This document shows positions 1 through 64,000 of a stretch of 64,000 nt of DNA, piece by piece. This stretch comes from Aquipluma nitroreducens (GTDB lineage: Bacteria; Bacteroidota; Bacteroidia; Bacteroidales; Prolixibacteraceae). The stretch's first letter is position 1. Each line of letters opens with the position of its first letter. Both the position numbers and the translations under genes were made by a program. A model generated the notes under the pieces. The model ran no database searches. It was given only the letters and a program-made list of their open reading frames with translations, and was not told the DNA's origin. The stretch covers positions 3,611,001-3,675,000 of the forward strand of contig NZ_AP018694.1 of assembly GCF_009689585.1 (NCBI RefSeq), given 5' to 3'.

Positions 1-56
1 ACCTTCAAGAATATGACTATCAAGAAATAGGGGATTACTCTTTCCTTAAATTTTAA
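1..56 (+). CDS. C-terminal tail of an upstream gene (partial)
   Basis: The frame beginning at base 3 is open from the window edge to a TAA at 54-56 and reads as a plausible acidic and aromatic protein end (LQEYDYQEIGDYSFLKF). A strong terminator begins exactly at the stop codon, which supports a real gene end here. Too little is visible to name a family. The other two frames have stops within the first 30 bases. Confidence 0.4.
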   Translation, partial: LQEYDYQEIGDYSFLKF

Positions 57-100
57 AATACCTCCAAAGTTTTTGTAACTCTGGAGGTATTTTATTTTTT
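54..100 (+). terminator. Intrinsic terminator of the upstream gene
   Basis: A perfect 13-bp stem pairs 54-66 with 82-94, has a 15-nt loop, and is followed by a run of six T at 95-100. It closes the gene that enters from the left edge and separates it from the kdp operon. Confidence 0.85.
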
Positions 101-182
101 ACCTAATCAGGAAAATATTAAACGATTTTCTTTTTGTGGCTCTATCCATAGGATACAGATATGCCATATCAACCCACCTTTC

Positions 183-231
183 TTTATAAAATCTTTATAC
201 CTGCTCCTCTATTCCTTATAAAACCTTTATA
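183..231 (+). promoter_or_regulatory. Two tandem KdpE-like direct-repeat boxes upstream of kdpF
   Basis: The sequence shows TTTATA-N5-TTTATA at 183-199 and CTTATA-N5-TTTATA at 215-231; the two boxes share TTATAAAAnCTTTATA and lie 32 bp apart, about three helical turns. The E. coli KdpE operator is also a direct repeat of TTTATA and TTTACA with a 5-bp spacer, as I recall it. A weak TAnnTTTG-like -7 element (CAAATTTG) follows at 242-249. That this is the KdpE operator of this operon is an inference. Confidence 0.5.
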
Positions 232-341
232 GAATCCGGCGCAAATTTGTATCGTTCAAAATATGAAACGATATGAAGACAATGAATTTTATAACTGGAA
301 TTGTGCTGGCTAATCTGAACGGTGGCACAAAAGTATTGGAA

Positions 342-437
342 ATGAACAGCATCGCATGGTACATCGCAGGTGCTTTAATTGCTCTTCTTTTACTTGGGTA
401 CCTGTTGTATTCACTTATTAAACCCGAAAAATTTTAA
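342..437 (+). CDS. kdpF: KdpF, small membrane subunit of the K+-transporting ATPase
   Basis: A 31-residue single-span hydrophobic peptide that ends in a basic cytoplasmic tail (SLIKPEKF), as in KdpF. KdpF is a lipid-like stabiliser of the KdpFABC complex in the inner membrane. The stop is three bases before the kdpA start, the normal kdpFA arrangement. The frame stays open upstream to an ATG at 273, which would give 54 residues; I chose 342 because the product then matches the usual 29-31 residue KdpF. The longer start cannot be excluded, since Bacteroidota use weak ribosome binding sites. Confidence 0.85.
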   Translation: MNSIAWYIAGALIALLLLGYLLYSLIKPEKF

Positions 438-440
438 GCG

Positions 441-2120
441 ATGACAACTCTCGACTTTATACAGATTATCATGTATTTCGCCTTGTTGATAGGGCTTACA
501 CCTGTCTTGGGCAAATACATGAGCCGGGTTTTTAGCGGACAGAAACATTTGATGTTGCCTGTTTTCGGTTGGCTCGAAAAGTTGATCTATAAAATTTCAG
601 GTATTAATCCTGACGAAGAAACCAACTGGAAAACATACACTTTTAGTCTTTTGGCTTTTAATGCGATTGGGTTACTCTTCGTTTTTCTGTTGCAGGTTAC
701 TCAATCCTATCTGCCACTGAACCCGGCACAGCTACCAAATGTTAGCTGGCATTCGGCCATAAATACAGCCATTAGTTTTGCCACCAATACCAACTGGCAG
801 GGCTATTCAGGAGAAACCACCATGAGCTATTTGGCTCAGATGATGGGGCTGACCGTTCAGAACTTTGTAAGTGCAGCAACCGGAATCGCGGTTCTATTGG
901 CATTGATCAAAGGTCTTTCGCGCAGATCGTCAGCTACAATCGGGAATTTTTGGACAGATCTTACGCGATCAACAATTTACGTGCTTTTGCCACTGGCAAT
1001 TTTATTTTCAATTGTTTTGGTTGGTCAGGGGGTGATCCAGAATTTTCATTCGTACCAAACGGTTCATACATTGCAGGGAGCCGAACAGGTACTTCCAATG
1101 GGGCCGGCGGCTTCGCAAATTGCGATTAAACAACTTGGGACCAATGGCGGAGGTTATTTCAATGCCAATAGCGCTCATCCATTCGAAAACCCAACACCAT
1201 TCAGTAATTTTTTAGAGATGCTGGCCATTTTGCTGATTCCGGCAGCGCTTACTTATACCTACGGAAAGATGGTCGGTTCAGTCCGGCAGGGATGGACAAT
1301 TTTTTCGGTGATGCTCATACTTTTGCTGGTCGGATTGGCTATTTCGCTTTACGGCGAATATTCAGGAAATCCCGTTTTTGGTCGGTTGCACCTGATGGAA
1401 GGCAAAGAAACACGATTTGGAATTACCAATAGTGTTCTTTGGTCAACAACAACCACGGCAGCATCCAATGGCTCCGTAATCTCAATGCACGATAGTTTGT
1501 CGCCTCTTGCCGGCATGGTTGCAATGATCAATATCATGTTGGGCGAGGTTATTTTCGGAGGTGTTGGCGCGGGTCTTTATGGTATGATCATCTTCGTTAT
1601 TCTCACCGTTTTCATTGCCGGACTTATGGTTGGCCGTTCTCCGGAATATCTCGGTAAAAAGGTGGAAGCCATTGAAGTTCAAATGTCAATTATTGCAGTT
1701 TTGGCACCCAGCCTGGTGATTCTCTTGTTTACTGCATGGGCTGCTGTGAGCCAGCAAGGACTTTCAAGTCTGAATAACCAGGGGCCTCACGGATTTTCTG
1801 AGATTTTGTATGCCTATAGTTCTGCCGCTGGCAATAATGGGAGTGCATTTGCGGGTTTAAATGCCAATACAGTTTTCTACAATCTGACACTCGGAATAGG
1901 AATGCTCATTGGCCGGTTTGGAATCATAATTCCTGTTTTGGCAATTGCCGGAAATATGGCGCGAAAGAATATAACACCTTCATCTGCGGGTACATTTCGT
2001 ACCGATAATGGGTTGTTTTCAGGACTTCTCATTGCTGTAATCCTGATTGTTGGTGGCTTGACTTTTTTCCCGGCTTTGTCGCTGGGGCCAATTATTGAGC
2101 ATTTAATCTTAATGAAATAA
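441..2120 (+). CDS. kdpA: KdpA, K+-binding and translocating subunit
   Basis: This 559-aa polytopic membrane protein (E. coli KdpA is 557 aa) carries the K+ selectivity-filter region of the SKT superfamily. Conserved KdpA blocks are visible: TNTNWQGYSGE near residue 117, GTNGGGYFNANSAHPFENP near 235, a TTTTAASNGSVISMHDSLSPLAG-type stretch near 340 and YAYSSAAGNNGSAF near 460. It binds K+ at high affinity on the periplasmic side and passes it to KdpB. It follows kdpF by three bases. It is unusually separated from kdpB by 281 bases of repeat sequence. Confidence 0.98.
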   Translation: MTTLDFIQIIMYFALLIGLTPVLGKYMSRVFSGQKHLMLPVFGWLEKLIYKISGINPDEETNWKTYTFSLLAFNAIGLLFVFLLQVTQSYLPLNPAQLPNVSWHSAINTAISFATNTNWQGYSGETTMSYLAQMMGLTVQNFVSAATGIAVLLALIKGLSRRSSATIGNFWTDLTRSTIYVLLPLAILFSIVLVGQGVIQNFHSYQTVHTLQGAEQVLPMGPAASQIAIKQLGTNGGGYFNANSAHPFENPTPFSNFLEMLAILLIPAALTYTYGKMVGSVRQGWTIFSVMLILLLVGLAISLYGEYSGNPVFGRLHLMEGKETRFGITNSVLWSTTTTAASNGSVISMHDSLSPLAGMVAMINIMLGEVIFGGVGAGLYGMIIFVILTVFIAGLMVGRSPEYLGKKVEAIEVQMSIIAVLAPSLVILLFTAWAAVSQQGLSSLNNQGPHGFSEILYAYSSAAGNNGSAFAGLNANTVFYNLTLGIGMLIGRFGIIIPVLAIAGNMARKNITPSSAGTFRTDNGLFSGLLIAVILIVGGLTFFPALSLGPIIEHLILMK

Positions 2121-2126
2121 TAAATC

Positions 2127-2385
2127 AACCACATAGAACACATCAGTAATAGGAATGAAATAATGTCGCATTTGAATTCGTGTTTTTATCGCGACTCACC
2201 CCGCGCCCCGAGTGCTCGGAGCTTGGCCCCTCTCTCGCGAGAGAGGGGCGGAACGTCCGCTTTGCGGACGGAGGGGTGAGGTAAGACAATAAATTTTCCT
2301 CATTACATAGAAGGACAAAGACAACGAAAATTGCAAATCGTTCAATATTAATTAAAAATCTATGTGACCTATGTGTCTATTTGGT
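2127..2385. repeat. Composite structured repeat between kdpA and kdpB
   Basis: The core 2195-2280 begins CTCACCCC and ends GGGGTGAG (inverted). It contains three hairpins: CCGAG/CTCGG (2208-2219), a perfect 22-nt palindrome CCCCTCTCTCG/CGAGAGAGGGG (2227-2248) and CGTCCGC/GCGGACG (2254-2270). The core is far more GC-rich than its flanks. Outside it, AACCACATAGAACACAT (2127-2143) is imperfectly inverted as ATGTGTCTATTTGGT (2371-2385), so the whole kdpA-kdpB gap may be one inserted, REP- or MITE-like element. I see no ORF in it. Confidence 0.75.
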
Positions 2386-2401
2386 AAAAAAAATAGAAGA
2401 T

Positions 2402-4486
2402 ATGAGTAACAAGCAAGATACAAGCCTTTTCAGGAAAGACCTTTTCGTGCAGGCTTTAAAAGATAGTTTCATCAAGCTGAACCCCGTTTTGCTGATCAAG
2501 AATCCTGTGATTTTCATCGTAGGAATCGGTTCGGTTTTAACTACAATAACCGTCATCAGCGGAATTTTTTCCGGAACATTCTCCTCTTTCAATTTCCAGA
2601 TCGCAGTGTGGTTGTGGTTTACTGTGCTATTTGCCAATTTTTCGGAAGCAATTGCTGAAGGTCGTGGAAAAGCTCAGGCCGAAAGCTTAAAGAAAAACCG
2701 CACGCAAACTTTAGCCCGGAAAATGGTAGGCAACAAAGAAGAAAAAGTTGCAGCGCCTGAGCTAAAGAAAGGCGATGTTGTAGTGTGCGAAGCTGGCGAC
2801 CTCATTCCATCGGACGGCGAAGTGATTGAAGGAATTGCAAGTGTCGATGAATCGGCAATTACTGGTGAATCGGCTCCGGTAATCCGCGAAAGTGGCGGTG
2901 ATCGTTCTGCCGTAACCGGAGGAACGAAGGTAATTAGCGACCGTATTTTAATTCGTATTACTTCGGAATCCGGCGATACTTTTATCGATCGGATGATCGC
3001 TTTGGTGGAAGGCGCCCAACGCCAGAAAACTCCCAACGAAATAGCATTGTCGATTCTTCTTTCAGGTTTATCGATCATCTTTTTGCTGGCTGTTGTCACT
3101 TTACCGGCTTTCTTCGGATACAGTCTTTCCGCTTCAGGCTTGCCACAGTCACAAAACCTAACTATTCCGGTTTTGATTGCATTGCTGGTTTGCCTGATTC
3201 CAACAACTATTGGCGGTTTATTGAGTGCCATTGGCATCAGCGGCATGGACAGGCTTTTACAGCGAAATGTAATTGCTACCAGTGGTCGCGCTATTGAAGC
3301 TGCCGGCGATGTGGATGTACTTTTGCTCGATAAAACTGGTACCATCACGCTTGGTAACCGAATGGCAACCAACTTTTTCCCTGCTGATGAGGTTCGGGAA
3401 ACTGATTTGGCACACGCAGCCCAACTTTCCTCGTTATCCGACGAAACTCCTGAAGGTCGTTCAATCGTTATTTTGGCCAAAGAGAAATTCGGATGGCGTG
3501 GACATGATATTCACCAGAAGAGTGTGGTATTTATTCCGTTCACTGCCCAATCAAAAATGAGTGGGGTCGATATAACTGATTGGAAAGGAATCGTTCATCA
3601 AATCCGTAAAGGGTCGTCCGAGGCTATTCGCTCGTTTGTGCTGAATGGGAATGGCTTCTTTCCCAAAAAAATGGAAGAGAAAGTAGCTGAACTTGCCAGG
3701 ATGGGGGCAACGCCATTGGTTGTTGCTGAAGACAATAAAGTTTTGGGAGTTATTCAGTTGAAAGACATTGTGAAAGGCGGTATCAAACAGCGGTTTGCCC
3801 AATTACGGACCATGGGAATCAGGACCGTGATGATTACTGGCGACAATGTCTTGACGGCTGCTGCCATTGCTGCCGAAGCCGGGGTGGACGATTTTATGGC
3901 CGAAGCTACTCCTGAAGACAAACTCATGCGAATTCGCGAAGAACAGGGCAAAGGTCATTTGGTTGGGATGATTGGTGATGGAACCAACGATGCTCCGGCA
4001 CTGGCACAGGCTGATATTGGCATTGCCATGAATTCAGGAACACAAGCGGCCCGCGAAGCCGGAAACATGGTCGATCTCGATAGCAATCCAACTAAATTGA
4101 TTGAAGTGGTTGAGGTTGGCAAACAATTGTTGATGACCCGTGGTGCGCTAACCACGTTTAGCATTGCCAACGATGTGGCCAAGTATTTTGCCATAATCCC
4201 GGCAATTGCAGTCTTTCTTTATGCGAAAGGAAACGGCGTCGGACCACTTTCTGCATTAAACGTGATGCACCTGGGTTCTCCTGAAAGTGCCATCCTGAGT
4301 GCAGTTATTTTCAATGCAATTATCATTGTAATGCTGATACCATTGGCTTTAAAGGGAGTCAATTATGTTCCGATGTCAGCCAATAAGGCGCTGATTAAGA
4401 ACTTATTCATCTATGGTTTAGGAGGTGTAATTGCCCCTTTCGCGGGTATTAAGCTAATTGATTTGATCATCAATTTATTTGCCTAA
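2402..4486 (+). CDS. kdpB: KdpB, P-type ATPase subunit
   Basis: A 694-aa type IA P-type ATPase that hydrolyses ATP to drive K+ import through KdpA. Family marks are the actuator TGES motif, the phosphorylation motif DKTGTIT with the acceptor Asp at residue 310 (Asp307 in E. coli), the ATP-binding region and the hinge motif [21 protein letters not shown] chose the ATG at 2402 ([10 protein letters not shown]), which matches the E. coli N-terminus; the open frame extends to a TTG at 2381, but that lies in the preceding repeat arm. It is followed after two bases by a small gene and then kdpC. Confidence 0.98.
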
Positions 4487-4488
4487 GC

Positions 4489-4692
4489 ATGGAATTGCTG
4501 ATAAAAAACCTGATCGAGCGACTTTCAAACCGCAAAAGAAGTGAAATGGCCTGGTTTGAGAAATACAAACGAGAAGATCTTCAGGATTTGATGCTGATCT
4601 CATCAGGAAGAATAATGGAGATCGATCATACAATCAGTGAATTGAAAAGTCTGATTAAAAACAAACCAAAGAATAAAAATTATTACTCATGA
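4489..4692 (+). CDS. Unrecognised 67-aa protein inserted between kdpB and kdpC
   Basis: The start lies two bases after the kdpB stop, and its TGA overlaps the kdpC ATG (ATGA), so translation is probably coupled to both. The product is hydrophilic and probably all-helical, with alternating basic and acidic residues (IERLSNRKRSEMAWFEKYKR, then a leucine-rich helix ending KNKPKNKNYYS). There is no signal peptide, membrane span or cysteine. I know of no Kdp subunit of this kind in the classical kdpFABC operon. Its position suggests a cytosolic accessory or regulatory factor of the Kdp pump. The assignment as a gene is firm from spacing; the function is unknown. Confidence 0.75.
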   Translation: MELLIKNLIERLSNRKRSEMAWFEKYKREDLQDLMLISSGRIMEIDHTISELKSLIKNKPKNKNYYS

Positions 4693-5285
4693 ATACTCAA
4701 ATAAAGATTGCCCTAAAAATATTCATTCTGTTCACGGTGCTTTTAGGTGGAATTTATCCACTGGTGATCACAGGGGTAGCTCAGTTGGTATTTCCTGAAA
4801 AAGCAAATGGCAGTTTGATTGTAGTTGACAACAAGACGATTGGCAGTAAATTGATAGGTCAAAACTTCGATAGTGATATTTATTTCAGCTCACGACCTTC
4901 AGCCATTGATTATAATCCGCTCCCATCCGGAGGTTCAAATTTGGGTCTTACAAGTGAAAAGCTCAAGCAACAAGTTGCTGATAGGAAATTGGAGTTTGTA
5001 AAAGCTAACCAGCTTACCGCAAATATGCCTATTCCATCTGAAATGCTTTTTGCGTCGGCCAGCGGACTCGATCCTCATATTTTGCCTGAAGCCGCAATTA
5101 TTCAAGTGGGAAGAATTGAAAATGCCAGAAAGCTCAATAGTACACAGAAGCAACAACTTTTTCAGGCCATAAATCAACTGACGGAAGAACCCCAGTTTTT
5201 GTTTCTGGGCGAGGCGCGAATAAATGTTTTGAAATTAAACCTTGAATTAGATAAGATTGATGTTAACCACATTCGTAAAAATTAA
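4689..5285 (+). CDS. kdpC: KdpC, accessory subunit of the K+-transporting ATPase
   Basis: A 198-aa protein with one N-terminal membrane span (about residues 7-30) and a periplasmic domain. It shows the KdpC signatures FDSDIYFSSRPSA, YNPLPSGGSNLG and SASGLDPHILPEAA. KdpC raises the ATP affinity of KdpB and holds the complex together. The start overlaps the stop of the upstream 67-aa gene by four bases. Length and motifs match the family. Confidence 0.97.
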   Translation: MNTQIKIALKIFILFTVLLGGIYPLVITGVAQLVFPEKANGSLIVVDNKTIGSKLIGQNFDSDIYFSSRPSAIDYNPLPSGGSNLGLTSEKLKQQVADRKLEFVKANQLTANMPIPSEMLFASASGLDPHILPEAAIIQVGRIENARKLNSTQKQQLFQAINQLTEEPQFLFLGEARINVLKLNLELDKIDVNHIRKN

Positions 5286-5297
5286 AACCTGGAAATC

Positions 5298-6209
5298 ATG
5301 AAAACTTCAATCCGCACGAAATTTATACTTGGAATGGTGTTTTTATTTATCATCATTCTTGTGCTGCTGGGCTTTTCGGCTTTTTATCTGAATAAACTCT
5401 CAACAAAAACCGGTGCAATTCTCAAGGAAAATTATGTGTCGGTAGTTTATGCCCGTGAAATGACGAAGGGACTAACAAATATAAATCAGGAACTTGCAAC
5501 CAGCTTTTTGATGAACAGAACTGTAGATAGTTTGTCTGTTAATAATGAACTGAGTTCTGTTTCGCAAATGCTTCAACTCGAGATAAATAATATTACCGAA
5601 CCCGGAGAAGATAAGCTCGCTTCCAACATTGAAAACGGAATAAAAGAGTATCGTCAATCAGTTGAAAAATATATCAAATCGCCCGGGCAGGTTGAGTTGG
5701 TTCTTCAGTTGCAAAAGGGTTTTGTTACGCTGAATCAGCAGTTGGAAGTTTTGTCACAAATGAATGGCAAAGCCATCGAAGTAAAATCGGACGATGCAAA
5801 AGTTTCGGCAAAAAAAGCTTTGGCACAAATGACAATTCTGGGAAGCCTGTGTTTTTTGATTGCATTTAGTTTCACGTATAGTTTTGCTTCGTATTTTAAC
5901 GAGCGCTTTTCGCAACTTTACATGGGAATTAAAGAGATTAGTTCAAATAATTTTGGTCAACGGCTTTATTTCGATGGCACGGATGAGTTTTACGAAATTT
6001 CGCTTGTTTTTAACGAAATGGCAGAAAAGCTTCATGAAAGCAATCCAAAAATGTCAGTACCTTTAGCTGATGATTTTGAAAATGATGCCAGTTCTGATGA
6101 CCTTTGGGAGTTGAAAACAGTTTTGGCTCAGATGAAAAGTCTCGAAGAACAGGCTAAAGAGGTTATTTCAAAGATTGAAAGTGGAACGGATTTGAAAATG
6201 AATGGTTAA
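5298..6209 (+). CDS. Membrane HAMP-domain protein without a kinase domain, in the kdp operon
   Basis: This 303-aa protein has a membrane span at about residues 9-31, a roughly 145-residue extracytoplasmic helical domain of the four-helix-bundle (MCP-like) type, a second span at about 177-198 and a HAMP domain at about 198-246 (DEFYEISLVFNEMAEKL). A short tail predicted to be helical follows and then the protein ends; there is no histidine kinase, cyclase or methyl-accepting domain. It sits 12 bases after kdpC and just before kdpD. It may be an extra sensory input to KdpD or to the pump, but that role is inferred from position only. Confidence 0.8.
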   Translation: MKTSIRTKFILGMVFLFIIILVLLGFSAFYLNKLSTKTGAILKENYVSVVYAREMTKGLTNINQELATSFLMNRTVDSLSVNNELSSVSQMLQLEINNITEPGEDKLASNIENGIKEYRQSVEKYIKSPGQVELVLQLQKGFVTLNQQLEVLSQMNGKAIEVKSDDAKVSAKKALAQMTILGSLCFLIAFSFTYSFASYFNERFSQLYMGIKEISSNNFGQRLYFDGTDEFYEISLVFNEMAEKLHESNPKMSVPLADDFENDASSDDLWELKTVLAQMKSLEEQAKEVISKIESGTDLKMNG

Positions 6210-6252
6210 ATGGTTTAAATAGGTGTTGAGCAAATTTAACAATTTAGCCATT
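6201..6252. repeat. Imperfect palindrome at the end of the HAMP gene
   Basis: AATGGTTAAATGGTTTAAAT (6201-6220) is imperfectly inverted as ATTTAACAATTTAGCCATT (6234-6252). The left arm includes the last codons and stop of the preceding gene. It may act as a processing or stability hairpin between the transporter half and the regulatory half of the kdp operon. No T-run follows, so it is not a standard terminator. Confidence 0.5.
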
Positions 6253-6341
6253 AAACAATAGTGACGCAACCCGTAAAATTTTATACTAACTGAATCCTTT
6301 GGGATTCTTGCTTTTGCCTTTTTACTTTTAACTTGTACCGA

Positions 6342-9011
6342 ATGGACTTCTCTGATAATCGCCCAAATCCTGATGATTTGCTTGCTTCGCTGAAGGAGGA
6401 AGAAGAAAAAAGCAAACGCGGGAAGCTGAAAATATTTTTTGGTATGTGCGCCGGTGTTGGCAAAACATATTCGATGCTTCAGGCTGCTCACCTCGAAAAG
6501 CAAAAGGGTGTTGATGTTATTATTGGTTACATTGAAACTCACAACCGCAAAGAAACCAATCAATTGGTAAAGGGTTTTGAGTTGATACCGCGTAAAGTAT
6601 TTAATTACAAGGGCACTGCCGTTCAGGAGATGGACACTGATGCCATTATTGCCCGCAAACCGCAAATCGTATTGGTCGACGAACTTGCACATACTAATGC
6701 TCCCGGAAGCCGCCATACCAAAAGGTTTCAGGATGTTCAGGAAATTCTGAACAATGGGATTGATGTTTATACCACTGTAAATGTTCAGCACCTCGAAAGC
6801 CGCGCCGACACCGTTGCCCAGATAACAGGTATTGTTGTGCGTGAGTCGATTCCCGACGAAATTTTTGAAAAATCGGATGAAGTTGAATTGATTGATCTCA
6901 CTCCTGACGAATTGCTCCAGCGATTGACCGATGGGAAAATATATACCGCTGATCGTTCGGCTGAAGCCATTCAAAATTTTTTCAGGAAAGGAAACATTAC
7001 GGCATTGCGTGAAATGGCTTTGCGAATTGTGGCCGATCGTGTCGATAAGCAGTTGCACGAATACATGCAGGTCAAGCGCATCAAAGGGCCGTGGAAAACG
7101 GGAATGCATTTGCTGGTTGCTGTTGGTTATTCCGAACAGTCTGCAAGGTTGCTTCGGTGGTCTAAAAATCTGGCTTATTCGATGGGTGCCACTATTCAGG
7201 CTATCTATGTTGAAACAACCCACGAGCTCAGCTCCAAAGAACATGAGCAGTTAGATAAAAACATCGTTCTGGCCAAACAATTGGGCATCGATTTCAGGAT
7301 AACAACCCATCCGGATATTGTAAAGGCAATTGTTGATTTTGCCCAAAAGGAAAATACAACGCATATCATTATAGGGAAACCCAATCGCCAGAATACACTT
7401 TCATTTTGGCGACTTGGAAATTTTGTGAACAAGTTAATCAGGCAAAGTGGAAATATTGATGTTTATATTTTGGGAACTGACGATCAGCTACTAACTCAGC
7501 AGAGAAAGAAGTTCAGTGTACCAGTGTTTACCTCACCGTTGACCCAATATTTTGCTACATCGCTGAGTGTTGTTTTTACGGCAATGTTGTGCTTCTTGCT
7601 CAAAGGTTATATGGGTTATCAGGTTGTCTCGTTTATCTTGCTTTGCCTCGTTTCAATTCTGGCGGTCTTCTTTGGTACCGGACCAATTTTAATTGCAGCT
7701 TTCCTAAGCTCATTAATCTGGGATTTCTTTTTTATTCCACCTTTTTATACTTTTCATATTGAGAGGACAGAAGACATGCTCATGCTTGCCATGTTTTTTA
7801 TCATTGCCTTGCTGAATGGTGTTCTGACTTCCGGAGTCAGAAGGCAGGAAAAGAAAATCAGGGTTCGCGAAGAACGCACTCATGCCGTTTACCAGCTTAC
7901 CAAGGAACTTTCAAATGCTTCAGGAATTACAGAGGTTTTAGCAATTGCAACGAGCGATATTCTGAAATCGTTTCAACTCGATTGCGCGATTATTTTAAAG
8001 GATGAAAATGGGCAGCTAAGAGATAGAATTGAGCACGACACCACGATTCATCTCTCCGGAAATGATTGGAGTGTCGCATCATGGACTTGCCAGCATTCAA
8101 CCAAAGCTGGAAAATTTACCAACACGCTTCCTTCCGGGAATTTTACATTTTATCCGCTTATCGGGAACCGGATCACATTGGGCGTTATTGCTGTTGAACA
8201 CCACAAGGTTTTCACTCAGGGCGAGGATCAATTTTGGGATACATTTCTTTCGCAGATTGCCAGCAAACTGGAACGTGAGTTTTTACGCGATGCCGCCCGA
8301 AAGGCTTATGTTCTGAAAGAATCAGACAAATTATACAAAACGCTTTTTAATTCGATCTCTCACGAATTGCGCATTCCGGTTGCCACCATCATGGGAGCTT
8401 CGGATGCCTTGTTGGGCAAAGACTATGCGCCCGAAACCAGGAGCGCTTTGTATAACGAAATCAATATTGCCTCAGTCCGCTTAAACCGTTTGATCGAAAA
8501 CTTATTGAACATGTCGCGGCTCGATTCCGGGCGCATTTCACCTCATTTGGATTGGTGCGATTTGCACGATCTGATCAATAAAGTTACCGAAACTCTTTCA
8601 ATCGAATTAAAGCCATTCAATGTTCATTGCGTTTTGGCTGACGACATGCCTTTGGTAAAATTAGACTTTGGCCTGATGGAACAGGTGCTGCACAATTTAC
8701 TCCTGAATGCGACACAACACGCTCCTGAAGGGACTAGTCTCAGGGTTAAATTCTTCTATGACAATGGTTTTTTGACAATTGAAATAATGGATCGCGGATC
8801 AGGTTTTTCATCAGCCGATTTGAACATGGTATTTAATAAATTTTACCGGGGCGAATCAGCAGTTGCCGGTGGTACTGGTTTGGGTTTGTCGATTGTGAAA
8901 GGCTTTGTTGAAGCGCACAATGGAACAATTACTGCTGAGAACCGCATAAATGGTGGTGCTAGGTTTGTCCTTAAAATACCTACCGAAATTTCAGATATCT
9001 TTAATGTTTAA
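6342..9011 (+). CDS. kdpD: KdpD, K+-responsive sensor histidine kinase
   Basis: This 889-aa kinase has the full KdpD layout. An N-terminal KdpD ATP-binding domain carries Walker A GMCAGVGKT at residues 34-42 and the VDELAHTNAPGSRH motif. A Usp-like domain follows (about 245-370), then clustered membrane spans (about 400-495), a GAF-like region, HisKA with phospho-acceptor His674 (SHELRIP), and HATPase motifs NLLLNATQHAP and GGTGLGLSIVKG. It senses low K+ or turgor and phosphorylates KdpE. I chose the ATG at 6342; a TTG at 6333 is in frame. A 130-base gap with a palindrome separates it from the HAMP gene. Confidence 0.97.
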   Translation: MDFSDNRPNPDDLLASLKEEEEKSKRGKLKIFFGMCAGVGKTYSMLQAAHLEKQKGVDVIIGYIETHNRKETNQLVKGFELIPRKVFNYKGTAVQEMDTDAIIARKPQIVLVDELAHTNAPGSRHTKRFQDVQEILNNGIDVYTTVNVQHLESRADTVAQITGIVVRESIPDEIFEKSDEVELIDLTPDELLQRLTDGKIYTADRSAEAIQNFFRKGNITALREMALRIVADRVDKQLHEYMQVKRIKGPWKTGMHLLVAVGYSEQSARLLRWSKNLAYSMGATIQAIYVETTHELSSKEHEQLDKNIVLAKQLGIDFRITTHPDIVKAIVDFAQKENTTHIIIGKPNRQNTLSFWRLGNFVNKLIRQSGNIDVYILGTDDQLLTQQRKKFSVPVFTSPLTQYFATSLSVVFTAMLCFLLKGYMGYQVVSFILLCLVSILAVFFGTGPILIAAFLSSLIWDFFFIPPFYTFHIERTEDMLMLAMFFIIALLNGVLTSGVRRQEKKIRVREERTHAVYQLTKELSNASGITEVLAIATSDILKSFQLDCAIILKDENGQLRDRIEHDTTIHLSGNDWSVASWTCQHSTKAGKFTNTLPSGNFTFYPLIGNRITLGVIAVEHHKVFTQGEDQFWDTFLSQIASKLEREFLRDAARKAYVLKESDKLYKTLFNSISHELRIPVATIMGASDALLGKDYAPETRSALYNEINIASVRLNRLIENLLNMSRLDSGRISPHLDWCDLHDLINKVTETLSIELKPFNVHCVLADDMPLVKLDFGLMEQVLHNLLLNATQHAPEGTSLRVKFFYDNGFLTIEIMDRGSGFSSADLNMVFNKFYRGESAVAGGTGLGLSIVKGFVEAHNGTITAENRINGGARFVLKIPTEISDIFNV

Positions 9012-9025
9012 TAAAACGGTATTTT

Positions 9026-9709
9026 ATGCCTGAAAGCGAAACCATATTGATTATTGATGATGAAGTTCAAATCCGGCGTTTGCTCGAAATAACTCTGTCG
9101 TCAAACGGGTACAAAATATTTTCTGCAGCCACCGGAAAGGAAGGAATTGTAAAAGCAGTAACTCATACCCCGGTACTGATCATTCTCGATCTGGGACTTC
9201 CTGATGCCGACGGTCTTGAAATTCTGAAAAGCTTGCGCGAGTGGTATCAGAAATCGATCATCATTCTTTCAGTCCGAAGTTCCGAAGAAGATATCGTGAA
9301 AGCCCTTGATTTTGGCGCGAACGATTATCTTACCAAGCCTTTCAGAACCGGTGAATTACTGGCTCGTATTCGTGCTTCCATTCGTCAAAAACCGGGAGCA
9401 ACCGATAATCCACGTTTGGTTTTTGGTTCGCTCGAAGTTGATTTGGCCAACCACATTGCCCGAAAAAACAATGAATTTATTAAACTTACTTCTACTGAAT
9501 TTTCGTTACTTGCCTTATTATCAAAGAATCAGGGACGGGTTTTAACCCATCAGTTTATCCTGAAGGAAATTTGGGGGATGGGCTATCTGGAACAAACGCA
9601 GTATTTGCGTGTTTTTATGGCTCAATTGCGCAAAAAGATTGAAGATGAGCCCAATAAACCAAAATTATTGATTACCGAATCGGGTATTGGTTACCGGTTT
9701 GGAAGTTGA
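9026..9709 (+). CDS. kdpE: KdpE, OmpR-type response regulator
   Basis: A 227-aa regulator with a receiver domain (acidic pair DD near residue 12, phospho-acceptor Asp55 in LDLGLPD, Lys in TKPF) and a C-terminal winged-helix DNA-binding domain ending in the typical GIGYRF. It starts 14 bases after kdpD and is the partner of that kinase. It should activate the kdpF promoter at the direct repeats at 183-231. Being last in the operon implies autoregulation. Confidence 0.97.
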   Translation: MPESETILIIDDEVQIRRLLEITLSSNGYKIFSAATGKEGIVKAVTHTPVLIILDLGLPDADGLEILKSLREWYQKSIIILSVRSSEEDIVKALDFGANDYLTKPFRTGELLARIRASIRQKPGATDNPRLVFGSLEVDLANHIARKNNEFIKLTSTEFSLLALLSKNQGRVLTHQFILKEIWGMGYLEQTQYLRVFMAQLRKKIEDEPNKPKLLITESGIGYRFGS

Positions 9710-9854
9710 TGTGAAATTCGGAATCCTGAAACTTTCTGTGATGTTTACCTTATCTTAAGTTTTCCCCAAACAATCAAAACTAAAAGAGAGTAAATGCTTT
9801 GAATTGAGAGATTTTATTAAATTTCGCGACTCAAAAATTACCAAAAATCATCAC

Positions 9855-10211
9855 ATGTTAAATTCGCATTTTAAATTTGCATACAACCAAATTGATGATG
9901 ATGTACAAATCAAAATTCTTCATCATGACGATTCAATGATTATGACTGAATTCATGATTAAAAAAGGTGCTATATTACCTGAGCACGTTCATCAAAGCGA
10001 TCATTCGGCTTATTTGCTTCAAGGTAAAATCCGTGTGATAACCGGTGATATTATTTCGGAATTCGTTAAAGGAGATAGCTGGTGTATGAAGAAAAACACG
10101 TGCCATCATACCGAAGCTCTGGAAAATTCGATAGTACTCGAAGTCTTTAGTCATGATGGCGATATTGAAGGCTTCGGTATTCGCCAAAGTTCAGTTCAGG
10201 AAGAAAGATAA
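9855..10211 (+). CDS. Small single-domain cupin protein
   Basis: A 118-aa protein with one cupin barrel: metal-ligand-like histidines in ILPEHVHQSDHSAYLLQGK (motif 1) and a second block near CHHTEALENS. No catalytic partner domain is present. It could bind a small ligand or metal; the substrate is unknown. I chose the ATG at 9855; the frame is open back to a TTG at 9804. The 145 bases after kdpE hold no clear terminator, so partial cotranscription is possible. Confidence 0.7.
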   Translation: MLNSHFKFAYNQIDDDVQIKILHHDDSMIMTEFMIKKGAILPEHVHQSDHSAYLLQGKIRVITGDIISEFVKGDSWCMKKNTCHHTEALENSIVLEVFSHDGDIEGFGIRQSSVQEER

Positions 10212-10274
10212 CCCATTTCTATCCTGAAACCATGTCTTGAAAATTCGTGGTAATGCAAAAAACTACAACGACCT

Positions 10275-11102
10275 ATGACAAACCTAAAAAGACTGTTTAT
10301 TACACTGTTTTTGGTAATTACTGCTCTTATTGTGCCTGCCAAAACTCCTTCCAAACCATTTAACGTTATTGCCTTTTATACCGCTAAGAATGATCAGGCG
10401 CATATTAGTTTTGTGAACGAAGCCAACCACTGGTTTTCTGAAATAAGTGCGAAACAACGGTTTCGATATGTGTCAACCAACGATTGGAGCAAGCTAAATT
10501 CAGATACGCTTTCTAATTATCAGGTGGTGATTTTTCTGGATACCCGACCAGAGTTGGCCGATCAGCGAAAAGCATTTGAACAATACATGGAAAACGGTGG
10601 TGCTTTTATGGGCTTTCATTTTGCGGCGTTTGCATTAACTCCTTCCGATTTTCCGCAAAACTGGGACTGGTTTCACAACCAATTTTTGGGTTCAGGAGAA
10701 TATGTCAGCAATACATGGAGGCCAACTTCAGCCATTTTAAAAGTGGAAGACCGAAAACATCCTGCGACTAAACACTTGCCAGCAAGATTTAATTCTCAGC
10801 CCAACGAATGGTACCGTTGGCAAAACGATTTGCGAACCAACCCCGACATTCAGATTCTTGCATCCATCGATTCAACGAGTTTCCCTTTGGGTACAGGCCC
10901 CAAGCCAAATGAGATATGGCATTCCGGCTATTATCCTGTAGTGTGGACCAATACAAAGTACCGGATGATTTACATCAATATGGGTCATAATGATATTGAT
11001 TACGAACATCATACCAATAAGGAGTTGTCATTTACCTTCACAAATAAAATTCAAAATCGATTGATTATTGATGCTTTGAAGTGGCTGGGAGCGAAAAATT
11101 AA
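10275..11102 (+). CDS. Secreted ThuA-domain protein
   Basis: A 275-aa protein with a signal peptide (about residues 1-22, hydrophobic, ending VPA). It then has a ThuA-like class I glutamine-amidotransferase fold: a VIAFYTAKND strand, a VVIFLDTRPE strand, GGAFMGFHFAAFA, and the closing PVVWTN / YINMGHND motif. ThuA-like proteins are common beside carbohydrate genes in Bacteroidota, where they may act on sugars or as binding domains; the reaction is not established. It lies upstream of two glycosidase-like genes on the same strand. Confidence 0.85.
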   Translation: MTNLKRLFITLFLVITALIVPAKTPSKPFNVIAFYTAKNDQAHISFVNEANHWFSEISAKQRFRYVSTNDWSKLNSDTLSNYQVVIFLDTRPELADQRKAFEQYMENGGAFMGFHFAAFALTPSDFPQNWDWFHNQFLGSGEYVSNTWRPTSAILKVEDRKHPATKHLPARFNSQPNEWYRWQNDLRTNPDIQILASIDSTSFPLGTGPKPNEIWHSGYYPVVWTNTKYRMIYINMGHNDIDYEHHTNKELSFTFTNKIQNRLIIDALKWLGAKN

Positions 11103-11180
11103 GTTCAGAAAAGTGGTTGACTTCAGAATTTTTGGCAGTTTTGTTCATCAATTGTTAAACGTCTGAATTTATTCGGAACA

Positions 11181-11486
11181 ATGAGAAAATCATTCACTCT
11201 TTCGGTTCTGTTTGCTGTTGTTTTTGGGATTGCAATCGCCTGGATTGACTCTCAACCCAATTGGGATGATTCTGGGATTTCGACATTTCTGGTTCTACTG
11301 GTATCCATGCTGGCAGGATATATGGCAGAAAGCAAACCATGGTTAATTGCATTGGCAGTTGGCATCTGGATTCCAATCTATGGAATAATTTTGGTGCAAA
11401 ATTTTGGAAGTTTGCTCGCATTATTACCTGGATTCATTGGTGCCTATACCGGTTGGTGGATTGCAAAAATATTGACGGTTGAATAA
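11181..11486 (+). CDS. Small polytopic membrane protein, unrecognised
   Basis: A 101-aa protein with about three hydrophobic spans (residues 5-21, 34-49, 53-92), the last region ending TGWWIAKIL. The N-terminus (MRKSFTLSVLFAVVFG) could be a span or a signal. I do not recognise a named family. It lies 78 bases after the ThuA gene and 60 bases before the rhamnosidase-like gene, on the same strand, with normal codon use. Confidence 0.6.
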   Translation: MRKSFTLSVLFAVVFGIAIAWIDSQPNWDDSGISTFLVLLVSMLAGYMAESKPWLIALAVGIWIPIYGIILVQNFGSLLALLPGFIGAYTGWWIAKILTVE

Positions 11487-11546
11487 TCTGAAAATTGTAA
11501 TTGTAGCTTTTTCTTGAAACCTAAGTGTGTACTAAACCAACAAATA

Positions 11547-13844
11547 ATGAACCGAATATCAAAAATATCATTTAATATTCTCCTGATTCTTCTATTTTGT
11601 GGAATGTGTTTTCAGCTTCAAAGTGCTGTTCCTGAAAAGAATCAACCATCTGGTCTTTCCATCAATTTTTTGACGCATGCCGATCAGGTCTTCCTGAATG
11701 GTTATCCAACAAACACTCCGTTAGTTCAGGCTATTGGCCGGAGAGAGAATTTTCAGTTTGCCGAAATTGCCCAAAAGCGACCATTCTTCGGTTGGGTAGT
11801 TAATTCCGATCAGAACAATACGATCCAGACTGCCTATCAGATCATAGTTGCTTCAAGTTTGGAAAATATCCAAAGAAGCTATGGAGATTTCTGGGATTCA
11901 GGAAAAACAGAAAGTGGCGAATCTCAGAATGTTAGTTATTCAGGGAAGGAACTTATGCCCAATTCGGTGTACTTCTGGAAAGTAAAAACCTGGGACAATC
12001 ATGGCAGTGAATCATCATACTCCACAGTTTCCCAGTTTAAAACTGCCGCAAAGCTCGTTGATTATGCAACAGCTCAATATTCTTTGCAAAAGCAGGATGT
12101 TTATCCGGCTACAATAAAATCCATTTCGGCATCCGAAACATTCATTGATTTTGGGAAAGCTGCATTTGGCCGACTTCGATTGACCTTATTAGGCGAGTCT
12201 GGTTCTGACACAGTTACTATTCATTTGGGTGAGGCACAAAAAGACGGTAGAATTAACAGAACCCCGGGTGGAACTATTCGATATTCGGTTTATAAACTGG
12301 CACTGAAAAAAGGTTGGAACACATATGAAATGGCCATCAACCCTGACAAACGAAACACCGGCCCGAATGCGATTCTGATGCCCGAATACATTGGCGAAGT
12401 TACTCCTTTCAGGTATTGCGAGATTGAGGGATACCGTGAGCCAATCCATAAAAATCAGGTTGCTCAGGTAACCGTATTTTATCCGTTCGATGAAACTGAA
12501 TCGTATTTTAACAGTTCAGATTCGGTACTCAATCAGGTTTGGAATTTGTGTAAATATTCGATTAAAGCCACTTCGTTTTGCGGAACGTATGTCGATGGCG
12601 ACCGCGAGCGCATTCCTTACGAAGCCGATGCTTACATCAATCAATTGGGGCATTACGGAGTTGCGCGCGAATACAGCATGGCGCGCCATTCCGAAGAATA
12701 CCTGATCAATCGGCCAACCTGGCCAACTGAATGGATTTTGCAATCGGTGCTGATGGCCTGGAACGATTATCTGTACACCGGAAATAAAGAGTCGCTGCAG
12801 CATTTTTATACCGATCTGAAGGCAAAAGCGTTGCTGCCATTGGCCGACGAATCCGGACTTATCAGCGCTAAAACCGGAAAAGTTACTCCGGAAGTATTGG
12901 AATCTATCCATTTTGCAGGAACGCTTAAAGATATTGTCGACTGGCCACAAACCGGAATTCTTGGGTTAGGGAAGAACGAACCCGGTGAGACTGATGGATT
13001 TGTTTTCCAAAACGTAAATACGGTGGTGAATGCATACCATTATCAGGCTGTCAGCCAACTGGCACAAATTGCAAAAATTTTAAATCAGACTGCCGACGAG
13101 AAACAATTTGCTGCGCTTGCACAAAAATTGAAAACTGTTTTCAATGAAAAGTTGCTCGATAAAAAAAGAGGTAATTACGTCGATGGAATCGGAACCGATC
13201 ATGCTTCGTTACATGCCAATATGTTTCCACTCACTTTTGGCCTTGTCCCTGAAAAGTCGGTAAGTAAAGTAAGCAGCTTTGTGCAATCGCGCGGAATGGC
13301 TTGTAGTGTTTACGGATCGCAGTTTTTGATGGACGCCGTTTACGATGGAAACAATGCTGATTACGGATTGGAACTTCTTTCGTCGACTTCTGAACGGAGT
13401 TGGTACAACATGATTCGCGTTGGATCGACCATTTCGCTCGAAGCCTGGGACAATAAATACAAGCCAAACCAAGACTGGAACCATGCCTGGGGTGCTGCGC
13501 CCGCCAATATCATTCCGCGCAAACTGATGGGAATTGAACCGCTGGAACCCGGTTTTCGGAAAATACGCGTTAAACCACAATCCTCCTCACTCGAACATGC
13601 TGAAATCAAGTGCCCAACTATTCGTGGCGATGTGTTGATGTCGTTTCAAAACAAACCACAGCAATCGTTTTCCATGAATCTGACCATTCCGGCTAACACA
13701 ACTGCTGATGTTTATTTGCTGTTTTGGACCAAGTCGCAAAAAGTGATGATGAACGGAAGTGCAGTAAAATATCGTCAGGAAGGAAATTTTGCAATTATTG
13801 AAGAAGTTGGCTCCGGAAACTCCGTATTTGAAGTGGTGAAATAG
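11547..13844 (+). CDS. Secreted alpha-L-rhamnosidase-like glycoside hydrolase (GH78 type)
   Basis: A 765-aa protein with a signal peptide (about residues 1-25). An N-terminal beta-sandwich/Fn3-like region follows (YQIIVASS ... YFWKVKTWDN), then a jelly-roll domain typical of bacterial rhamnosidases, and an (alpha/alpha)6 catalytic domain holding the acidic motif DGDRERIPYEAD (about residue 350). The DWNHAWGAAPANIIPRKLMG block and a C-terminal beta domain follow. The likely reaction is release of terminal L-rhamnose from glycans outside the cytoplasm. I chose the ATG at 11547 over an upstream TTG at 11514 because it begins the signal peptide. Confidence 0.85.
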   Translation: MNRISKISFNILLILLFCGMCFQLQSAVPEKNQPSGLSINFLTHADQVFLNGYPTNTPLVQAIGRRENFQFAEIAQKRPFFGWVVNSDQNNTIQTAYQIIVASSLENIQRSYGDFWDSGKTESGESQNVSYSGKELMPNSVYFWKVKTWDNHGSESSYSTVSQFKTAAKLVDYATAQYSLQKQDVYPATIKSISASETFIDFGKAAFGRLRLTLLGESGSDTVTIHLGEAQKDGRINRTPGGTIRYSVYKLALKKGWNTYEMAINPDKRNTGPNAILMPEYIGEVTPFRYCEIEGYREPIHKNQVAQVTVFYPFDETESYFNSSDSVLNQVWNLCKYSIKATSFCGTYVDGDRERIPYEADAYINQLGHYGVAREYSMARHSEEYLINRPTWPTEWILQSVLMAWNDYLYTGNKESLQHFYTDLKAKALLPLADESGLISAKTGKVTPEVLESIHFAGTLKDIVDWPQTGILGLGKNEPGETDGFVFQNVNTVVNAYHYQAVSQLAQIAKILNQTADEKQFAALAQKLKTVFNEKLLDKKRGNYVDGIGTDHASLHANMFPLTFGLVPEKSVSKVSSFVQSRGMACSVYGSQFLMDAVYDGNNADYGLELLSSTSERSWYNMIRVGSTISLEAWDNKYKPNQDWNHAWGAAPANIIPRKLMGIEPLEPGFRKIRVKPQSSSLEHAEIKCPTIRGDVLMSFQNKPQQSFSMNLTIPANTTADVYLLFWTKSQKVMMNGSAVKYRQEGNFAIIEEVGSGNSVFEVVK

Positions 13845-13954
13845 TAAAGTCAGATCATAATGTTGATTAAAGAAGTTAATTTGGTGTAAGTGTCAAATCA
13901 AATATTGTTCTATATTCACACTATTTGAAAATTAAGTTGAACAAACTAAATATC

Positions 13955-14884
13955 ATGAACAGATTCCTTACAGTGCTTTTTGTATTTCTTTCTGTTACTG
14001 TAATGGCTCAGAAAGAAGTTTATTTGTTCTCGTATTTTGTCGATAATGGTCAGGATGGTTTGCACCTGGCCTTCAGCAACGATGGTTTAAAATGGACTCC
14101 ATTGAATGAAGGGAAGTCGTATCTGACTCCAACTGTGGGTAAAGACAAGCTCATGCGTGATCCGTTTATTTTAAAGGGGTCAGATGGCATGTTTCACATG
14201 GTTTGGACTAGCGGTTGGTGGGATAAACAAATTGGTTATTCCGAGTCGAAAGATTTGATTCATTGGTCGGAACAAAAAGGAATCCCGGTTATGGAATACG
14301 AACCGACGGCCAAAAACAGTTGGGCGCCTGAGATGGTTTACGATCCTGAAAATAAGGAATACATCATCTTTTGGGCAACCACAATACCCGGACGACACTC
14401 TGATGTGTCAGATTCGGAGCACGAAAAGGGACTCAATCACCGGATGTACTGCACCAAAACGAGAGATTTCAAGACTTTTAGCCCTACCGAGTTGTTTTTT
14501 AATCCTGATTTCAGCACCATTGATGCCACGATCCTTCCGAAGAACAACAAGTTTTACATGTTCCTGACGAATGAAAATCCAAATCCGCCGCAGAAAAATA
14601 TCCGGATAACTAATGCTGATCATGCCTCAGGATCCTATCCGGTAAAAGTCTCGGAGCCAATTACAGGAAAATATTGGGCTGAAGGTCCAACTTGTCTGGA
14701 AGTTGGCGAATATGTTTACGTTTACTTTGACAAATATACCGAGCACAAATATGGCGCAGTTCGGTCGAAAAATATGGTTGACTGGGAAGATGTCTCCGAT
14801 CAGGTTTCTTTTCCGACTGGGGTGAGACACGGAACCGCATTTAAGGTTAGTGAGGCGATTATGAAATTGCTGAAAAACAAATAG
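13955..14884 (+). CDS. Secreted GH43-like five-bladed beta-propeller glycosidase
   Basis: A 309-aa protein with a signal peptide (about residues 1-18, ending VMAQ). The GH43 propeller catalytic triad can be placed: an Asp in MRDPFILKG, the pKa-modulating Asp in TIDATIL, and the acid Glu in YWAEGPTCLE. The blade motif MVWTSGWW is also present. It probably cleaves arabinose- or xylose-type linkages; the exact substrate is unknown. I chose the ATG at 13955; a TTG at 13925 is in frame. A terminator follows, so it probably ends the carbohydrate transcription unit. Confidence 0.8.
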   Translation: MNRFLTVLFVFLSVTVMAQKEVYLFSYFVDNGQDGLHLAFSNDGLKWTPLNEGKSYLTPTVGKDKLMRDPFILKGSDGMFHMVWTSGWWDKQIGYSESKDLIHWSEQKGIPVMEYEPTAKNSWAPEMVYDPENKEYIIFWATTIPGRHSDVSDSEHEKGLNHRMYCTKTRDFKTFSPTELFFNPDFSTIDATILPKNNKFYMFLTNENPNPPQKNIRITNADHASGSYPVKVSEPITGKYWAEGPTCLEVGEYVYVYFDKYTEHKYGAVRSKNMVDWEDVSDQVSFPTGVRHGTAFKVSEAIMKLLKNK

Positions 14885-14914
14885 TACGAATTTGCTTATT
14901 AGAGGATTTAAAAG

Positions 14915-14945
14915 AAAGCCGATTGAAAGATTCAGTCGGCTTTTT
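14915..14945. terminator. Shared terminator between convergent GH43-like gene and pgl
   Basis: AAAGCCGA (14915-14922) pairs with TCGGCTTT (14936-14943), with T and A runs on both sides, so it can work in both directions. It lies exactly between the two convergent gene ends. Confidence 0.8.
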
Positions 14946-15674
14946 CTATTTGATGAGTTGTGCGGCAAGTTCGTCGATATACCATTCCAAAAGTCCATTC
15001 GCTGGTTTGATTTGTGCAGCCGGGAGTAATTTTGCTTTCTCCGGATTGTTTCTGATTTCTGACAGCCTTTCGGCCTTGTTTGATCCAGTTACAAGGAAGC
15101 AAATCCTTAATGCATTGTTGATTGCCTCTCCAGTCAAAGTGACGCGTTTTTGGCCGCTCTGCGATTGTGTAGCTACTTCGCAGAAGTTTTTCGACTCGAG
15201 CAAATGCATTTGGTCAGGAAAAATCGACGCTGTGTGCCCATCATCGCCCATTCCAAGCAGAATTAGATCGAAGACTGGCCACTCATTTTTTTGCGGAATA
15301 TTTTTCTGAATTTGAGCAGAGTAGGAGAGTGCTTCAGTTTCCGGAATATTTTCACCTTTTATGCGATGGATGTTTGCTTCAGGAATGGTAATATGGCTGA
15401 AGAGTAATTTTTGCGCAACGCCAAAATTGCTTTCCGGGTGTGTTGGTGGAACCATTCGCTCGTCGACCCACCAAAAATGAATTTTTTGCCAAAGTGTTGA
15501 ATCCGCATATTTTGACGCAAGTACAGAAAACAAGAGATCAGGAGTTTTCCCTCCTGAAATGGCTAAATGAAAGGCATTTCCAGAGCGATTCTCAACCCAA
15601 CTCATCATCAGATTGGCAAACTGATTGGCTAATTCCTCCGGACTTTTAAAAATATGCAGATCTGTTTTCTTCAT
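14946..15674 (-). CDS. pgl: 6-phosphogluconolactonase
   Basis: A 242-aa cytosolic enzyme of the NagB/DevB family that hydrolyses 6-phosphogluconolactone to 6-phosphogluconate. Visible motifs are ISGGKTP near residue 40, VDERMVPPTHPESN near 90 and LLGMGDDGHTASIFP near 148. It lies 31 bases downstream of zwf, with which it forms the first two steps of the oxidative pentose-phosphate pathway. No gnd gene is in the window. Confidence 0.95.
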   Translation of the reverse strand: MKKTDLHIFKSPEELANQFANLMMSWVENRSGNAFHLAISGGKTPDLLFSVLASKYADSTLWQKIHFWWVDERMVPPTHPESNFGVAQKLLFSHITIPEANIHRIKGENIPETEALSYSAQIQKNIPQKNEWPVFDLILLGMGDDGHTASIFPDQMHLLESKNFCEVATQSQSGQKRVTLTGEAINNALRICFLVTGSNKAERLSEIRNNPEKAKLLPAAQIKPANGLLEWYIDELAAQLIK

Positions 15675-15705
15675 AACTTTAAACTTTGAACCTGAAACTC
15701 ACATC

Positions 15706-17217
15706 CTAGAGTTCACAATATTCTCCATCGTGTGAGAGGTTTTTGCATGGATAACGCCACATGCCCTCTTCCATCAAATCATCTACTACTTCTGGGCCCC
15801 AGGTTCCGGCGGGATATCCGTAAACCGGAATTTCCGGATTGTTTTGCCACGCATTCAGGATAGGCTGAACAAATTCCCATGCTTTTTCAACGGCATCTCC
15901 GCGCGAATAAAGCGTGGCGTCGCCTTGCATGCAATCGAGCAATAAACGTCCATATGCGGAAGGAAGATAAACATCTGATAGCTCAGAATAGTGAAAATCC
16001 ATATTCACAGTCTGAACATGAAATCCGGCTCCTGGAACTTTCATGCCAATTTTCAGTAAAATGCCTTCGTCGGGCTGAATGCGAAGAACCAATTGGTTAT
16101 TTATTGCATCAGCGTTGTCAGTATTTCCAAACAGGTGGTGTGGCGTATTTTTGAAATGAATAACGACTTCGGTAACCCGGGCTGGTAATTTCTTGCCAGT
16201 GCGAATATAAAAGGGAACTCCGGCCCACCTGAAATTGTCGATGAAGAATTTCATGGCCAGATAAGTTTCAGTTTTCGATAGCGGATCGACGCCGTGTTCT
16301 TCGCGGTAACCAATCACCGGCTCTTTACCATGGTTAGACCGGATATATTGTCCCCTGATCACATTTTTTGCAACTTCGGCTTCCGTGATTGGACGTAGCG
16401 ATTGAAATACTTTCAGCGTTTCGTTGCGAATGGCATCGGCTTCAATCACAACGGGTGGTTCCATCGCTACCAATCCTACCAACTGCATCAGGTGATTCTG
16501 AACCATGTCGCGCATGGCTCCCGAATGATCGTAATAACCGCCACGGTCTTCCACACCAAGTGTTTCAGCCGATGTGATTTCAACGTGGTGGATGAAATTG
16601 CGGTTCCAGATGGGTTCAAAGATGCCGTTCGAAAACCGGGTGACCAACATATTCTGGACAGTTTCTTTACCCAAATAATGATCAATGCGGTACAACTGAT
16701 CTTCGTTAAAGTAGTTGAGCAAGTTTTTATTAAGCTCTTTGGCACTTTTCAAATCCGTTCCAAATGGTTTTTCGATTATCAATCGTTTATAGCCACTTAC
16801 AGGTTCATTCAGCCCAACTTCAGCTAAACTTTGAGGAATGATCTCGTACAAATTGGGCGGTGTTGATAAGTAGAAAATATAATTTTCCGGAATAGATAGC
16901 TCTTTGCTCAGTAATTCAAGTCTTTTTTTCAGGATTGGGTAATCTACCGCATCAGCAGTTGAAAGTGGTTGATAATAGAGATGTTCCAGAAAAGCATCGA
17001 TATCTTTTTGTGTGTGCTGCTGATCAGGCAAAAACTCTTTCATGTTTTCGCGAAACTCTAAATCCGTAAGTTTTGTCCGGGCAACTCCCAATACCGCTAA
17101 TTTCTCAGGAAGAAGATTTTGAGTGTGCAATTCGTAAAGCGCAGGTATTAATTTTCGTTTGGTAAGGTCGCCCGATGCTCCGAAAATAACTAAAATATGT
17201 GATTCTGGTTGTTTCAT
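15706..17217 (-). CDS. zwf: Glucose-6-phosphate 1-dehydrogenase
   Basis: A 503-aa enzyme that oxidises glucose 6-phosphate and supplies NADPH. The N-terminal Rossmann motif is IFGASGDLTKRKL (residues about 11-23), and the active-site block is RIDHYLGKETVQN (about 177-189). Length matches the family. It is the first gene of the zwf-pgl unit. The 80 bases upstream contain a TTTG at a plausible -33 place but no convincing -7 element. Confidence 0.97.
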   Translation of the reverse strand: MKQPESHILVIFGASGDLTKRKLIPALYELHTQNLLPEKLAVLGVARTKLTDLEFRENMKEFLPDQQHTQKDIDAFLEHLYYQPLSTADAVDYPILKKRLELLSKELSIPENYIFYLSTPPNLYEIIPQSLAEVGLNEPVSGYKRLIIEKPFGTDLKSAKELNKNLLNYFNEDQLYRIDHYLGKETVQNMLVTRFSNGIFEPIWNRNFIHHVEITSAETLGVEDRGGYYDHSGAMRDMVQNHLMQLVGLVAMEPPVVIEADAIRNETLKVFQSLRPITEAEVAKNVIRGQYIRSNHGKEPVIGYREEHGVDPLSKTETYLAMKFFIDNFRWAGVPFYIRTGKKLPARVTEVVIHFKNTPHHLFGNTDNADAINNQLVLRIQPDEGILLKIGMKVPGAGFHVQTVNMDFHYSELSDVYLPSAYGRLLLDCMQGDATLYSRGDAVEKAWEFVQPILNAWQNNPEIPVYGYPAGTWGPEVVDDLMEEGMWRYPCKNLSHDGEYCEL

Positions 17218-17297
17218 TGTTGACGTTTAAATTAATCAATAAACAGTTAAAAACGAATTTTGATCAAATGGAGTAACGATCTTTCAGTAGTTTTCGG

Positions 17298-17933
17298 CTA
17301 TTCTTGAACAGGGGAATCGTTGGTAACCCAAACTAAACAGTGTTCAGAAAAGAATTGATGATGCAGTTTGTAGATGGATTCACTGCCAGAGGATATAAAT
17401 TTGGCGAAAAACTGGGTTTCAGACTCACGGATAATATGGATTTGTTGTTTGAATTCAACACCTTCGTTGTCAACCAACTTAAAAATGGCTTCTTTTGCAC
17501 ACCAGTAAAGGCATTGCTGTTGTGGGTTTTTGTCAGTTTGCCTGATTTCAATGTCGGAAAGATATTTTTTTTCGATCCTGTTAAAGTCACGGGTTGTCTC
17601 CTCAATGTCGATTCCTACATTTAGTTGTTCATGAAGAATAATCGCGGCAAAGTTGCGCGAATGGCTGATGGACAGGTGTTTGAATTGGTCGTGTTTCAGG
17701 ATTGGCTTTCCGGAGTTTAAATAGGAAATGGCGAAGTCGGAACCAATCAGTTGCCTGATTAACAGGCGGGTTACCAGCCATTCAACTTTACGCTTTTCGT
17801 ACGTGTATTTCAGGAAATTGGGATCCAATAATTCGGTTTCTGAAAAAGATGGAAGCAATTCGGCTGTTGTTTCAGCGAACTCCCAAAGTCCGATTAGCCC
17901 TCCCGGGATTGGTATCGTTTTAAAAAGTGGCAT
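17298..17933 (-). CDS. 4'-phosphopantetheinyl transferase (Sfp type)
   Basis: A 211-aa protein that transfers phosphopantetheine from CoA to carrier proteins. Family motifs are LSISHSRNFAA (about residue 70), the Mg2+ motif GIDIEE (about 105) and WCAKEAIFKL (about 148). Its ATG directly abuts the gldD stop, so it is cotranscribed with gldE-gldD. Association with the gliding genes is positional; the target carrier protein is unknown. Confidence 0.9.
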   Translation of the reverse strand: MPLFKTIPIPGGLIGLWEFAETTAELLPSFSETELLDPNFLKYTYEKRKVEWLVTRLLIRQLIGSDFAISYLNSGKPILKHDQFKHLSISHSRNFAAIILHEQLNVGIDIEETTRDFNRIEKKYLSDIEIRQTDKNPQQQCLYWCAKEAIFKLVDNEGVEFKQQIHIIRESETQFFAKFISSGSESIYKLHHQFFSEHCLVWVTNDSPVQE

Positions 17934-18509
17934 CTAGTGTTTCCACTCCGTGGTTTCAATTAAACGAATAACATCAGGTGTCAGAAAGTCGATTACCGGT
18001 CGCAAGGAATCGATGTTGGGAACTTCACGGATGTATAAAGCCCCGCGAAGGAAGTTTTTGGTGCTGTCGGTGAGGTAAAATTGTAGTGGAGAGGCTGCAT
18101 TGCCATCGATCATGTAGATCGTTCCATAGACTTTTTTTTCAGGATTGATAAAAATCCGTTCGTTGATGGCGTCAGCTTTGATGGTATGCTTGTACGCCAG
18201 CGTGCGCGAATCTTCGAGTAGTTTTGCAAGGTTCTTCTCGACCTTTTTATAACTGATATGTACTTCTGCTTTGTGAGCTGGTACTTTAAGGTTAATCCAA
18301 TAGGGTTCGGCCAACCGGTCATGATCAGGTAAAGCTTTACCATAGTCTGGAATATCAAACTTATACGGTAACGCTGTTGAATCAAATGAGTGATATGTTT
18401 TTTTTTGAAAGTCGATGCGGAAATAACCGTGAGGTTTGGGTACATAATCCTGATGACAGGAAAATGTCAGGACAAGAATTAGAGCGAAGAAGTATGAAAT
18501 TTTTGGCAT
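17934..18509 (-). CDS. gldD: Gliding motility lipoprotein GldD
   Basis: A 191-aa lipoprotein with a short signal and a lipobox ending at Cys18 (LTFSC), then the GldD signature KPHGYFRIDF and LPYKFDIPDYGKA. GldD is needed for gliding and type IX secretion in Flavobacterium; its biochemical role is not clear. It follows gldE after five bases and abuts the phosphopantetheinyl transferase gene. Confidence 0.93.
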   Translation of the reverse strand: MPKISYFFALILVLTFSCHQDYVPKPHGYFRIDFQKKTYHSFDSTALPYKFDIPDYGKALPDHDRLAEPYWINLKVPAHKAEVHISYKKVEKNLAKLLEDSRTLAYKHTIKADAINERIFINPEKKVYGTIYMIDGNAASPLQFYLTDSTKNFLRGALYIREVPNIDSLRPVIDFLTPDVIRLIETTEWKH

Positions 18510-18514
18510 TTGCT

Positions 18515-19846
18515 TTAGGCTTCCGGATTTTTAATTTCAACTTTTATCTGTTTAATTCTACGGTTGTCGACCGCTTCGATAGTGAAAACGCAATTTTTAC
18601 AGGAAATTGTATCGGTTTTAACCGGAAATTCACCTTTTAATTCTAAAATCAATCCGGCAAGAGTATCTGCTTCACCTTTAACGTCGTCAAATACAGTATC
18701 TTCCAATCCAATAACTTTGTAGAAATCGTTGAGCATTGTTTTGCCATCGAAAAGATATTTGTTTTCACTGATTTTGGTGTAGAATTTTTCTTCTTCATCA
18801 AATTCATCGGTTATTTCGCCAACAATTTCTTCCAAAACATCTTCAAGTGTAACAATTCCAGAAGTTCCTCCATACTCGTCAACAACAATGGCCATGTGAA
18901 CTTTATTTTTCTGAAACTCTTCAAGCAGGTCATCAATTTTCTTTGTTTCAGGAACATAAAATGGTGGCCTGATGATGCTTTGCCAGCGGAACGACGCGCC
19001 TTTAAGCACATGGGGCAACAAATCTTTGATGTACAGGATTCCTTTGATATTGTCAAAACTGTCAGAAAAAACGGGTATTCTCGAAAAACCAGTTTCGGTA
19101 ATCAGTGTCATTATCTGACTATAGCTGGAATCGATATCGGCAGAAACAACATCGACCCTTGAACGCATAATTTCAGCCACACTTTTATTCCCAAATTTCA
19201 CGATGCCTTTTAATATCTCAGAATCATCCTTCAGTTCTGTTTGCGACGTGAGTTCAAGCGCCTGAGATAATTCATCAACAGAAATGTGGTTGTTGTAGGC
19301 GTGAATGCGATTGTTTAAAAATGACGTCGAATAGATTAGTATTGAATTTACCGGTCTAAGAACTTTAATGGTGTAATGCAAAGGCATTGCAATGAAGCGG
19401 GCAAATTTCATTGCATGATGGGTGGAATAAACTTTAGGTATAATTTCTCCGAAGAGTAAAATTACAAATGAAATAATGACCACCTGAACGATAAATCCCA
19501 GTATTGGTTCGTTGGTAAAATCCACAATGGAATCGACCGTAAAACTGGAGAGGATGACGATGCCCACATTAACAAAATTGTTGGCTACCAGAATCGTGGC
19601 CAACAATTGCTCTGGTGACTCCAGATTCTTTTGTATGTATGAATTCTTTTTGGACGAGGTCTTGAATATTTTGTGCTTTTCGGCTGGACTTAATGAGAAG
19701 TAAGCAACTTCAGATCCGGAAATGAGAGCTGAAAGCACAAGCAAAATTGCTATAACAAACAAGCTGATCGCAATGCCTGTAGTAAATGGGTGAAATTGAA
19801 TATTCCAGTATATTGCGGTCAGCATGGGTAACGGGTCTGTTTCCAA
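18515..19846 (-). CDS. gldE: GldE, CNNM/CBS-domain membrane protein
   Basis: A 443-aa HlyC/CorC-type protein. An N-terminal DUF21 (CNNM) membrane domain occupies roughly residues 20-190, with SALISGSEVAYFSLS near 37. A pair of CBS domains follows (TGFSRIPVFSDSFDNIKGIL; VDEYGGTSGIVTLEDVLEE). A C-terminal CorC/HlyC transporter-associated domain ends the protein. GldE works with GldD in Bacteroidota gliding and secretion. The order ssb-gldE-gldD is the conserved Bacteroidota arrangement. Confidence 0.93.
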   Translation of the reverse strand: METDPLPMLTAIYWNIQFHPFTTGIAISLFVIAILLVLSALISGSEVAYFSLSPAEKHKIFKTSSKKNSYIQKNLESPEQLLATILVANNFVNVGIVILSSFTVDSIVDFTNEPILGFIVQVVIISFVILLFGEIIPKVYSTHHAMKFARFIAMPLHYTIKVLRPVNSILIYSTSFLNNRIHAYNNHISVDELSQALELTSQTELKDDSEILKGIVKFGNKSVAEIMRSRVDVVSADIDSSYSQIMTLITETGFSRIPVFSDSFDNIKGILYIKDLLPHVLKGASFRWQSIIRPPFYVPETKKIDDLLEEFQKNKVHMAIVVDEYGGTSGIVTLEDVLEEIVGEITDEFDEEEKFYTKISENKYLFDGKTMLNDFYKVIGLEDTVFDDVKGEADTLAGLILELKGEFPVKTDTISCKNCVFTIEAVDNRRIKQIKVEIKNPEA

Positions 19847-19865
19847 TTAACTATTATTTAGGTTA

Positions 19866-20294
19866 CTAAAATGGAAGATCGTCTTCTTCCGGTTGACTAA
19901 AATCTGGTTCATTCACGCTCTGAACCGATTCGGTTTGCATTGGTTGTCCTACTGTTTCTGTTTGACCTTCGCGTCTGCCAAGCAACTGCATGGTGTCGGC
20001 ATTAATTTCAGTAGCATAATGCTTCACACCATCTTTGTCATAGTCGCGAGTTCGAAGTCGACCTTCGATGTATAGTTGACTTCCTTTTTTCACATATTTT
20101 TCAACAACTTCGGCAAGGCCTCTCCATGCGACAACGTTGTGCCATTCAGTATTACTTACTTTCTCCCCGGTCTTTGAAGTGTAGTTTTCTGTAGTAGCAA
20201 GTGAAAACCTTGCAACTGCAACTCCCTTGTCCAAGTGTCTGATTTCCGGGTCGCGGCCCACATTACCAACCAAAATTACTTTGTTAACTGACAT
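19866..20294 (-). CDS. ssb: Single-stranded DNA-binding protein
   Basis: A 142-aa protein with an N-terminal OB fold (VNKVILVGNVGRDPEIR, then WHNVVAWRGLAEV and YIEGRLRTRDYDKDG), a disordered Gln-rich linker, and the acidic tip EEDDLPF that binds replication and repair partners. It lies between mutY and gldE on the same strand. Confidence 0.97.
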   Translation of the reverse strand: MSVNKVILVGNVGRDPEIRHLDKGVAVARFSLATTENYTSKTGEKVSNTEWHNVVAWRGLAEVVEKYVKKGSQLYIEGRLRTRDYDKDGVKHYATEINADTMQLLGRREGQTETVGQPMQTESVQSVNEPDFSQPEEDDLPF

Positions 20295-20421
20295 GTTTGT
20301 ATAGTTTTAAGAGTTAGACAGAATTAAAATTACGACAAAATCTATTATTTTTTTGATTTCAGGTCTCAAATTTCCTGAATTGTCCAAAAATCATTATGAA
20401 TAACTGATATTTAGATATGAA

Positions 20422-21483
20422 CTATACATTTTTCATGTACTCATTCAAATAAGTTTCCAATAGTTTCGGTACAGCAAAGTTAAAAATATCTTCCTTATTC
20501 ACTCTGATAAAATCTTCGGTTCCATTAATTTTATCGGTAAGTTGTATTCTAACAAAACGATAATGGATTCGCTGGTGGCTCAGGATATGAATTTTCCAAT
20601 CGCTCACATTTTCAATGATCGCTTGGTCGGTTGTTGAAATAATTCTGTCGAACTCTGTCAGGGTTGTTAGTTTTTCAATGCTAATTTCATCCTCCGTTTC
20701 GATAAATGGAAATTCGAAGAGATTTTTCCATATATCTTTCCCTTCTCGTTTTCTTATCCATGTATGGTTTCTATGCGATAATACCAGATAATTAAAATGC
20801 CGGTCGCGTTGTTTGGTCTTGTTTTGCTTAACGGGTAATTCAGTAATTTTTTGATTCAAAAAAGCAAAGCATCTTTCTTTTAATGGACATTGATTGCAGT
20901 TTGGACCTTTGGGTGTGCATTGCAATGCCCCAAATTCCATTATTGCCTGATTATGCATTCCCGGATCGACTCCTTTGATTAATTCTATGGCTAAATTGTT
21001 GAATGTTTTCTTCCCGCTACTTGTGTCAATTGGGTCTGCAATGCCAAAGAATCTGGATAATACACGATACACATTACCATCAACCGTTGGATATTCAAGA
21101 TTAAACGAAATGGAGGCAATGGCCGCAGCGGTATATTCTCCAATGCCTTTCAGCGAGCGTATTGTGTTGTAATTATCCGGGAAAATGCCATTGTAATTTT
21201 GCTGAATGAATTTTGCTGTAAAATGAAGGTTTCTTGCTCTGGAATAGTAACCCAAACCTTGCCAAAGTTTCAGTATCTGATCCTCAGGAGCGTCGGCCAG
21301 ATCCGAAATGGTGGGAAATTCAGCTGCAAATCTCGAATAATAGGCCATTCCCTGATCAATTCGGGTCTGTTGAAGGATGATTTCGGATAGCCAGATTAAG
21401 TATGGATTACGTGTATTTCTCCATGGTAAATCGCGCTTGTATAAAGAATACCAGGAATGTACTGGTGAGTTGAAAAAGTCCAT
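20422..21483 (-). CDS. mutY: A/G-specific adenine DNA glycosylase
   Basis: A 353-aa repair enzyme that removes adenine opposite 8-oxoguanine. It has the helix-hairpin-helix and catalytic region (LPWRNTRNPYLIWLSEIILQ, then LKGIGEYTAAAIASI), an iron-sulfur loop with the C-x6-C-x2-C-x5-C pattern in CTPKGPNCNQCPLKERC, and a NUDIX-like C-terminal domain. It diverges from the HU gene across 139 bases. Confidence 0.96.
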   Translation of the reverse strand: MDFFNSPVHSWYSLYKRDLPWRNTRNPYLIWLSEIILQQTRIDQGMAYYSRFAAEFPTISDLADAPEDQILKLWQGLGYYSRARNLHFTAKFIQQNYNGIFPDNYNTIRSLKGIGEYTAAAIASISFNLEYPTVDGNVYRVLSRFFGIADPIDTSSGKKTFNNLAIELIKGVDPGMHNQAIMEFGALQCTPKGPNCNQCPLKERCFAFLNQKITELPVKQNKTKQRDRHFNYLVLSHRNHTWIRKREGKDIWKNLFEFPFIETEDEISIEKLTTLTEFDRIISTTDQAIIENVSDWKIHILSHQRIHYRFVRIQLTDKINGTEDFIRVNKEDIFNFAVPKLLETYLNEYMKNV

Positions 21484-21562
21484 ATTTTACCTAACTGCTT
21501 TAAAATCTTTGCAAATTGCAAAAATAATCGAATTAGAATGTTTCTACTTTTTAAATAATTTA

Positions 21563-21570
21563 TATTTTTG
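21563..21570 (+). promoter_or_regulatory. -7 element of the HU promoter
   Basis: TATTTTTG matches the Bacteroidota TAnnTTTG consensus exactly and lies 53 bases before the HU start. The -33 element is not clear. Confidence 0.55.
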
Positions 21571-21622
21571 CACACCAATTGTTTCAGAAATATATATTGT
21601 TGAAAATTAAATATTTTAAGAG

Positions 21623-21907
21623 ATGACAAAAGCAGATATTGTTAACGAAGTTAGTAAGAACACTGGTATTGAGAAAGTGACAGTGCAAAAAGCAGTTGAG
21701 GCTTTCATGGAAACTGTGAAAGATTCCCTAACCGAAGGAAGAAATGTGTATCTTCGCGGTTTCGGAAGTTTTATTGTAAAAAGAAGAGCTGAGAAGACTG
21801 CTCGTAATATTTCCAGAAATACTACAATCATTATTCCTGAGCATTTTATTCCTTCTTTCAAACCAGCTAAAACCTTTGTAGCACAAGTTAAAGACCAAGT
21901 AAAATAA
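21623..21907 (+). CDS. HU-family nucleoid DNA-binding protein
   Basis: A 94-aa HU/IHF-fold protein that bends and packages DNA. The helical dimerisation half is TKADIVNEVSKNTGIEKVTV; the beta-arm half includes LRGFGSFIVKRRAEKTARN and the proline-bearing arm tip. It is followed after six bases by a 30-aa basic peptide gene. It is the usual Bacteroidota HU copy upstream of rng. Confidence 0.95.
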   Translation: MTKADIVNEVSKNTGIEKVTVQKAVEAFMETVKDSLTEGRNVYLRGFGSFIVKRRAEKTARNISRNTTIIIPEHFIPSFKPAKTFVAQVKDQVK

Positions 21908-21913
21908 ATTATT

Positions 21914-22006
21914 ATGCCAAGCGGAAAAAAAAGAAAAAGACATAAGATGGCTACGCACAAGCGTAAGAAAAGACTAAGAAAAAATAGACATAAAAAGAAG
22001 AAATAG
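21914..22006 (+). CDS. 30-aa highly basic ribosomal-type peptide (AURKAIP1/COX24-like)
   Basis: Thirty residues, mostly Lys, Arg and His, starting MPSGKKRKRHKMATHKRKKR. This matches the short protein seen upstream of rng across Bacteroidota and placed in the AURKAIP1/COX24 family (mitochondrial mS38-like), so it is probably a small ribosomal subunit component; that role is known by family, not shown here. It begins six bases after the HU stop and ends before a strong terminator. Confidence 0.8.
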   Translation: MPSGKKRKRHKMATHKRKKRLRKNRHKKKK

Positions 22007-22048
22007 TCTTTGCTTTATTAAGCATTAGCTTTTAAAGACCTTTTTATT

Positions 22049-22095
22049 ATTAAACCTAAAGTGCTATTGTGCTTTAGGTTTAATCTGTTTTTAAG
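22049..22095 (+). terminator. Terminator between the ribosomal-type peptide gene and rng
   Basis: ATTAAACCTAAAG (22049-22061) pairs perfectly with CTTTAGGTTTAAT (22072-22084), and a T-rich tract follows. It ends the HU transcript or acts as a partial attenuator in front of rng, whose start is about 37 bases downstream. Confidence 0.75.
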
Positions 22096-22131
22096 TCTGT
22101 TAATTGTAACTTGTAAAAAATATGGAACGTT

Positions 22132-23619
22132 GTGAGTAGCGATTTAATTGTAAATGTCTCTCCTTCGGAAGTCGTAATCGCTTTATTGGAAGATAAAGGG
22201 TTAGTTGAACTTAACAGGGAAATGACAGGGGCTAAATTTGCAGTCGGGGATATTTATCTTGGACGTGTGAAAAAGATAATGCCCAGTCTGAACGCTGCAT
22301 TCATTGACGTAGGATACGAAAAAGATGCTTTTCTGCATTACCTTGATATGGGGCCACAGTTTTCAACGCTGAATAAGTTCCTGAAAATTGCCACATCAAA
22401 AAACAACAAAATCACCTCCATTTCTAAAATTCAGTCAGATCCTGACATTGATAAGGAGGGAAAAATCTCAGACATTCTTAAAGTCGGGCAAAATATTTTG
22501 GTGCAGGTGGCTAAAGAGCCAATCTCGACCAAAGGCCCTCGTTTAACCTCTGAATTGTCGATTGCGGGTCGTAACATGGTTTTGATGCCTTTCAGCGAAA
22601 AGGTAAGTATTTCGCAAAAAATTGAATCCAACGAAGAGAAGAATAGGCTAAAAAAGCTTATTCAGAGCATCAAACCGCGAAAGTACGGAGTTATCGTTCG
22701 AACTGCCGCCGAAGACAAACGTGTTGCAGAACTCGATCAGGAGTTAAAACGGCTTGTTGCTAAATTTGAAACCACATTTCAGAAATTAAGAAGAGTGAAC
22801 GCTCCTTCTCTGATTGTAGGCGAACTTGGCAGAACAACCGCATTATTACGGGATATTTATAATCCCAACTTCAATAGTATCATCGTAAACGATCCTATTG
22901 TATGTGAAGAAATTTCTGAATATCTGGGATCAATTGCCCCTGAGAAGAAAAAGACTGTGAAACTCTATAAGGGTAATCAGTCGATTTTTGAATATTATGG
23001 GGTTGATAAACAATTAAAAGCATCGTTTGGAAAAACAGTATCCTTCAAAAATGGAGCATACCTAATAATCGAACACACTGAAGCATTTCATGTCATTGAC
23101 GTGAACAGTGGAAATCGTTCGAAAGCTGGAATTGATCAGGAGACTAATGCTCTTGAAGTTAATCTGGCAGCTGCTGACGAGATCGCCCGTCAACTTAGGT
23201 TGAGAGATATGGGTGGTATTATTGTAGTCGATTTTATTGATATGCATCAAGCTGAAAATCGGCATAAAGTTTATGAGAGAATGAAAGAGGCAATGGATGT
23301 TGATCGCACGAAGCACAACATTTTGCCATTGAGTAAGTTCTGTCTTTTGCAAATAACCCGTCAACGAGTTCGTCCTGAAGAACATGTTGAAACGGCTGAA
23401 GTTTGTCCAACCTGCAAGGGCACTGGAAAAATTACGCCAACTATTTTGTTGGTTGATGAATTGGAAAGTAAGGTTAAATATATTTTTAAAGAGCTAAATA
23501 AGAATAAAGTTATAATCAAAACTCATCCTTATCTGGCAGCCTTTTTAAACAAAGGTTTTTGGTCTTTAAAAAATAAATGGGCTTTCAGATTTTTAAAAGC
23601 ATTAAAGTCGAGGACATGA
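22132..23619 (+). CDS. rng: Ribonuclease E/G family endoribonuclease
   Basis: A 495-aa RNase G-type enzyme for rRNA and mRNA processing. An N-terminal S1 RNA-binding domain (DIYLGRVKKIMPSLNAAFID) is followed by the catalytic domain with HVIDVNSG and VVDFIDMHQAENR acidic motifs, and the Zn-link CPTCKGTGK. The start is GTG at 22132; an upstream ATG at 22122 runs into a stop after five codons. The C-terminus stops soon after the Zn-link region, as in RNase G, with no degradosome scaffold. Confidence 0.95.
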   Translation: MSSDLIVNVSPSEVVIALLEDKGLVELNREMTGAKFAVGDIYLGRVKKIMPSLNAAFIDVGYEKDAFLHYLDMGPQFSTLNKFLKIATSKNNKITSISKIQSDPDIDKEGKISDILKVGQNILVQVAKEPISTKGPRLTSELSIAGRNMVLMPFSEKVSISQKIESNEEKNRLKKLIQSIKPRKYGVIVRTAAEDKRVAELDQELKRLVAKFETTFQKLRRVNAPSLIVGELGRTTALLRDIYNPNFNSIIVNDPIVCEEISEYLGSIAPEKKKTVKLYKGNQSIFEYYGVDKQLKASFGKTVSFKNGAYLIIEHTEAFHVIDVNSGNRSKAGIDQETNALEVNLAAADEIARQLRLRDMGGIIVVDFIDMHQAENRHKVYERMKEAMDVDRTKHNILPLSKFCLLQITRQRVRPEEHVETAEVCPTCKGTGKITPTILLVDELESKVKYIFKELNKNKVIIKTHPYLAAFLNKGFWSLKNKWAFRFLKALKSRT

Positions 23620-23681
23620 GTTCATACTCACTTGCAGAGTATCATTTCTTCGATGAAAATCAGGAAGAGATTGTGTTTTAG
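23616..23681 (+). CDS. Possible 21-aa micro-ORF overlapping the rng stop
   Basis: An ATG overlaps the rng TGA by four bases (ATGA) and opens 21 codons (MSSYSLAEYHFFDENQEEIV plus F) before a TAG and then the rng terminator. The spacing suits translational coupling and the peptide is acidic and aromatic, but I recognise no family and so short a frame can occur by chance. Confidence 0.25.
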   Translation: MSSYSLAEYHFFDENQEEIVF

Positions 23682-23696
23682 TCTCTGAATAAAAAA

Positions 23697-23726
23697 TCCC
23701 GGTAAGAACTGCCGGGACTTTTTATT
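23697..23726 (+). terminator. rng terminator
   Basis: TCCCGG (23697-23702) pairs with CCGGGA (23712-23717) around a 9-nt loop. A T-rich tract follows and an A-run precedes. Confidence 0.75.
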
Positions 23727-23741
23727 TTACACATCTGCATT

Positions 23742-23772
23742 TTTGACCATATTCATAGAATCGTTATATTTA
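23742..23772 (+). promoter_or_regulatory. Promoter of tRNA-Ser
   Basis: TTTG at 23742-23745, a 19-base spacer, then TATATTTA at 23765-23772. This fits the Bacteroidota TTTG-N19-TAnnTTTG pattern with one mismatch and lies 13 bases before the mature tRNA. Confidence 0.6.
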
Positions 23773-23785
23773 TCGCGTTAAAACA

Positions 23786-23872
23786 GGAGAGTTGCCGGAG
23801 TGGTCGATCGGGGCAGACTCGAAATCTGTTGTACCCTTCGGGGTACCGGGGGTTCGAATCCCTCACTCTCCG
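23786..23872 (+). tRNA. tRNA-Ser (anticodon CGA)
   Basis: An 87-nt type II tRNA. The acceptor GGAGAGT pairs with ACTCTCC, the anticodon loop is CTCGAAA giving CGA (reads UCG), there is a long variable arm GTACCCTTCGGGGTAC, and the T-loop is GGTTCGAATCC. The discriminator is G, as for serine. The 3' CCA is not encoded. Confidence 0.97.
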
Positions 23873-23879
23873 CAAAATA

Positions 23880-23921
23880 TTGACAAAAAAAGGGAGGCCT
23901 TTTCAGAACCTCCCTTGTCAA
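23880..23921. terminator. Terminator between tRNA-Ser and the convergent proline dehydrogenase gene
   Basis: AAGGGAGG (23890-23897) pairs with CCTCCCTT (23909-23916), with an outer TTGACA/TGTCAA arm around an A-bulge. It serves both converging units. Confidence 0.7.
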
Positions 23922-23933
23922 TAACCCCTAAAA

Positions 23934-24845
23934 TTAACCCCTAAAAAAAAGTGCTTTTACAATGTGCGATGCCATCTTCGGGTTTTCTTTTAACCGTCGG
24001 GTGGAATATCCAAACCAGTCTTTCCCGAATGGTACATAAACGCGCATTTTATGTCCTTGTTTTACAATACTACTTCTGAGTTCCGGGGTGACACCATAAA
24101 GCATCTGAAACTCGTATTTCGTTTTGTCAATATTTTTTTCTTTTATAATGTTCATCGCATTATCAATCTGGTGCTTGTCGTGAGTTGCAATGCCTACATA
24201 CATGTTGTTGTCAAGCATATATCGTAAATCATCCAGATAATGTTCCCGTATTTCTTCCGGAGCTTTGAATGCAATGTTTTTAGGCTCTACGTATATTCCT
24301 TTACAGAGTCTGAAGTTTAGCGGATTCCCATTCGTATGAATAGTGCTCATATTCATTAAATCATTTTTAGTACGGCGAAGGTAAGCCTGTATAACCAAGC
24401 CAACATTTGCCGGATACTTTTGCTGAAGTTTGCGATACATATCCAATTCGTCGTCCACGCATTGCGAATCTTCCATGTCGATGCGAATGAATGTTTTCTT
24501 TTCTACCGCTTTTAAAACAACTGCTTCAATATTTGAATAGCAAACATCCTTATCGATCAGCAATCCGAACGATGTAGGTTTTACTGAAAAGTGTCCAACA
24601 ATACCTTCGGAGGTAAATCGTTCAATAAGTTCGATGTATTTATTTCGGTTTTCTTCAGCCTCTTTAATCGTCGAAATAAACTCGCCCAGTAAATCAACCG
24701 TTACTTCAATTCCTTGTTTGTTTAACTCTCTCGATGCCTTAAGCCCGTCTTCAATTGTTTCTCCGGCAATATAGCGTTTTGAGAAAATCCAAATCAATTT
24801 TTTTGGCATGTATGGAAGCGCATTTGCCAGTAATTTATTTAGCAT
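23934..24845 (-). CDS. Proline dehydrogenase
   Basis: A 303-aa flavoenzyme with a TIM-barrel PRODH domain that oxidises proline to pyrroline-5-carboxylate and feeds electrons to quinone. Conserved blocks are FIRIDMEDSQ (about residue 135), VIQAYLRRT, FRLCKGIY, IATHDK and the substrate-binding end GYSTRRLKENP. The short monofunctional length is typical of Bacteroidota. The partner enzyme P5C dehydrogenase is encoded about 18 kb away at 42998-44635. Confidence 0.93.
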   Translation of the reverse strand: MLNKLLANALPYMPKKLIWIFSKRYIAGETIEDGLKASRELNKQGIEVTVDLLGEFISTIKEAEENRNKYIELIERFTSEGIVGHFSVKPTSFGLLIDKDVCYSNIEAVVLKAVEKKTFIRIDMEDSQCVDDELDMYRKLQQKYPANVGLVIQAYLRRTKNDLMNMSTIHTNGNPLNFRLCKGIYVEPKNIAFKAPEEIREHYLDDLRYMLDNNMYVGIATHDKHQIDNAMNIIKEKNIDKTKYEFQMLYGVTPELRSSIVKQGHKMRVYVPFGKDWFGYSTRRLKENPKMASHIVKALFFRG

Positions 24846-25009
24846 TTTGTGTGATTTTCAGTTTATATTTCAGCAAATAAAAATACATCAGACAGGTGGT
24901 TCGATTCAATGATGTTTATCACGGTGTATGTATGATTTTGCGCAGCTTTTATACTGTTTTTTCTTTCTAAACGGTTATCAGCCTTTGTTCCTAAAAATTA
25001 TCGAGTTAA

Positions 25010-25042
25010 TTGGTGGATACTGGCAATAAATTTTTATTTTTG
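25010..25042 (+). promoter_or_regulatory. Promoter of the OmpH/Skp-like gene
   Basis: TTGG at 25010-25013 and an exact TAnnTTTG match, TATTTTTG, at 25035-25042, 25 bases before the ATG. The -33 element is imperfect. Confidence 0.5.
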
Positions 25043-25067
25043 GCAAAATTTTATTGATAACGGGTAT

Positions 25068-25667
25068 ATGAAAAACACATCAATAGTTCTATTTGCAGTT
25101 TTGTTTTTGTCAGTTGCAGGACTTTATATTCTGCATTTTAGTGGAAGTAAATCACATGTCCCAGGAAAAAGTGGTGTGAACGGTGAGAGTGAAAGCTCTG
25201 AGTTGAGGATCGCATATATTAAGGTTGATTCTTTAGCTGTAAACTACGATTTTGCACAGGAAATGCATGATGGTTTCGTCAAACAACAAGAGGCTTTTAC
25301 AAAGGAATACGGAGAAAAACGTACCCGTTTTGAATCTCAGGCTGCTGCTTTTCAGGAAAAAGTTCAGAGGGGCGGCTTCCTTAGTCAGGATCGTGCCATG
25401 CAAGAGCGTGATCGTTTGATGGGTGAAGAACAGCAAATAACCAAGCTTGATCAGGAATTGTCGACCAAACTAGCTCAAATACAAACTGATAATAACAAGC
25501 AGTTACTCGATAGCATTATGGGTTATCTTAAAGTTTACAACAAGGATAAAAAATACAGTTATATTCTTAATGCAGGCGAAGTTTTAATTGGTGATGAAGC
25601 TAGTAATATCACGAAAGAGGTATTGGTTGGTTTAAATGCGAGATATTCGAAAGCTAAATTGAAATAA
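25068..25667 (+). CDS. OmpH/Skp-family periplasmic chaperone-like protein
   Basis: A 199-aa protein with an N-terminal signal or anchor (about residues 1-22). The OmpH pattern follows: a beta segment IAYIKVDSLAVNYD, a long coiled-coil hairpin (about residues 65-150, rich in Gln, Glu and Lys) and a returning KKYSYILNAGEVLIG segment. Skp-type proteins hold unfolded outer-membrane proteins in the periplasm. It is a single-gene unit between its own promoter and terminator. Confidence 0.85.
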   Translation: MKNTSIVLFAVLFLSVAGLYILHFSGSKSHVPGKSGVNGESESSELRIAYIKVDSLAVNYDFAQEMHDGFVKQQEAFTKEYGEKRTRFESQAAAFQEKVQRGGFLSQDRAMQERDRLMGEEQQITKLDQELSTKLAQIQTDNNKQLLDSIMGYLKVYNKDKKYSYILNAGEVLIGDEASNITKEVLVGLNARYSKAKLK

Positions 25668-25689
25668 ATCAATTCTGAGATATTGTCTG

Positions 25690-25717
25690 AAAAATCCGAA
25701 GTAATTCGGATTTTTTT
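25690..25717 (+). terminator. Terminator of the OmpH/Skp-like gene
   Basis: AAAAATCCGAA (25690-25700), loop GTAA, TTCGGATTTTT (25705-25715), continuing into a T-run. A perfect 11-bp stem. Confidence 0.85.
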
Positions 25718-25750
25718 GTTTGATGTAACTTCTAACTAAATCTTCATATC

Positions 25751-26935
25751 ATGTTTGCCGATCGGTATATCAATAAAAATATTGTTTATCCTGAATTCAT
25801 TGATGCGGTGGTCTCACCTGAGGTTTCAATGATTTTAATGATACCCTGTTTGAACGAACCTGAAATCTTTCGTACACTTGAATCGTTGTGGACTTGTGAT
25901 CCGATCGTTTCTTGTTGTGAAGTGATTGTAGTTGTCAATGAATCGGAAAATAGCACTCTGGAGGTTAAAAGTTTTAATCTGGAGACATACAAAAAGTTGT
26001 TCGACTGGAAACGAGAAAATGATCGGGAGAACCTGATTTTGCACCCCATTTACGCACAATCAGTAAATGCAAAACATGCTGGAGCTGGTATGGCCAGAAA
26101 GATTGGCATGGATGAGGTTATCCGCCGTTTTAATGCATTGAACCGCCCCGATGGTGTGATTATTTCTACTGATGCAGATTGTTTATTCTCTAAAAATTAT
26201 CTGCAACAAATTGAATTGGCTTTTTCGAGGAAATCGTGCTTTGCTGCAACTTTAAATTTTAAGCATCGTGTTGAAGAGATGGCTGATTCCAAACAGAAAT
26301 TGGGAATTCAACTTTACGAAGATTACCTACATTACTATAAAAGAGCCTTGGATTTTGCAGGCTTTCCGGATTCTATTTATACGATCGGATCAGCATTTGC
26401 CGTTCGGGCTGAGGCTTACGTAAAACAAGGCGGAATGAACCGAAGGCAGGCTGGCGAAGATTTTTATTTTCTCAATAAGCTAACCAAACTTGGACAAATT
26501 ACTGAAATTAATGACGCTTTTGTTTATCCTTCGGCCAGGGTTTCCGACAGGGTGCCTTTTGGTACAGGTGCAGCAATGACCAAATGGATGAACGAAGATG
26601 GGGACTTAACTTTAACTTATAATTTCGCGGCCTTCCGTGATTTGAAAGTTTTGTTCGATAAGGTCGATACACTGTTTCGGAATAGTGCAGATAAGGTATT
26701 CATGGCATCATTACCTACTTCAATTCAGGAATACCTACAAGTGCTTGAATTTCCTGCTAAGCTGGCTGAGATTAATCAGAATAGTTCTTCTTTATTATCC
26801 TTCAGAAAGCGATTTTTCCAGTTCTTTGATGGATTCATTATTCTTCGTTTTCTGAATCTGGCTCATCAAAAATACTATCCAAAACAAAATCTTTCGGATG
26901 CAATAACACAACTGACGGAATACTCCTTGGGTTGA
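25751..26935 (+). CDS. GT2-like glycosyltransferase
   Basis: A 394-aa cytosolic protein with a GT-A fold. The start of the nucleotide-binding domain is SMILMIPCLNEPEIFRTLES, the DxD metal motif lies in IISTDADCLFS (about residue 140), and an acceptor-side GEDFYFLNKL (E-D) motif follows near 240. There are no membrane spans. The sugar donor and acceptor are unknown. No neighbouring polysaccharide genes are present. Confidence 0.75.
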   Translation: MFADRYINKNIVYPEFIDAVVSPEVSMILMIPCLNEPEIFRTLESLWTCDPIVSCCEVIVVVNESENSTLEVKSFNLETYKKLFDWKRENDRENLILHPIYAQSVNAKHAGAGMARKIGMDEVIRRFNALNRPDGVIISTDADCLFSKNYLQQIELAFSRKSCFAATLNFKHRVEEMADSKQKLGIQLYEDYLHYYKRALDFAGFPDSIYTIGSAFAVRAEAYVKQGGMNRRQAGEDFYFLNKLTKLGQITEINDAFVYPSARVSDRVPFGTGAAMTKWMNEDGDLTLTYNFAAFRDLKVLFDKVDTLFRNSADKVFMASLPTSIQEYLQVLEFPAKLAEINQNSSSLLSFRKRFFQFFDGFIILRFLNLAHQKYYPKQNLSDAITQLTEYSLG

Positions 26936-26942
26936 AGAAATA

Positions 26943-26974
26943 AAAAAGCCGAAGAAAATATCTCCGGCTCTTTA
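26943..26974. terminator. Terminator between the GT2-like gene and araA
   Basis: GCCGAAGA (26948-26955) pairs with TCTCCGGC (26961-26968) with one mismatch; A-rich and T-rich tracts flank it on either side, fitting a shared terminator for converging genes. Confidence 0.6.
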
Positions 26975-26999
26975 TTGGGGTTGCTGTTTAAACTTAAAT

Positions 27000-28511
27000 T
27001 TATCTTACTCCACTTGATAAAAGGTAATACAAATCATTCCATTTCAATTCTTTCTTGAAATCAGAAATATTAGTGTTTTTATTGATCTGAACAAGCTCGA
27101 TTCCTGCCATGTCGCAGAAATCTTCAATGTATTCAGCAGTTACTGCCTGGCTGAATGCGTTGTGGTGTGCTCCTCCGGCATAAATCCATGCAGCAGCACC
27201 AGTTTTAAGGTCAGGCATTGGAGTCCATAAGGCGCTGGCAACTGGTAATTTTTCGAGTTTAGCTTCTGGTGCAACACATTCAACATCGTGCACTACCATG
27301 CGGAAACGGGTTCCCATGTCGATAAGGCTAGTACAGGTTGCCGGTCCGGTTTGGGTATTAAATACTAAACGAGCAGGAGCGTCTTTACCGCCAATTCCCA
27401 ATGGATGAACCTCAATCTTAGCTTTGCCATCAGCAATCGATGGACAAATTTCAAGCATGTGCGAGCCTAAAGCTTTATATCCGGTTGTTGGGTCGAGGTG
27501 ATAAGTGTAATCTTCCATGAATGAGCAACCGCCTTTCAAACCAATACCCATTACTTTTACTGCGCGAACTAATGCTGCGTGTTTCCAGTCTCCTTCAGCG
27601 CCAAAACCGTAACCGGCAGCCATTAATCGCTGAGAAGCTAAACCTGGTAATTGTTTTAATCCATGAAGATCTTCGAATGTAGTTGTGAATGCTTTAAAGT
27701 CGCCAGCTTCCATAAAAGTTTTTATACCAGCTTCAATGCGTGCCTGATAACGAACGCTGTCGTGGTATTTGCCGCCTGGCATTGCTTCTTTATCAAATTC
27801 GTAGGTTGCATTGTATTCTTCAATAAGTTTATCGATTTGAGCCTCGCTTACTCCATCGATAATTTTAACAATGTCACCAACTGGCCAGGTGTTAACCGAA
27901 AGGCCAAGTTTAATCTGGGCTTCAACTTTGTCGCCTTCTGTTACGGCAACTTCGCGCATGTTATCGCCAAAACGGGCAAGTTTAGCTCCCTGCATATCGT
28001 ACCAGGCAGCAGCAGCGCGACTCCAAATGCCAATACGTTCCTGAACATCATCTTCTTTCCAATAACCAACAACTACTTTACGGCTTTTGCGAAGACGGGT
28101 TAAAATAAATCCATGTTCACGGTCGCCATGAGCAGCCTGGTTCAGGTTCATAAAATCCATATCAATTTCGCTCCAGGGAAGGTCGCGGTTGTATTGGGTA
28201 TGCAACTGAAGCATAGGTTTGTTCAGTAACTTCAACCCATTGATCCACATTTTTGAAGGCGAAAAGGTATGGCACCAGGTAATTACACCGATACATTTCT
28301 TTGTCGAATTGGCTTCAATACAAACATTGGTTATTTCGTCGGGGCTTCTCATTACCGATTTATAAACGACGTTTACCGGAATTTGGGCCGAACCATTAAA
28401 AAACGCAGCAATCTCTTTTGAGTTGGTTGCCACTTGTTCCAATACTTTCGGGCCATATAAATCCTGACTTCCAGTTACAAACCAAATCTCTAATTCTTTT
28501 AAGTTTATCAT
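27000..28511 (-). CDS. araA: L-arabinose isomerase
   Basis: A 503-aa Mn2+-dependent enzyme converting L-arabinose to L-ribulose. Characteristic segments are [12 protein letters not shown] (residues about 10-21), [39 protein letters not shown] and MLEICPS, which carry the metal-binding Glu and His residues, plus GGAHHNAFS near the C-terminus. Length is normal. No araB, araD, transporter or regulator is nearby, so it is an orphan here. Confidence 0.97.
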
Positions 28512-28640
28512 GATCTAAATTTTAAAATGATTCTGTTTTGAAGTGGTAAAAATACGGAATTAATAATAAATGTAAATATAACACTTATGAAATTATCCCA
28601 ACGATAGATTGTTATTGAACATGTTTTTGATGTGAACAGT

Positions 28641-30089
28641 TTATAATTTCTGGTAGCTTAATTCTTTTGCTGTTTCCTGAATAATTTTCCAGGCCAGGTC
28701 AACATGTTCTTCCTTGGTATTGGTTTGTCCGATGCACATCCGAAGTACGTACTGATTGTTGATGACAGTATGGGTAAAATACATTTTCCCCTTATTGTTG
28801 ATCGTTTCGAGCAGTTTTCGGTTGAAGTCGTTCCCGCTTTTGTGAGCAAAACAAACCAGGTTTAATGGTGCCGGAGTAACTAAGTCGAATTCATCGGAAG
28901 ATCGAACCCATTCGGCAAATTGCTGTGCTAAATTTATGTGCTGTCGAATGTGGTAACGCAACCCATTTACTCCATAATGCCTGATGACGAACCATAGTTT
29001 CAATGAGCGAAACCTTCGCCCTAGCTGGATATGCCAGTCGCGGTAGTCGAATACGGCACCACTTTCAGTAGCCTGATTTTTTAAGTATTCCGGAAGTATA
29101 GAAAGTGTTTTGATTAGTACTGATCGGTCGGCGACGAAGAAGCAGTTGCAGTCGAAGTTCGTAAACATCCATTTATGTGGGTTGAATGAGAAGCTGTCGG
29201 CATATTCAACGCCATTCAGGAGATACCTATATTCGGGACAAATGGCTGCGGTACCCGACATGGCTGCGTCAATGTGCATCCAAAGCTCGTATTGCTGGCA
29301 AATCTGACCAATTTCGGGTAACGGATCCATTGCATTTGTTGATGTTGTTCCAACAGTAGCACAGACGAAGAAGGGGATTAATCCGTTTTGCAAGTCATTT
29401 TTAATTGCTGTTTCAAGCAGATCTGGTCGCATTGCCAGATTTTCATCAACGCCAATCAGGCGCAAGTTATTCTTTCCGATGCCTGCAATTTTGATTGCTT
29501 TTTCAACTGACGAATGTGTGTGCATCGAAACATAGGCAACCAAGTTTCCCAAACTTCCGGAATCATTGGTTTCATAATTGGTTTTTTTCTCGCGTGCCGC
29601 CAATATGGCGCTAAGTGCGGCGCTCGATGCTGTGTCCTGAATAACAGCGCCTCCATCCGAAGACGATTTAAACTTTTCAGGAAGTTGAAGCATCTCTGAA
29701 AGCCAATCCAAAACCCGTGTTTCGAGTTCGGTGCAAGCCGGGCTGGTTGCCCAAATCATTCCCTGAACACCAAGCCCAGAAGAGAGCAAATCGCCCAGGA
29801 TGGATGGCCCGGATGAATTGGACGGGAAAAAGGCATAAAAGTTTGGCGACTGCCAATGGGTAATTCCAGGCATAATGATCGAATTAACATCTTCCATAAT
29901 CTGCGTCATGGATTCACTTTCAAGAGGTGCAGAATCCGGAAGCTGATTTTTAATCTCTCCTGGTTTTACCTGAGACAAAACCGGATATTGTTCGATGTTT
30001 TCGTAATAATCGGCAATCCAGTCAATCATTTGTTTTCCCTGATTCCTGAACTCTTCAGGAGACATGTGAAAGTTTTTGATATTTTCCAT
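28641..30089 (-). CDS. PLP-dependent (aromatic-L-amino-acid type) decarboxylase
   Basis: A 482-aa group II decarboxylase related to plant and animal aromatic amino acid decarboxylases. The PLP lysine is Lys306 in FNPHKWMF; His192 in the MHTHSS loop stacks on PLP, and Asp274 in HIDAAMSG binds the ring nitrogen. Motifs HWQSPNFYAFFPSN and RRFRSLKLWFVIRHYG support this subgroup over glutamate decarboxylase. The substrate is probably Trp, Phe, Tyr or DOPA, but it is not certain. It is followed by acylphosphatase in the opposite genomic order, with an 8-base gap after that gene. Confidence 0.9.
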   Translation of the reverse strand: MENIKNFHMSPEEFRNQGKQMIDWIADYYENIEQYPVLSQVKPGEIKNQLPDSAPLESESMTQIMEDVNSIIMPGITHWQSPNFYAFFPSNSSGPSILGDLLSSGLGVQGMIWATSPACTELETRVLDWLSEMLQLPEKFKSSSDGGAVIQDTASSAALSAILAAREKKTNYETNDSGSLGNLVAYVSMHTHSSVEKAIKIAGIGKNNLRLIGVDENLAMRPDLLETAIKNDLQNGLIPFFVCATVGTTSTNAMDPLPEIGQICQQYELWMHIDAAMSGTAAICPEYRYLLNGVEYADSFSFNPHKWMFTNFDCNCFFVADRSVLIKTLSILPEYLKNQATESGAVFDYRDWHIQLGRRFRSLKLWFVIRHYGVNGLRYHIRQHINLAQQFAEWVRSSDEFDLVTPAPLNLVCFAHKSGNDFNRKLLETINNKGKMYFTHTVINNQYVLRMCIGQTNTKEEHVDLAWKIIQETAKELSYQKL

Positions 30090-30096
30090 TGGTTAT

Positions 30097-30372
30097 TTAG
30101 CGAATTGTAAAGTTAGTGAATGTTCGTGTTGGGGTAATTTCTGAAACCGCGAATGTTTTAATGATGGCCCGTGCTGGTCCTATTTTCATCCAGCCGACAA
30201 AGACATTGAGATTTTCGGGTTCTCCGGTTGCTTCAATCTCAACTTTTCCATCAGGAGTGTTTTTAACCCATCCGGAGAGGTTGAGTTCTACTGCTTTGTG
30301 TTGTGCAAAATAGCGATATCCGACGCCTTGAACACGACCCGCAATGACCAGAAAGATCGATTTTACTGGCAT
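30097..30372 (-). CDS. Acylphosphatase
   Basis: A 91-aa small alpha/beta enzyme that hydrolyses acyl phosphates. The signature GRVQGVGYRYFAQHKA contains the phosphate-binding Arg, and the second motif is GWVKNTPDGKVEIEATG with the catalytic Asn. It lies 7 bases upstream of the PLP decarboxylase gene on the same strand. Confidence 0.95.
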   Translation of the reverse strand: MPVKSIFLVIAGRVQGVGYRYFAQHKAVELNLSGWVKNTPDGKVEIEATGEPENLNVFVGWMKIGPARAIIKTFAVSEITPTRTFTNFTIR

Positions 30373-30408
30373 AGTCCGTGAATTAAGGATGAGATTATGC
30401 GTTCCTGG

Positions 30409-30777
30409 TTAATTTATGGGAGTATTGTTAAACTCAGCTATCGTTTCAGGTTGAATTAAAACCCAAATGGAATATATTCCGATGGCGGTTCCAAACGGGA
30501 AGCTAAATATTTCAATGACAGAAAGAATAAGGCTTAAAACGCGTGCCCATTCTTTTCTTTTGTAAAGACCCATTCCGGCTAAAATGCCTGGTACCGATAT
30601 AATTATAAACACGATGGCTAAAACATCAGCAATTAGCGAAAGAATTGTTGCTCCATTGGCGTCATCAACAAACCCGCCAACCAATTTAAGAACAGTGAAA
30701 ATCAAAAAAGCAATCAGTAAATTAAAAATACTTAATCCGATTTGAAGGGCGGCAACAATGTTAATGTGTTTTTCCAT
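30409..30777 (-). CDS. Small four-span membrane protein of unknown function
   Basis: A 122-aa protein with about four membrane spans. The conserved-looking segment GLYKRKEWARVLSLIL, followed by a closing GIYSIWVL, is a pattern common in short Bacteroidota membrane proteins with no assigned role. It is on the same strand as, and 36 bases upstream of, the acylphosphatase gene. Confidence 0.65.
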   Translation of the reverse strand: MEKHINIVAALQIGLSIFNLLIAFLIFTVLKLVGGFVDDANGATILSLIADVLAIVFIIISVPGILAGMGLYKRKEWARVLSLILSVIEIFSFPFGTAIGIYSIWVLIQPETIAEFNNTPIN

Positions 30778-30950
30778 AATGGTAAGTTTACGTAGATTTT
30801 TAGATGCTCTGAAATTACATATTATCTATTGTTTCGTCAATTTTATTTTTGTTGGGTTATTGGTTTGTTATTATTTAAATTGCTTGAACTAAAATGAATT
30901 AGAATTGTATTCATTTTTATTGAATTTATACCTTTTTCGTATAGTTAATG

Positions 30951-30958
30951 TAACTTTG
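30951..30958 (+). promoter_or_regulatory. -7 element upstream of the 82-aa protein and sensor kinase
   Basis: TAACTTTG matches TAnnTTTG exactly and lies 27 bases before the ATG at 30986. No clean TTTG -33 is seen at the usual distance. Confidence 0.5.
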
Positions 30959-30985
30959 GTATTCATTAAATCTAATAAATGAATT

Positions 30986-31234
30986 ATGGCAATCTTAAAA
31001 ATAATATTACTGTCAGTTGTGATAATGGCTCTGGTTCTCGTTGGACTTGCACTTCAGACCTTGTTTAAAAAAGGTGGAACGTTTCCGGATACGCATATTG
31101 GCAGCAATAAATACATGAAAGAAAATGGCGTGACCTGCGCTCAGACTTTTGATAAAATAGAGCAGGCCAAAGTCAGAAAGGAACTACGGTTTAAGCAACT
31201 TTTGTTGGATGAGTCTGATATAAAGAGTTCATGA
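30986..31234 (+). CDS. Small membrane-anchored protein, Bacteroidales-type, unknown function
   Basis: An 82-aa protein with one N-terminal membrane span (about residues 4-27), then the motif GGTFPDTHIGSNKYMKENGV with a single Cys and a charged helix. The FP-T-H-G-NK motif recurs in short uncharacterised proteins of Bacteroidales, as I recall. The gene ends four bases before a histidine kinase, so they are probably one transcript. Confidence 0.65.
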   Translation: MAILKIILLSVVIMALVLVGLALQTLFKKGGTFPDTHIGSNKYMKENGVTCAQTFDKIEQAKVRKELRFKQLLLDESDIKSS

Positions 31235-31238
31235 TGAA

Positions 31239-32510
31239 ATGAAAAGGTGGATCGTATATAAGAATCGTTTTCAAAACCTGATTTTTGGAGATTCAGTTCA
31301 TCGTTTTGAGGAAAAGCTGTTGTTGCTTTCAACGCTATCTCTTGCTTTGATATTAGCTGTGAGTACCGGTTTTAACTTCATTCTCGATCTTAAATTATCT
31401 ATTACGATTGCCTCAGGAACTGGCGCTTTAGTCTTATTTTGTCTCTATTTGTTTAGTCGGTTGGTAAGTCGAGGCAACGCTGTTTTTCTAACTACAAGTA
31501 TTATCATTTTAGCTTTTATTGATACGATATGGTTTGTAAATTATGGTTCAAATGGGCCTATCATGTCGACCTTTGTGGTCTATTATTCGTTCTTGTTGCT
31601 TGTATTTGATAAACGATATTTTTTGCTGATCACTGTAATCCTGGGGTTCAATATTTTAGTGCTCTACCTGTTTGAAGTAAATTATCCGGATATTATTGGT
31701 AATTATGAAAATTTAACAGCAAAAAAAGCTGATAATTATATCGGATTGGGTTTCAGTTTCCTGGTTATCTATTCTTTCCTTTCAGCCATAAAAAAGAATT
31801 ACATTCATGAATATGAGCGGGCAAAAATGTCTGATCGGCTTAAATCTGCTTTTCTGGCTAATATGTCGCACGAGATACGTACTCCATTAAATGCCATTGT
31901 CGGATTTTCTTCATTGATAGCGGACACTGAAATATCTGAGTCGGATAAACAGATGTTCAAGGAACAAGTCATCACCAACAGTGATTATTTACTCAGTCTG
32001 ATTGAAGATATTATCGATGTTTCAAAAATCGAATCGGATCAACTAACTGTAAATTTAAAGAATGTTGATGTTGTTCCTTTGATCATGAATATTGTTCAGA
32101 CATTTCAGTTAGCCATTCCCAATACTAAAAATGTGCAGGTGGTATGTGGAATCAGAATGTCGCAGTTGATGGTTACAGTCGATCAGATTCGGCTGGAGCA
32201 AATCCTTCGGAATTTACTTGCCAATGCGGTAAAATTCACTGATGAAGGTGAAATTGAAGTTAACTGTATTCAGGAGAATGATTTTTTTATTTTCTCAGTA
32301 AAAGACTCCGGAATTGGAATTGATCCGGAACATCAACAGATTATCTTCGACCGGTTTATGAAGATAGACAATCAAAGACAGCATATGTACCGAGGAACAG
32401 GAATTGGCTTATTTCTTTCGAAACAATTGGTCGAAATGTTTGGGGGAAGAATTTGGGTCGAATCAGAAGTTGGGAAAGGCTCAATCTTTTATTTTACAAT
32501 TCCAGCTTAG
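31239..32510 (+). CDS. Membrane sensor histidine kinase
   Basis: A 423-aa kinase with about six membrane spans in residues 28-185, then HisKA with phospho-acceptor His211 (FLANMSHEIRTPLNAI) and a HATPase_c domain (NLLANAVKFTDEGE, KDSGIGIDPEHQ, GTGIGLFLSKQLVEMFGG). No receiver or PAS domain is present, and no response-regulator gene adjoins, so the partner is unknown. The signal is unknown. Confidence 0.9.
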   Translation: MKRWIVYKNRFQNLIFGDSVHRFEEKLLLLSTLSLALILAVSTGFNFILDLKLSITIASGTGALVLFCLYLFSRLVSRGNAVFLTTSIIILAFIDTIWFVNYGSNGPIMSTFVVYYSFLLLVFDKRYFLLITVILGFNILVLYLFEVNYPDIIGNYENLTAKKADNYIGLGFSFLVIYSFLSAIKKNYIHEYERAKMSDRLKSAFLANMSHEIRTPLNAIVGFSSLIADTEISESDKQMFKEQVITNSDYLLSLIEDIIDVSKIESDQLTVNLKNVDVVPLIMNIVQTFQLAIPNTKNVQVVCGIRMSQLMVTVDQIRLEQILRNLLANAVKFTDEGEIEVNCIQENDFFIFSVKDSGIGIDPEHQQIIFDRFMKIDNQRQHMYRGTGIGLFLSKQLVEMFGGRIWVESEVGKGSIFYFTIPA

Positions 32511-32529
32511 CTTATTTCAATTGAAGAGT

Positions 32530-33318
32530 CTATTGTACTCCTGAATTTCGTTTAATGAAATGAATAGAAATTTCATTAAAAATGGTTGCCTGATCGAGAT
32601 TACAGCAATGGCCACTATTCTTGATGATTTCAAGTTTGGCGTTTAATTGTTTTTTTACCAGATCTGCCACCATTGGCAGAAACATATGGTCGCCATCGCC
32701 CATCAGGTATAAAACCGGAGCCGATGGTTCTCTGCGTATGAATTCATTCAGGTTCGATTTAATTTCCCTGGTCATTTTCATCCATTTTGCAAATTCCTTT
32801 TCTCCCAGTTTAATCGCTTCTTTTACGAAAATATTTCGCGATTCGCGATGTTTGCGATAGGGCATCAGTATTAACGCATTTAGTTTATACAACCACATGT
32901 AAGGCAATACCGAATTCAGGATCTTTGCCATTCCGATGAGTACTTTGAGTGTTTTATTGAATTGGATGATTGCTCCTCCAAGCACAATTGATTCGGCTCT
33001 TCCGGGAGCCAGTTTGTCGATAGCCCGGATTACAATACATCCTAATGAAATACCAACCAAATGAGCTTTTTGAATTTCGTAATGATCCATCAGATGAATC
33101 ACATCCAATGCAACTTCATCAAACGAATATCCAGCGTTTTCTTCCTGAATGGTTGGTTTCGATTTACCATGTCCGCGCAGGTCAACCAACAGTACATTGA
33201 AATGCTTCTTGAATTCTTTCAACTGCCTAAACCATACTACATTGCTTCCTCCAGCGCCATGTACGAACACGACCCATGTTTTGGATTTTGGATGTATGAA
33301 TTTGCGGTGATAAATCAT
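32530..33318 (-). CDS. Alpha/beta-hydrolase
   Basis: A 262-aa hydrolase. An oxyanion-side motif is VFVHGAGGSN, the nucleophile elbow is VGISLGCI (Ser about 107), the acid is likely the Asp in LMGDGDHMF, and the His is in NSGHCCNLDQ. I chose the ATG at 33318 (MIYHRKF); the open frame runs 59 codons further upstream but crosses the nqrF terminator and looks non-coding there. The substrate cannot be named. Confidence 0.85.
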   Translation of the reverse strand: MIYHRKFIHPKSKTWVVFVHGAGGSNVVWFRQLKEFKKHFNVLLVDLRGHGKSKPTIQEENAGYSFDEVALDVIHLMDHYEIQKAHLVGISLGCIVIRAIDKLAPGRAESIVLGGAIIQFNKTLKVLIGMAKILNSVLPYMWLYKLNALILMPYRKHRESRNIFVKEAIKLGEKEFAKWMKMTREIKSNLNEFIRREPSAPVLYLMGDGDHMFLPMVADLVKKQLNAKLEIIKNSGHCCNLDQATIFNEISIHFIKRNSGVQ

Positions 33319-33364
33319 GGTGTAAAAGTAGTAGAAAATGAAGGCTTGCGTTTGTAAACGGCAT

Positions 33365-33399
33365 AAAAAAAGACGCGATACCAAGGTATGACGTCTTTT
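33365..33399 (-). terminator. Terminator of the nqr operon
   Basis: Read on the minus strand, AAAAGACG (33399-33392) pairs with CGTCTTTT at the other end of the hairpin, with an inner ATACC/GGTAT stem, followed by a T-run. It lies 22 bases after the nqrF stop. Confidence 0.8.
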
Positions 33400-33421
33400 C
33401 TCTGGAAACAAAAGATTGGAC

Positions 33422-34678
33422 TTAACCGCCAAAGTCGTCAAACAGGACGTTTTCATTGGGCACGCCCAAGTCGTAAAGCATTTTATTGACGGCACTGTTC
33501 ATCATCGGAGGACCGCAGAGGTAATAGTCAATTTCTTCCGGTTCTTCGTGTTTACTTAAGTATTGATCGTAAATGACCTGATGTATAAAGCCTTTATTTC
33601 CAGTCCAGTTATCCTCAGGTTGTGGATCAGATAATGCAAGATGGAATGAAAAATTTGGGAAATTGTTTTGAATGTGCGTAAACTCTTCGTAGTAGAAAAC
33701 TTCTCTCCATGAGCGTGCGCCATACCAGAAAGTGACTTTCTTTTTAGTTTCTTTTACAGTATGAAACAGGTGGAAAAGATGAGATCGCATTGGAGCCATT
33801 CCGGCGCCGCCGCCAATAAACATCATTTCGTTGTCATTGTTTTTCAGGAAGAATTCGCCATATGGACCTGAAACGGTTACTTTATCGCCGGGTTTACGTG
33901 AGAAAATAAATGATGAACAAATTCCCGGGTTTATTTTCTGGAATCCACCATTTACGCGGTCGAACGGTGGGGTAGCAATGCGGATGTTGAGCATTACTAT
34001 GTTTCCTTCAGCCGGATGATTGGCCATTGAATAGGCGCGGAACGTAGGTTCAGGATTCTTCATCTGGAGGTTAAACATCCCAAATTTTTCCCATTCGGGA
34101 CGGTATTCTTCTCCAATGACCATATCTTTAAACTCAACATCAATCTTTGGCACATCAATCTGAATGTATCCGCCTGATTTAAAATTCAGGTTTTCACCTT
34201 CAGGAAGTCTAACGACGAACTCTTTGATGTAAGTTGCCACGTTGTTGTTCGACACCACTTCGCATTCCCATTTTTTTACACCGAGAACGTGTTCCGGAAC
34301 CTGAATCTTCATGTTTTCGCGAACTTTTACCTGGCAGCCAAGTCGCCAATGGTCTTGTTGTTCTTTACGGGTGAAATGATCGGTTTCGGTAGCAAGTATA
34401 GAGCCACCACCATCAATAACCTGGCAACGGCATTGAGCACAGGTGCCACCACCACCACATGCGGAAGGCAGAAAGATTCCGCTTTCGGATAAGGTTGAAA
34501 GAAGCGAGCTTCCCGGATTTACAGTTACCTCTTTTTCATTGTTGATGCTAATCTTTACCTGACCAACGGCAGTTAATTTGGCGCGGGCAAACAACAAAGC
34601 TGAAACCAATACCAGGACAATGACCAAAAAGGCTATAATGCTGGAAATTACTACAAAAATGACTGAACCTAATATCAT
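33422..34678 (-). CDS. nqrF: Na+-NQR subunit F, NADH-oxidising flavoprotein
   Basis: A 418-aa subunit with one N-terminal membrane span, a plant-type [2Fe-2S] ferredoxin domain (Cys74, Cys80, Cys83, Cys115), an FAD domain (RAYSMANHP) and an NADH domain (FIGGGAGMAPMRSH, ending LFDDFGG). It takes electrons from NADH into the Na+ pump. It is the last gene of nqrABCDEF. Confidence 0.98.
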   Translation of the reverse strand: MILGSVIFVVISSIIAFLVIVLVLVSALLFARAKLTAVGQVKISINNEKEVTVNPGSSLLSTLSESGIFLPSACGGGGTCAQCRCQVIDGGGSILATETDHFTRKEQQDHWRLGCQVKVRENMKIQVPEHVLGVKKWECEVVSNNNVATYIKEFVVRLPEGENLNFKSGGYIQIDVPKIDVEFKDMVIGEEYRPEWEKFGMFNLQMKNPEPTFRAYSMANHPAEGNIVMLNIRIATPPFDRVNGGFQKINPGICSSFIFSRKPGDKVTVSGPYGEFFLKNNDNEMMFIGGGAGMAPMRSHLFHLFHTVKETKKKVTFWYGARSWREVFYYEEFTHIQNNFPNFSFHLALSDPQPEDNWTGNKGFIHQVIYDQYLSKHEEPEEIDYYLCGPPMMNSAVNKMLYDLGVPNENVLFDDFGG

Positions 34679-34699
34679 TGGATTTGATTTTTATTAGCA

Positions 34700-35317
34700 T
34701 TAAATTTTAATCCCCATGAAACTCATGAACGCAAGCCCCATTAAACCGGTAACAATAAATGTAATACCAATACCTCTGAGCGGTGCAGGTATTTTATTGT
34801 ATTTTAGTTTTTCGCGTATTGCTGCCAGCGATACAATGGCAAGAGCCCAGCCTATGCCGGATCCCAATCCCCAAGACAAAACTTCGCCGATGTTTTTATA
34901 TTCCCGTTGTTCCATAAATAGGGAACCACCCAAAATAGCACAGTTTACAGCAATAAGCGGAAGGAAAATACCGAGGGAATTATAAAGTGCAGGAGTGAAT
35001 TTTTCAATGAGCATTTCAACCAACTGAGTCATTGCCGCAATGGTTGCGATGAAAACCATGAAACTCAGGAATGATAAATCAACATCTTTAAAACTTTCGC
35101 CAAGCCATACCAATGCCCCGGGTTTCATTACATATTTCAAAAGTAAGTAGTTTACGGGAACAGTAATAACTTGTACAAAAATTACTGCGATACCAAGTCC
35201 TAAAGAAGTTTTTACAGTTTTTGAGACGGCCAGATAGGAGCACATCCCCAAAAACAGGGCGAAGATCATATTGTCGATAAATATCGCCCGAATAAATATA
35301 TTTATAATGCTTTGCAT
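34700..35317 (-). CDS. nqrE: Na+-NQR subunit E
   Basis: A 205-aa protein with six membrane spans and the NqrE/RnfA pattern (FLGMCSYLAVSKTVKTSLGLG near residue 23; AVNCAILGG near 120). Each half of the symmetric NqrD/NqrE pair supplies cysteines to an intramembrane Fe centre; the Cys in LGMCSYLA and NCAILGG fit this. Confidence 0.97.
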   Translation of the reverse strand: MQSIINIFIRAIFIDNMIFALFLGMCSYLAVSKTVKTSLGLGIAVIFVQVITVPVNYLLLKYVMKPGALVWLGESFKDVDLSFLSFMVFIATIAAMTQLVEMLIEKFTPALYNSLGIFLPLIAVNCAILGGSLFMEQREYKNIGEVLSWGLGSGIGWALAIVSLAAIREKLKYNKIPAPLRGIGITFIVTGLMGLAFMSFMGIKI

Positions 35318-35338
35318 AATCGATTGGTTTAGTAGGGA

Positions 35339-35971
35339 TTAATCTTTTTCAATCAGTTCTTTATTAAAACTGCGCTGTATCCAGATGATAACTCCAACAA
35401 GGATGAGCGCTGCGGTAGGCATAATCATCATCCCATTGTTAATGTATCCTGTGTCATAAAATGACTTGGGTATAACGTTGAATCCAAGAACGGCACCCGA
35501 ACCAAAAAGCTCCCTGATAAAGCCAATTGCAATTAAAATCATGGCATATCCAAGACCATTGCCAATCCCGTCGACAAACGATGGCCAAGGTTTGTTGCCC
35601 ATCGCAAATGCTTCCAGACGACCCATAATAATACAATTCGTAATGATCAACCCGACATAAACCGAAAGTTGTTTGCTAACGTCGTAAACAAATGCCCGAA
35701 GTAACTGATCGACCAGAATAACCATCGTGGCTACAACAACCAGCTGAACGATGATGCGGATTCGTGGAGGAATATAATTACGCATGGCTGAAATCACCAG
35801 ATTGGAGATAGCCGTAACTACCATTACCGATAGTCCCATAACAATTGCCGGTTTTAATTTAACCGTTACTGCCAATGCCGAACAAATACCCAGAATCTGT
35901 ACAGTAATCGGATTCTGTAAATTCAGCGGGTTAGACAGCAGTTTGAAATTTTTTGAAGAGAATATGCTCAT
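35339..35971 (-). CDS. nqrD: Na+-NQR subunit D
   Basis: A 210-aa protein with six spans, homologous to NqrE/RnfE. It has the paired Cys motifs LGICSALAVT near residue 30 and ITNCIIMGRLEAFAM near 112. It forms the membrane core with NqrE and carries the intramembrane iron centre. Gaps to its neighbours are 12 and 21 bases. Confidence 0.97.
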   Translation of the reverse strand: MSIFSSKNFKLLSNPLNLQNPITVQILGICSALAVTVKLKPAIVMGLSVMVVTAISNLVISAMRNYIPPRIRIIVQLVVVATMVILVDQLLRAFVYDVSKQLSVYVGLIITNCIIMGRLEAFAMGNKPWPSFVDGIGNGLGYAMILIAIGFIRELFGSGAVLGFNVIPKSFYDTGYINNGMMIMPTAALILVGVIIWIQRSFNKELIEKD

Positions 35972-35983
35972 TGCTATCGGATT

Positions 35984-36688
35984 TTATTGACGGTTTTTAA
36001 TGAAATATGTTTTATACTGAACCAGGCACGAATCAAGCATGGCCTGTAGTCCTTTCGAGGTAATGGTTCCTCCGGAAATAGCATCCACAGCATGCGGATC
36101 ATCTTTTTTAGCTCCGCCTTTTTCTACCTGAATGGATACAAAATCAGTTGAATCTTTAAAAAGTGTTTTTCCCATGAATGGCTCCTGAAATCCTTTGGTT
36201 GCGATTTCAGCGCCAAGACCAGGAGTTTCACCCTGGTGGTCGTAGGTTACGCCATATATCGTGTTCATGTCTGGTTTTACAGAAACGTAACCCCAAATCG
36301 GACCCCAAAGTCCTTTACCTCTTACCGGCAATGAATAGGCCTTGGATTGATCATCGAGCGTGCCAACGAAAACCGGAAGCAATCTTTGTGATGCAGCTTT
36401 TTCAAGCTCGGTTTTCAAGTCAACATCAAAAGCCACGACTCCATCCTGCTTTTCTCCTTTATTGTTGATCACATAACTGTCGGTAATGTATTTGGCATAA
36501 AGATCAACCGCATTTTTTGTTGTCGATTCGATTCGCAGGGAAGCCAGAATGTTCTGTTTCTTCTCCACTTCAATGTTTTTATCCTGAAACGGTTTCAATT
36601 GCATTGCTGCCATTGAGAGAAGCAACGCTACAAGAACAACCATTACAGTGGAAAAGATAAAAATATAAGTATTACTAAAGTTCTTCAT
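35984..36688 (-). CDS. nqrC: Na+-NQR subunit C
   Basis: A 234-aa subunit with one N-terminal span and a periplasmic FMN domain. The covalent-FMN motif is SGGTIT (residues 205-210), in which Thr210 would carry FMN; the family usually has SGATxT, so an Ala to Gly change is present but the acceptor Thr is kept. The gene is in the normal operon position. Confidence 0.96.
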   Translation of the reverse strand: MKNFSNTYIFIFSTVMVVLVALLLSMAAMQLKPFQDKNIEVEKKQNILASLRIESTTKNAVDLYAKYITDSYVINNKGEKQDGVVAFDVDLKTELEKAASQRLLPVFVGTLDDQSKAYSLPVRGKGLWGPIWGYVSVKPDMNTIYGVTYDHQGETPGLGAEIATKGFQEPFMGKTLFKDSTDFVSIQVEKGGAKKDDPHAVDAISGGTITSKGLQAMLDSCLVQYKTYFIKNRQ

Positions 36689-36699
36689 GTTTTTCCTTT

Positions 36700-37863
36700 T
36701 TATGCGTTTGCTTTCACTTTGGCTCTTTTTAACCGGCGTTTAATATGCCCTTCAACAACGAAATAATCGATCAGCGGAGACCAAACATTCATCAGCAGAA
36801 TGGCAAGCATCATTCCTTCAGGATAAGCCGGATTGAATATTCGAATCAGGACGACTAACACCCCGATCAAAAAACCGTAAATCCATTTCCCTTTTTCGGT
36901 ATGCGATGCAGTAACCGGATCGGTAGCCATAAAAACTGCACCAAAAGCAAAGCCACCCATAACTAAGTGATAGTAAGCCGGAAGTTCCATGTAAGCATTT
37001 AATGGCAGCAAGTTGCATAGAAATCCCATACTAAGTGTTCCGAGTACAACCGAAAGCATAATTTTCCAACTTCCGATACCGGTGAAAATTAGGATTGCAG
37101 CACCAATAAGTACGGCAATTGTTGAAGTTTCGCCAATCGAACCGGGAATGAATCCCATAAACATATCGTGGAAGGAGGCCATTTTAGACGCTGCTCCCTG
37201 TCCGATTTGGGCAAGTGGGGTAGCTCCTGAAAAGCCATCAATAGGTACTTTGTTTGGAAGATCATAAATCCATACTGAATCGCCTGACATTTGTGAGGGA
37301 TAGGCAAAGAAGAGAAACGCACGGGCAAGCAAGGCAACATTCATGATGTTATAGCCGGTACCTCCAAATATTTCTTTACCAAAAATTACTGCAAAAGCCA
37401 CTGCAAGGGCAAGCATCCAGAGTGGAATGTTTACCGGCATGATCAACGGAATCAGAATACCTGTTACCAAATATCCTTCGTTTACCTCGTGGCCACGGAT
37501 TTGAGCCGCAATAAATTCTATTCCCAGTCCAACTCCATAGGAAACTACCAGAAGTGGAATTAATTTCAGGAATCCAAAGATGAAATTATCGATTATACCT
37601 CTTTCAATACCAAATGCAAGTCCATTTTGGTAGCCGATATTCCAGCTTCCGAACAACATCGCCGGAACCAATGCCAGAATCACTACGGTCATTGTACGTT
37701 TTAGATCAATTGCATCGTGAATGTGGACTCCCGTTTGGGAAGTGTGATTGGGTGTGAACAAGAACGTTTCGATTGCACCAAAAGTCGATCCGAGTTTGGC
37801 AAACTTACCGCCGGGACTGAAAAGCGGTTTCTTTTTATCTATGTAGTTTCTGAGTGATTTCAT
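36700..37863 (-). CDS. nqrB: Na+-NQR subunit B
   Basis: A 387-aa polytopic subunit with the covalent-FMN motif FSGATPLAQIG (the acceptor is the Thr) near residue 215 and the Na+/quinone-site membrane helices. The N-terminal segment LFSPGGKFAKLGSTFGAIET is typical. Motifs and length agree with the family. Confidence 0.97.
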   Translation of the reverse strand: MKSLRNYIDKKKPLFSPGGKFAKLGSTFGAIETFLFTPNHTSQTGVHIHDAIDLKRTMTVVILALVPAMLFGSWNIGYQNGLAFGIERGIIDNFIFGFLKLIPLLVVSYGVGLGIEFIAAQIRGHEVNEGYLVTGILIPLIMPVNIPLWMLALAVAFAVIFGKEIFGGTGYNIMNVALLARAFLFFAYPSQMSGDSVWIYDLPNKVPIDGFSGATPLAQIGQGAASKMASFHDMFMGFIPGSIGETSTIAVLIGAAILIFTGIGSWKIMLSVVLGTLSMGFLCNLLPLNAYMELPAYYHLVMGGFAFGAVFMATDPVTASHTEKGKWIYGFLIGVLVVLIRIFNPAYPEGMMLAILLMNVWSPLIDYFVVEGHIKRRLKRAKVKANA

Positions 37864-37889
37864 TGATATAGTATAACTTAAATTTCTTG

Positions 37890-39245
37890 TTAATTACCCA
37901 GTTCTTTAATCATTACGCTTATTCCATCACGCAAAATCCGCTGAACTTCGATTTTTGAAGTGCAAACATATTCGCATAACGCAAGGTCTTCTTCAATAAC
38001 TTCATAAATGCCCAATTGCTCCATTTTGTCAATGTCGTTGGCAATAATGGCTTTCAATAGAAATACAGGAAGAATATCCATCGGGAGAACTTTCTCGTAT
38101 TGACCGGTAACAACATATGCCCGTTCTTCTCCGTTCAGGTTCGTGTCGGCTTTGTAAACCTTTTTTGGAGTCAACCACGAAAAGTACGATCGTGAAATAC
38201 TGAATTTATTTAATCGAGGCATTGCCCAACCTAAAAATTCAAAGTAATCACCTTCGGGAATGACAGTTATTTGCTGGTCGTAAAATCCAAGATAATCATC
38301 AGTTTCAGTTCTTTTGCCAGTCAGTACATTGCCCGAAATATACCGTTCTTTAACTTCCTGCCTGGTGGCCTTTTTCAATATTTCCGAAAGGCAAATTCCA
38401 TGAACAACTTTAATGTATTTTGGAGCAGTAACTTCGGAACCCGTAAGTGCAATGATTTTCGAGAAATCGACCTTCCCTGTTTCAAACAACCGACCGATAT
38501 ACAGAACTTCCTGCGGATTAATGGTCCAAATCAGATCGCCCTTGTTAATCGGACAAACATGATGGATTTGAATACCTACATTTCCTGCCGGATGCGGCCC
38601 GGAGAACTGGTTGATCACAATGTTTTTGATGCCCGAAAAGAAACCGTTCGCTTGATCAGGACGAATCCCGATTTGAATTTTACCATCGGTTAGTTTGGAG
38701 AGTGCATTAATCCCAGTTTGAAAAGCTGATGTCTGGCCTTCCAGAATGAATTCGTAATCAGGGGCAAGTGGAGCTGAATCGAATCCTGAGATGAAAATAT
38801 GAAGCGGCGAGCTGTCCGGTCTGGCAACAGTTCCATATGGACGTTGTTTCAAAAAGGGCCACATCCCACTAGCTTTTAATTGCTCTTTGATTTCCTCTCG
38901 CGAAAGCTTCAACGGATCGGCCTTTACAAACTCAACACAATCGTTTTTCCCATCTGCGTTGACGACAATTTCGAGTACTTTTCTTCGTTCGCCCCTGTTG
39001 ATTGCTAAAGCTTCCCCACTAACAGGAGAAGTAAATAAAATTTCCGGATTGGATTTGTCAAAAAATAAAGGCTCGCCAGCTTTTACGAGCTGTCCGGCCT
39101 TTACCAGTATTTTTGGCATGAGTCCGGGGAAGTCAGTTGGCTTAATAGCAACCTTGACTGCTGCGACATGAGTCCCCAAAACTTTTTCGGCATCCCCTTT
39201 CAAACGAATGTTTAATCCACGCTTTAAATTGATAACCTTTGACAT
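37890..39245 (-). CDS. nqrA: Na+-NQR subunit A
   Basis: A 451-aa peripheral subunit that contributes to the quinone site. The N-terminal barrel-sandwich region is recognisable (LKRGLNIRLKGDAEK), as are RPYGTVARPDSSPLHIFISG and LFLTG-like segments. It is the first gene of the operon. The 187 bases upstream, shared with the divergent plug-protein gene, are AT-rich and should hold both promoters; a TAAGTTTA near 39318 on the minus strand is a possible -7. Confidence 0.97.
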   Translation of the reverse strand: MSKVINLKRGLNIRLKGDAEKVLGTHVAAVKVAIKPTDFPGLMPKILVKAGQLVKAGEPLFFDKSNPEILFTSPVSGEALAINRGERRKVLEIVVNADGKNDCVEFVKADPLKLSREEIKEQLKASGMWPFLKQRPYGTVARPDSSPLHIFISGFDSAPLAPDYEFILEGQTSAFQTGINALSKLTDGKIQIGIRPDQANGFFSGIKNIVINQFSGPHPAGNVGIQIHHVCPINKGDLIWTINPQEVLYIGRLFETGKVDFSKIIALTGSEVTAPKYIKVVHGICLSEILKKATRQEVKERYISGNVLTGKRTETDDYLGFYDQQITVIPEGDYFEFLGWAMPRLNKFSISRSYFSWLTPKKVYKADTNLNGEERAYVVTGQYEKVLPMDILPVFLLKAIIANDIDKMEQLGIYEVIEEDLALCEYVCTSKIEVQRILRDGISVMIKELGN

Positions 39246-39432
39246 TGTTTTCCCTCGTATAGTTTAGGTTTTAAAAATAAATAAATTAAAATCTTTTCAC
39301 AATCTTTGTTTCATAAACTTATATAAATTGAAATATTTAAATAGTTGAAACCGTTTATTCTAATGGTATAATTTTTGGCCTTTTCAGGAATAACCGATTG
39401 ATTTTTGAGTAAGAACATAATTATAAACGAAG

Positions 39433-40722
39433 ATGAACTTTATGCGATTGTTGTTATTCTCTATCCTGAATTTGGTTTTGGTGCTAAATTCCAGAGCCTT
39501 AGAAAAGGTTGATGAGTTTTATTATCAGAATGCTGTTTTTCGGGAAGAAATAAAGTCCGTGCAAATGTATCGTGAAGGGAGCGAACTTTCGAATCCTGTG
39601 ATTGAACTTGGAAGCGATGTTAAACTATTGTTCAAATTTGACGATTTGGCGGAAGACGTAAAGAACTATTCGTACACTGTTATTCATTGTGATGCCAATT
39701 GGAACGAGTCTTACATTCAGCAGAACGAATATTTGTCTGGATTTCCTGATAATCAGATCACTGATTATGCCATGAGCTTTAATACGACAATTAAATTTGT
39801 TAACTACCAATTAAGTATTCCTAACGAAGATTGTAACCCAAAATACTCCGGAAATTATGCTTTAATTGTGTTCGAAAATAATAATCGAAAGAATCTGGTT
39901 CTAACACAACGATTTTATATTGTTGAGCCAAAAGTCAGGATTGAAGGGTTAGTGAAAAAAGCAACTTTCGATGTGTACAACGGAGAGAATCAGGAAGTCG
40001 ATTTTAAGGTGGTAAACCAACAGCTCAAACTTCTGAATCCACGTGAAGATATTAAAGTTGTTTTGATGCAAAACCGCCGATGGGACAATGCAATATTAAA
40101 TCTGAAACCGAATTATATTCGTGACAATGTTTTGGATTATGATTATGACAAGGAGAACGTATTTCCTGGGGGAAACGAATTTCGTTATTTCGATATACGA
40201 ACCAAACGACGTAATGGTGAAAATGTCGAAAGTGTAAAATTCATTCAACCCTATTTTCATGTTACGCTTCTTCCTGACGAAATCCGGAATAACTCCAAGT
40301 TTTTGCCTTATAAAGAAATGAATGGGAACTTTGTGATTCAAAGCCAGGATCGTGTCACCGATACCGATACCGAGTGCGATTATATGTTTGTACATTTCTA
40401 TTTGGCAATGCCAAGCCAGTTGGTTGGTGGATCGGTAAATGTGTTTGGCGCTCTTACCGGATGGAATGCCAACAAATCAAACGAAATGAAATGGAATTAT
40501 GAAGCTGCAGGATATGAATTAACTCTACTTTTAAAACAGGGTTATTACAACTATCAGTATGTTTATGTTCCTGAAGGCGCTAAAAAAGCTGATTCTGTTA
40601 ATTTAGAGGGAACATTCTTTATCACTGAAAATGAATATGAGATTTTTGCTTATTATCGCGATCAGTCGAGTCGCTATGACCGTTTGGTAGGATTTGTAAC
40701 GCTGAATTCAAGCGTAAAATAA
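39433..40722 (+). CDS. Type IX secretion system plug protein (DUF5103)
   Basis: A 429-aa protein with a signal peptide (about residues 1-22). The DUF5103 pattern follows: IKSVQMYREG, YTVIHCDANW, YLSGFPDNQITDYAMSFNT and a C-terminal CBM-like beta domain (VNVFGALTGWN ... YNYQYVYVPEG). The plug protein is known to seal the SprA/Sov translocon in the T9SS. It fits the gldD/gldE genes elsewhere in the window. It ends 8 bases from a convergent kinase gene, with no terminator visible. Confidence 0.88.
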   Translation: MNFMRLLLFSILNLVLVLNSRALEKVDEFYYQNAVFREEIKSVQMYREGSELSNPVIELGSDVKLLFKFDDLAEDVKNYSYTVIHCDANWNESYIQQNEYLSGFPDNQITDYAMSFNTTIKFVNYQLSIPNEDCNPKYSGNYALIVFENNNRKNLVLTQRFYIVEPKVRIEGLVKKATFDVYNGENQEVDFKVVNQQLKLLNPREDIKVVLMQNRRWDNAILNLKPNYIRDNVLDYDYDKENVFPGGNEFRYFDIRTKRRNGENVESVKFIQPYFHVTLLPDEIRNNSKFLPYKEMNGNFVIQSQDRVTDTDTECDYMFVHFYLAMPSQLVGGSVNVFGALTGWNANKSNEMKWNYEAAGYELTLLLKQGYYNYQYVYVPEGAKKADSVNLEGTFFITENEYEIFAYYRDQSSRYDRLVGFVTLNSSVK

Positions 40723-40730
40723 ACTTATGT

Positions 40731-42818
40731 TTATCGGACTATTTTTAGGGGGCTCTCTTCCCTGATGTATGGTATCGTAAACGAGAATGTTGAACCAACC
40801 CCTAACTTCGAATTAACGATTAACTCGCCACCAAGTAATCGTACATAGTGTTGTGCAATCGACAGTCCAAGTCCAGTTCCTTCATAGGCGCGGATGGTGC
40901 GGTTATCGAGCTGGTGAAAGCGTTCAAAAATCCGGTTCTGGTCTTTATCTGATATCCCAATGCCGGTATCTTTCACGAAAAATTCCAAATGATTTATTCC
41001 CAGAGTTCGGTATCCAAATTCAACTTCGCCTTCTTCAGTAAATTTAATTCCGTTATCGATTAGTTTCTGAAGAATGGACTGAAGCAAAATTGAATCGGTT
41101 GTTACTGCAAATTTCGGACTTGGATTTTCGCAGTTCAATTTTATCCTGATATTTTTTTTATCTTCCAGATCGTAGGTAAATTCCTTATAAAGCGAAACCA
41201 TCATATCGTTTACTCTACACAACGATTTTTTTACAACGAGCGTATTGCTTTCAATCTTTGAAAGACTGATCATGTCGTTAATTAGCGACAATAACAATCT
41301 ACCGTTGGTAAGAATTATTTCAATGAATTTGCTTTTTTCATCGTCGTCAAACTCAGGAGAACCTAACATTTTTGAAAATCCGATAATGGCGTTCATCGGT
41401 GTCCGGATTTCGTGTGAAATGTTGGCAAGGAATGCTGTTTTTAAACGGTCGGCATCTTCAGCTTTGTTTTTAGCCTCTTCCATTTTTAGCTCAGCCATTT
41501 TCCGTGTAGTTATATCGCGAGCCAACGAAACAACCGAATGATCATTCAATCGGGCAATTCGCATTTCAAACATAGCTGACGAACCTTCTACTTCCAGGGC
41601 ATATTCAATAGTTTCTATACTGTCAAATTCAATACAGTGCTGAATACAATGGAATATTTTGCTTGACATTTTTTCGGAAAAGCCAACCTCAAAAATTGAA
41701 TTCCCGATAATGTCATCAGGTTTAATTTTAAGAGCTTCGGATGCTTTGAATACGAAATCTACATAAACTCCCTCTTTATCAATGATAAAGAACAAGTCGG
41801 GAATTGCCTCCAAAAGTACCTGATAACGTAATTTGTTTTCTTCAAGCTCGTTTACCCGGTTTTCTCTTGATGTTACATCAATGAATAAGCTTATGATTTG
41901 ATTATTGGAAATTCTAAAGGTGTTAACTTCAAAATACTTGTCTAGACGCTCAAGATAAAATGAAAAATGATTTTTTTTGGAGTGAAGGTATTCCTTATTC
42001 CAGTCGAATGAGCCTCTAAATATTTTAGGAAGCACATCATCTGCCGGATTGTCTTTTAATTCGCGCGATGTTATTTTAAAAAGCCGTTCAAATGCCAGAT
42101 TCGTTCTGCGAACTTCCAGATGAGAAGGAGTTCCGAATTCATCTTTCACTATTTCGAGATGCATCATTCCCTGCGGAAGGTTTCTAATGGTTTGATTGAT
42201 TAGTTGCTCTGTATTTTCTTTTTGTTCAATTAATAAGTCAATCGTATTTTGAAACCTCCATGAAAGTAAAAGTGAAATCAGAAAATAAATGGAAAGAGTT
42301 ATAAACGGATTGGTATACAATGCATTCGATTGCCATTGAAAGTGAAATAATAAATCGATTAGTCCTGCCTGATAGGTATGAAATAGTAGAGTTATGAATG
42401 AGATTGCATAAAATATGAGCAAGTCTCTTTTCTTATCACTGAAAATAAGAAAAAACAGGAAAAATGGAATTAAAGTCCACAAGGTATTTAGTACCGATAA
42501 GTGAGTCGGTATAATTGCAAATGAGTTAGAAATAAAGAAAAAATAAGGTAAAATTGGAATCAAAAGGAAGATGTTTATAGCCCAGTTTACGCTAATGTAG
42601 CGAAGTCCATAAAATGCAACTCCAAAGAGAATGATTATTGAAACATCTCCAGCCAGGCATTCGTTAGCCGAATAGCCAATCAAGTCGAGCGTAAACATTG
42701 TCAACCCGGTCAATAACCCAAGTGCGATAAACACATGAATGCCAATGATTTTTAGAATGTCATTTTTGGCTTCAACGTTATATTGACTGGTAATTGATTT
42801 AGTTATGGCTTTTAACAT
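40731..42818 (-). CDS. PAS-domain membrane sensor histidine kinase
   Basis: A 695-aa kinase with about six membrane spans in residues 22-190, two PAS-like domains (about 205-320 and 330-445), HisKA with His469 (FLANISHEIRTPMNAI) and HATPase_c (KLIDNGIKFTEEGE, KDTGIGISDKDQ, GTGLGLSIAQHYVRLLGG). No receiver domain and no adjacent response regulator are present. The membrane domain resembles other Bacteroidota sensors; the signal is unknown. Confidence 0.9.
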   Translation of the reverse strand: MLKAITKSITSQYNVEAKNDILKIIGIHVFIALGLLTGLTMFTLDLIGYSANECLAGDVSIIILFGVAFYGLRYISVNWAINIFLLIPILPYFFFISNSFAIIPTHLSVLNTLWTLIPFFLFFLIFSDKKRDLLIFYAISFITLLFHTYQAGLIDLLFHFQWQSNALYTNPFITLSIYFLISLLLSWRFQNTIDLLIEQKENTEQLINQTIRNLPQGMMHLEIVKDEFGTPSHLEVRRTNLAFERLFKITSRELKDNPADDVLPKIFRGSFDWNKEYLHSKKNHFSFYLERLDKYFEVNTFRISNNQIISLFIDVTSRENRVNELEENKLRYQVLLEAIPDLFFIIDKEGVYVDFVFKASEALKIKPDDIIGNSIFEVGFSEKMSSKIFHCIQHCIEFDSIETIEYALEVEGSSAMFEMRIARLNDHSVVSLARDITTRKMAELKMEEAKNKAEDADRLKTAFLANISHEIRTPMNAIIGFSKMLGSPEFDDDEKSKFIEIILTNGRLLLSLINDMISLSKIESNTLVVKKSLCRVNDMMVSLYKEFTYDLEDKKNIRIKLNCENPSPKFAVTTDSILLQSILQKLIDNGIKFTEEGEVEFGYRTLGINHLEFFVKDTGIGISDKDQNRIFERFHQLDNRTIRAYEGTGLGLSIAQHYVRLLGGELIVNSKLGVGSTFSFTIPYIREESPLKIVR

Positions 42819-42997
42819 GAAATTACAAAATCATTCAACTTTTACGAGGCAATAAATATAGCAAAATTTAGATTCCAATTTTGTTTAGTGAAATTTATGC
42901 AAAAAAGGAAAGGTGATTTTTATTAGTATTTAAACTGTTCAGATAGTTTAGATTTGCCAACAAGAATTTGTAAAATGTCAATATAACACTTTATACC

Positions 42998-44635
42998 ATG
43001 TCAAAAGGATTTTTTAATATTCCGGACATTAAAAATGAACCCATTAAAAGCTACATGCCTGGGTCGCCGGAAAGAATCGAATTAAAGAAAATGCTCAATG
43101 ATTTGAGATCAGTTGAGCTTGAACTCCCAATGATTATCGGGGGTAAAGAAGTTACTACTGACCACAGGGTGCGCATTTCACCTCCTCATGATCACAAGCA
43201 TACTCTTGGTTATTATTATCAGGGAGATGCATCACATGTTCAAATGGCAATTGATACAGCCATGTTGGCACGAGATAAATGGAATAGTATGTCGTGGCAT
43301 CACCGTGCTGCGATCTTTCTGAAAGCAGCTGATCTGTTTGCCGGACCATATCGCGCTAAAATTAATGCAGCAACCATGCTGGGGCAGTCGAAGAATGCTT
43401 TTCAGGCAGAAATTGATGCTGCATGTGAGATGGCTGATTTTTTTAGATATGGGGTTCGCTGTATGACAGATATTTACAAGATGCAGCCCGAATCTGCACC
43501 TACTACCTGGAATTACAATGAATTCAGGTCGCTTGAAGGCTTCATCTTTGCACTTACACCGTTTAACTTTACTTCAATTGCAGGAAACCTTCCAGCAGCA
43601 CCGGCTATGATGGGAAATGTTGTGGTTTGGAAACCTTCGAAAACTGCTGTTTATTCTGCCGCAGTAATCATGGAAGTTTTGATGGAAGCTGGTTTACCTG
43701 ACGGTGTTATAAACCTGGTTTATGTTGGTGGGCCAACCGCTGCCGATGTCATTTTCCAATCGCCTGATTTTGGTGGGATCCATTTTACAGGTTCAACAGG
43801 AGTATTTCAGGGAATGTGGAAAACAATCGGCGAAAATATTCAGAAATATAAATCATATCCAAGAATTGTAGGCGAAACTGGCGGAAAAGATTTCATATTT
43901 GCTGATCCAACTGCTGATCCTCAGGCCGTAGCAATTGCTATGTTGCGTGGGGCGTTCGAATATCAGGGACAAAAGTGTTCTGCTGCTTCAAGAGCCTATA
44001 TTCCTCGTAGCATTTGGGACGATGTTTGCACGCGCTTTGGTAACGAGTTGGCGACCGTTAAAATGGGACCTCCTGAAGATTTTACCAATTTTATAAATGC
44101 AGTAATCGATGAATCGTCATTCGATAAATTGGCTGGTTTTATTGAACAGGCAAAAAAAGATGCCGATGCTGAAGTGCTGTTTGGTGGTAAATGTGACAAA
44201 TCGGTTGGTTATTTTATTGAACCAACAGTAATTCTGGCAAAGAAACCCGATTACATTACCATGGTTGAGGAATTGTTTGGACCAGTATTGACCATATTTG
44301 TTTACGAAGACGAAGATTTGGATCTGACGCTCAAAATTCTGGACAAAACTTCTATTTATGCATTGACTGGTGCAATCTTTTCTCAGGATCGATACAATAT
44401 TGAGCGGATTACGAAACGGCTTGAGAATGCTGCCGGTAATTTTTACATCAACGATAAACCTACAGGTGCAACTGTTGGACAGCAGCCGTTTGGCGGAGCC
44501 AGAGGTTCAGGCACGAACGATAAAGCCGGTTCGATATTTAATTTCCTTCGATGGACATCTATCCGGACGATTAAAGAAAATTTTGTATCGCCAAAGAGTT
44601 ATACTTATCCAAATTTTGCCCCGGATAAGGAATAA
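42998..44635 (+). CDS. pruA: L-glutamate gamma-semialdehyde (P5C) dehydrogenase
   Basis: A 545-aa aldehyde dehydrogenase that oxidises the product of proline dehydrogenase to glutamate with NAD+. The catalytic Cys327 is in YQGQKCSAASRAYIP, the NAD site includes FTGSTGVFQ and GETGGKDF, and the C-terminal INDKPTGATVGQQPFGGARG is the P5CDH signature. It is a separate monofunctional enzyme, not fused to PutA. It is flanked by its own terminator. Confidence 0.95.
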   Translation: MSKGFFNIPDIKNEPIKSYMPGSPERIELKKMLNDLRSVELELPMIIGGKEVTTDHRVRISPPHDHKHTLGYYYQGDASHVQMAIDTAMLARDKWNSMSWHHRAAIFLKAADLFAGPYRAKINAATMLGQSKNAFQAEIDAACEMADFFRYGVRCMTDIYKMQPESAPTTWNYNEFRSLEGFIFALTPFNFTSIAGNLPAAPAMMGNVVVWKPSKTAVYSAAVIMEVLMEAGLPDGVINLVYVGGPTAADVIFQSPDFGGIHFTGSTGVFQGMWKTIGENIQKYKSYPRIVGETGGKDFIFADPTADPQAVAIAMLRGAFEYQGQKCSAASRAYIPRSIWDDVCTRFGNELATVKMGPPEDFTNFINAVIDESSFDKLAGFIEQAKKDADAEVLFGGKCDKSVGYFIEPTVILAKKPDYITMVEELFGPVLTIFVYEDEDLDLTLKILDKTSIYALTGAIFSQDRYNIERITKRLENAAGNFYINDKPTGATVGQQPFGGARGSGTNDKAGSIFNFLRWTSIRTIKENFVSPKSYTYPNFAPDKE

Positions 44636-44650
44636 ATTAAATTTTAGAGG

Positions 44651-44685
44651 AAAAGGAGATGAATTTTTTCATCTCCTTTTTTTTT
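44651..44685 (+). terminator. Terminator of pruA
   Basis: AAAAGGAGATGAA (44651-44663) pairs perfectly with TTCATCTCCTTTT (44668-44680) across a 4-nt loop, running into a long T-run. Confidence 0.9.
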
Positions 44686-44722
44686 GTGCCGGAAAATCCT
44701 ATTTTTGTTTAAAATCATTCCA

Positions 44723-45031
44723 ATGGATGCCAAAGAATTAGTATCAAAAATTGTAAAATCGATCATTAACAAATACACGATTGTATTAGCTGCTTTCGTT
44801 GTTTGGGTTATATTTTTTGATGACAACAATTTAAGGCAACACCAAAAAAATCTTCAGGAACTTGCCATGCTTCAGGAGCAGGTTAGCTTTTATAAGCATA
44901 AAATTGAGGCTGATAAGCGTAAACTAATTGAATTGCAAACCAATGATGAGAACCTTGAAAAGTTTGCGCGCGAACAGTTTTTTATGAAAAAGGCTAATGA
45001 AGAAATCTACGTCATTGTTGAGGAAAATTAA
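44723..45031 (+). CDS. DivIC/FtsB-like septum formation protein
   Basis: A 102-aa protein with a short cytoplasmic N-terminus, one membrane span (about residues 16-33), then a coiled coil (about 38-85) and the closing REQFFMKKANEEIYVIVEE motif typical of DivIC/FtsB. Proteins of this type link FtsL and FtsQ in the divisome. I chose the ATG at 44723; an upstream frame extension overlaps the pruA terminator. Confidence 0.85.
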   Translation: MDAKELVSKIVKSIINKYTIVLAAFVVWVIFFDDNNLRQHQKNLQELAMLQEQVSFYKHKIEADKRKLIELQTNDENLEKFAREQFFMKKANEEIYVIVEEN

Positions 45032-45359
45032 AAAATTAAGACGGTTAAGTCTTTATATTATCTTCTTTTTGTCAGTTAACCACCAATTTATTTGCGGCTA
45101 TTTGCTTTCTTGATTCTTGTAATTTGTTTATATTTAGACTGTTGATTGATTTTGTCTGAAATTCATCTGTTTTTTTTGATTAAATCGGGAGTTTTACTAT
45201 ATTTCTTCAATCAAGTTTGACTATTGAAACAAGTATGCTTCTAAAATAATCTACAGGGCTGAATATTACGAATCACAATAATCACCAAAGCCTTGATTTT
45301 TTGGATGCGAGTTTCATGAGAATGTTCTGATTTATTAATCGAGACAACATTATTTTCGA
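45032..45359. other. AT-rich non-coding gap between the DivIC-like gene and yqgE
   Basis: This 328-base stretch holds no convincing ORF or RNA gene. It begins with a weak hairpin (AAGAC/GTCTT, 45038-45053) followed by T-rich sequence that may terminate the upstream gene. The rest is AT-rich and presumably holds the yqgE promoter, but I could not place both promoter elements. Confidence 0.5.
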
Positions 45360-45950
45360 ATGAAAATAAATACAAACATATTCAGGATTGAGTCCAATCA
45401 CGTTCCTCCGAAGCAAGGAAATATTTTGATTGCCGAACCTTTTTTGTCCGGAAGCTATTTTAACCGGTCGATCATAATTTTGGCAACTTGTAATAAAGAT
45501 GGTGCAGTAGGTTTTATCCTGAACAAGAAGGTTGATTTCCCAGTGGAGGATCTTTTTGTTGATTTCCCTGATTTTGATTCAGAAGTTCACATTGGAGGTC
45601 CTGTTGGTACCGATTCTATTTATTTTATCCATACTCTTGGTAATTTAATTCCTGAAAGCATCCATATTAAAGATAATCTTTATTGGGGAGGAGATTTCGA
45701 TACGCTCAAAACCCATATTAAGCTCGGTCTTGTTGATCATTCACAGGTTCGTTTCTTCTTGGGTTATTCCGGTTGGGAGGCAGGGCAGCTTGAAGAGGAA
45801 ATTAATGAGAATTCATGGCTCGTTGCCGAAACTTCAGAGGCCGATCTGATGAGTATTGATGAAAATGAGATGTGGGCTAAATCAGTACGTGCTATGGGCG
45901 GTAAATATACCATGTGGGAAAACTTTCCTGAGAATCCTTCGCTTAACTGA
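45360..45950 (+). CDS. YqgE/AlgH family protein (DUF179)
   Basis: A 196-aa protein with the DUF179 signature: GNILIAEPFL, FNRSIIILATCNKDGAVGFILNK, HIGGPVGTDSIYFIH and RFFLGYSGWEAGQLEEEI. The function of the family is not known; it is widespread and cytosolic. It converges with and overlaps the end of the class IV aminotransferase-like gene by 8 bases. Confidence 0.93.
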   Translation: MKINTNIFRIESNHVPPKQGNILIAEPFLSGSYFNRSIIILATCNKDGAVGFILNKKVDFPVEDLFVDFPDFDSEVHIGGPVGTDSIYFIHTLGNLIPESIHIKDNLYWGGDFDTLKTHIKLGLVDHSQVRFFLGYSGWEAGQLEEEINENSWLVAETSEADLMSIDENEMWAKSVRAMGGKYTMWENFPENPSLN

Positions 45951-46770
45951 AAATGAGCTGATTGAATAAGTCTGTTATTCTTCGGATTGTATGATTGAAA
46001 TACCGTTTATTTTCGAAGCCAATCACCCAACGTATTCCTTTTATCGAGTTTACAATTAATAATTCGTCAGCCTCGTAGAGATCCGATTTTGTGATCCCTT
46101 CATTTTCGGCATAATCAAGCTTTAGTTTCTTGAAAACATCGAGCATGAGTGGTTTTGTAATATCCTGATAAGCGCCTTGTTCACTTCCAGCACCTTTGGC
46201 CGTTTTACCTTTAATCAGGTACATGTTCGACTCATAAGTTTCAATAATCTGATCAGATGTGTTGACCAGCAAAAGCTCATCGGTAGTTGATTCCTTCTGG
46301 TGACTTTTTGCAATGTCCCAAAAAATTTCTGAACCTAAAGACAGGTGCGAAAGTGTTGAAATTGATTTCTTTATTGGTTCGAAAATTTCAGTATATAAGC
46401 CTTTTTCATTCAACTCATAGCCAACCTGATCTGTTTTTTCTGATTGTATCGTGAATTGAATTTTTTGTCCTGAAAATCTGAGCGTTAGTGTAAGAATGGC
46501 ACCTAGGTAGTGCTTGTTTTTTGTAAGTGTTCGCTCCAGTTGTCGCCTCAAAGCAGAACCATCATTTTCAGTGAACTCCGGGAATGATTGGTTGTAAAGG
46601 AAAAGCTTGAATCGGATCGAGTCAAGTGTTTCTTTGAAAAATGGGAAAGTGGTCCGGATTGCCCTGATTTTTTCCGTGAAATGGATTGCGTCTGATTCAA
46701 CCAGCGAAATCTGATATTCTTCCGTGGACACAAACGTTCCGTCAACTAAAATGTATTTGCCTTTGCTCAT
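45943..46770 (-). CDS. Class IV aminotransferase-like protein lacking the PLP lysine
   Basis: A 275-aa protein with the fold-type IV pattern of PabC/IlvE: an N-terminal KYILVDGTFVS, then LLLVNTSDQIIETYESNMYLIKG, the counterpart of the LLLN-G-VAEG-SNLF motif, and YQDITKPLMLDVFKKL near the C-terminus. In Bacteroidota homologues the PLP lysine sits in a SNLKSA-like motif; the aligned stretch here is SHLSLGSEIF with Ser144 at that place. It may be inactive or repurposed. It overlaps the gmhB-like gene by four bases at its start. Confidence 0.75.
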   Translation of the reverse strand: MSKGKYILVDGTFVSTEEYQISLVESDAIHFTEKIRAIRTTFPFFKETLDSIRFKLFLYNQSFPEFTENDGSALRRQLERTLTKNKHYLGAILTLTLRFSGQKIQFTIQSEKTDQVGYELNEKGLYTEIFEPIKKSISTLSHLSLGSEIFWDIAKSHQKESTTDELLLVNTSDQIIETYESNMYLIKGKTAKGAGSEQGAYQDITKPLMLDVFKKLKLDYAENEGITKSDLYEADELLIVNSIKGIRWVIGFENKRYFNHTIRRITDLFNQLIFS

Positions 46771-47255
46771 TGGTTCAGGAATGAGAGGTATGGAAACATA
46801 TTCTGGTTCGCTGCGATTTGAATTCCCTGGATTCCGGCTTTTTCGGCGGCATCCATATCCGACAGGCTGTCGCCAATAAAGTATGAATCAGGCTTGCTGA
46901 TTCTATATTTGGCCATAAGTTTTTCAATCATTAGCGAATCCGGTTTCCGGCAAAAACATTTTTCAACTTCAGGATGATGAGGGCAAAATGCAATTTCTGT
47001 AATTTCGATGTGGTTTGCCTTGAAGGTCTGAATCAGCTCATCGTGAAGTTTTAGAATGTTATCTTTCGTGTATAGTCCTCGTGAAATACCTCCCTGATTA
47101 CTGACAATAAATAGCAAAAATCCTTCTCGTGCAAGCAGTTGTAAATTCTCGACAACTCCATCAATTAGCGTCAATTGTTCAGTTTCCCAAATGTAATAAT
47201 GCTCGCTGTTGTCGATCAGTACACCGTCCCGATCCAGAAAGATTGCTTTGTTCAT
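46767..47255 (-). CDS. GmhB-like HAD phosphatase
   Basis: A 162-aa HAD-IIIA phosphatase. The nucleophile motif is FLDRDGVLIDN (Asp near residue 8 and 10), then VSNQGGISRGLY, the zinc loop CPHHPEVEKCFCRKP and the acidic motif IGDSLSDMDAAEKAG. This matches D-glycero-D-manno-heptose 1,7-bisphosphate 7-phosphatase of the LPS inner-core heptose pathway, though histidinol-phosphatase relatives share the fold. It overlaps both neighbours by four bases, so it is translationally coupled. Confidence 0.88.
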   Translation of the reverse strand: MNKAIFLDRDGVLIDNSEHYYIWETEQLTLIDGVVENLQLLAREGFLLFIVSNQGGISRGLYTKDNILKLHDELIQTFKANHIEITEIAFCPHHPEVEKCFCRKPDSLMIEKLMAKYRISKPDSYFIGDSLSDMDAAEKAGIQGIQIAANQNMFPYLSFLNQ

Positions 47256-47863
47256 TGTATTAACCTGAAAAGTTTATCAAGAAAACTTTCGAATAGCATT
47301 GGATTAAGTAGTATAGGAAAAATAAACCCAAACAAAGCGCCCAGAAAGTGTGCATCATGTGCCACATTGTCTTTTTGTTTTACACTCATCTGGTATGAAT
47401 AAACCAGATAAAGTCCGGCAAACACAATTCCCGGTATCGGAAGAATTCCAAAGAAATAGATCAAGTTCCAGGGATCGAAGAAAATCGCCGCGAAAAGTAT
47501 GGCTGACACTGCTCCGGAAGCTCCAACTGAGTTGTAAAAGTAGTTGTTGCGGTGTTTTATCAACGCGTAAATGTTTGACACCAGAATGCCTCCAAAGTAA
47601 AGAAGAGCATAATCCAGAATGGCATTATTTCCAAAATTATATTTGAAATAGGCTTCAATAGCTCGACCAAACGAGAACAGCACAATCATGTTTACGAACA
47701 AATGTTCCCAGTTTGCATGAATAAAGGCATGAGTTATCAGTCGGTGATATTCTTTCTTGTGGACAATTTTACTGGCATTAAACTGCAACTGATCCATCAG
47801 TTTAGGCGATTTGAAGGCAGCGTATGAAACAGCTACGGTGATGACAATCAGGATTATAGTCAT
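47252..47863 (-). CDS. Rhomboid-family intramembrane serine protease
   Basis: A 203-aa protein with about six spans. The catalytic Ser116 is in VGASGAVSAILF, the catalytic His172 in HDAHFLGALFGF, and the oxyanion-side motif is FIHANWEHLFVNM near residue 48. It cleaves membrane proteins within the bilayer; targets are unknown. It is coupled to the gmhB-like gene (4-base overlap) and lies 11 bases after holA. Confidence 0.93.
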   Translation of the reverse strand: MTIILIVITVAVSYAAFKSPKLMDQLQFNASKIVHKKEYHRLITHAFIHANWEHLFVNMIVLFSFGRAIEAYFKYNFGNNAILDYALLYFGGILVSNIYALIKHRNNYFYNSVGASGAVSAILFAAIFFDPWNLIYFFGILPIPGIVFAGLYLVYSYQMSVKQKDNVAHDAHFLGALFGFIFPILLNPMLFESFLDKLFRLIQ

Positions 47864-47874
47864 TTTCGAATGGT

Positions 47875-48873
47875 TTAATGTAAAATGCGGTATATCATTT
47901 CTCGTTGAAGGTCGGCTGACGATGCCGAAATATTGCCAAATCCTTTCGATTTCATATCGTATTCACGCAGAATACTTACAATTTCGACCAGTTTTTTGAT
48001 GTTGTAGTTTTTTGCTGCTGCCACATACGTCTTCACGAAAAACGGATGCACCCCAAGCACTGAAGCTACGTTGTTTTGCGATTTATCTTCCAGAAAATGA
48101 TAATTCAGTATTTTCGAAAAGTAGGAGAACAGTGATGAAATTACTACCGGAACCGGATTTGATGATGGATTGGCGCCAAAGTAGTTGATAATGCGGTTTG
48201 CTTTCAGCAGATCGCGATCTCCCAGGGCATTTTGCAATTCGTACACATTAAACTCTTTGCTGATTCCGATATTTTTCTCGATGTGATCAGGCGTGATTTG
48301 AGTTCCAACAGGTAACGAAATAATCAGTTTGTCCAGTTCATTGGCCACTTTACCCAGATCAGCTCCCAGAAATTCCGAGATCATTGCGGCAGCCTGAGGC
48401 GAGATAGTATATTGCTGACTTTTCAGATACGACGAAATCCAGGTGGGCAGTTGATTATCGTATATTTTTTTAGACTCGAATAGCACACCCTTCTGATCCA
48501 ACAGTTTCGGGAATGTTTTTCGTTTGTCGAGTGTTTTGTATTTGTAGTTGATAACCAGAATCGTCGAATTCAGCGGGTTTCTGGCGTAGGTTTCCAACTC
48601 CTCTATCTTCTTGATGTTTTGGGCTTCGCGAACAATAATTACCTGGTAATTGGCCATCATCGGGAAGCGGCGGGCGTTGGCAATGATCGTATGAGGCTCT
48701 GTGTCCTTTCCGTAAAGCACCGTTTGATTAAACCCTTTTTCAGCTTCAGTCAACACATTGTCGGCGATATAATCGCTGATTTTGTCAATGAAATACGTTT
48801 CTTCTCCCATTAAAAAGTAAATGGGGTGGTATATTTTTTTTTGAAGGTTGCTGATTATTTCTTCGAAAGTCAT
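47875..48873 (-). CDS. holA: DNA polymerase III subunit delta
   Basis: A 332-aa clamp-loader subunit with the HolA pattern: PIYFLMGEETYFIDKISDYI at the N-terminus, NARRFPMMANYQVIIVREAQ, then the domain containing LGADLGKVANELDKLIISL, and a C-terminal helical collar domain. It opens the sliding clamp. It lies 14 bases downstream of amn. Confidence 0.92.
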   Translation of the reverse strand: MTFEEIISNLQKKIYHPIYFLMGEETYFIDKISDYIADNVLTEAEKGFNQTVLYGKDTEPHTIIANARRFPMMANYQVIIVREAQNIKKIEELETYARNPLNSTILVINYKYKTLDKRKTFPKLLDQKGVLFESKKIYDNQLPTWISSYLKSQQYTISPQAAAMISEFLGADLGKVANELDKLIISLPVGTQITPDHIEKNIGISKEFNVYELQNALGDRDLLKANRIINYFGANPSSNPVPVVISSLFSYFSKILNYHFLEDKSQNNVASVLGVHPFFVKTYVAAAKNYNIKKLVEIVSILREYDMKSKGFGNISASSADLQREMIYRILH

Positions 48874-48887
48874 TCTCGTTTCAGATG

Positions 48888-49658
48888 TTAAAATTTCAGG
48901 TGTTTAACCGATTCTCCGTTGTTTTTGATTTCAAGCAAAGCGTCAATACCGATTTCCAGATGTTCATGTACAAAGTTGTTCGTTACAACCTGATCGCTTG
49001 CTTCTGTTTTTACGCCTGTCGAAATCATGGGTTGGTCTGAAACGAGTAACAATGCTCCTGAAGGGATCTGGTTGTAGAATCCAACAGTAAAGATGGTTGC
49101 CGTTTCCATGTCGATAGCCATTGCCCTCGATTTTTCGAGGTATTTTTTGAAACGTTCGTCGTATTCCCAAACACGTTTGTTGGTAGTATAAACAACCCCG
49201 GTGTAATAATCGTGTTTCCGGTTTCGAATGGCTGTTGAAACAGCTCGTTGAAGATTAAATGCGGGAAGCGCCGGGATTTCAGGAGGAAGATAATCGTTGG
49301 AAGTACCTTCGCTGCGGATAGCTGCTATGGGTAAAATATAATCTCCAAGTTGGTTTTTAGCTTTCAACCCGCCACATTTTCCCAGGAATAGAACTGCTTT
49401 TGGATGTACAGCGCTCAATAAATCCATCATGGTCGCAGCATTAGGGCTTCCCATCCCAAAGTTGATAATGGTGATTCCTTCGGCACTGGCATTGGGCATG
49501 TTTTTGTTTTCACCAATCACCGGAACTCCGAATTTTTTGGCAAACATATCCACATACATGTGAAAATTGGTTAACAGAATCAGATCATCAAATTGATCCA
49601 ACGGCCTTCCGGTATACCGTGGAAGCCAGTTTTCTACAATTTCTTCTTTTGTCTTCAT
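48888..49658 (-). CDS. amn: AMP nucleosidase
   Basis: A 256-aa enzyme of the PNP/UDP phosphorylase fold that hydrolyses AMP to adenine and ribose 5-phosphate. Motifs are WLPRYTGRPLDQFDD at the N-terminus, INFGMGSPNAATMMDLL, LFLGKCGGLK, AIDMETATIFTVGF and LLVSDQPM. The short form without the E. coli N-terminal domain is the usual Bacteroidota version. It is the first gene of the amn-holA-rhomboid-gmhB unit. Confidence 0.93.
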   Translation of the reverse strand: MKTKEEIVENWLPRYTGRPLDQFDDLILLTNFHMYVDMFAKKFGVPVIGENKNMPNASAEGITIINFGMGSPNAATMMDLLSAVHPKAVLFLGKCGGLKAKNQLGDYILPIAAIRSEGTSNDYLPPEIPALPAFNLQRAVSTAIRNRKHDYYTGVVYTTNKRVWEYDERFKKYLEKSRAMAIDMETATIFTVGFYNQIPSGALLLVSDQPMISTGVKTEASDQVVTNNFVHEHLEIGIDALLEIKNNGESVKHLKF

Positions 49659-49669
49659 AAAAAGTGTCT

Positions 49670-49746
49670 AAAGTTCGGAGTTCGGAGTGTCCAGAGTTAC
49701 ATCCGAAGGAACTTTAGTTCACTTCGAACTTCTTTCTCCGAACTTT
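49670..49746. repeat. Imperfect palindromic repeat upstream of amn
   Basis: AAAGTTCGGAGTTCGGAGTG (49670-49689) is imperfectly inverted by CACTTCGAACT (49720-49730) and CTCCGAACTTT (49736-49746), with a 5-base insertion in the right arm. The arms are built from repeats of a TTCGGAG/CTCCGAA unit. It looks like a REP-type interspersed palindrome between the divergent amn and HSDR_N-type genes. Confidence 0.6.
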
Positions 49747-49803
49747 TATTCGTTATTTTGATTTCGGATTTAACACAAAAATACAAACTTTGTTGGCATC
49801 GTC

Positions 49804-50256
49804 ATGCAAAAACTGAATTTGCCCGAATATTCTTTCAGAATTAAAACGACGGAAGGTAAATCATTTATTTTTGATTCGCTTCGAAAGAAATTTGTACGCC
49901 TTACTCCTGAAGAATGGGTTCGTCAGAATTTTGTTCAATTTTTGATTGCGGAGAAGAAATACTCAGTTGCGTTAATCGCTGTTGAGGCCGGCGTAAAAGT
50001 GAATAATAATCCGCAACGAGCCGATCTTGTTATATACAATCGTTCAGGAAATCCGTTACTGGTGGCTGAATTCAAGGCTCCTGAAGTGAAAATTAATCAG
50101 CAGACTTTTGACCAGATTGTGCGATACAACATGCAGCTCAAAGTACCTTTCCTGATTGTGAGTAATGGGTTGCAACACTTTTGTTGCCAAATCAATTACG
50201 CTGATAATTCGTATGCATTTCTTCCTGAAATCCCTGAATTTGCTGAGATCATTTAA
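49804..50256 (+). CDS. Stand-alone HSDR_N-type (PD-(D/E)xK-like) protein
   Basis: A 150-aa protein matching the N-terminal domain of type I restriction enzyme R subunits (HSDR_N_2). The nuclease-like core Asp74, Glu89 and Lys91 is in ADLVIYNRSGNPLLVAEFKA. No helicase motor, methylase or specificity subunit is nearby, so it is not a restriction system. A short single-domain form next to holA or amn is common in Bacteroidota, as I recall; the role is unknown. Confidence 0.85.
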   Translation: MQKLNLPEYSFRIKTTEGKSFIFDSLRKKFVRLTPEEWVRQNFVQFLIAEKKYSVALIAVEAGVKVNNNPQRADLVIYNRSGNPLLVAEFKAPEVKINQQTFDQIVRYNMQLKVPFLIVSNGLQHFCCQINYADNSYAFLPEIPEFAEII

Positions 50257-50294
50257 AATGAGTATCGTTTTTTTCCCTGAGACTTTAAGAAAAG

Positions 50295-50500
50295 CGACTG
50301 GCCTCGTCCGGTAAGCCGAAAAACAAGTGAAGTCGGCGTTAAAAAATCTTTTCTGTTTGAGCCGCAGGCGAGTTTAAAAGATTTTAGCCGTTGAGCGCTA
50401 GTTTTTCGAGCGAAGCGGAGGCAGCCTTGACTTTTTTTGAATCCTTTTTTGTGTTAAGACAAAAAAGGATTTAGGGCTTGGGGCAAAGCCCCAATTGTAG
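50295..50500. repeat. Structured intergenic repeat between convergent genes
   Basis: Nested inverted repeats fill the gap: AAAATCTTTT (50343-50352) with AAAAGATTTT (50376-50385); a perfect ATCCTTTTTTGT (50441-50452) with ACAAAAAAGGAT (50459-50470); and TTGGGGC/GCCCCAA (50478-50494). Similar Cys/Leu/Phe-rich spurious frames around GCCTTGACTTTTTTT occur in many Bacteroidota genomes, as I recall. The last two hairpins could also end both convergent genes. Confidence 0.6.
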
Positions 50501-50541
50501 ATTCAATTTAGGTGCGCAAACGGATATTCATTTATTTAATT

Positions 50542-52185
50542 CTAAGCTTGCTTCTGAAGTATCATTCCCATACGGGCTAATGCCAGATCGAAAGTTGGTA
50601 CGATATTGTTTGGGCCAATTAATGCCGGAACGCCTCCTTTTTCAAGTTCTTCAAATACCTCAGGCTGAACTCCCGAGAGAATAATTTGTATCCGTCTTGA
50701 TTTCAGATCCTTGATGGTTGCTTTCAGGTTTCGGAGGCCGGTACCATCGATGAACGGAACATGCCGCATTCGGATAATGACCACTTTCGAAGTGTGACTA
50801 ATGTCTTTCAGTGTTTCTTCGTAACGGCGTGCGGCTGCAAAAAAGAATGGCCCGCTGATTTCAAAAATTTCAACTCCTTTCGGGATGTCGGCATAATTTT
50901 CCAAAGTATCCGATTCGGTTTCCAGCGGAATTACCTTGCTCAGGTTCGACATGCGCTGCATAAACAATAATGACGATAGTACAACGCCAACTTCAATGGC
51001 AACAGTTAAATCGACAAATACAGTTAAAATAAACGTGCTGAGAAGTATAAAGATGTCGTATTTGTGACCTTTCAGAATTGAGTAGAACGACTTCATTTCG
51101 CTCATGTTGTAGGAAACAACGATCAGAATTCCGGCCAGACATGGCATTGGAATCAATAACGCCCATTTCCCGAAAACCAACATGATTAATAATAGCGTTA
51201 CTGCGTGAATAATACCTGCGATTGGTGTGCGTCCGTTATTTTTGACATTTGTCGCAGTTCGTGCAATGGCTCCGGTAGCAGGAATTCCGCCAAAGAATGG
51301 TGTGACAATATTGGCAACTCCCTGTGCAATCAACTCGGTATTCGAGCGGTGATTACTACCGATCATCCCATCGGCAACAACAGCCGAGAGCAGCGACTCA
51401 ATAGCCCCAAGCAAGGCAATGGTTAATGCAGGTTGCATATATTGTCCCAACTGATCGAAATGGATTGATGGGATTGTAATCGCGAATTTATTGGGAATAG
51501 AGCCAAATACACTTTCGATCGTATTCACCTGAAGACCAAATACGGCAACGATCGCCGTCATCACAATAATGGCGATGAACGATCCTGGAACTTTAGGGAT
51601 TAGTCGTCCGGAAAATACAGTTATGATAATGGTTCCAATCGTAATTAATACAGCCGAAAGATTGAAATTCTGCATCTGGTGAAAATAAATTTCCCATTTG
51701 GCTACGAATTCAGCAGGAAGCTTGTCGATGGGTAAACCCATTGCATCTTTGATTTGGGTGGAAAAGATGACCAATGCAATACCGCTCGTGAAGCCAACAA
51801 TCAACGGATGTGGGAAAAATTTCAGGATAGATCCCAATCGCAGTAATCCAAAAGTGATTAGCATTATTCCGGCCATGATGGTCGAAATAATCAGTCCATC
51901 GAACCCGTATTTTTGGAGAATTCCGTAAACAATAACGATAAAAGCTCCGGTAGGACCGCCAATCTGAACACGGCTTCCGCCCAGTAATGAGATGATAAAC
52001 CCGGCAACCACTGCAGTAATGATGCCCTTTTCAGGAGAAACCCCGGAAGCTACGGCAAAAGCAATCGCTAATGGCAACGCTACAATTCCAACGATAATTC
52101 CGGCAAAAATGTCGTTGGTTATATTTTTTGTCAGCAGGCCCTTCTTAAACAGGCTCCATGTTTTAGGAAGAAAAATTGGCTCCAT
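50542..52185 (-). CDS. SulP-family anion transporter with STAS domain
   Basis: A 547-aa permease with about 12-14 spans. The Sulp signature IVALPLAIAFAVASGVSPE (about residues 34-52), GGPTGAFIVIVYGI and PLIVGFTSGIALVIF are present. A cytosolic STAS domain occupies about residues 440-547 (VVIIRMRHVPFIDGTGL). The family carries sulfate, bicarbonate or other anions; with no carbonic anhydrase or sulfate genes nearby the substrate is not decided. Confidence 0.93.
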   Translation of the reverse strand: MEPIFLPKTWSLFKKGLLTKNITNDIFAGIIVGIVALPLAIAFAVASGVSPEKGIITAVVAGFIISLLGGSRVQIGGPTGAFIVIVYGILQKYGFDGLIISTIMAGIMLITFGLLRLGSILKFFPHPLIVGFTSGIALVIFSTQIKDAMGLPIDKLPAEFVAKWEIYFHQMQNFNLSAVLITIGTIIITVFSGRLIPKVPGSFIAIIVMTAIVAVFGLQVNTIESVFGSIPNKFAITIPSIHFDQLGQYMQPALTIALLGAIESLLSAVVADGMIGSNHRSNTELIAQGVANIVTPFFGGIPATGAIARTATNVKNNGRTPIAGIIHAVTLLLIMLVFGKWALLIPMPCLAGILIVVSYNMSEMKSFYSILKGHKYDIFILLSTFILTVFVDLTVAIEVGVVLSSLLFMQRMSNLSKVIPLETESDTLENYADIPKGVEIFEISGPFFFAAARRYEETLKDISHTSKVVIIRMRHVPFIDGTGLRNLKATIKDLKSRRIQIILSGVQPEVFEELEKGGVPALIGPNNIVPTFDLALARMGMILQKQA

Positions 52186-52676
52186 TCCGTTCAGATTTTT
52201 GAAGGTGCAAATGTAAGTTCTAATCCAAATGTTTCGGTTGAATCGAATATTTTTTTGAGGTTTCTAAAGACAATGTTAATTGGAATCCAAGTAATAGCAG
52301 AGGAGATTGATCCAAAGTCAAGATTATTGTAAGTTTCTTCATTCTGAATTTATTTAAGAGTTTGACAATCAGTGTGTATATATCCTGAAGAACCAAATTT
52401 AAACTACTTTTGGCAGGTCTTTAGTTTAGTCTTTTTGAAACAACATGAATAAATTGGGAAAATTCAATTGAAAATACTTTAATTTCTTTTGGGTTTTATC
52501 TTTTATCTTTTATCTTTTATCTTTTTTTGAATTTGCTGCAACCTTATCCAACAAATCAATGTCTTACCGATAAATATTCTTTAACAAATCCGTCAATCCC
52601 GATTTCCGATGAAAAATATCTGATAGTTTGTTCCGGAGTAATTTTAAGACCCAACAATTATAATAAATCAATAGAG
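52186..52676. other. AT-rich non-coding gap with a short tandem repeat
   Basis: This stretch separates the SulP gene (minus) from a secreted hydrolase (plus). It is clearly AT-richer than the neighbours and contains four copies of TTTTATC in tandem (52494-52521), followed by a T-run. The reading frame of the hydrolase continues back to a TTG at 52527, but that part looks non-coding. Confidence 0.5.
52494..52521 (+). repeat. Tandem heptanucleotide repeat (TTTTATC)4
   Basis: Four exact copies of TTTTATC lie about 155 bases before the hydrolase ATG. Seven-base units can gain or lose copies by slippage and so change promoter spacing; that effect is not shown here. Confidence 0.85.
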
Positions 52677-53618
52677 ATGAGATCAATAATAACGCTTGTA
52701 TTTATTACTTTTTTTTCAATAACATTAGCTTTTTCGCAGTCTTCTGAACGAAAATTTGTATCCATTAATAATAAGCAAATGTCATATATAACTTTTGGAC
52801 TTGAAGCAAGAAAAGCCAACGAGCCAGTTTTCGTTTTTGAAAGCGGACTTGGTTCGGGCGGTGGAAGCTATGGAAGTTTGTTCCCTTTCGTTCAAAATAA
52901 ATTTGCAGGGTTAGTTTATGACAGAAATGGAATTGGAGAATCAGAAATCGACACTTCCGTAAAAACAGATGCTGATGTCGTAAAAAGACTCCACGATTTG
53001 TTAAAAACTTTAAAAATAAGTCCGCCATATTTATTAGTTGGACATTCGATTGGTGGACCATTTATACGTTTGTATGCCTCAATATATCCAAATGAAATAT
53101 GTGGTTTATTTTTCATAGATCCAACAGATTTTCTGCTTACAAAAGAAGAGGACAATAAGGTGAAAATAAACACATTAAGCTCAACTGGTTATCAGGAACT
53201 ATTAATGATATACTTTAAAAATATCATAAATGACACATCAACGTCAGATGGTTTTAGAAATGAAGCTAAAAGAGAACTGAATGAAAGTTCACCAATCTTC
53301 TTTAAGAATTATTCATCCTTGCAACCTCTTCAAGACATTCCCATAACGGTAATGATTGCATATTACAAGCATATTGAGCATTATGAAACGGAAATGAATG
53401 AAAATCTGAAATTGGGTATCAATCTAATCCCTTGGTGGAAAGAGTTGGATGAATTAAGAATAAAACATTATGCGGAAATGATAAAGAACAACCGAGATAG
53501 TCGGATTATTTTGTTGCCGCGTTACAGCCACGGAATTCACCAGCAAGACCCCAAACTTGTAGCGGAAGCTTTAATTGACACTTATGAAAACTGTATTACT
53601 GCCTTGAAGAACAAATAA
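52677..53618 (+). CDS. Secreted alpha/beta-hydrolase
   Basis: A 313-aa hydrolase with a signal peptide (about residues 1-20, ending LAFSQ). The oxyanion motif is VFESGLGSGGGS, the nucleophile elbow is VGHSIGGPFIRLY (Ser about 123), and the His is in YSHGIHQQDP near the C-terminus. I chose the ATG at 52677 because it begins the signal peptide. The gene is AT-richer than its neighbours, with many ATA and AAA codons, and sits in an AT-rich patch, so it may have been acquired. The substrate is unknown. Confidence 0.8.
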   Translation: MRSIITLVFITFFSITLAFSQSSERKFVSINNKQMSYITFGLEARKANEPVFVFESGLGSGGGSYGSLFPFVQNKFAGLVYDRNGIGESEIDTSVKTDADVVKRLHDLLKTLKISPPYLLVGHSIGGPFIRLYASIYPNEICGLFFIDPTDFLLTKEEDNKVKINTLSSTGYQELLMIYFKNIINDTSTSDGFRNEAKRELNESSPIFFKNYSSLQPLQDIPITVMIAYYKHIEHYETEMNENLKLGINLIPWWKELDELRIKHYAEMIKNNRDSRIILLPRYSHGIHQQDPKLVAEALIDTYENCITALKNK

Positions 53619-53712
53619 AAAAATACCGGTGACAAAAGGCATACTGCAAGGTTGGCGGACGGAATAACAAAAAACTGTTGTACTGCTATCAAATATCGGG
53701 CTCGATGTAATC

Positions 53713-53823
53713 CTATTGGCTTTTAGTTGGTAGCTTCATCATCAGTTCTTTAATCGACTTCAGTTGATCATCAGGTACTTATTGAATACCAACACTGCGG
53801 TAAGCCTCAATATTAGCGGTCAT
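53713..53823 (-). pseudogene. Remnant of a small gene with an internal stop
   Basis: On the minus strand an ATG at 53823 opens MTANIEAYRSVGIQ, then a TAA, and the same frame continues VPDDQLKSIKELMMKLPTKSQ to a TAG at 53713. The two halves read as one small helical protein broken by one stop codon. I do not recognise the family. It lies in the AT-rich patch beside the secreted hydrolase. A chance open frame cannot be excluded. Confidence 0.35.
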
Positions 53824-53880
53824 TGTAAGTGCGTAACACAAACATACATTTTCAAGTTTCGCGACTAAAAATACCAGGCC

Positions 53881-54585
53881 TCAATAGAATTTCGACATTT
53901 CGATCAGTGCCTTTGTTTTTAATACGCTGATTCTCTTTCCATTGATCCCGATAATTTCTTCTTTTTTGAATTCCTGAAGCAGTCGAACCAGGGTTTCTGT
54001 TGCCGTTCCAACCATATTGGCCAAATCTTCGCGCGACAATACGATCTCAACCAAATCTGATTTGTCTTTTCTTCTGAATTTTTCTGAAAGGATCAAAAGA
54101 GTTAGTGCCAATCGTTCCCGAACGGACATGTGGGCAAAGATCATTACGCTGTTTACCATTACGCCAAACTCATGGCTTAAGCTGGATAAAAGGCAGCTCA
54201 TCAGGGCGTTCGATTCATTTGTGGCTTTTAGAAATACTTCTTTTGGTAAAAATCCCAAACTCGAAGTTTCAACGGCTGCAATTGAATCGGGATAAGGTTC
54301 GTTACACAATAAAGCCGAGTATCCAAGCAATTCACCTTCCGAGCAAAGCGATAAAATGTGTTCTTTTCCGGCATGATCGGTTTTGTATTTTTTCACCAAT
54401 CCTTCTTTTAAGTAATAAATTCCGGCTGAATACGAACCTTCCAGAAATATGGGCTGTCCTTTCTTGTAGGTTCGGTCAATCATCTGGCTTTCCAGGAACA
54501 GCCTTAAATCGGATGGGATATTTTTAAAGATTGAATCACTCTTCGACGTAAATTTTTCAAGGTGAATTAGATCGTTTGTTTCCAT
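53881..54585 (-). CDS. Crp/Fnr-family transcriptional regulator
   Basis: A 234-aa regulator with an N-terminal cyclic-nucleotide-binding-like barrel (about residues 18-130, GQPIFLEGSYSAGIYYLKEG) and a C-terminal Crp-type helix-turn-helix (LSREDLANMVGTATETLVRL, about 180-199). The N-terminal four-cysteine cluster of true FNR is missing, so direct [4Fe-4S] oxygen sensing by that mechanism is unlikely. I chose the ATG at 54585; a TTG at 54594 is in frame. It is divergent from the Ehr-like operon and is its most likely local regulator. Confidence 0.9.
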   Translation of the reverse strand: METNDLIHLEKFTSKSDSIFKNIPSDLRLFLESQMIDRTYKKGQPIFLEGSYSAGIYYLKEGLVKKYKTDHAGKEHILSLCSEGELLGYSALLCNEPYPDSIAAVETSSLGFLPKEVFLKATNESNALMSCLLSSLSHEFGVMVNSVMIFAHMSVRERLALTLLILSEKFRRKDKSDLVEIVLSREDLANMVGTATETLVRLLQEFKKEEIIGINGKRISVLKTKALIEMSKFY

Positions 54586-54632
54586 GTTCTTCAATTAATT
54601 GATCAAATATAGGGATAAAGTCAACGTATTAC

Positions 54633-54646
54633 TTGACTATTATCAA
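54633..54646. promoter_or_regulatory. FNR/CRP-like palindrome between the regulator and the Ehr-like operon
   Basis: TTGACTATTATCAA differs from the FNR consensus TTGAT-N4-ATCAA at one base. It lies 86 bases before the first ATG of the operon and about 60-65 bases upstream of a plausible start site after the -7-like TTACTTTG at 54691-54698. A second TTGATCAA is at 54599-54606, next to the regulator start. Binding by the adjacent regulator is an inference. Confidence 0.55.
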
Positions 54647-54731
54647 ATTATTCGATGATCAGATTCAAATTAACAACCTTAATTATTGCCTTACTTTGCA
54701 AGCCGAAACAATGTAAATTCAAAAGACAAAA

Positions 54732-56738
54732 ATGATGGAGATGGCAGGACTGTTGAATTTATCGTGGTGCGCAACGCTTGTTGCAATTATTGCCTTGTGT
54801 TTTGTTTCCACCAGGTTCAAATCATATCTTGCTGCATCGGCAGTTATTGTCAATGCAATCGTTACCAGCCTTCTGGCCATTGGCGCACTGAATGGCGAAA
54901 TCAAAGAGCTTATTTTTCAGGGGAATATATTTTGGGGCGATATTCTTGTTCGCATTGATGGGTTGTCGGCCTGGTTCATTTTAATTGTCAATCTTACTTC
55001 TGTAACCGGTGTCATTTATGGCATTGGATATTTAAAGCCGTATGTAAATTCTGCTCCGAAACTGGCTTTCCACTGGATTTTGTTTGTCATTTTTCACCTT
55101 TCGATGGTTTGGGTGTGCATGATACAACATTCGCTCGCTTTTCTGGTTGCCTGGGAGGTGATGTCTTTATCTTCGATGTTGCTGGTTATTTTCGACTACG
55201 ACAAGCCCAAAACAATAAAAGCCGGAATCAATTATCTGGTTCAAATGCACATCAGTGTTACGTTTTTAACCATTGGTTTTATCTGGGTCTATTTTCAAAC
55301 TGGCTCATTCAGCTTCGATGCTTTTCAAACATACTTTGGGGCAAACAGTAATGTTTGGTTGTTCCTGATTTTCTTTGTTGGGTTTGGAATCAAAGCCGGT
55401 TTCATTCCTTTGCATAGCTGGTTGCCTCATGCACATCCAGCAGCACCATCGCATGTTTCTGGTGTAATGTCTGGGGTGATTGTCAAATTGGGTATCTATG
55501 GGATTTTCAGAATTATTTATTTTCTTAAGGCTGATTTTTTGTTGCTGGGCGAAATTGTGATCACGATTTCCGTTTTGACCGGAGTATATGGAATATTGAA
55601 TGCCGCTGTTCATCGTGATTTCAAGCGGATGCTGGCTTATTGTACCATCGAAAATATCGGGATTATTGGCATTTGTATTGGTCTCGGATTGATGGGAATG
55701 GGCAATGGCTCCGCGATTTTGTATTATCTGGGTTTTGGCGGAGCACTGTTGCATGTTCTAAATCACTCGCTGTTTAAATCCTTGCTGTTTTATTCAGCAG
55801 GCTCGATTTACCAGCAAACACATACCCGCGACATGGATAAATTGGGCGGTTTAATCAGGCAAATGCCGAAAACGGCTGTCCTTTTCCTGTTTGGCGCAAT
55901 TGCCATTGGCGGATTGCCGCCTTTCAACGGGTTTGTTTCCGAATTTATTCTCTATAGCGGACTTTTGGAGGGATTGAAATTCAGTAATATAAGCCAAATT
56001 AGTTTATTGGTTGTCACATTGGGCGGATTGAGTATTATTGGCGGCATTTCGGTTCTTACATTCACCAAAACATTTGGAACAATTTTCCTTGGAAACTCAA
56101 GAAAACAGTTCACCCATCAACCAGTTGAAGTCTCTTCGATGATGTTGGTCCCTCAATATTTGATTGTTTTAGTCATGTTGAGTGTCGCTTTTCTGCCGCA
56201 ATTTTATCTGAATACGATTTTCAATCTGTTGGGGAATTTGGGCAAAGCTATGGCAATAGTCACACCGTCGGGACTAACTGCATATTCTGAAAGTATCACA
56301 AATATAAATCTCTATTCGATTCTGTTTATTGCAATTGTAGCTGCCAGTTGGGGCTTGCGTGCGCTTATAATGAAAGATAAATTGGTGAAGGTAGAGCCAA
56401 CCTGGGGATGCGCTTATGTTGCTCCAAACAGTTCGATGCAATACACGGGCAAATCGTTTTCAAAATCGCTGGGTAAAATTTTTGGTTTCCTTTTGGTTGA
56501 AGAAAAGAAATACAAAGAATTGGAAGCCGGAGAGATATTTCCGGAGAGCCGAAAATATGTATCACATTATCAGGATTTTTTCGAATTCCGGATTATAAAT
56601 TACATCACTCATCATCTGGTTTATGCCGCAAATTATTTTAAATTTATTCAGAATGGGCGGGTGCAATCGTATGTTTGGTATGGGATTATATTTATGGTAG
56701 CTATTTTTATGTTGACCGTTTTAAATGTATTGAAATGA
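54732..56738 (+). CDS. hyfB: HyfB-like ion-translocating membrane subunit, copy 1
   Basis: A 668-aa polytopic protein of the NuoL/MrpA antiporter family, HyfB/HycC branch. It has the conserved Glu of the VAWEVMSLSSMLL helix, the broken-helix Lys region GFGIKAGFIPLHSWLPHAHPA, and HDFKRMLAYCTIENIG-like and LNHSLFKSLLFYSAG segments. The C-terminal VEPTWGCAY motif is typical of HyfB. It would move H+ or Na+ coupled to electron transfer. Its stop overlaps the start of the second copy by four bases. Confidence 0.92.
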   Translation: MMEMAGLLNLSWCATLVAIIALCFVSTRFKSYLAASAVIVNAIVTSLLAIGALNGEIKELIFQGNIFWGDILVRIDGLSAWFILIVNLTSVTGVIYGIGYLKPYVNSAPKLAFHWILFVIFHLSMVWVCMIQHSLAFLVAWEVMSLSSMLLVIFDYDKPKTIKAGINYLVQMHISVTFLTIGFIWVYFQTGSFSFDAFQTYFGANSNVWLFLIFFVGFGIKAGFIPLHSWLPHAHPAAPSHVSGVMSGVIVKLGIYGIFRIIYFLKADFLLLGEIVITISVLTGVYGILNAAVHRDFKRMLAYCTIENIGIIGICIGLGLMGMGNGSAILYYLGFGGALLHVLNHSLFKSLLFYSAGSIYQQTHTRDMDKLGGLIRQMPKTAVLFLFGAIAIGGLPPFNGFVSEFILYSGLLEGLKFSNISQISLLVVTLGGLSIIGGISVLTFTKTFGTIFLGNSRKQFTHQPVEVSSMMLVPQYLIVLVMLSVAFLPQFYLNTIFNLLGNLGKAMAIVTPSGLTAYSESITNINLYSILFIAIVAASWGLRALIMKDKLVKVEPTWGCAYVAPNSSMQYTGKSFSKSLGKIFGFLLVEEKKYKELEAGEIFPESRKYVSHYQDFFEFRIINYITHHLVYAANYFKFIQNGRVQSYVWYGIIFMVAIFMLTVLNVLK

Positions 56739-58762
56739 GCTTGATAAGTGCGTTCATTGCAGTGCCGGTTTTGGCAATACTACTCATTCCTTTTCTGAAT
56801 GTAAAAGGGAAGGGGATTGTATTGTTTGCCGCTATTGTCGTGAATGCTTTTCTTTCTGGTTACCTTGCTCTTCAACCTTTGGATGGACAATTTTTAGAGT
56901 TTTCATTTCCCGGAAGTTTAGTGACCGGTCCGGTGAATCTTCGGATAGACGCTCTTTCCGGATGGTTTATTCTGATTATCAATTTCATTTTTGTAACGGG
57001 CAGTTTCTACGGACTTTTCTATATGCAAGCTTACCAGAAGCAGACGAATAATATTACACTGCATAGCATTGTTTTCGTTTTACTGCATACGGCCTTGATC
57101 AGTCTTTGCACGGTACAAAACAGCTTGGTTTTTCTTGTAGTCTGGGAAATTATGGCGCTTTCGGCGTTTATCGCTGTCATTTTCGAACATGGCAAGATGG
57201 CGACTTTAAGAGCCGGAATGAATTACCTGATTCATTCGCATGTCTCGATTTTATTCCTGATGTTCGGCTTTATTTGGGTAGCGCTAAAAACCGGCAGTTA
57301 CGATTTTAACTCGATAACAACTTATACGTCTCAAAATTCAGGAGCTACCGGGCTTGTCTTGTTTCTTTGTTTTTTTATAGGGTTTGGCATCAAGGCCGGG
57401 TTTGTTCCTTTTCATACATGGCTACCGTATGCGCATCCGGCAGCGCCTGCTCATGTTTCCGGAGTTATGTCAGGCGTAATGATTAAAATCGGAATTTTTG
57501 GAATCTTCCGGGTGATCACCTTGATCAAAGCTGATTATTATACGATTGGCCTTGTGATTATATCCTTTTCAGTCATTTCTGGTTTGTACGGAGTGATGCT
57601 GGCTATTGTGCAACACAACCTCAAAAAGTTGCTGGCCTATCATAGCATCGAAAACATTGGAATTATCGGAATGGGAATTGGCATTGGTTGTATCGGGTTA
57701 GGAACAGGCAATTATTTGCTTGCTTCGCTTGGGTTTGCAGGTGGATTGCTCCACACCTTAAATCACTCGCTGTTCAAATCGCTTTTGTTTTTTACCGCCG
57801 GAAATGTTTATCAGGCAACACATACGGTTCATATTGATCATTTGGGAGGCTTGATTAAAAGAATGCCACAGACTACTATACTTTTTCTGATTGCGGCCAT
57901 TGCTATTTCGGGAATTCCGCCGTTTAATGGTTTTATTTCGGAGTTTATCATTTACAGCGGATTCTATTACTGGATGCAGGGATCAATGATTGGTCCGTTA
58001 ATGGCCATCATATTTTCAGTACTGGCCTTGGTGCTGATTGGAGGTTTGGCGCTGTTGTGTTTTACCAAAGCATTTGGAATTGTTTTCTTGGGCAATCCCC
58101 GTCAGAAACTCGACCATGAAGTAAAGGAAGTTCCTTTTTTGCAACTTTTACCGCTTTACCTGATCGCGTTTCTGATTGTGTTCATCGGCGTATTTCCCCA
58201 GATTTTTATGCATGCGCTATCACAGCCTGTGAGCCTTTTGGCAGGCCTTCCGGCAATTTCAGATATGCCTTTCCCTGAAAAAACTACTGAACTTCTCCAA
58301 CCGGTTACCTGGGGCATCTGGATGTTTATCCTGATCAGTCTGGCAGTTTTTGGGTTCAGGAAACTGGTCACACAAAACCGAAAAGCTTCAGTCGAACCGA
58401 CCTGGGGTTGCGGATATATCGCGCCAACCGCAAAACTGCAATACACTGCCGGATCGTTCGTCAGGCCCTACAGCAAGCTGTTTCGTCCATTTTTGCTTTC
58501 GCACAAAACCCAAAAAGATGTTGAGGGCATTTTCCCTTCAGGGGGATCGTATGAAACAAATAGTTACGACCGGATTGAAAAATATCTGGTTGATAACCCA
58601 ATAGCAGCCTATAAATCATTGTTGGGAAGATTTCTCTTTCTCCAGAATGGGAAGCTGCAATTCTATATTCTCTACGGAATTATTTTTATCGTTTCGGTGA
58701 TCTGTATTCCGTTGTTTTACGACCAAATTGTATTATTCATCGATTTTATAAAGCAGATATAA
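56735..58762 (+). CDS. hyfB: HyfB-like ion-translocating membrane subunit, copy 2
   Basis: A 675-aa paralogue of the preceding protein with the same key segments: VVWEIMALSAFIAVI, GFGIKAGFVPFHTWLPYAHPA, NLKKLLAYHSIENIG, LNHSLFKSLLFFTAGN and VEPTWGCGY. I chose the ATG at 56735, which overlaps the previous stop (ATGA); a start at 56675 would extend it inside the first gene. Two HyfB-type subunits plus HyfF imply more than one ion channel in the complex. Confidence 0.92.
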   Translation: MSLISAFIAVPVLAILLIPFLNVKGKGIVLFAAIVVNAFLSGYLALQPLDGQFLEFSFPGSLVTGPVNLRIDALSGWFILIINFIFVTGSFYGLFYMQAYQKQTNNITLHSIVFVLLHTALISLCTVQNSLVFLVVWEIMALSAFIAVIFEHGKMATLRAGMNYLIHSHVSILFLMFGFIWVALKTGSYDFNSITTYTSQNSGATGLVLFLCFFIGFGIKAGFVPFHTWLPYAHPAAPAHVSGVMSGVMIKIGIFGIFRVITLIKADYYTIGLVIISFSVISGLYGVMLAIVQHNLKKLLAYHSIENIGIIGMGIGIGCIGLGTGNYLLASLGFAGGLLHTLNHSLFKSLLFFTAGNVYQATHTVHIDHLGGLIKRMPQTTILFLIAAIAISGIPPFNGFISEFIIYSGFYYWMQGSMIGPLMAIIFSVLALVLIGGLALLCFTKAFGIVFLGNPRQKLDHEVKEVPFLQLLPLYLIAFLIVFIGVFPQIFMHALSQPVSLLAGLPAISDMPFPEKTTELLQPVTWGIWMFILISLAVFGFRKLVTQNRKASVEPTWGCGYIAPTAKLQYTAGSFVRPYSKLFRPFLLSHKTQKDVEGIFPSGGSYETNSYDRIEKYLVDNPIAAYKSLLGRFLFLQNGKLQFYILYGIIFIVSVICIPLFYDQIVLFIDFIKQI

Positions 58763-58764
58763 CT

Positions 58765-59670
58765 ATGCTGAGTTTAATTCTCATTCTTATAGCAGCAGCC
58801 TTTTTCACAGGGGTAATTATCCGTGTAAAAAGTATGGCGTCAGGCCGCAAAGGGCCTGGTATTTTACAGCCGCTGTTTGATGTTTTCAGGCTCTTTAAGA
58901 AAGGAGTTGTGTACAGCGAGACAACCAGTTTTGTATTTCAGATTGCGCCTACAATCTATTTTGCGTCGGTAGTGATGGCTATGCTGGTAGTTCCGTTCGG
59001 TCAGTCGAAAGGAATTTTAAGTTTCGACGGCGATTTTATCTTTTTCGCATACATATTGGCATTAGGCAAGTTTCTTAGTATTATTTCGGCCATGGATACG
59101 GGTAGTAGTTTCGAAGGAATGGGAGCCAGCCGTGAAGCGCTTTATTCGATGTTTGCCGAACCAGCTTTTTTTATCCTGATGGGTTCGCTGGCGTTGCTTA
59201 CCGGACATACAAATTTTCAGGAAATGTTTTCTGCTTTGCATATTGGCTCATACATCAGCTATGCGCTGGCAATACTTGGCACTTTCGTTTTGATGATGAT
59301 TGCGATGGTAGAGAACAGCCGAATGCCGATTGACGACCCGAAAACACACCTCGAATTGACCATGGTTCATGAAGTGATGATCCTCGATAACAGCGGGTTT
59401 GACCTGGGTTTGATCCTGACTGCCGGATACCTGAAATTCGCTATTTACGGGGCTTTGGTCGTCAACCTGTTTATCGGAGTGTTTCCTTTACAGTATTCAA
59501 TCCCAATGTTTTTTGTCATTCAATTTGTACTGGCTTCCGGAGTTGGATTCATCGAATCGTTTATGGCTCGTTTCCGCATGAGTCACAATGCCCAGTTTAT
59601 TTTCGTATTGACGTCAGTAAGCCTGCTTATTTTCTTTGGCGCTTTGCTGATTTTAGGAAAGTTTGTTTAA
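58765..59670 (+). CDS. hyfC: HyfC-like (NuoH-type) membrane subunit
   Basis: A 301-aa protein with eight or so spans, of the NuoH/HycD family that anchors the hydrophilic arm to the membrane arm. Signature segments are GRKGPGILQPLFDVFRLFKK (residues about 31-50), FEGMGASREALYSMFAEPAF and VENSRMPIDDPKTHLELTM with conserved acidic residues. It starts two bases after the second HyfB gene. Confidence 0.93.
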   Translation: MLSLILILIAAAFFTGVIIRVKSMASGRKGPGILQPLFDVFRLFKKGVVYSETTSFVFQIAPTIYFASVVMAMLVVPFGQSKGILSFDGDFIFFAYILALGKFLSIISAMDTGSSFEGMGASREALYSMFAEPAFFILMGSLALLTGHTNFQEMFSALHIGSYISYALAILGTFVLMMIAMVENSRMPIDDPKTHLELTMVHEVMILDNSGFDLGLILTAGYLKFAIYGALVVNLFIGVFPLQYSIPMFFVIQFVLASGVGFIESFMARFRMSHNAQFIFVLTSVSLLIFFGALLILGKFV

Positions 59671-59688
59671 ACCGTAAATTCCGAACAA

Positions 59689-60321
59689 ATGATAGATGTA
59701 CTGCTTATTACCTTCATCATCACCCTGTTTTATATGGCAATTGCCAACCGGATGCTGACTTATTTGAAAGTGCTGGCTTTTCAGGGAGTATTGCTGTTTG
59801 TAGTTGTCTTTCTTCAACTAAAAGAAATCAACACGGTAAACCTGGCTTTAATCTTACTCGAAACCATTGTTTTTAAGTCGGTTGCGGTGCCGCTATTTAT
59901 GGCTTACGTACTGAAACGAAATAACATTACCCGTGAGTCGGAGCCTTTTTTGCCAAATTTTGTCTCTTTAATTATTACCACATTCATTGTGGTTGTCACT
60001 ATTTTGCTGGCCAATCAGGTGAAAGACACCAAGTTGGATAAAATATTCTTTGTGGTGGCTTTGTCGTCGCTTTTTACGGGTTTATATTTTATAGCCACCC
60101 GACGAAAAATCATTACTCATGTCATTGGTTACCTGATTATTGAAAATGGAGTTTTTGTGTTATCGCTGGCTGTTGGTAACGAAATGCCCATGTTGGTGAA
60201 CCTAGGTATCATGCTCGATATTTTTGCCAGCGTATTGATTTTGGGCATCTTCCTGAATAAAATTGGCGACGTATTTAAAGATGTAGATGTGGATCAGTTA
60301 AGTAATTTGAAGGACTATTAA
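59689..60321 (+). CDS. hyfE: HyfE-like membrane subunit
   Basis: A 210-aa protein with about seven spans. The C-terminal half resembles NuoK (GYLIIENGVFVLSLAVG, then MLVNLGIMLDIFASVLILGI), as in HyfE of hydrogenase-4. It separates this operon type from Hyc, which lacks HyfE. It is 18 bases after hyfC and 12 bases before hyfF. Confidence 0.88.
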   Translation: MIDVLLITFIITLFYMAIANRMLTYLKVLAFQGVLLFVVVFLQLKEINTVNLALILLETIVFKSVAVPLFMAYVLKRNNITRESEPFLPNFVSLIITTFIVVVTILLANQVKDTKLDKIFFVVALSSLFTGLYFIATRRKIITHVIGYLIIENGVFVLSLAVGNEMPMLVNLGIMLDIFASVLILGIFLNKIGDVFKDVDVDQLSNLKDY

Positions 60322-60333
60322 TTCTAAAAAAAC

Positions 60334-61761
60334 ATGATAGGAATATATCTGATAGGAGCTTTGTCAATAGCGCTTGCCTTATTTCTAAACAAGAGCAAGA
60401 CGCTAACATTCGTATTACTGGGATTATTTCTGATCCTTCAGGGAATGTTAACTATTCATGCATATACTAATTTTCATTCTACCGAATGGAGTTATTTTAC
60501 ATACGATTCATTGGCGGTTCTGCTGTTGTTCACCTTGGGAATAATCACCATTCCGGCGATAATTCACAGCCATATTTATCTCCAAGACCAACCTGCGCCG
60601 CAGAGTTCAAGATCTATTTATTATGCTTCAATTGTGTTACTGATATCTGCCATCAGTGCAGGTTACCTGTCGAACCACATTGCTGTAACCTGGATTTTTA
60701 CTGAAATCACTACTTTAAGCGCATCTGCTCTAATTTATCATCACCGAAATAAACTGGCGCTTGAAGGAACCTGGAAATATGTCTTTATTTGTGCAATCAG
60801 TATCACATTTGTGTTCATCGGCATTTTGTTTTTAAGTATGTCGTTTTCAAATGCCGGATCCGATGATTTGTCGTTTAAAAATCTGTTAGCCAATAGTTCA
60901 CATCTCAATCCTTTCTGGCTGAGACTTGCGTTTCTATTTATTTTCACCGGATTCACTGTTAAACTTGGGCTGGTTCCCATGTTTACCGCTGGTGTTGATG
61001 CTAAAGACAAAGCTCCGGCTCCGGCAGGTGCATTACTTTCGAGCATATTGATGAATCTTGGATTTGTTGGTGTTTTCCGTTTTTACATTGTTGTTGCAAA
61101 TACGCCACTTCACCATTGGGCGAATCTGGTTATTGGCATTGCAGCCTTTCTATCAGTATTTGTTGCCACTGTGTATATGATCAAAGTGAAGAACATCAAG
61201 CGAATGATGGCCTATTCGAGCATTGAACACATGGGATTGGTTATGCTTGGAGTTGCCGCTGGAGGAATTGGCTATTATGCTGCGATTCTTCACATTATAC
61301 TTCATGCCTTTGTAAAATCAAGCTTGTTTTTCCAATTTACGCAATTGTATCGGGTGTTTCAGAGCAAAAGCATTTACCATGTAGGTAATTATTTCAAGTA
61401 CAATACTGCTGGCGCGATGGTTCTTTTGTTAGGTTTTATCAGCGCAACCGCCATGCCGCCTTCAGGGTTGTTTGTAAGCGAGTTCCTAATTTTTCGTTCG
61501 ATGTTCGAAGCGCATCAGATCATTCTTTTGATAGCAGTTTTGATTTTGCTCACTATGATTATCTATGCTTTTGGGAAAAACATTATGAAGATATTATTTA
61601 TTCCAGCTGTTGGATTTGACGATTCGCATGTTCCGGTTATCAGTTCATGGGAATCATCCAGTCAGTTTATATTACTGGCACTTGCTGTGTATTTGGGCTT
61701 GAATCCTCCGGCTGAATTAGTGCAGTTGATCAAAGAAAGTGTCATGTTGTTACCAAATTAA
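60334..61761 (+). CDS. hyfF: HyfF-like (NuoN/MrpD-type) ion-translocating subunit
   Basis: A 475-aa antiporter-like protein. It has the trans-membrane Glu helix TWIFTEITTLSASALIY, the Lys region FTVKLGLVPMFTAGVDAKDKAPAPA, VKNIKRMMAYSSIEHMGLV and the GLFVSEFLIFRSM ending. It is the third antiporter-like subunit in the operon. Gaps to its neighbours are small (12 and 6 bases). Confidence 0.92.
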   Translation: MIGIYLIGALSIALALFLNKSKTLTFVLLGLFLILQGMLTIHAYTNFHSTEWSYFTYDSLAVLLLFTLGIITIPAIIHSHIYLQDQPAPQSSRSIYYASIVLLISAISAGYLSNHIAVTWIFTEITTLSASALIYHHRNKLALEGTWKYVFICAISITFVFIGILFLSMSFSNAGSDDLSFKNLLANSSHLNPFWLRLAFLFIFTGFTVKLGLVPMFTAGVDAKDKAPAPAGALLSSILMNLGFVGVFRFYIVVANTPLHHWANLVIGIAAFLSVFVATVYMIKVKNIKRMMAYSSIEHMGLVMLGVAAGGIGYYAAILHIILHAFVKSSLFFQFTQLYRVFQSKSIYHVGNYFKYNTAGAMVLLLGFISATAMPPSGLFVSEFLIFRSMFEAHQIILLIAVLILLTMIIYAFGKNIMKILFIPAVGFDDSHVPVISSWESSSQFILLALAVYLGLNPPAELVQLIKESVMLLPN

Positions 61762-61767
61762 TCGACA

Positions 61768-63267
61768 ATGATTTACACAACGATAATTAACAATCAGACG
61801 ATTTCGATTTCAGACATTCCTGAAATGAATTATAACGAATTTATCGACCTGAATACCGGGTTTTTAACAAATTCTCCGGAAAAGCATTGCGTGAATTATT
61901 TCGGATATCCGGTTAGTAATCAGATTCGGTTGATTTGCTGTATTGCCGACGATAACACGCATCAAATTTACCTTTCGTCGTGTTTTGTGAAATCAGGAGA
62001 CCAACTGGATTCGTTCACCGCCCGGAACTTCAACTTCGAAAAGTTTGAGCGCGAGATTCACGAGAATTTTGGTGTAGACTACAACGATCATCCTTGGTTA
62101 AAGCCAGTCCGGTACGCCAAAAACCGTTTCGATCCATCCCAAACCATTGCCAATTATCCATTCTTTTCCATCGAGAGCGATGAATTGCACGAAGTTGGTG
62201 TGGGTCCAATTCATGCCGGAATCATCGAGCCGGGGCATTTCAGGTTCATTTGTAACGGCGAGCAGATTCTCCATCTCGAAATCCAGTTGGGTTATCAGCA
62301 TCGCGGAATCGAACAACAATTTTTGGCAAAGAAAAAGCTGCTTCAACGAACTACCATTGCTGAATCAATAGCTGGCGATACTGTTGTTGGACATACCACC
62401 GCCTTTTCGCATGTTTGGGAAAGCCTTTGCGGATTTCAACCTTCACACGACATGGAATATGCCCGGACACTTGCCCTCGAATTGGAGCGAATGGCAGTGC
62501 ATACAGGTGATCTGAGCGCGGTTTGTACCGACATTGCTTACCAGTTAGGCAGTGCGGTGTTTGGTCGTTTACGCACGCCGATCATCAATTTTATGCAGGA
62601 GTGGGGCGGTAACCGTTTATCCAAAGGATTGATCAGACCTGGCCGAAATCAATTTCCGTTTACTCCTGAATTGGCTCAACGATTGGCCGGAATATTGGAT
62701 GTTTACGAACCCGACTTTCTGGAAATGAATGAGCAATTGTTCCAACTGCCCAGCGCCCTTTCGCGTTTTGAGCGTACCGGCGTGGTTTCGTATGAAGATG
62801 TTTTATCGATTGGAACGGTTGGAATGGCTGCCCGCATGAGTGGACTGAGCCGTGATATTCGTCAATCGCATCCGTTTGGTCTTTATCCGGAAATGAATCA
62901 CGAACCCATCATCAAACACCATGGCGACGTGTATTCTAGGGTTCAAATCCGTAAGGCAGAAGTCAAACAATCCATGCAATACATTCGGAATCTGATTCAA
63001 AATGTTCCTGAAAGTTCAGAAAACGAACCTGTATTCCAGAGTCCGAAGCCCAATTCGTTTACCCTTTCGCTGGTCGAAGGTTGGCGTGGCGAAATTTGCC
63101 ATTGCGCCATCACTGACGAACAGGGCGAATTAGCACATTATAAAGTGAAAGACCCGTCGTTTCACAACTGGCTGGCATTGGCATTGGCGGTGAGGAATAA
63201 TGAGATTTCAGATTTCCCGATTTGTAACAAGAGTTTTAACCTGTCATATTCAGGTCACGATTTGTAA
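61768..63267 (+). CDS. hyfG: HyfG-like large subunit without NiFe-site cysteines
   Basis: A 499-aa protein joining a NuoC-like domain (about residues 1-125; FEREIHENFGVDYNDHPWLKP) to a NuoD/NiFe-large-subunit-like domain (VGPIHAGIIEPGHFRF near 145, LGYQHRGIEQ near 174). The N-terminal Ni-binding motif RxCGxC is replaced by AESIAGDTVVGH (198-209) and the C-terminal DPCxxC by DFPICNKSF (482-490), so at most one of four cysteines remains. It cannot hold a normal Ni-Fe centre. It fits the Ehr group of hydrogenase-related complexes. Confidence 0.9.
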   Translation: MIYTTIINNQTISISDIPEMNYNEFIDLNTGFLTNSPEKHCVNYFGYPVSNQIRLICCIADDNTHQIYLSSCFVKSGDQLDSFTARNFNFEKFEREIHENFGVDYNDHPWLKPVRYAKNRFDPSQTIANYPFFSIESDELHEVGVGPIHAGIIEPGHFRFICNGEQILHLEIQLGYQHRGIEQQFLAKKKLLQRTTIAESIAGDTVVGHTTAFSHVWESLCGFQPSHDMEYARTLALELERMAVHTGDLSAVCTDIAYQLGSAVFGRLRTPIINFMQEWGGNRLSKGLIRPGRNQFPFTPELAQRLAGILDVYEPDFLEMNEQLFQLPSALSRFERTGVVSYEDVLSIGTVGMAARMSGLSRDIRQSHPFGLYPEMNHEPIIKHHGDVYSRVQIRKAEVKQSMQYIRNLIQNVPESSENEPVFQSPKPNSFTLSLVEGWRGEICHCAITDEQGELAHYKVKDPSFHNWLALALAVRNNEISDFPICNKSFNLSYSGHDL

Positions 63268-63281
63268 AAAAGAGTTCCTGA

Positions 63282-63349
63282 GCGACAAAGCGACAAAGTA
63301 CCAAAGTAAAAAACATCTCAGGTACTTAGGTACTCAGGTGCTTTGTGGC
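63282..63349. repeat. Imperfect palindromic repeat inside the Ehr-like operon
   Basis: The 26-base left arm 63282-63307 (built from GCGACAAA units) matches the inverted right arm 63324-63349 at 20 of 26 positions, leaving a 16-base loop. It fills the only sizeable gap in the operon (120 bases), between the large- and small-subunit genes. No T-run follows. It is probably a REP-like repeat that could alter subunit stoichiometry. Confidence 0.6.
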
Positions 63350-63387
63350 TGATAATGAATATATTTCGAATTTATAAATGACACACC

Positions 63388-64000
63388 ATGTTCGATAATG
63401 TAAAAATAGTCTATCATCAAGGCAAGCAATTTATTACGGATACGGCAAATGCCAAGGTTCCCGGAATTTTCAGAGGTCGTCCGGTGATTAGTTTCGAAAA
63501 GGTAAACGAAGCTGAGTTGGTCGATTTGTGTCCTGTTGATGCCATTTCGGGGAATCCGGTAAGCATCGACCTGGGAAAATGTACCTTTTGTGGCGAGTGT
63601 GCCAAACAATTTCCGAATAAGATCCGGTTCACGACCGACTATAAAATATCAACCAACGACCGCAATCGGTTGATCGTGAAAGAAGGCGATGAAGAACCGA
63701 TTGAAGTTGATCCCGAAAAGGTACGCAATGAAATTCGCCGGATTTTTGGCCGTTCATTAAAGCTGCGACAAGTAAGTGCTGGTGGCGATAACAGTTGCGA
63801 AATGGAACTCAATGCCGCCAACAATGTGCAGTTCGACATCAGTCGATATGGAATTGACTTTGTGGCTTCGCCGCGCCATGCCGATGGAATTGTGATTACC
63901 GGCCCCATCACTGAAAACATGGCTGAACCGTTGCAGATTTGTTACGATGCAATTCCCGAACCCAAAATCATTGTACTGGTTGGTACCGATGCCATTAGCG
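63388..64000 (+). CDS. hyfI: Ferredoxin / HyfI-like small subunit fusion (partial)
   Basis: 204 residues are visible before the window ends. Residues 1-80 form a ferredoxin-like domain: Cys48 (LCPVDAI) plus Cys65, Cys68 and Cys71 (CTFCGEC), enough for one [4Fe-4S] cluster; the second cluster's cysteines are absent. From about residue 125 it is NuoB/HycG-like (FDISRYGIDFVASPRHADGI). The proximal-cluster CNGC motif reads DNSC (134-137) and the GACA motif reads GTDA (199-202), so two of the expected cysteines are Asp. The N-terminus is a fusion of HyfH-like and HyfI-like parts. Confidence 0.85.
   Translation, partial: MFDNVKIVYHQGKQFITDTANAKVPGIFRGRPVISFEKVNEAELVDLCPVDAISGNPVSIDLGKCTFCGECAKQFPNKIRFTTDYKISTNDRNRLIVKEGDEEPIEVDPEKVRNEIRRIFGRSLKLRQVSAGGDNSCEMELNAANNVQFDISRYGIDFVASPRHADGIVITGPITENMAEPLQICYDAIPEPKIIVLVGTDAIS

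Follow-up and report, generated by a model that had tools for sequence, protein, structure and literature searches.

An Ehr-like operon of Bacteroidota without the NiFe ligands and most of the proximal-cluster ligands of its complex I and hydrogenase relatives

The window analyzed here, a 64,000-nucleotide stretch of Aquipluma nitroreducens DNA (contig NZ_AP018694.1, positions 3,611,001 to 3,675,000), ends in a seven-gene operon, HyfB1-B2-C-E-F-G-I, whose two catalytic subunits have both lost metal ligands, as the initial annotation had stated: HyfG carries A-G-D-T and S-Y-S-G at its NiFe site, and the proximal (N2-type) cluster positions of HyfI are D, C, D, and N. Since the NiFe center and the cluster that feeds it are lost yet the operon is conserved in many Bacteroidota, our data suggest that this seven-gene machine is an ion mover no longer run by the N2 electron route. 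With a probability of about one half, we read it as an Ehr-type relative of complex I that would have no electron path into its cavity and would be driven by ion exchange or another non-redox process. Throughout, D-type denotes HyfI with D-x-D-N or a close variant at the proximal site, and C-type denotes four cysteines (CCCC).

The operon is real and complete (window positions 54732-64000, with the HyfI end 143 bases further), and open reading frames, Pfam, and NCBIfam placed the seven genes where the initial annotation had put them (Table 1). Reading past base 64000 completed HyfI, which spans 63388 to the equivalent of 64143 (10388-11143 in L005), and the next gene lies on the opposite strand. 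Both HyfB proteins match PF00361 Proton_antipo_M (1.6e-53 for HyfB1 and 3.7e-50 for HyfB2) and the hydrogenase 4 subunit B model (4.5e-145 and 9.1e-148, respectively, below its cut-off). HyfE matches Pfam PF00420 at 6.7e-5, below cut-off, and the 204 in-window residues of HyfI match Pfam Oxidored_q6 (4.4e-12) and Fer4 (4e-5). Among the matches listed, none of the seven proteins reached a curated NCBIfam cut-off, which makes them relatives of these families and not standard members. The charged residues of the membrane arm (acid and lysine positions) are conserved: E142, K221, K252, and E404 of HyfB1 occur in at least 95% of 54 D-type rows, E137, K219, K250, and E402 of HyfB2 in at least 95% of 66, and acidic positions of HyfC (e.g., E132, E183, E197, E203, and E264) are kept in D- and C-type rows.

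Table 1. Genes and residues of the operon and its upstream regulator (window positions)
Feature	Position	Strand	Remarks
Crp/FNR-type regulator	53881..54594	-	Divergent, 137 bases before HyfB1 start; Pfam
HyfB1, antiporter-like membrane subunit	54732..56738	+	668 aa from ATG 54732; second ATG at 54735
HyfB2, second antiporter-like subunit	56735..58762	+	ATG 56735 overlaps HyfB1 stop (ATGA); read from ORFs
HyfC, NuoH-like, joins membrane arm to hydrophilic module	58765..59670	+	Pfam PF00146 NADHdh 5.3e-36
HyfE, NuoK-like subunit	59689..60321	+	Hydrogenase-4 membrane subunit model NCBIfam NF008556 3.3e-20, below its cut-off
HyfF, third antiporter-like subunit	60334..61761	+	PF00361 Proton_antipo_M 6.7e-42; hydrogenase 4 subunit F models below cut-off
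HyfG, NuoC-like N-terminal domain and NuoD/NiFe-large-subunit-like domain	61768..63267	+	499 aa; Pfam PF00346 Complex1_49kDa 4.9e-33
HyfG residues 202-205, A-G-D-T, at first NiFe C-x-x-C	62371..62382	+	Alignment to 7z0s_E
HyfG residues 493-499, S-Y-S-G-H-D-L (C-terminus), at second NiFe C-x-x-C	63244..63264	+	Alignment to 7z0s_E
HyfI, ferredoxin-like domain fused to NuoB-like domain	63388..64000	+	251 aa; stop past window end
HyfI Cys48, 65, 68, 71	63529..63600	+	Full ligand set for one ferredoxin-type [4Fe-4S]
HyfI D134-N-S-C137, proximal-cluster positions one and two	63787..63798	+	C-N-G-C in most C-type relatives
HyfI D201, third proximal-cluster position	63988..63990	+	Cys in C-type relatives
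HyfI N231, fourth proximal-cluster position	Past window, L005 11078-11080		

Three of the four proximal-cluster cysteines are lost from HyfI of the window, and the alignments indicate that this loss is a clade trait, fixed in a large clade. Among 156 unique HyfI sequences, 116 were D-type, 40 were CCCC, and none had a hybrid site; these counts are not a frequency, because D-type queries supplied most of the D-type sequences (best 80 of 577 confirmed matches). Within the 116, a single change affects each of D201 (to E), N231 (to D), and D134 (to A, in L160, where position 137 has the aspartate), and 12 carry A, N, G, S, or D in place of C137. A HyfI tree built from 41 D-type and 40 CCCC rows, with the ligand columns removed, separated the D-type sequences from the others by one branch (SH-aLRT 97), so that the switch between the two states needs a single change. 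HyfI is under purifying selection: of seven comparisons, dS was finite in four, and in these dN/dS was 0.043-0.078, values that are rough at such a high dS (1.2 to 2.3). The four ferredoxin-type cysteines are all kept in 156 of 157 sequences, the lone exception being Variovorax operon 2, which is without the ferredoxin domain. The initial annotation had named the ligand loss in both subunits and had drawn no consequence from it for the electron route.

The 99 different D-type loci include 40 with the full-length order BBCEFGI and 24 with BCEFGI. Most of the other 35 are probably cut short, because in 33 the DNA preceding the first visible operon gene is shorter than 1 kb; the remaining two are L137, with no HyfB within 2.6 kb upstream, and L149, with HyfB in two frames. 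In a phylum-wide genome sample, matches were found in 17 of 395 genomes (E 1e-20), 2 of them D-type and 15 CCCC. The family of G009 gave matches in 17 of 79 genomes (1e-60), G009 being the sole D-type, and the order gave matches in 37 of 149 (1e-20), with all 30 loci examined D-type and a stop inside the matched stretch, apparently near the end, in 2 of the 37. With the L173 protein as query (1e-50), the class of G101 gave matches in 20 of 197 genomes and the class of the window in 13 of 345.

HyfG has lost the NiFe site entirely. E. coli HycE/HyfG carries C-G-I-C and C-Y-S-C at the two pairs, whereas the window protein has none of the four NiFe cysteines and ends in -GHDL without a C-terminal extension. 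Its cavity motifs are nearly invariant: across 92 D-type rows (in which the window protein and two places, L074/L124 and L077/L136, each occur twice) and 19 C-type rows, S493, Y494, G496, and D498 do not vary, and G203 and D204 occur in 91 and 92 of the D-type rows, respectively, and in every C-type row. Mean entropy of these motifs was 0.24 bits against 1.29 elsewhere in the NuoD-like domain for D-type (0.37 against 1.35 for C-type), a contrast inflated by the choice of blocks after the alignment was viewed. Cysteines C444, C253, and C446 are found in 92, 89, and 84 of the 92 D-type rows and are absent from L173, the nearest sister with an intact proximal site. Other residues (H40, C41, H169, and W279 among them) are common to D-type and L173 and therefore do not explain the ligand loss, and Ser200, at the position of NuoD's arginine beside N2, is also present in 18 of 19 C-type rows and thus is not tied to it.

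Neither HypD (the only hyp gene searched) nor a PF00374 large subunit was found in the 99.7% complete one-contig genome; as a control, the HypD search gave matches in 4 of 14 genomes, E. coli included. In the HyfG tree, the window protein groups with cysteine-free relatives, set apart (SH-aLRT 99) from the only references used, E. coli HycE/HyfG and this genome's two NuoD. The rows included 32 random D-type sequences, L144, L160, and the query, with the query and the Variovorax second-operon protein present twice and some branches long; "Ehr" for its plasmid-borne rows is a label given in this analysis. The absence of NiFe ligands, HypD, and PF00374, together with the tree position, led us to reject a hydrogenase identity and supports the initial annotation's view of an Ehr-like complex. 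The best PDB sequence match of HyfG was subunit 5 of formate hydrogenlyase (FHL; 7z0s_E, 9.6e-34), which was also the best fold match of a HyfG relative, and the predicted fold of a HyfI relative (pLDDT 89) matched HycG of FHL (7z0s_G) and MbhJ (6cfw_J). These models represent relatives (a fused HyfG/HyfI of L123 and a Chryseolinea HyfI), not the window proteins, and the L123 model is poor at residues 131-178 and 478-561, cavity and spacer included.

Given these losses, we propose an Ehr-type complex, related to complex I and to group 4 hydrogenases, from which the electron path to the catalytic cavity would have been removed. Protons or Na+ would still move through the three antiporter-like subunits and HyfC, and the drive would be an Mrp-like ion exchange or a non-redox event (binding or protonation) in the cavity of HyfG/HyfI, not electrons passing through N2. 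The pocket formed by D134, D201, and N231 may then take up a proton or a hard cation, and the [4Fe-4S] cluster that is left may gate the machine as a structural or redox-sensing element. That these three residues have converted the electron-exit site to an oxygen-ligand site for a cation or proton, in a clade that translocates ions without N2 electron flow, is a tentative proposal that we consider somewhat unlikely. Against the preferred reading stands the ferredoxin-type ligand set, whose wide completeness suggests that some redox role remains.

The main rival, which we hold to be rather improbable, is a redox pump with a changed route, in which electrons would pass from the ferredoxin-type cluster to an acceptor near HyfI/HyfG without N2, or through a non-standard cluster ligated by D134/C137/D201/N231 or by new HyfG cysteines. 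The retention of the ferredoxin-type cysteines argues for it, as do HyfG C253, C444, and C446, gained in D-type and absent from L173; given these three, a mixed-ligand or new cluster could stand against the preferred reading. However, C137 is missing from 12 D-type sequences, and the linked loss looked for as a sign of a cluster re-ligated by HyfG C253/C444/C446 and HyfI C137 was not seen for C137: its absence does not track that of C446 (Fisher p 0.40) or of C253 (p 1.0) in a weak test, with 84 of 91 rows readable by pattern and only 5 without C137. Moreover, each of the FHL relay clusters lies within 14 A of another, according to a passage in PMC9474812, and dropping one should open a gap of more than 14 A.

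Unlikely to a greater degree is a non-redox reaction in the HyfG cavity coupled to ion flow, e.g., of CO2/bicarbonate as in the DAB inorganic-carbon complex, which consists of a DabA-type protein beside a NuoL-like protein. The near invariance of the cavity motifs, although both metal sites are gone, would fit such a reaction, and so would a SulP transporter 2.5 kb upstream of the operon in the window, with close relatives upstream of 6 C-type operons. This transporter scored 2.7e-70 with the BicA model, far below cut-off, and was outscored by the DauA and sulP models, also below cut-off. Among the other D-type loci, most with flanks of at most 10 kb, SulP recurs only in L160, as a distant relative, which makes it a weak candidate partner, and a Pfam scan of the seven operon proteins (HyfI as in the window), the Crp-like regulator, and SulP detected no domain of the DabA type.

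The initial annotation had suggested a second redox-driven, possibly ferredoxin-linked ion pump beside NQR, and nqrFEDCBA is indeed encoded in the window (33422-39245, minus strand); the genome also holds two separate nuo operons (L007 and L008). The overall architecture, the ferredoxin-like domain fused to HyfI, and a suggestion made for other Ehr complexes in a passage of PMC6349859 favor a pump of the Mbx/Ehr type with a normal electron chain. It fits poorly because the HyfI proximal site has lost three of four cysteines, here and throughout the 116 D-type sequences, and no partner gene recurs nearby: after clustering of neighbors (at least 1 kb of flank in 58 D-type loci upstream and 91 downstream), the largest cluster covered 6 D-type loci within 4.5 kb. 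Hence, we judge it highly improbable; a ferredoxin may yet reach the cluster that is left, but from there the known onward wire is lost. The divergent Crp/FNR-type gene, which has relatives at the same place in a total of 4 D-type loci, this one included, is a possible regulator of the operon. Finally, decay or an assembly or alignment artefact, to which the lost metal sites and an operon gene split over two frames in L087, L115, L117, L125, and L149 might point, has a negligible chance, and a pseudogene was rejected, in view of the low dN/dS, the full-length order in 64 of 99 D-type loci, and the recurrence of these residues across 116 unique sequences, some of them from Chryseolinea and Arcticibacter isolates.

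A central question for complex I is how, if at all, ion movement in the membrane arm is coupled to electron transfer at N2 and the cavity, and a conserved natural machine that keeps cavity and membrane arm but not the N2 ligand set is a ready experiment. If ions are moved, the arm can be driven without the N2 electron step; if electrons are needed, a new electron route exists. Should the proposed role of D134, D201, and N231 be true, the complex I superfamily would include ion pumping that is separate from electron delivery, and the Ehr cavity would do chemistry or bind a ligand without N2 electrons. For annotation, the case warns against listing Ehr-like operons of Bacteroidota among the hydrogenases or treating them simply as ferredoxin-driven pumps.

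Passages in PMC6349859, PMC10284858, and PMC7304191 describe Ehr as a group 4 hydrogenase-like gene set of unknown function whose large subunit is without NiFe cysteines. The D-type operons share such a large subunit beside antiporter-like subunits; they also lack the proximal-cluster ligands, often have two HyfB genes, and carry a ferredoxin-like domain fused to HyfI. Judged by its ligands, the electron relay to the large subunit via a proximal cluster is missing in D-type, and we found no description of an Ehr without this cluster in the literature searched. E. coli FHL-1 (Hyc) and hydrogenase 4 (Hyf) share the subunit types and are the closest sequence and fold matches, but our operon has neither their NiFe ligands nor the proximal-cluster ligand set, it contains no gene for HyfA/HycB or formate dehydrogenase, and HypD was not found; hence the C-x-x-C pairs, HypD, and proximal [4Fe-4S] ligands of a group 4 [NiFe] hydrogenase are all wanting. 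The C-type operons of Bacteroidota (L173 and others) have the same BCEFGI order, a mostly fused HyfI, and the same HyfG cavity motifs, but keep the four proximal-cluster cysteines; among the 18 with at least 1 kb upstream, an HTH-EIIA gene lies upstream in 15 and a SulP gene in 6. Complex I shares the HyfG and HyfI fold and the antiporter-like and NuoH-like subunits, whereas our operon is without the N2 ligand set and NuoE/F/G. In a HMMER alignment to 2fug_4, HyfG I153 and G203 stand at H38 and Y87 of T. thermophilus NuoD, the His and Tyr of the quinone site, so that both are absent. A published precedent for the preferred reading is a Yarrowia variant of complex I that is reported in PMC8042128 to lack N2 and quinone reductase activity but to be intact in other respects; it demonstrates a loss and not any gain elsewhere. 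With the Mrp Na+/H+ antiporters, the operon shares antiporter-like subunits and the proposed non-redox drive. Mrp is a seven-gene set, mrpA-G, without hydrophilic catalytic subunits, and it matches our operon poorly in gene content, which counts against the preferred reading: HyfC, HyfG, and HyfI, absent from Mrp, are all present in the operon.

By sequence, HyfI of the operon matches the subunits that hold the proximal cluster in Mbh, complex I, and E. coli formate hydrogenlyase (FHL), and the predicted fold of a HyfI relative agrees with these matches. Three of the four proximal-cluster cysteine positions are occupied by D134, D201, and N231, which bears out the claim of the initial annotation that this subunit has lost metal ligands. 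In its ferredoxin-like part, cysteines 48, 65, 68, and 71 make up a ligand set for one cluster, which, from the numbering, we take to be the counterpart of the complex I cluster nearer N2.

We call HyfI proteins with D-x-D-N or a close variant at the four proximal (N2-type) positions D-type, and those with CCCC C-type. All searches pooled, 156 unique HyfI sequences were gathered, 116 D-type and 40 CCCC, a split that represents no frequency, as D-type proteins were collected mostly with D-type queries (best 80 of 577 matches). The D-type patterns are DCDN (n = 103), DADN (n = 4), DNDN (n = 3), DGDN (n = 2), and, once each, DCEN, DSDD, DSDN, and ADDN, the last (L160) with an aspartate at the second-cysteine position; none of the 156 shows partial loss among the three replaced cysteines. 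With the ligand columns removed, a HyfI tree of 81 rows, comprising every CCCC sequence (n = 40) and 41 of the 116 D-type ones, requires a single change for D-type (SH-aLRT 97). The HyfG tree likewise requires one change (support 79) and places D-type next to L173, a C-type sister whose HyfI still has the complete proximal set of four cysteines and, on visual inspection, both sets of the ferredoxin type. Judged from sequence, the ligand changes are fixed among the proteins gathered and of single origin on the trees, and proximal-cluster ligand loss is a trait of the clade.

Among solved structures, HyfG is closest by sequence to E. coli FHL subunit 5. In the alignment, both NiFe cysteine pairs are replaced (A-G-D-T and S-Y-S-G), as had been claimed, and Ile153 and Gly203 align to Thermus NuoD His38 and Tyr87, which belong to the quinone site; HyfG therefore lacks a NiFe site as well as the known quinone ligands. 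Relative to L173, D-type HyfG has gained C253, C444, and C446. In a 65-row tree with long branches on several cysteine-free rows, the cysteine-free proteins, some of them encoded on plasmids of Variovorax, Allomeiothermus, Azospirillum, Rhodococcus, and Rhizobium, group together (SH-aLRT 99), and E. coli HycE/HyfG and two NuoD fall outside this group, in agreement with the initial view that the complex is probably not a hydrogenase. The expected absence of hyp genes holds for HypD, which was not found in the genome, nor was any PF00374 protein. On the Variovorax plasmid (L026), HyfI is ferredoxin-fused in one of two Ehr-type operons and unfused in the other.

The dN/dS values were 0.043 to 0.078 for HyfI (the 4 of 7 relatives with finite dS) and 0.071 and 0.115 for HyfG (two finite cases, 0.115 from locus L087, where the gene lies in two frames). 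Other finite values were 0.054 (HyfE), 0.102 (HyfB2), 0.253 (HyfB1), and 0.172 (HyfF), all remaining pairs being saturated. The L087 frame split, on a MAG contig with HyfI intact, may be a sequencing error. Acids and lysines of the membrane arm are at least 95% conserved (e.g., HyfB1 E142, K221, K252, and E404), and mean entropy is 0.24 bits in the HyfG cavity motifs, picked with the alignment already known, versus 1.29 in the rest of the NuoD-like part. At the codon and alignment level, these comparisons show purifying selection, with membrane arm and cavity kept.

All seven genes of the proposed operon are present, tightly spaced on the plus strand by ORF reading, with an ATGA overlap at the HyfB1/HyfB2 junction; family models match each protein, NCBIfam matches being below cut-off among those listed. 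The window ends within HyfI, and reading past base 64000 for the rest of the operon supplied the remaining 47 codons with the stop codon; the gene after it is on the opposite strand. NQR, also named initially, is encoded inside the window, and PF00346 matches locate two nuo operons in the genome. These lie outside the window as separate complex I operons, by eye with nuoEFG in one and absent from the other within the stretch read.

Coordinates and positions of features near the operon and in compared loci
Feature	Coordinates	Strand	Position or basis
Crp/FNR-type regulator		divergent	upstream of operon; Pfam
nqrFEDCBA			inside window
SulP transporter	50542-52185	minus	2.5 kb upstream of operon
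HTH-EIIA gene, L176	3891-4568		directly upstream of C-type operon
Ehr-type operon 1, L026	9845-17129
Ehr-type operon 2, L026	20541-27725		3.4 kb from operon 1

No recurrent neighbor of D-type operons was found, the commonest gene cluster occurring in 6 D-type loci; a Crp-like regulator lies beside 4. An HTH-EIIA gene lies upstream in 15 of the 18 C-type loci with room, and SulP upstream of 6 C-type operons, Pfam identity having been run on one and two examples, respectively. In L176 (the one examined by Pfam), a small HTH domain is fused to a PTS EIIA domain; the gene is directly upstream in 14 other C-type loci, and none was seen in D-type loci. Among the loci compared, the window's SulP is closest to those upstream of the six C-type operons, in other Bacteroidota genomes, with no close relative in other D-type loci; it is possibly a relic or a real link.

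D-type operons also occur outside the window's class, in L010/L085 (genome G009) and in a MAG labeled Phycisphaerae (L166), which may reflect horizontal transfer or, in the case of the MAG, a binning error. L137 has D-type CEFGI with no HyfB in 2.6 kb upstream, and may have a shorter membrane arm or HyfB elsewhere. In L182, a C-type operon is followed by a second HyfG-HyfI pair with a short HyfG (BCEFGI then GI).

Published work on the FHL electron relay gives cluster spacing under 14 A (PMC9474812), and a study of complex I without N2 describes intact assembly with quinone reduction lost (PMC8042128). In the D-type complex, the usual electron route to the cavity would be closed, so that ion movement, if any, would be driven by other means. 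The main rival explanation is a changed redox route in this complex. We favor a drive by ion exchange, or by an event in the cavity that is not redox-based, for which the HyfG/HyfI module would act as the gate.

The literature already describes Ehr complexes that lack NiFe ligands, with function unknown (PMC6349859, PMC10284858, PMC7304191, PMC6728331, PMC5037454), and another paper reports higher abundance of Geobacter Ehr proteins on formate (PMC7894505). No report of an Ehr clade also without the proximal cluster was found in the open-licence literature searched.
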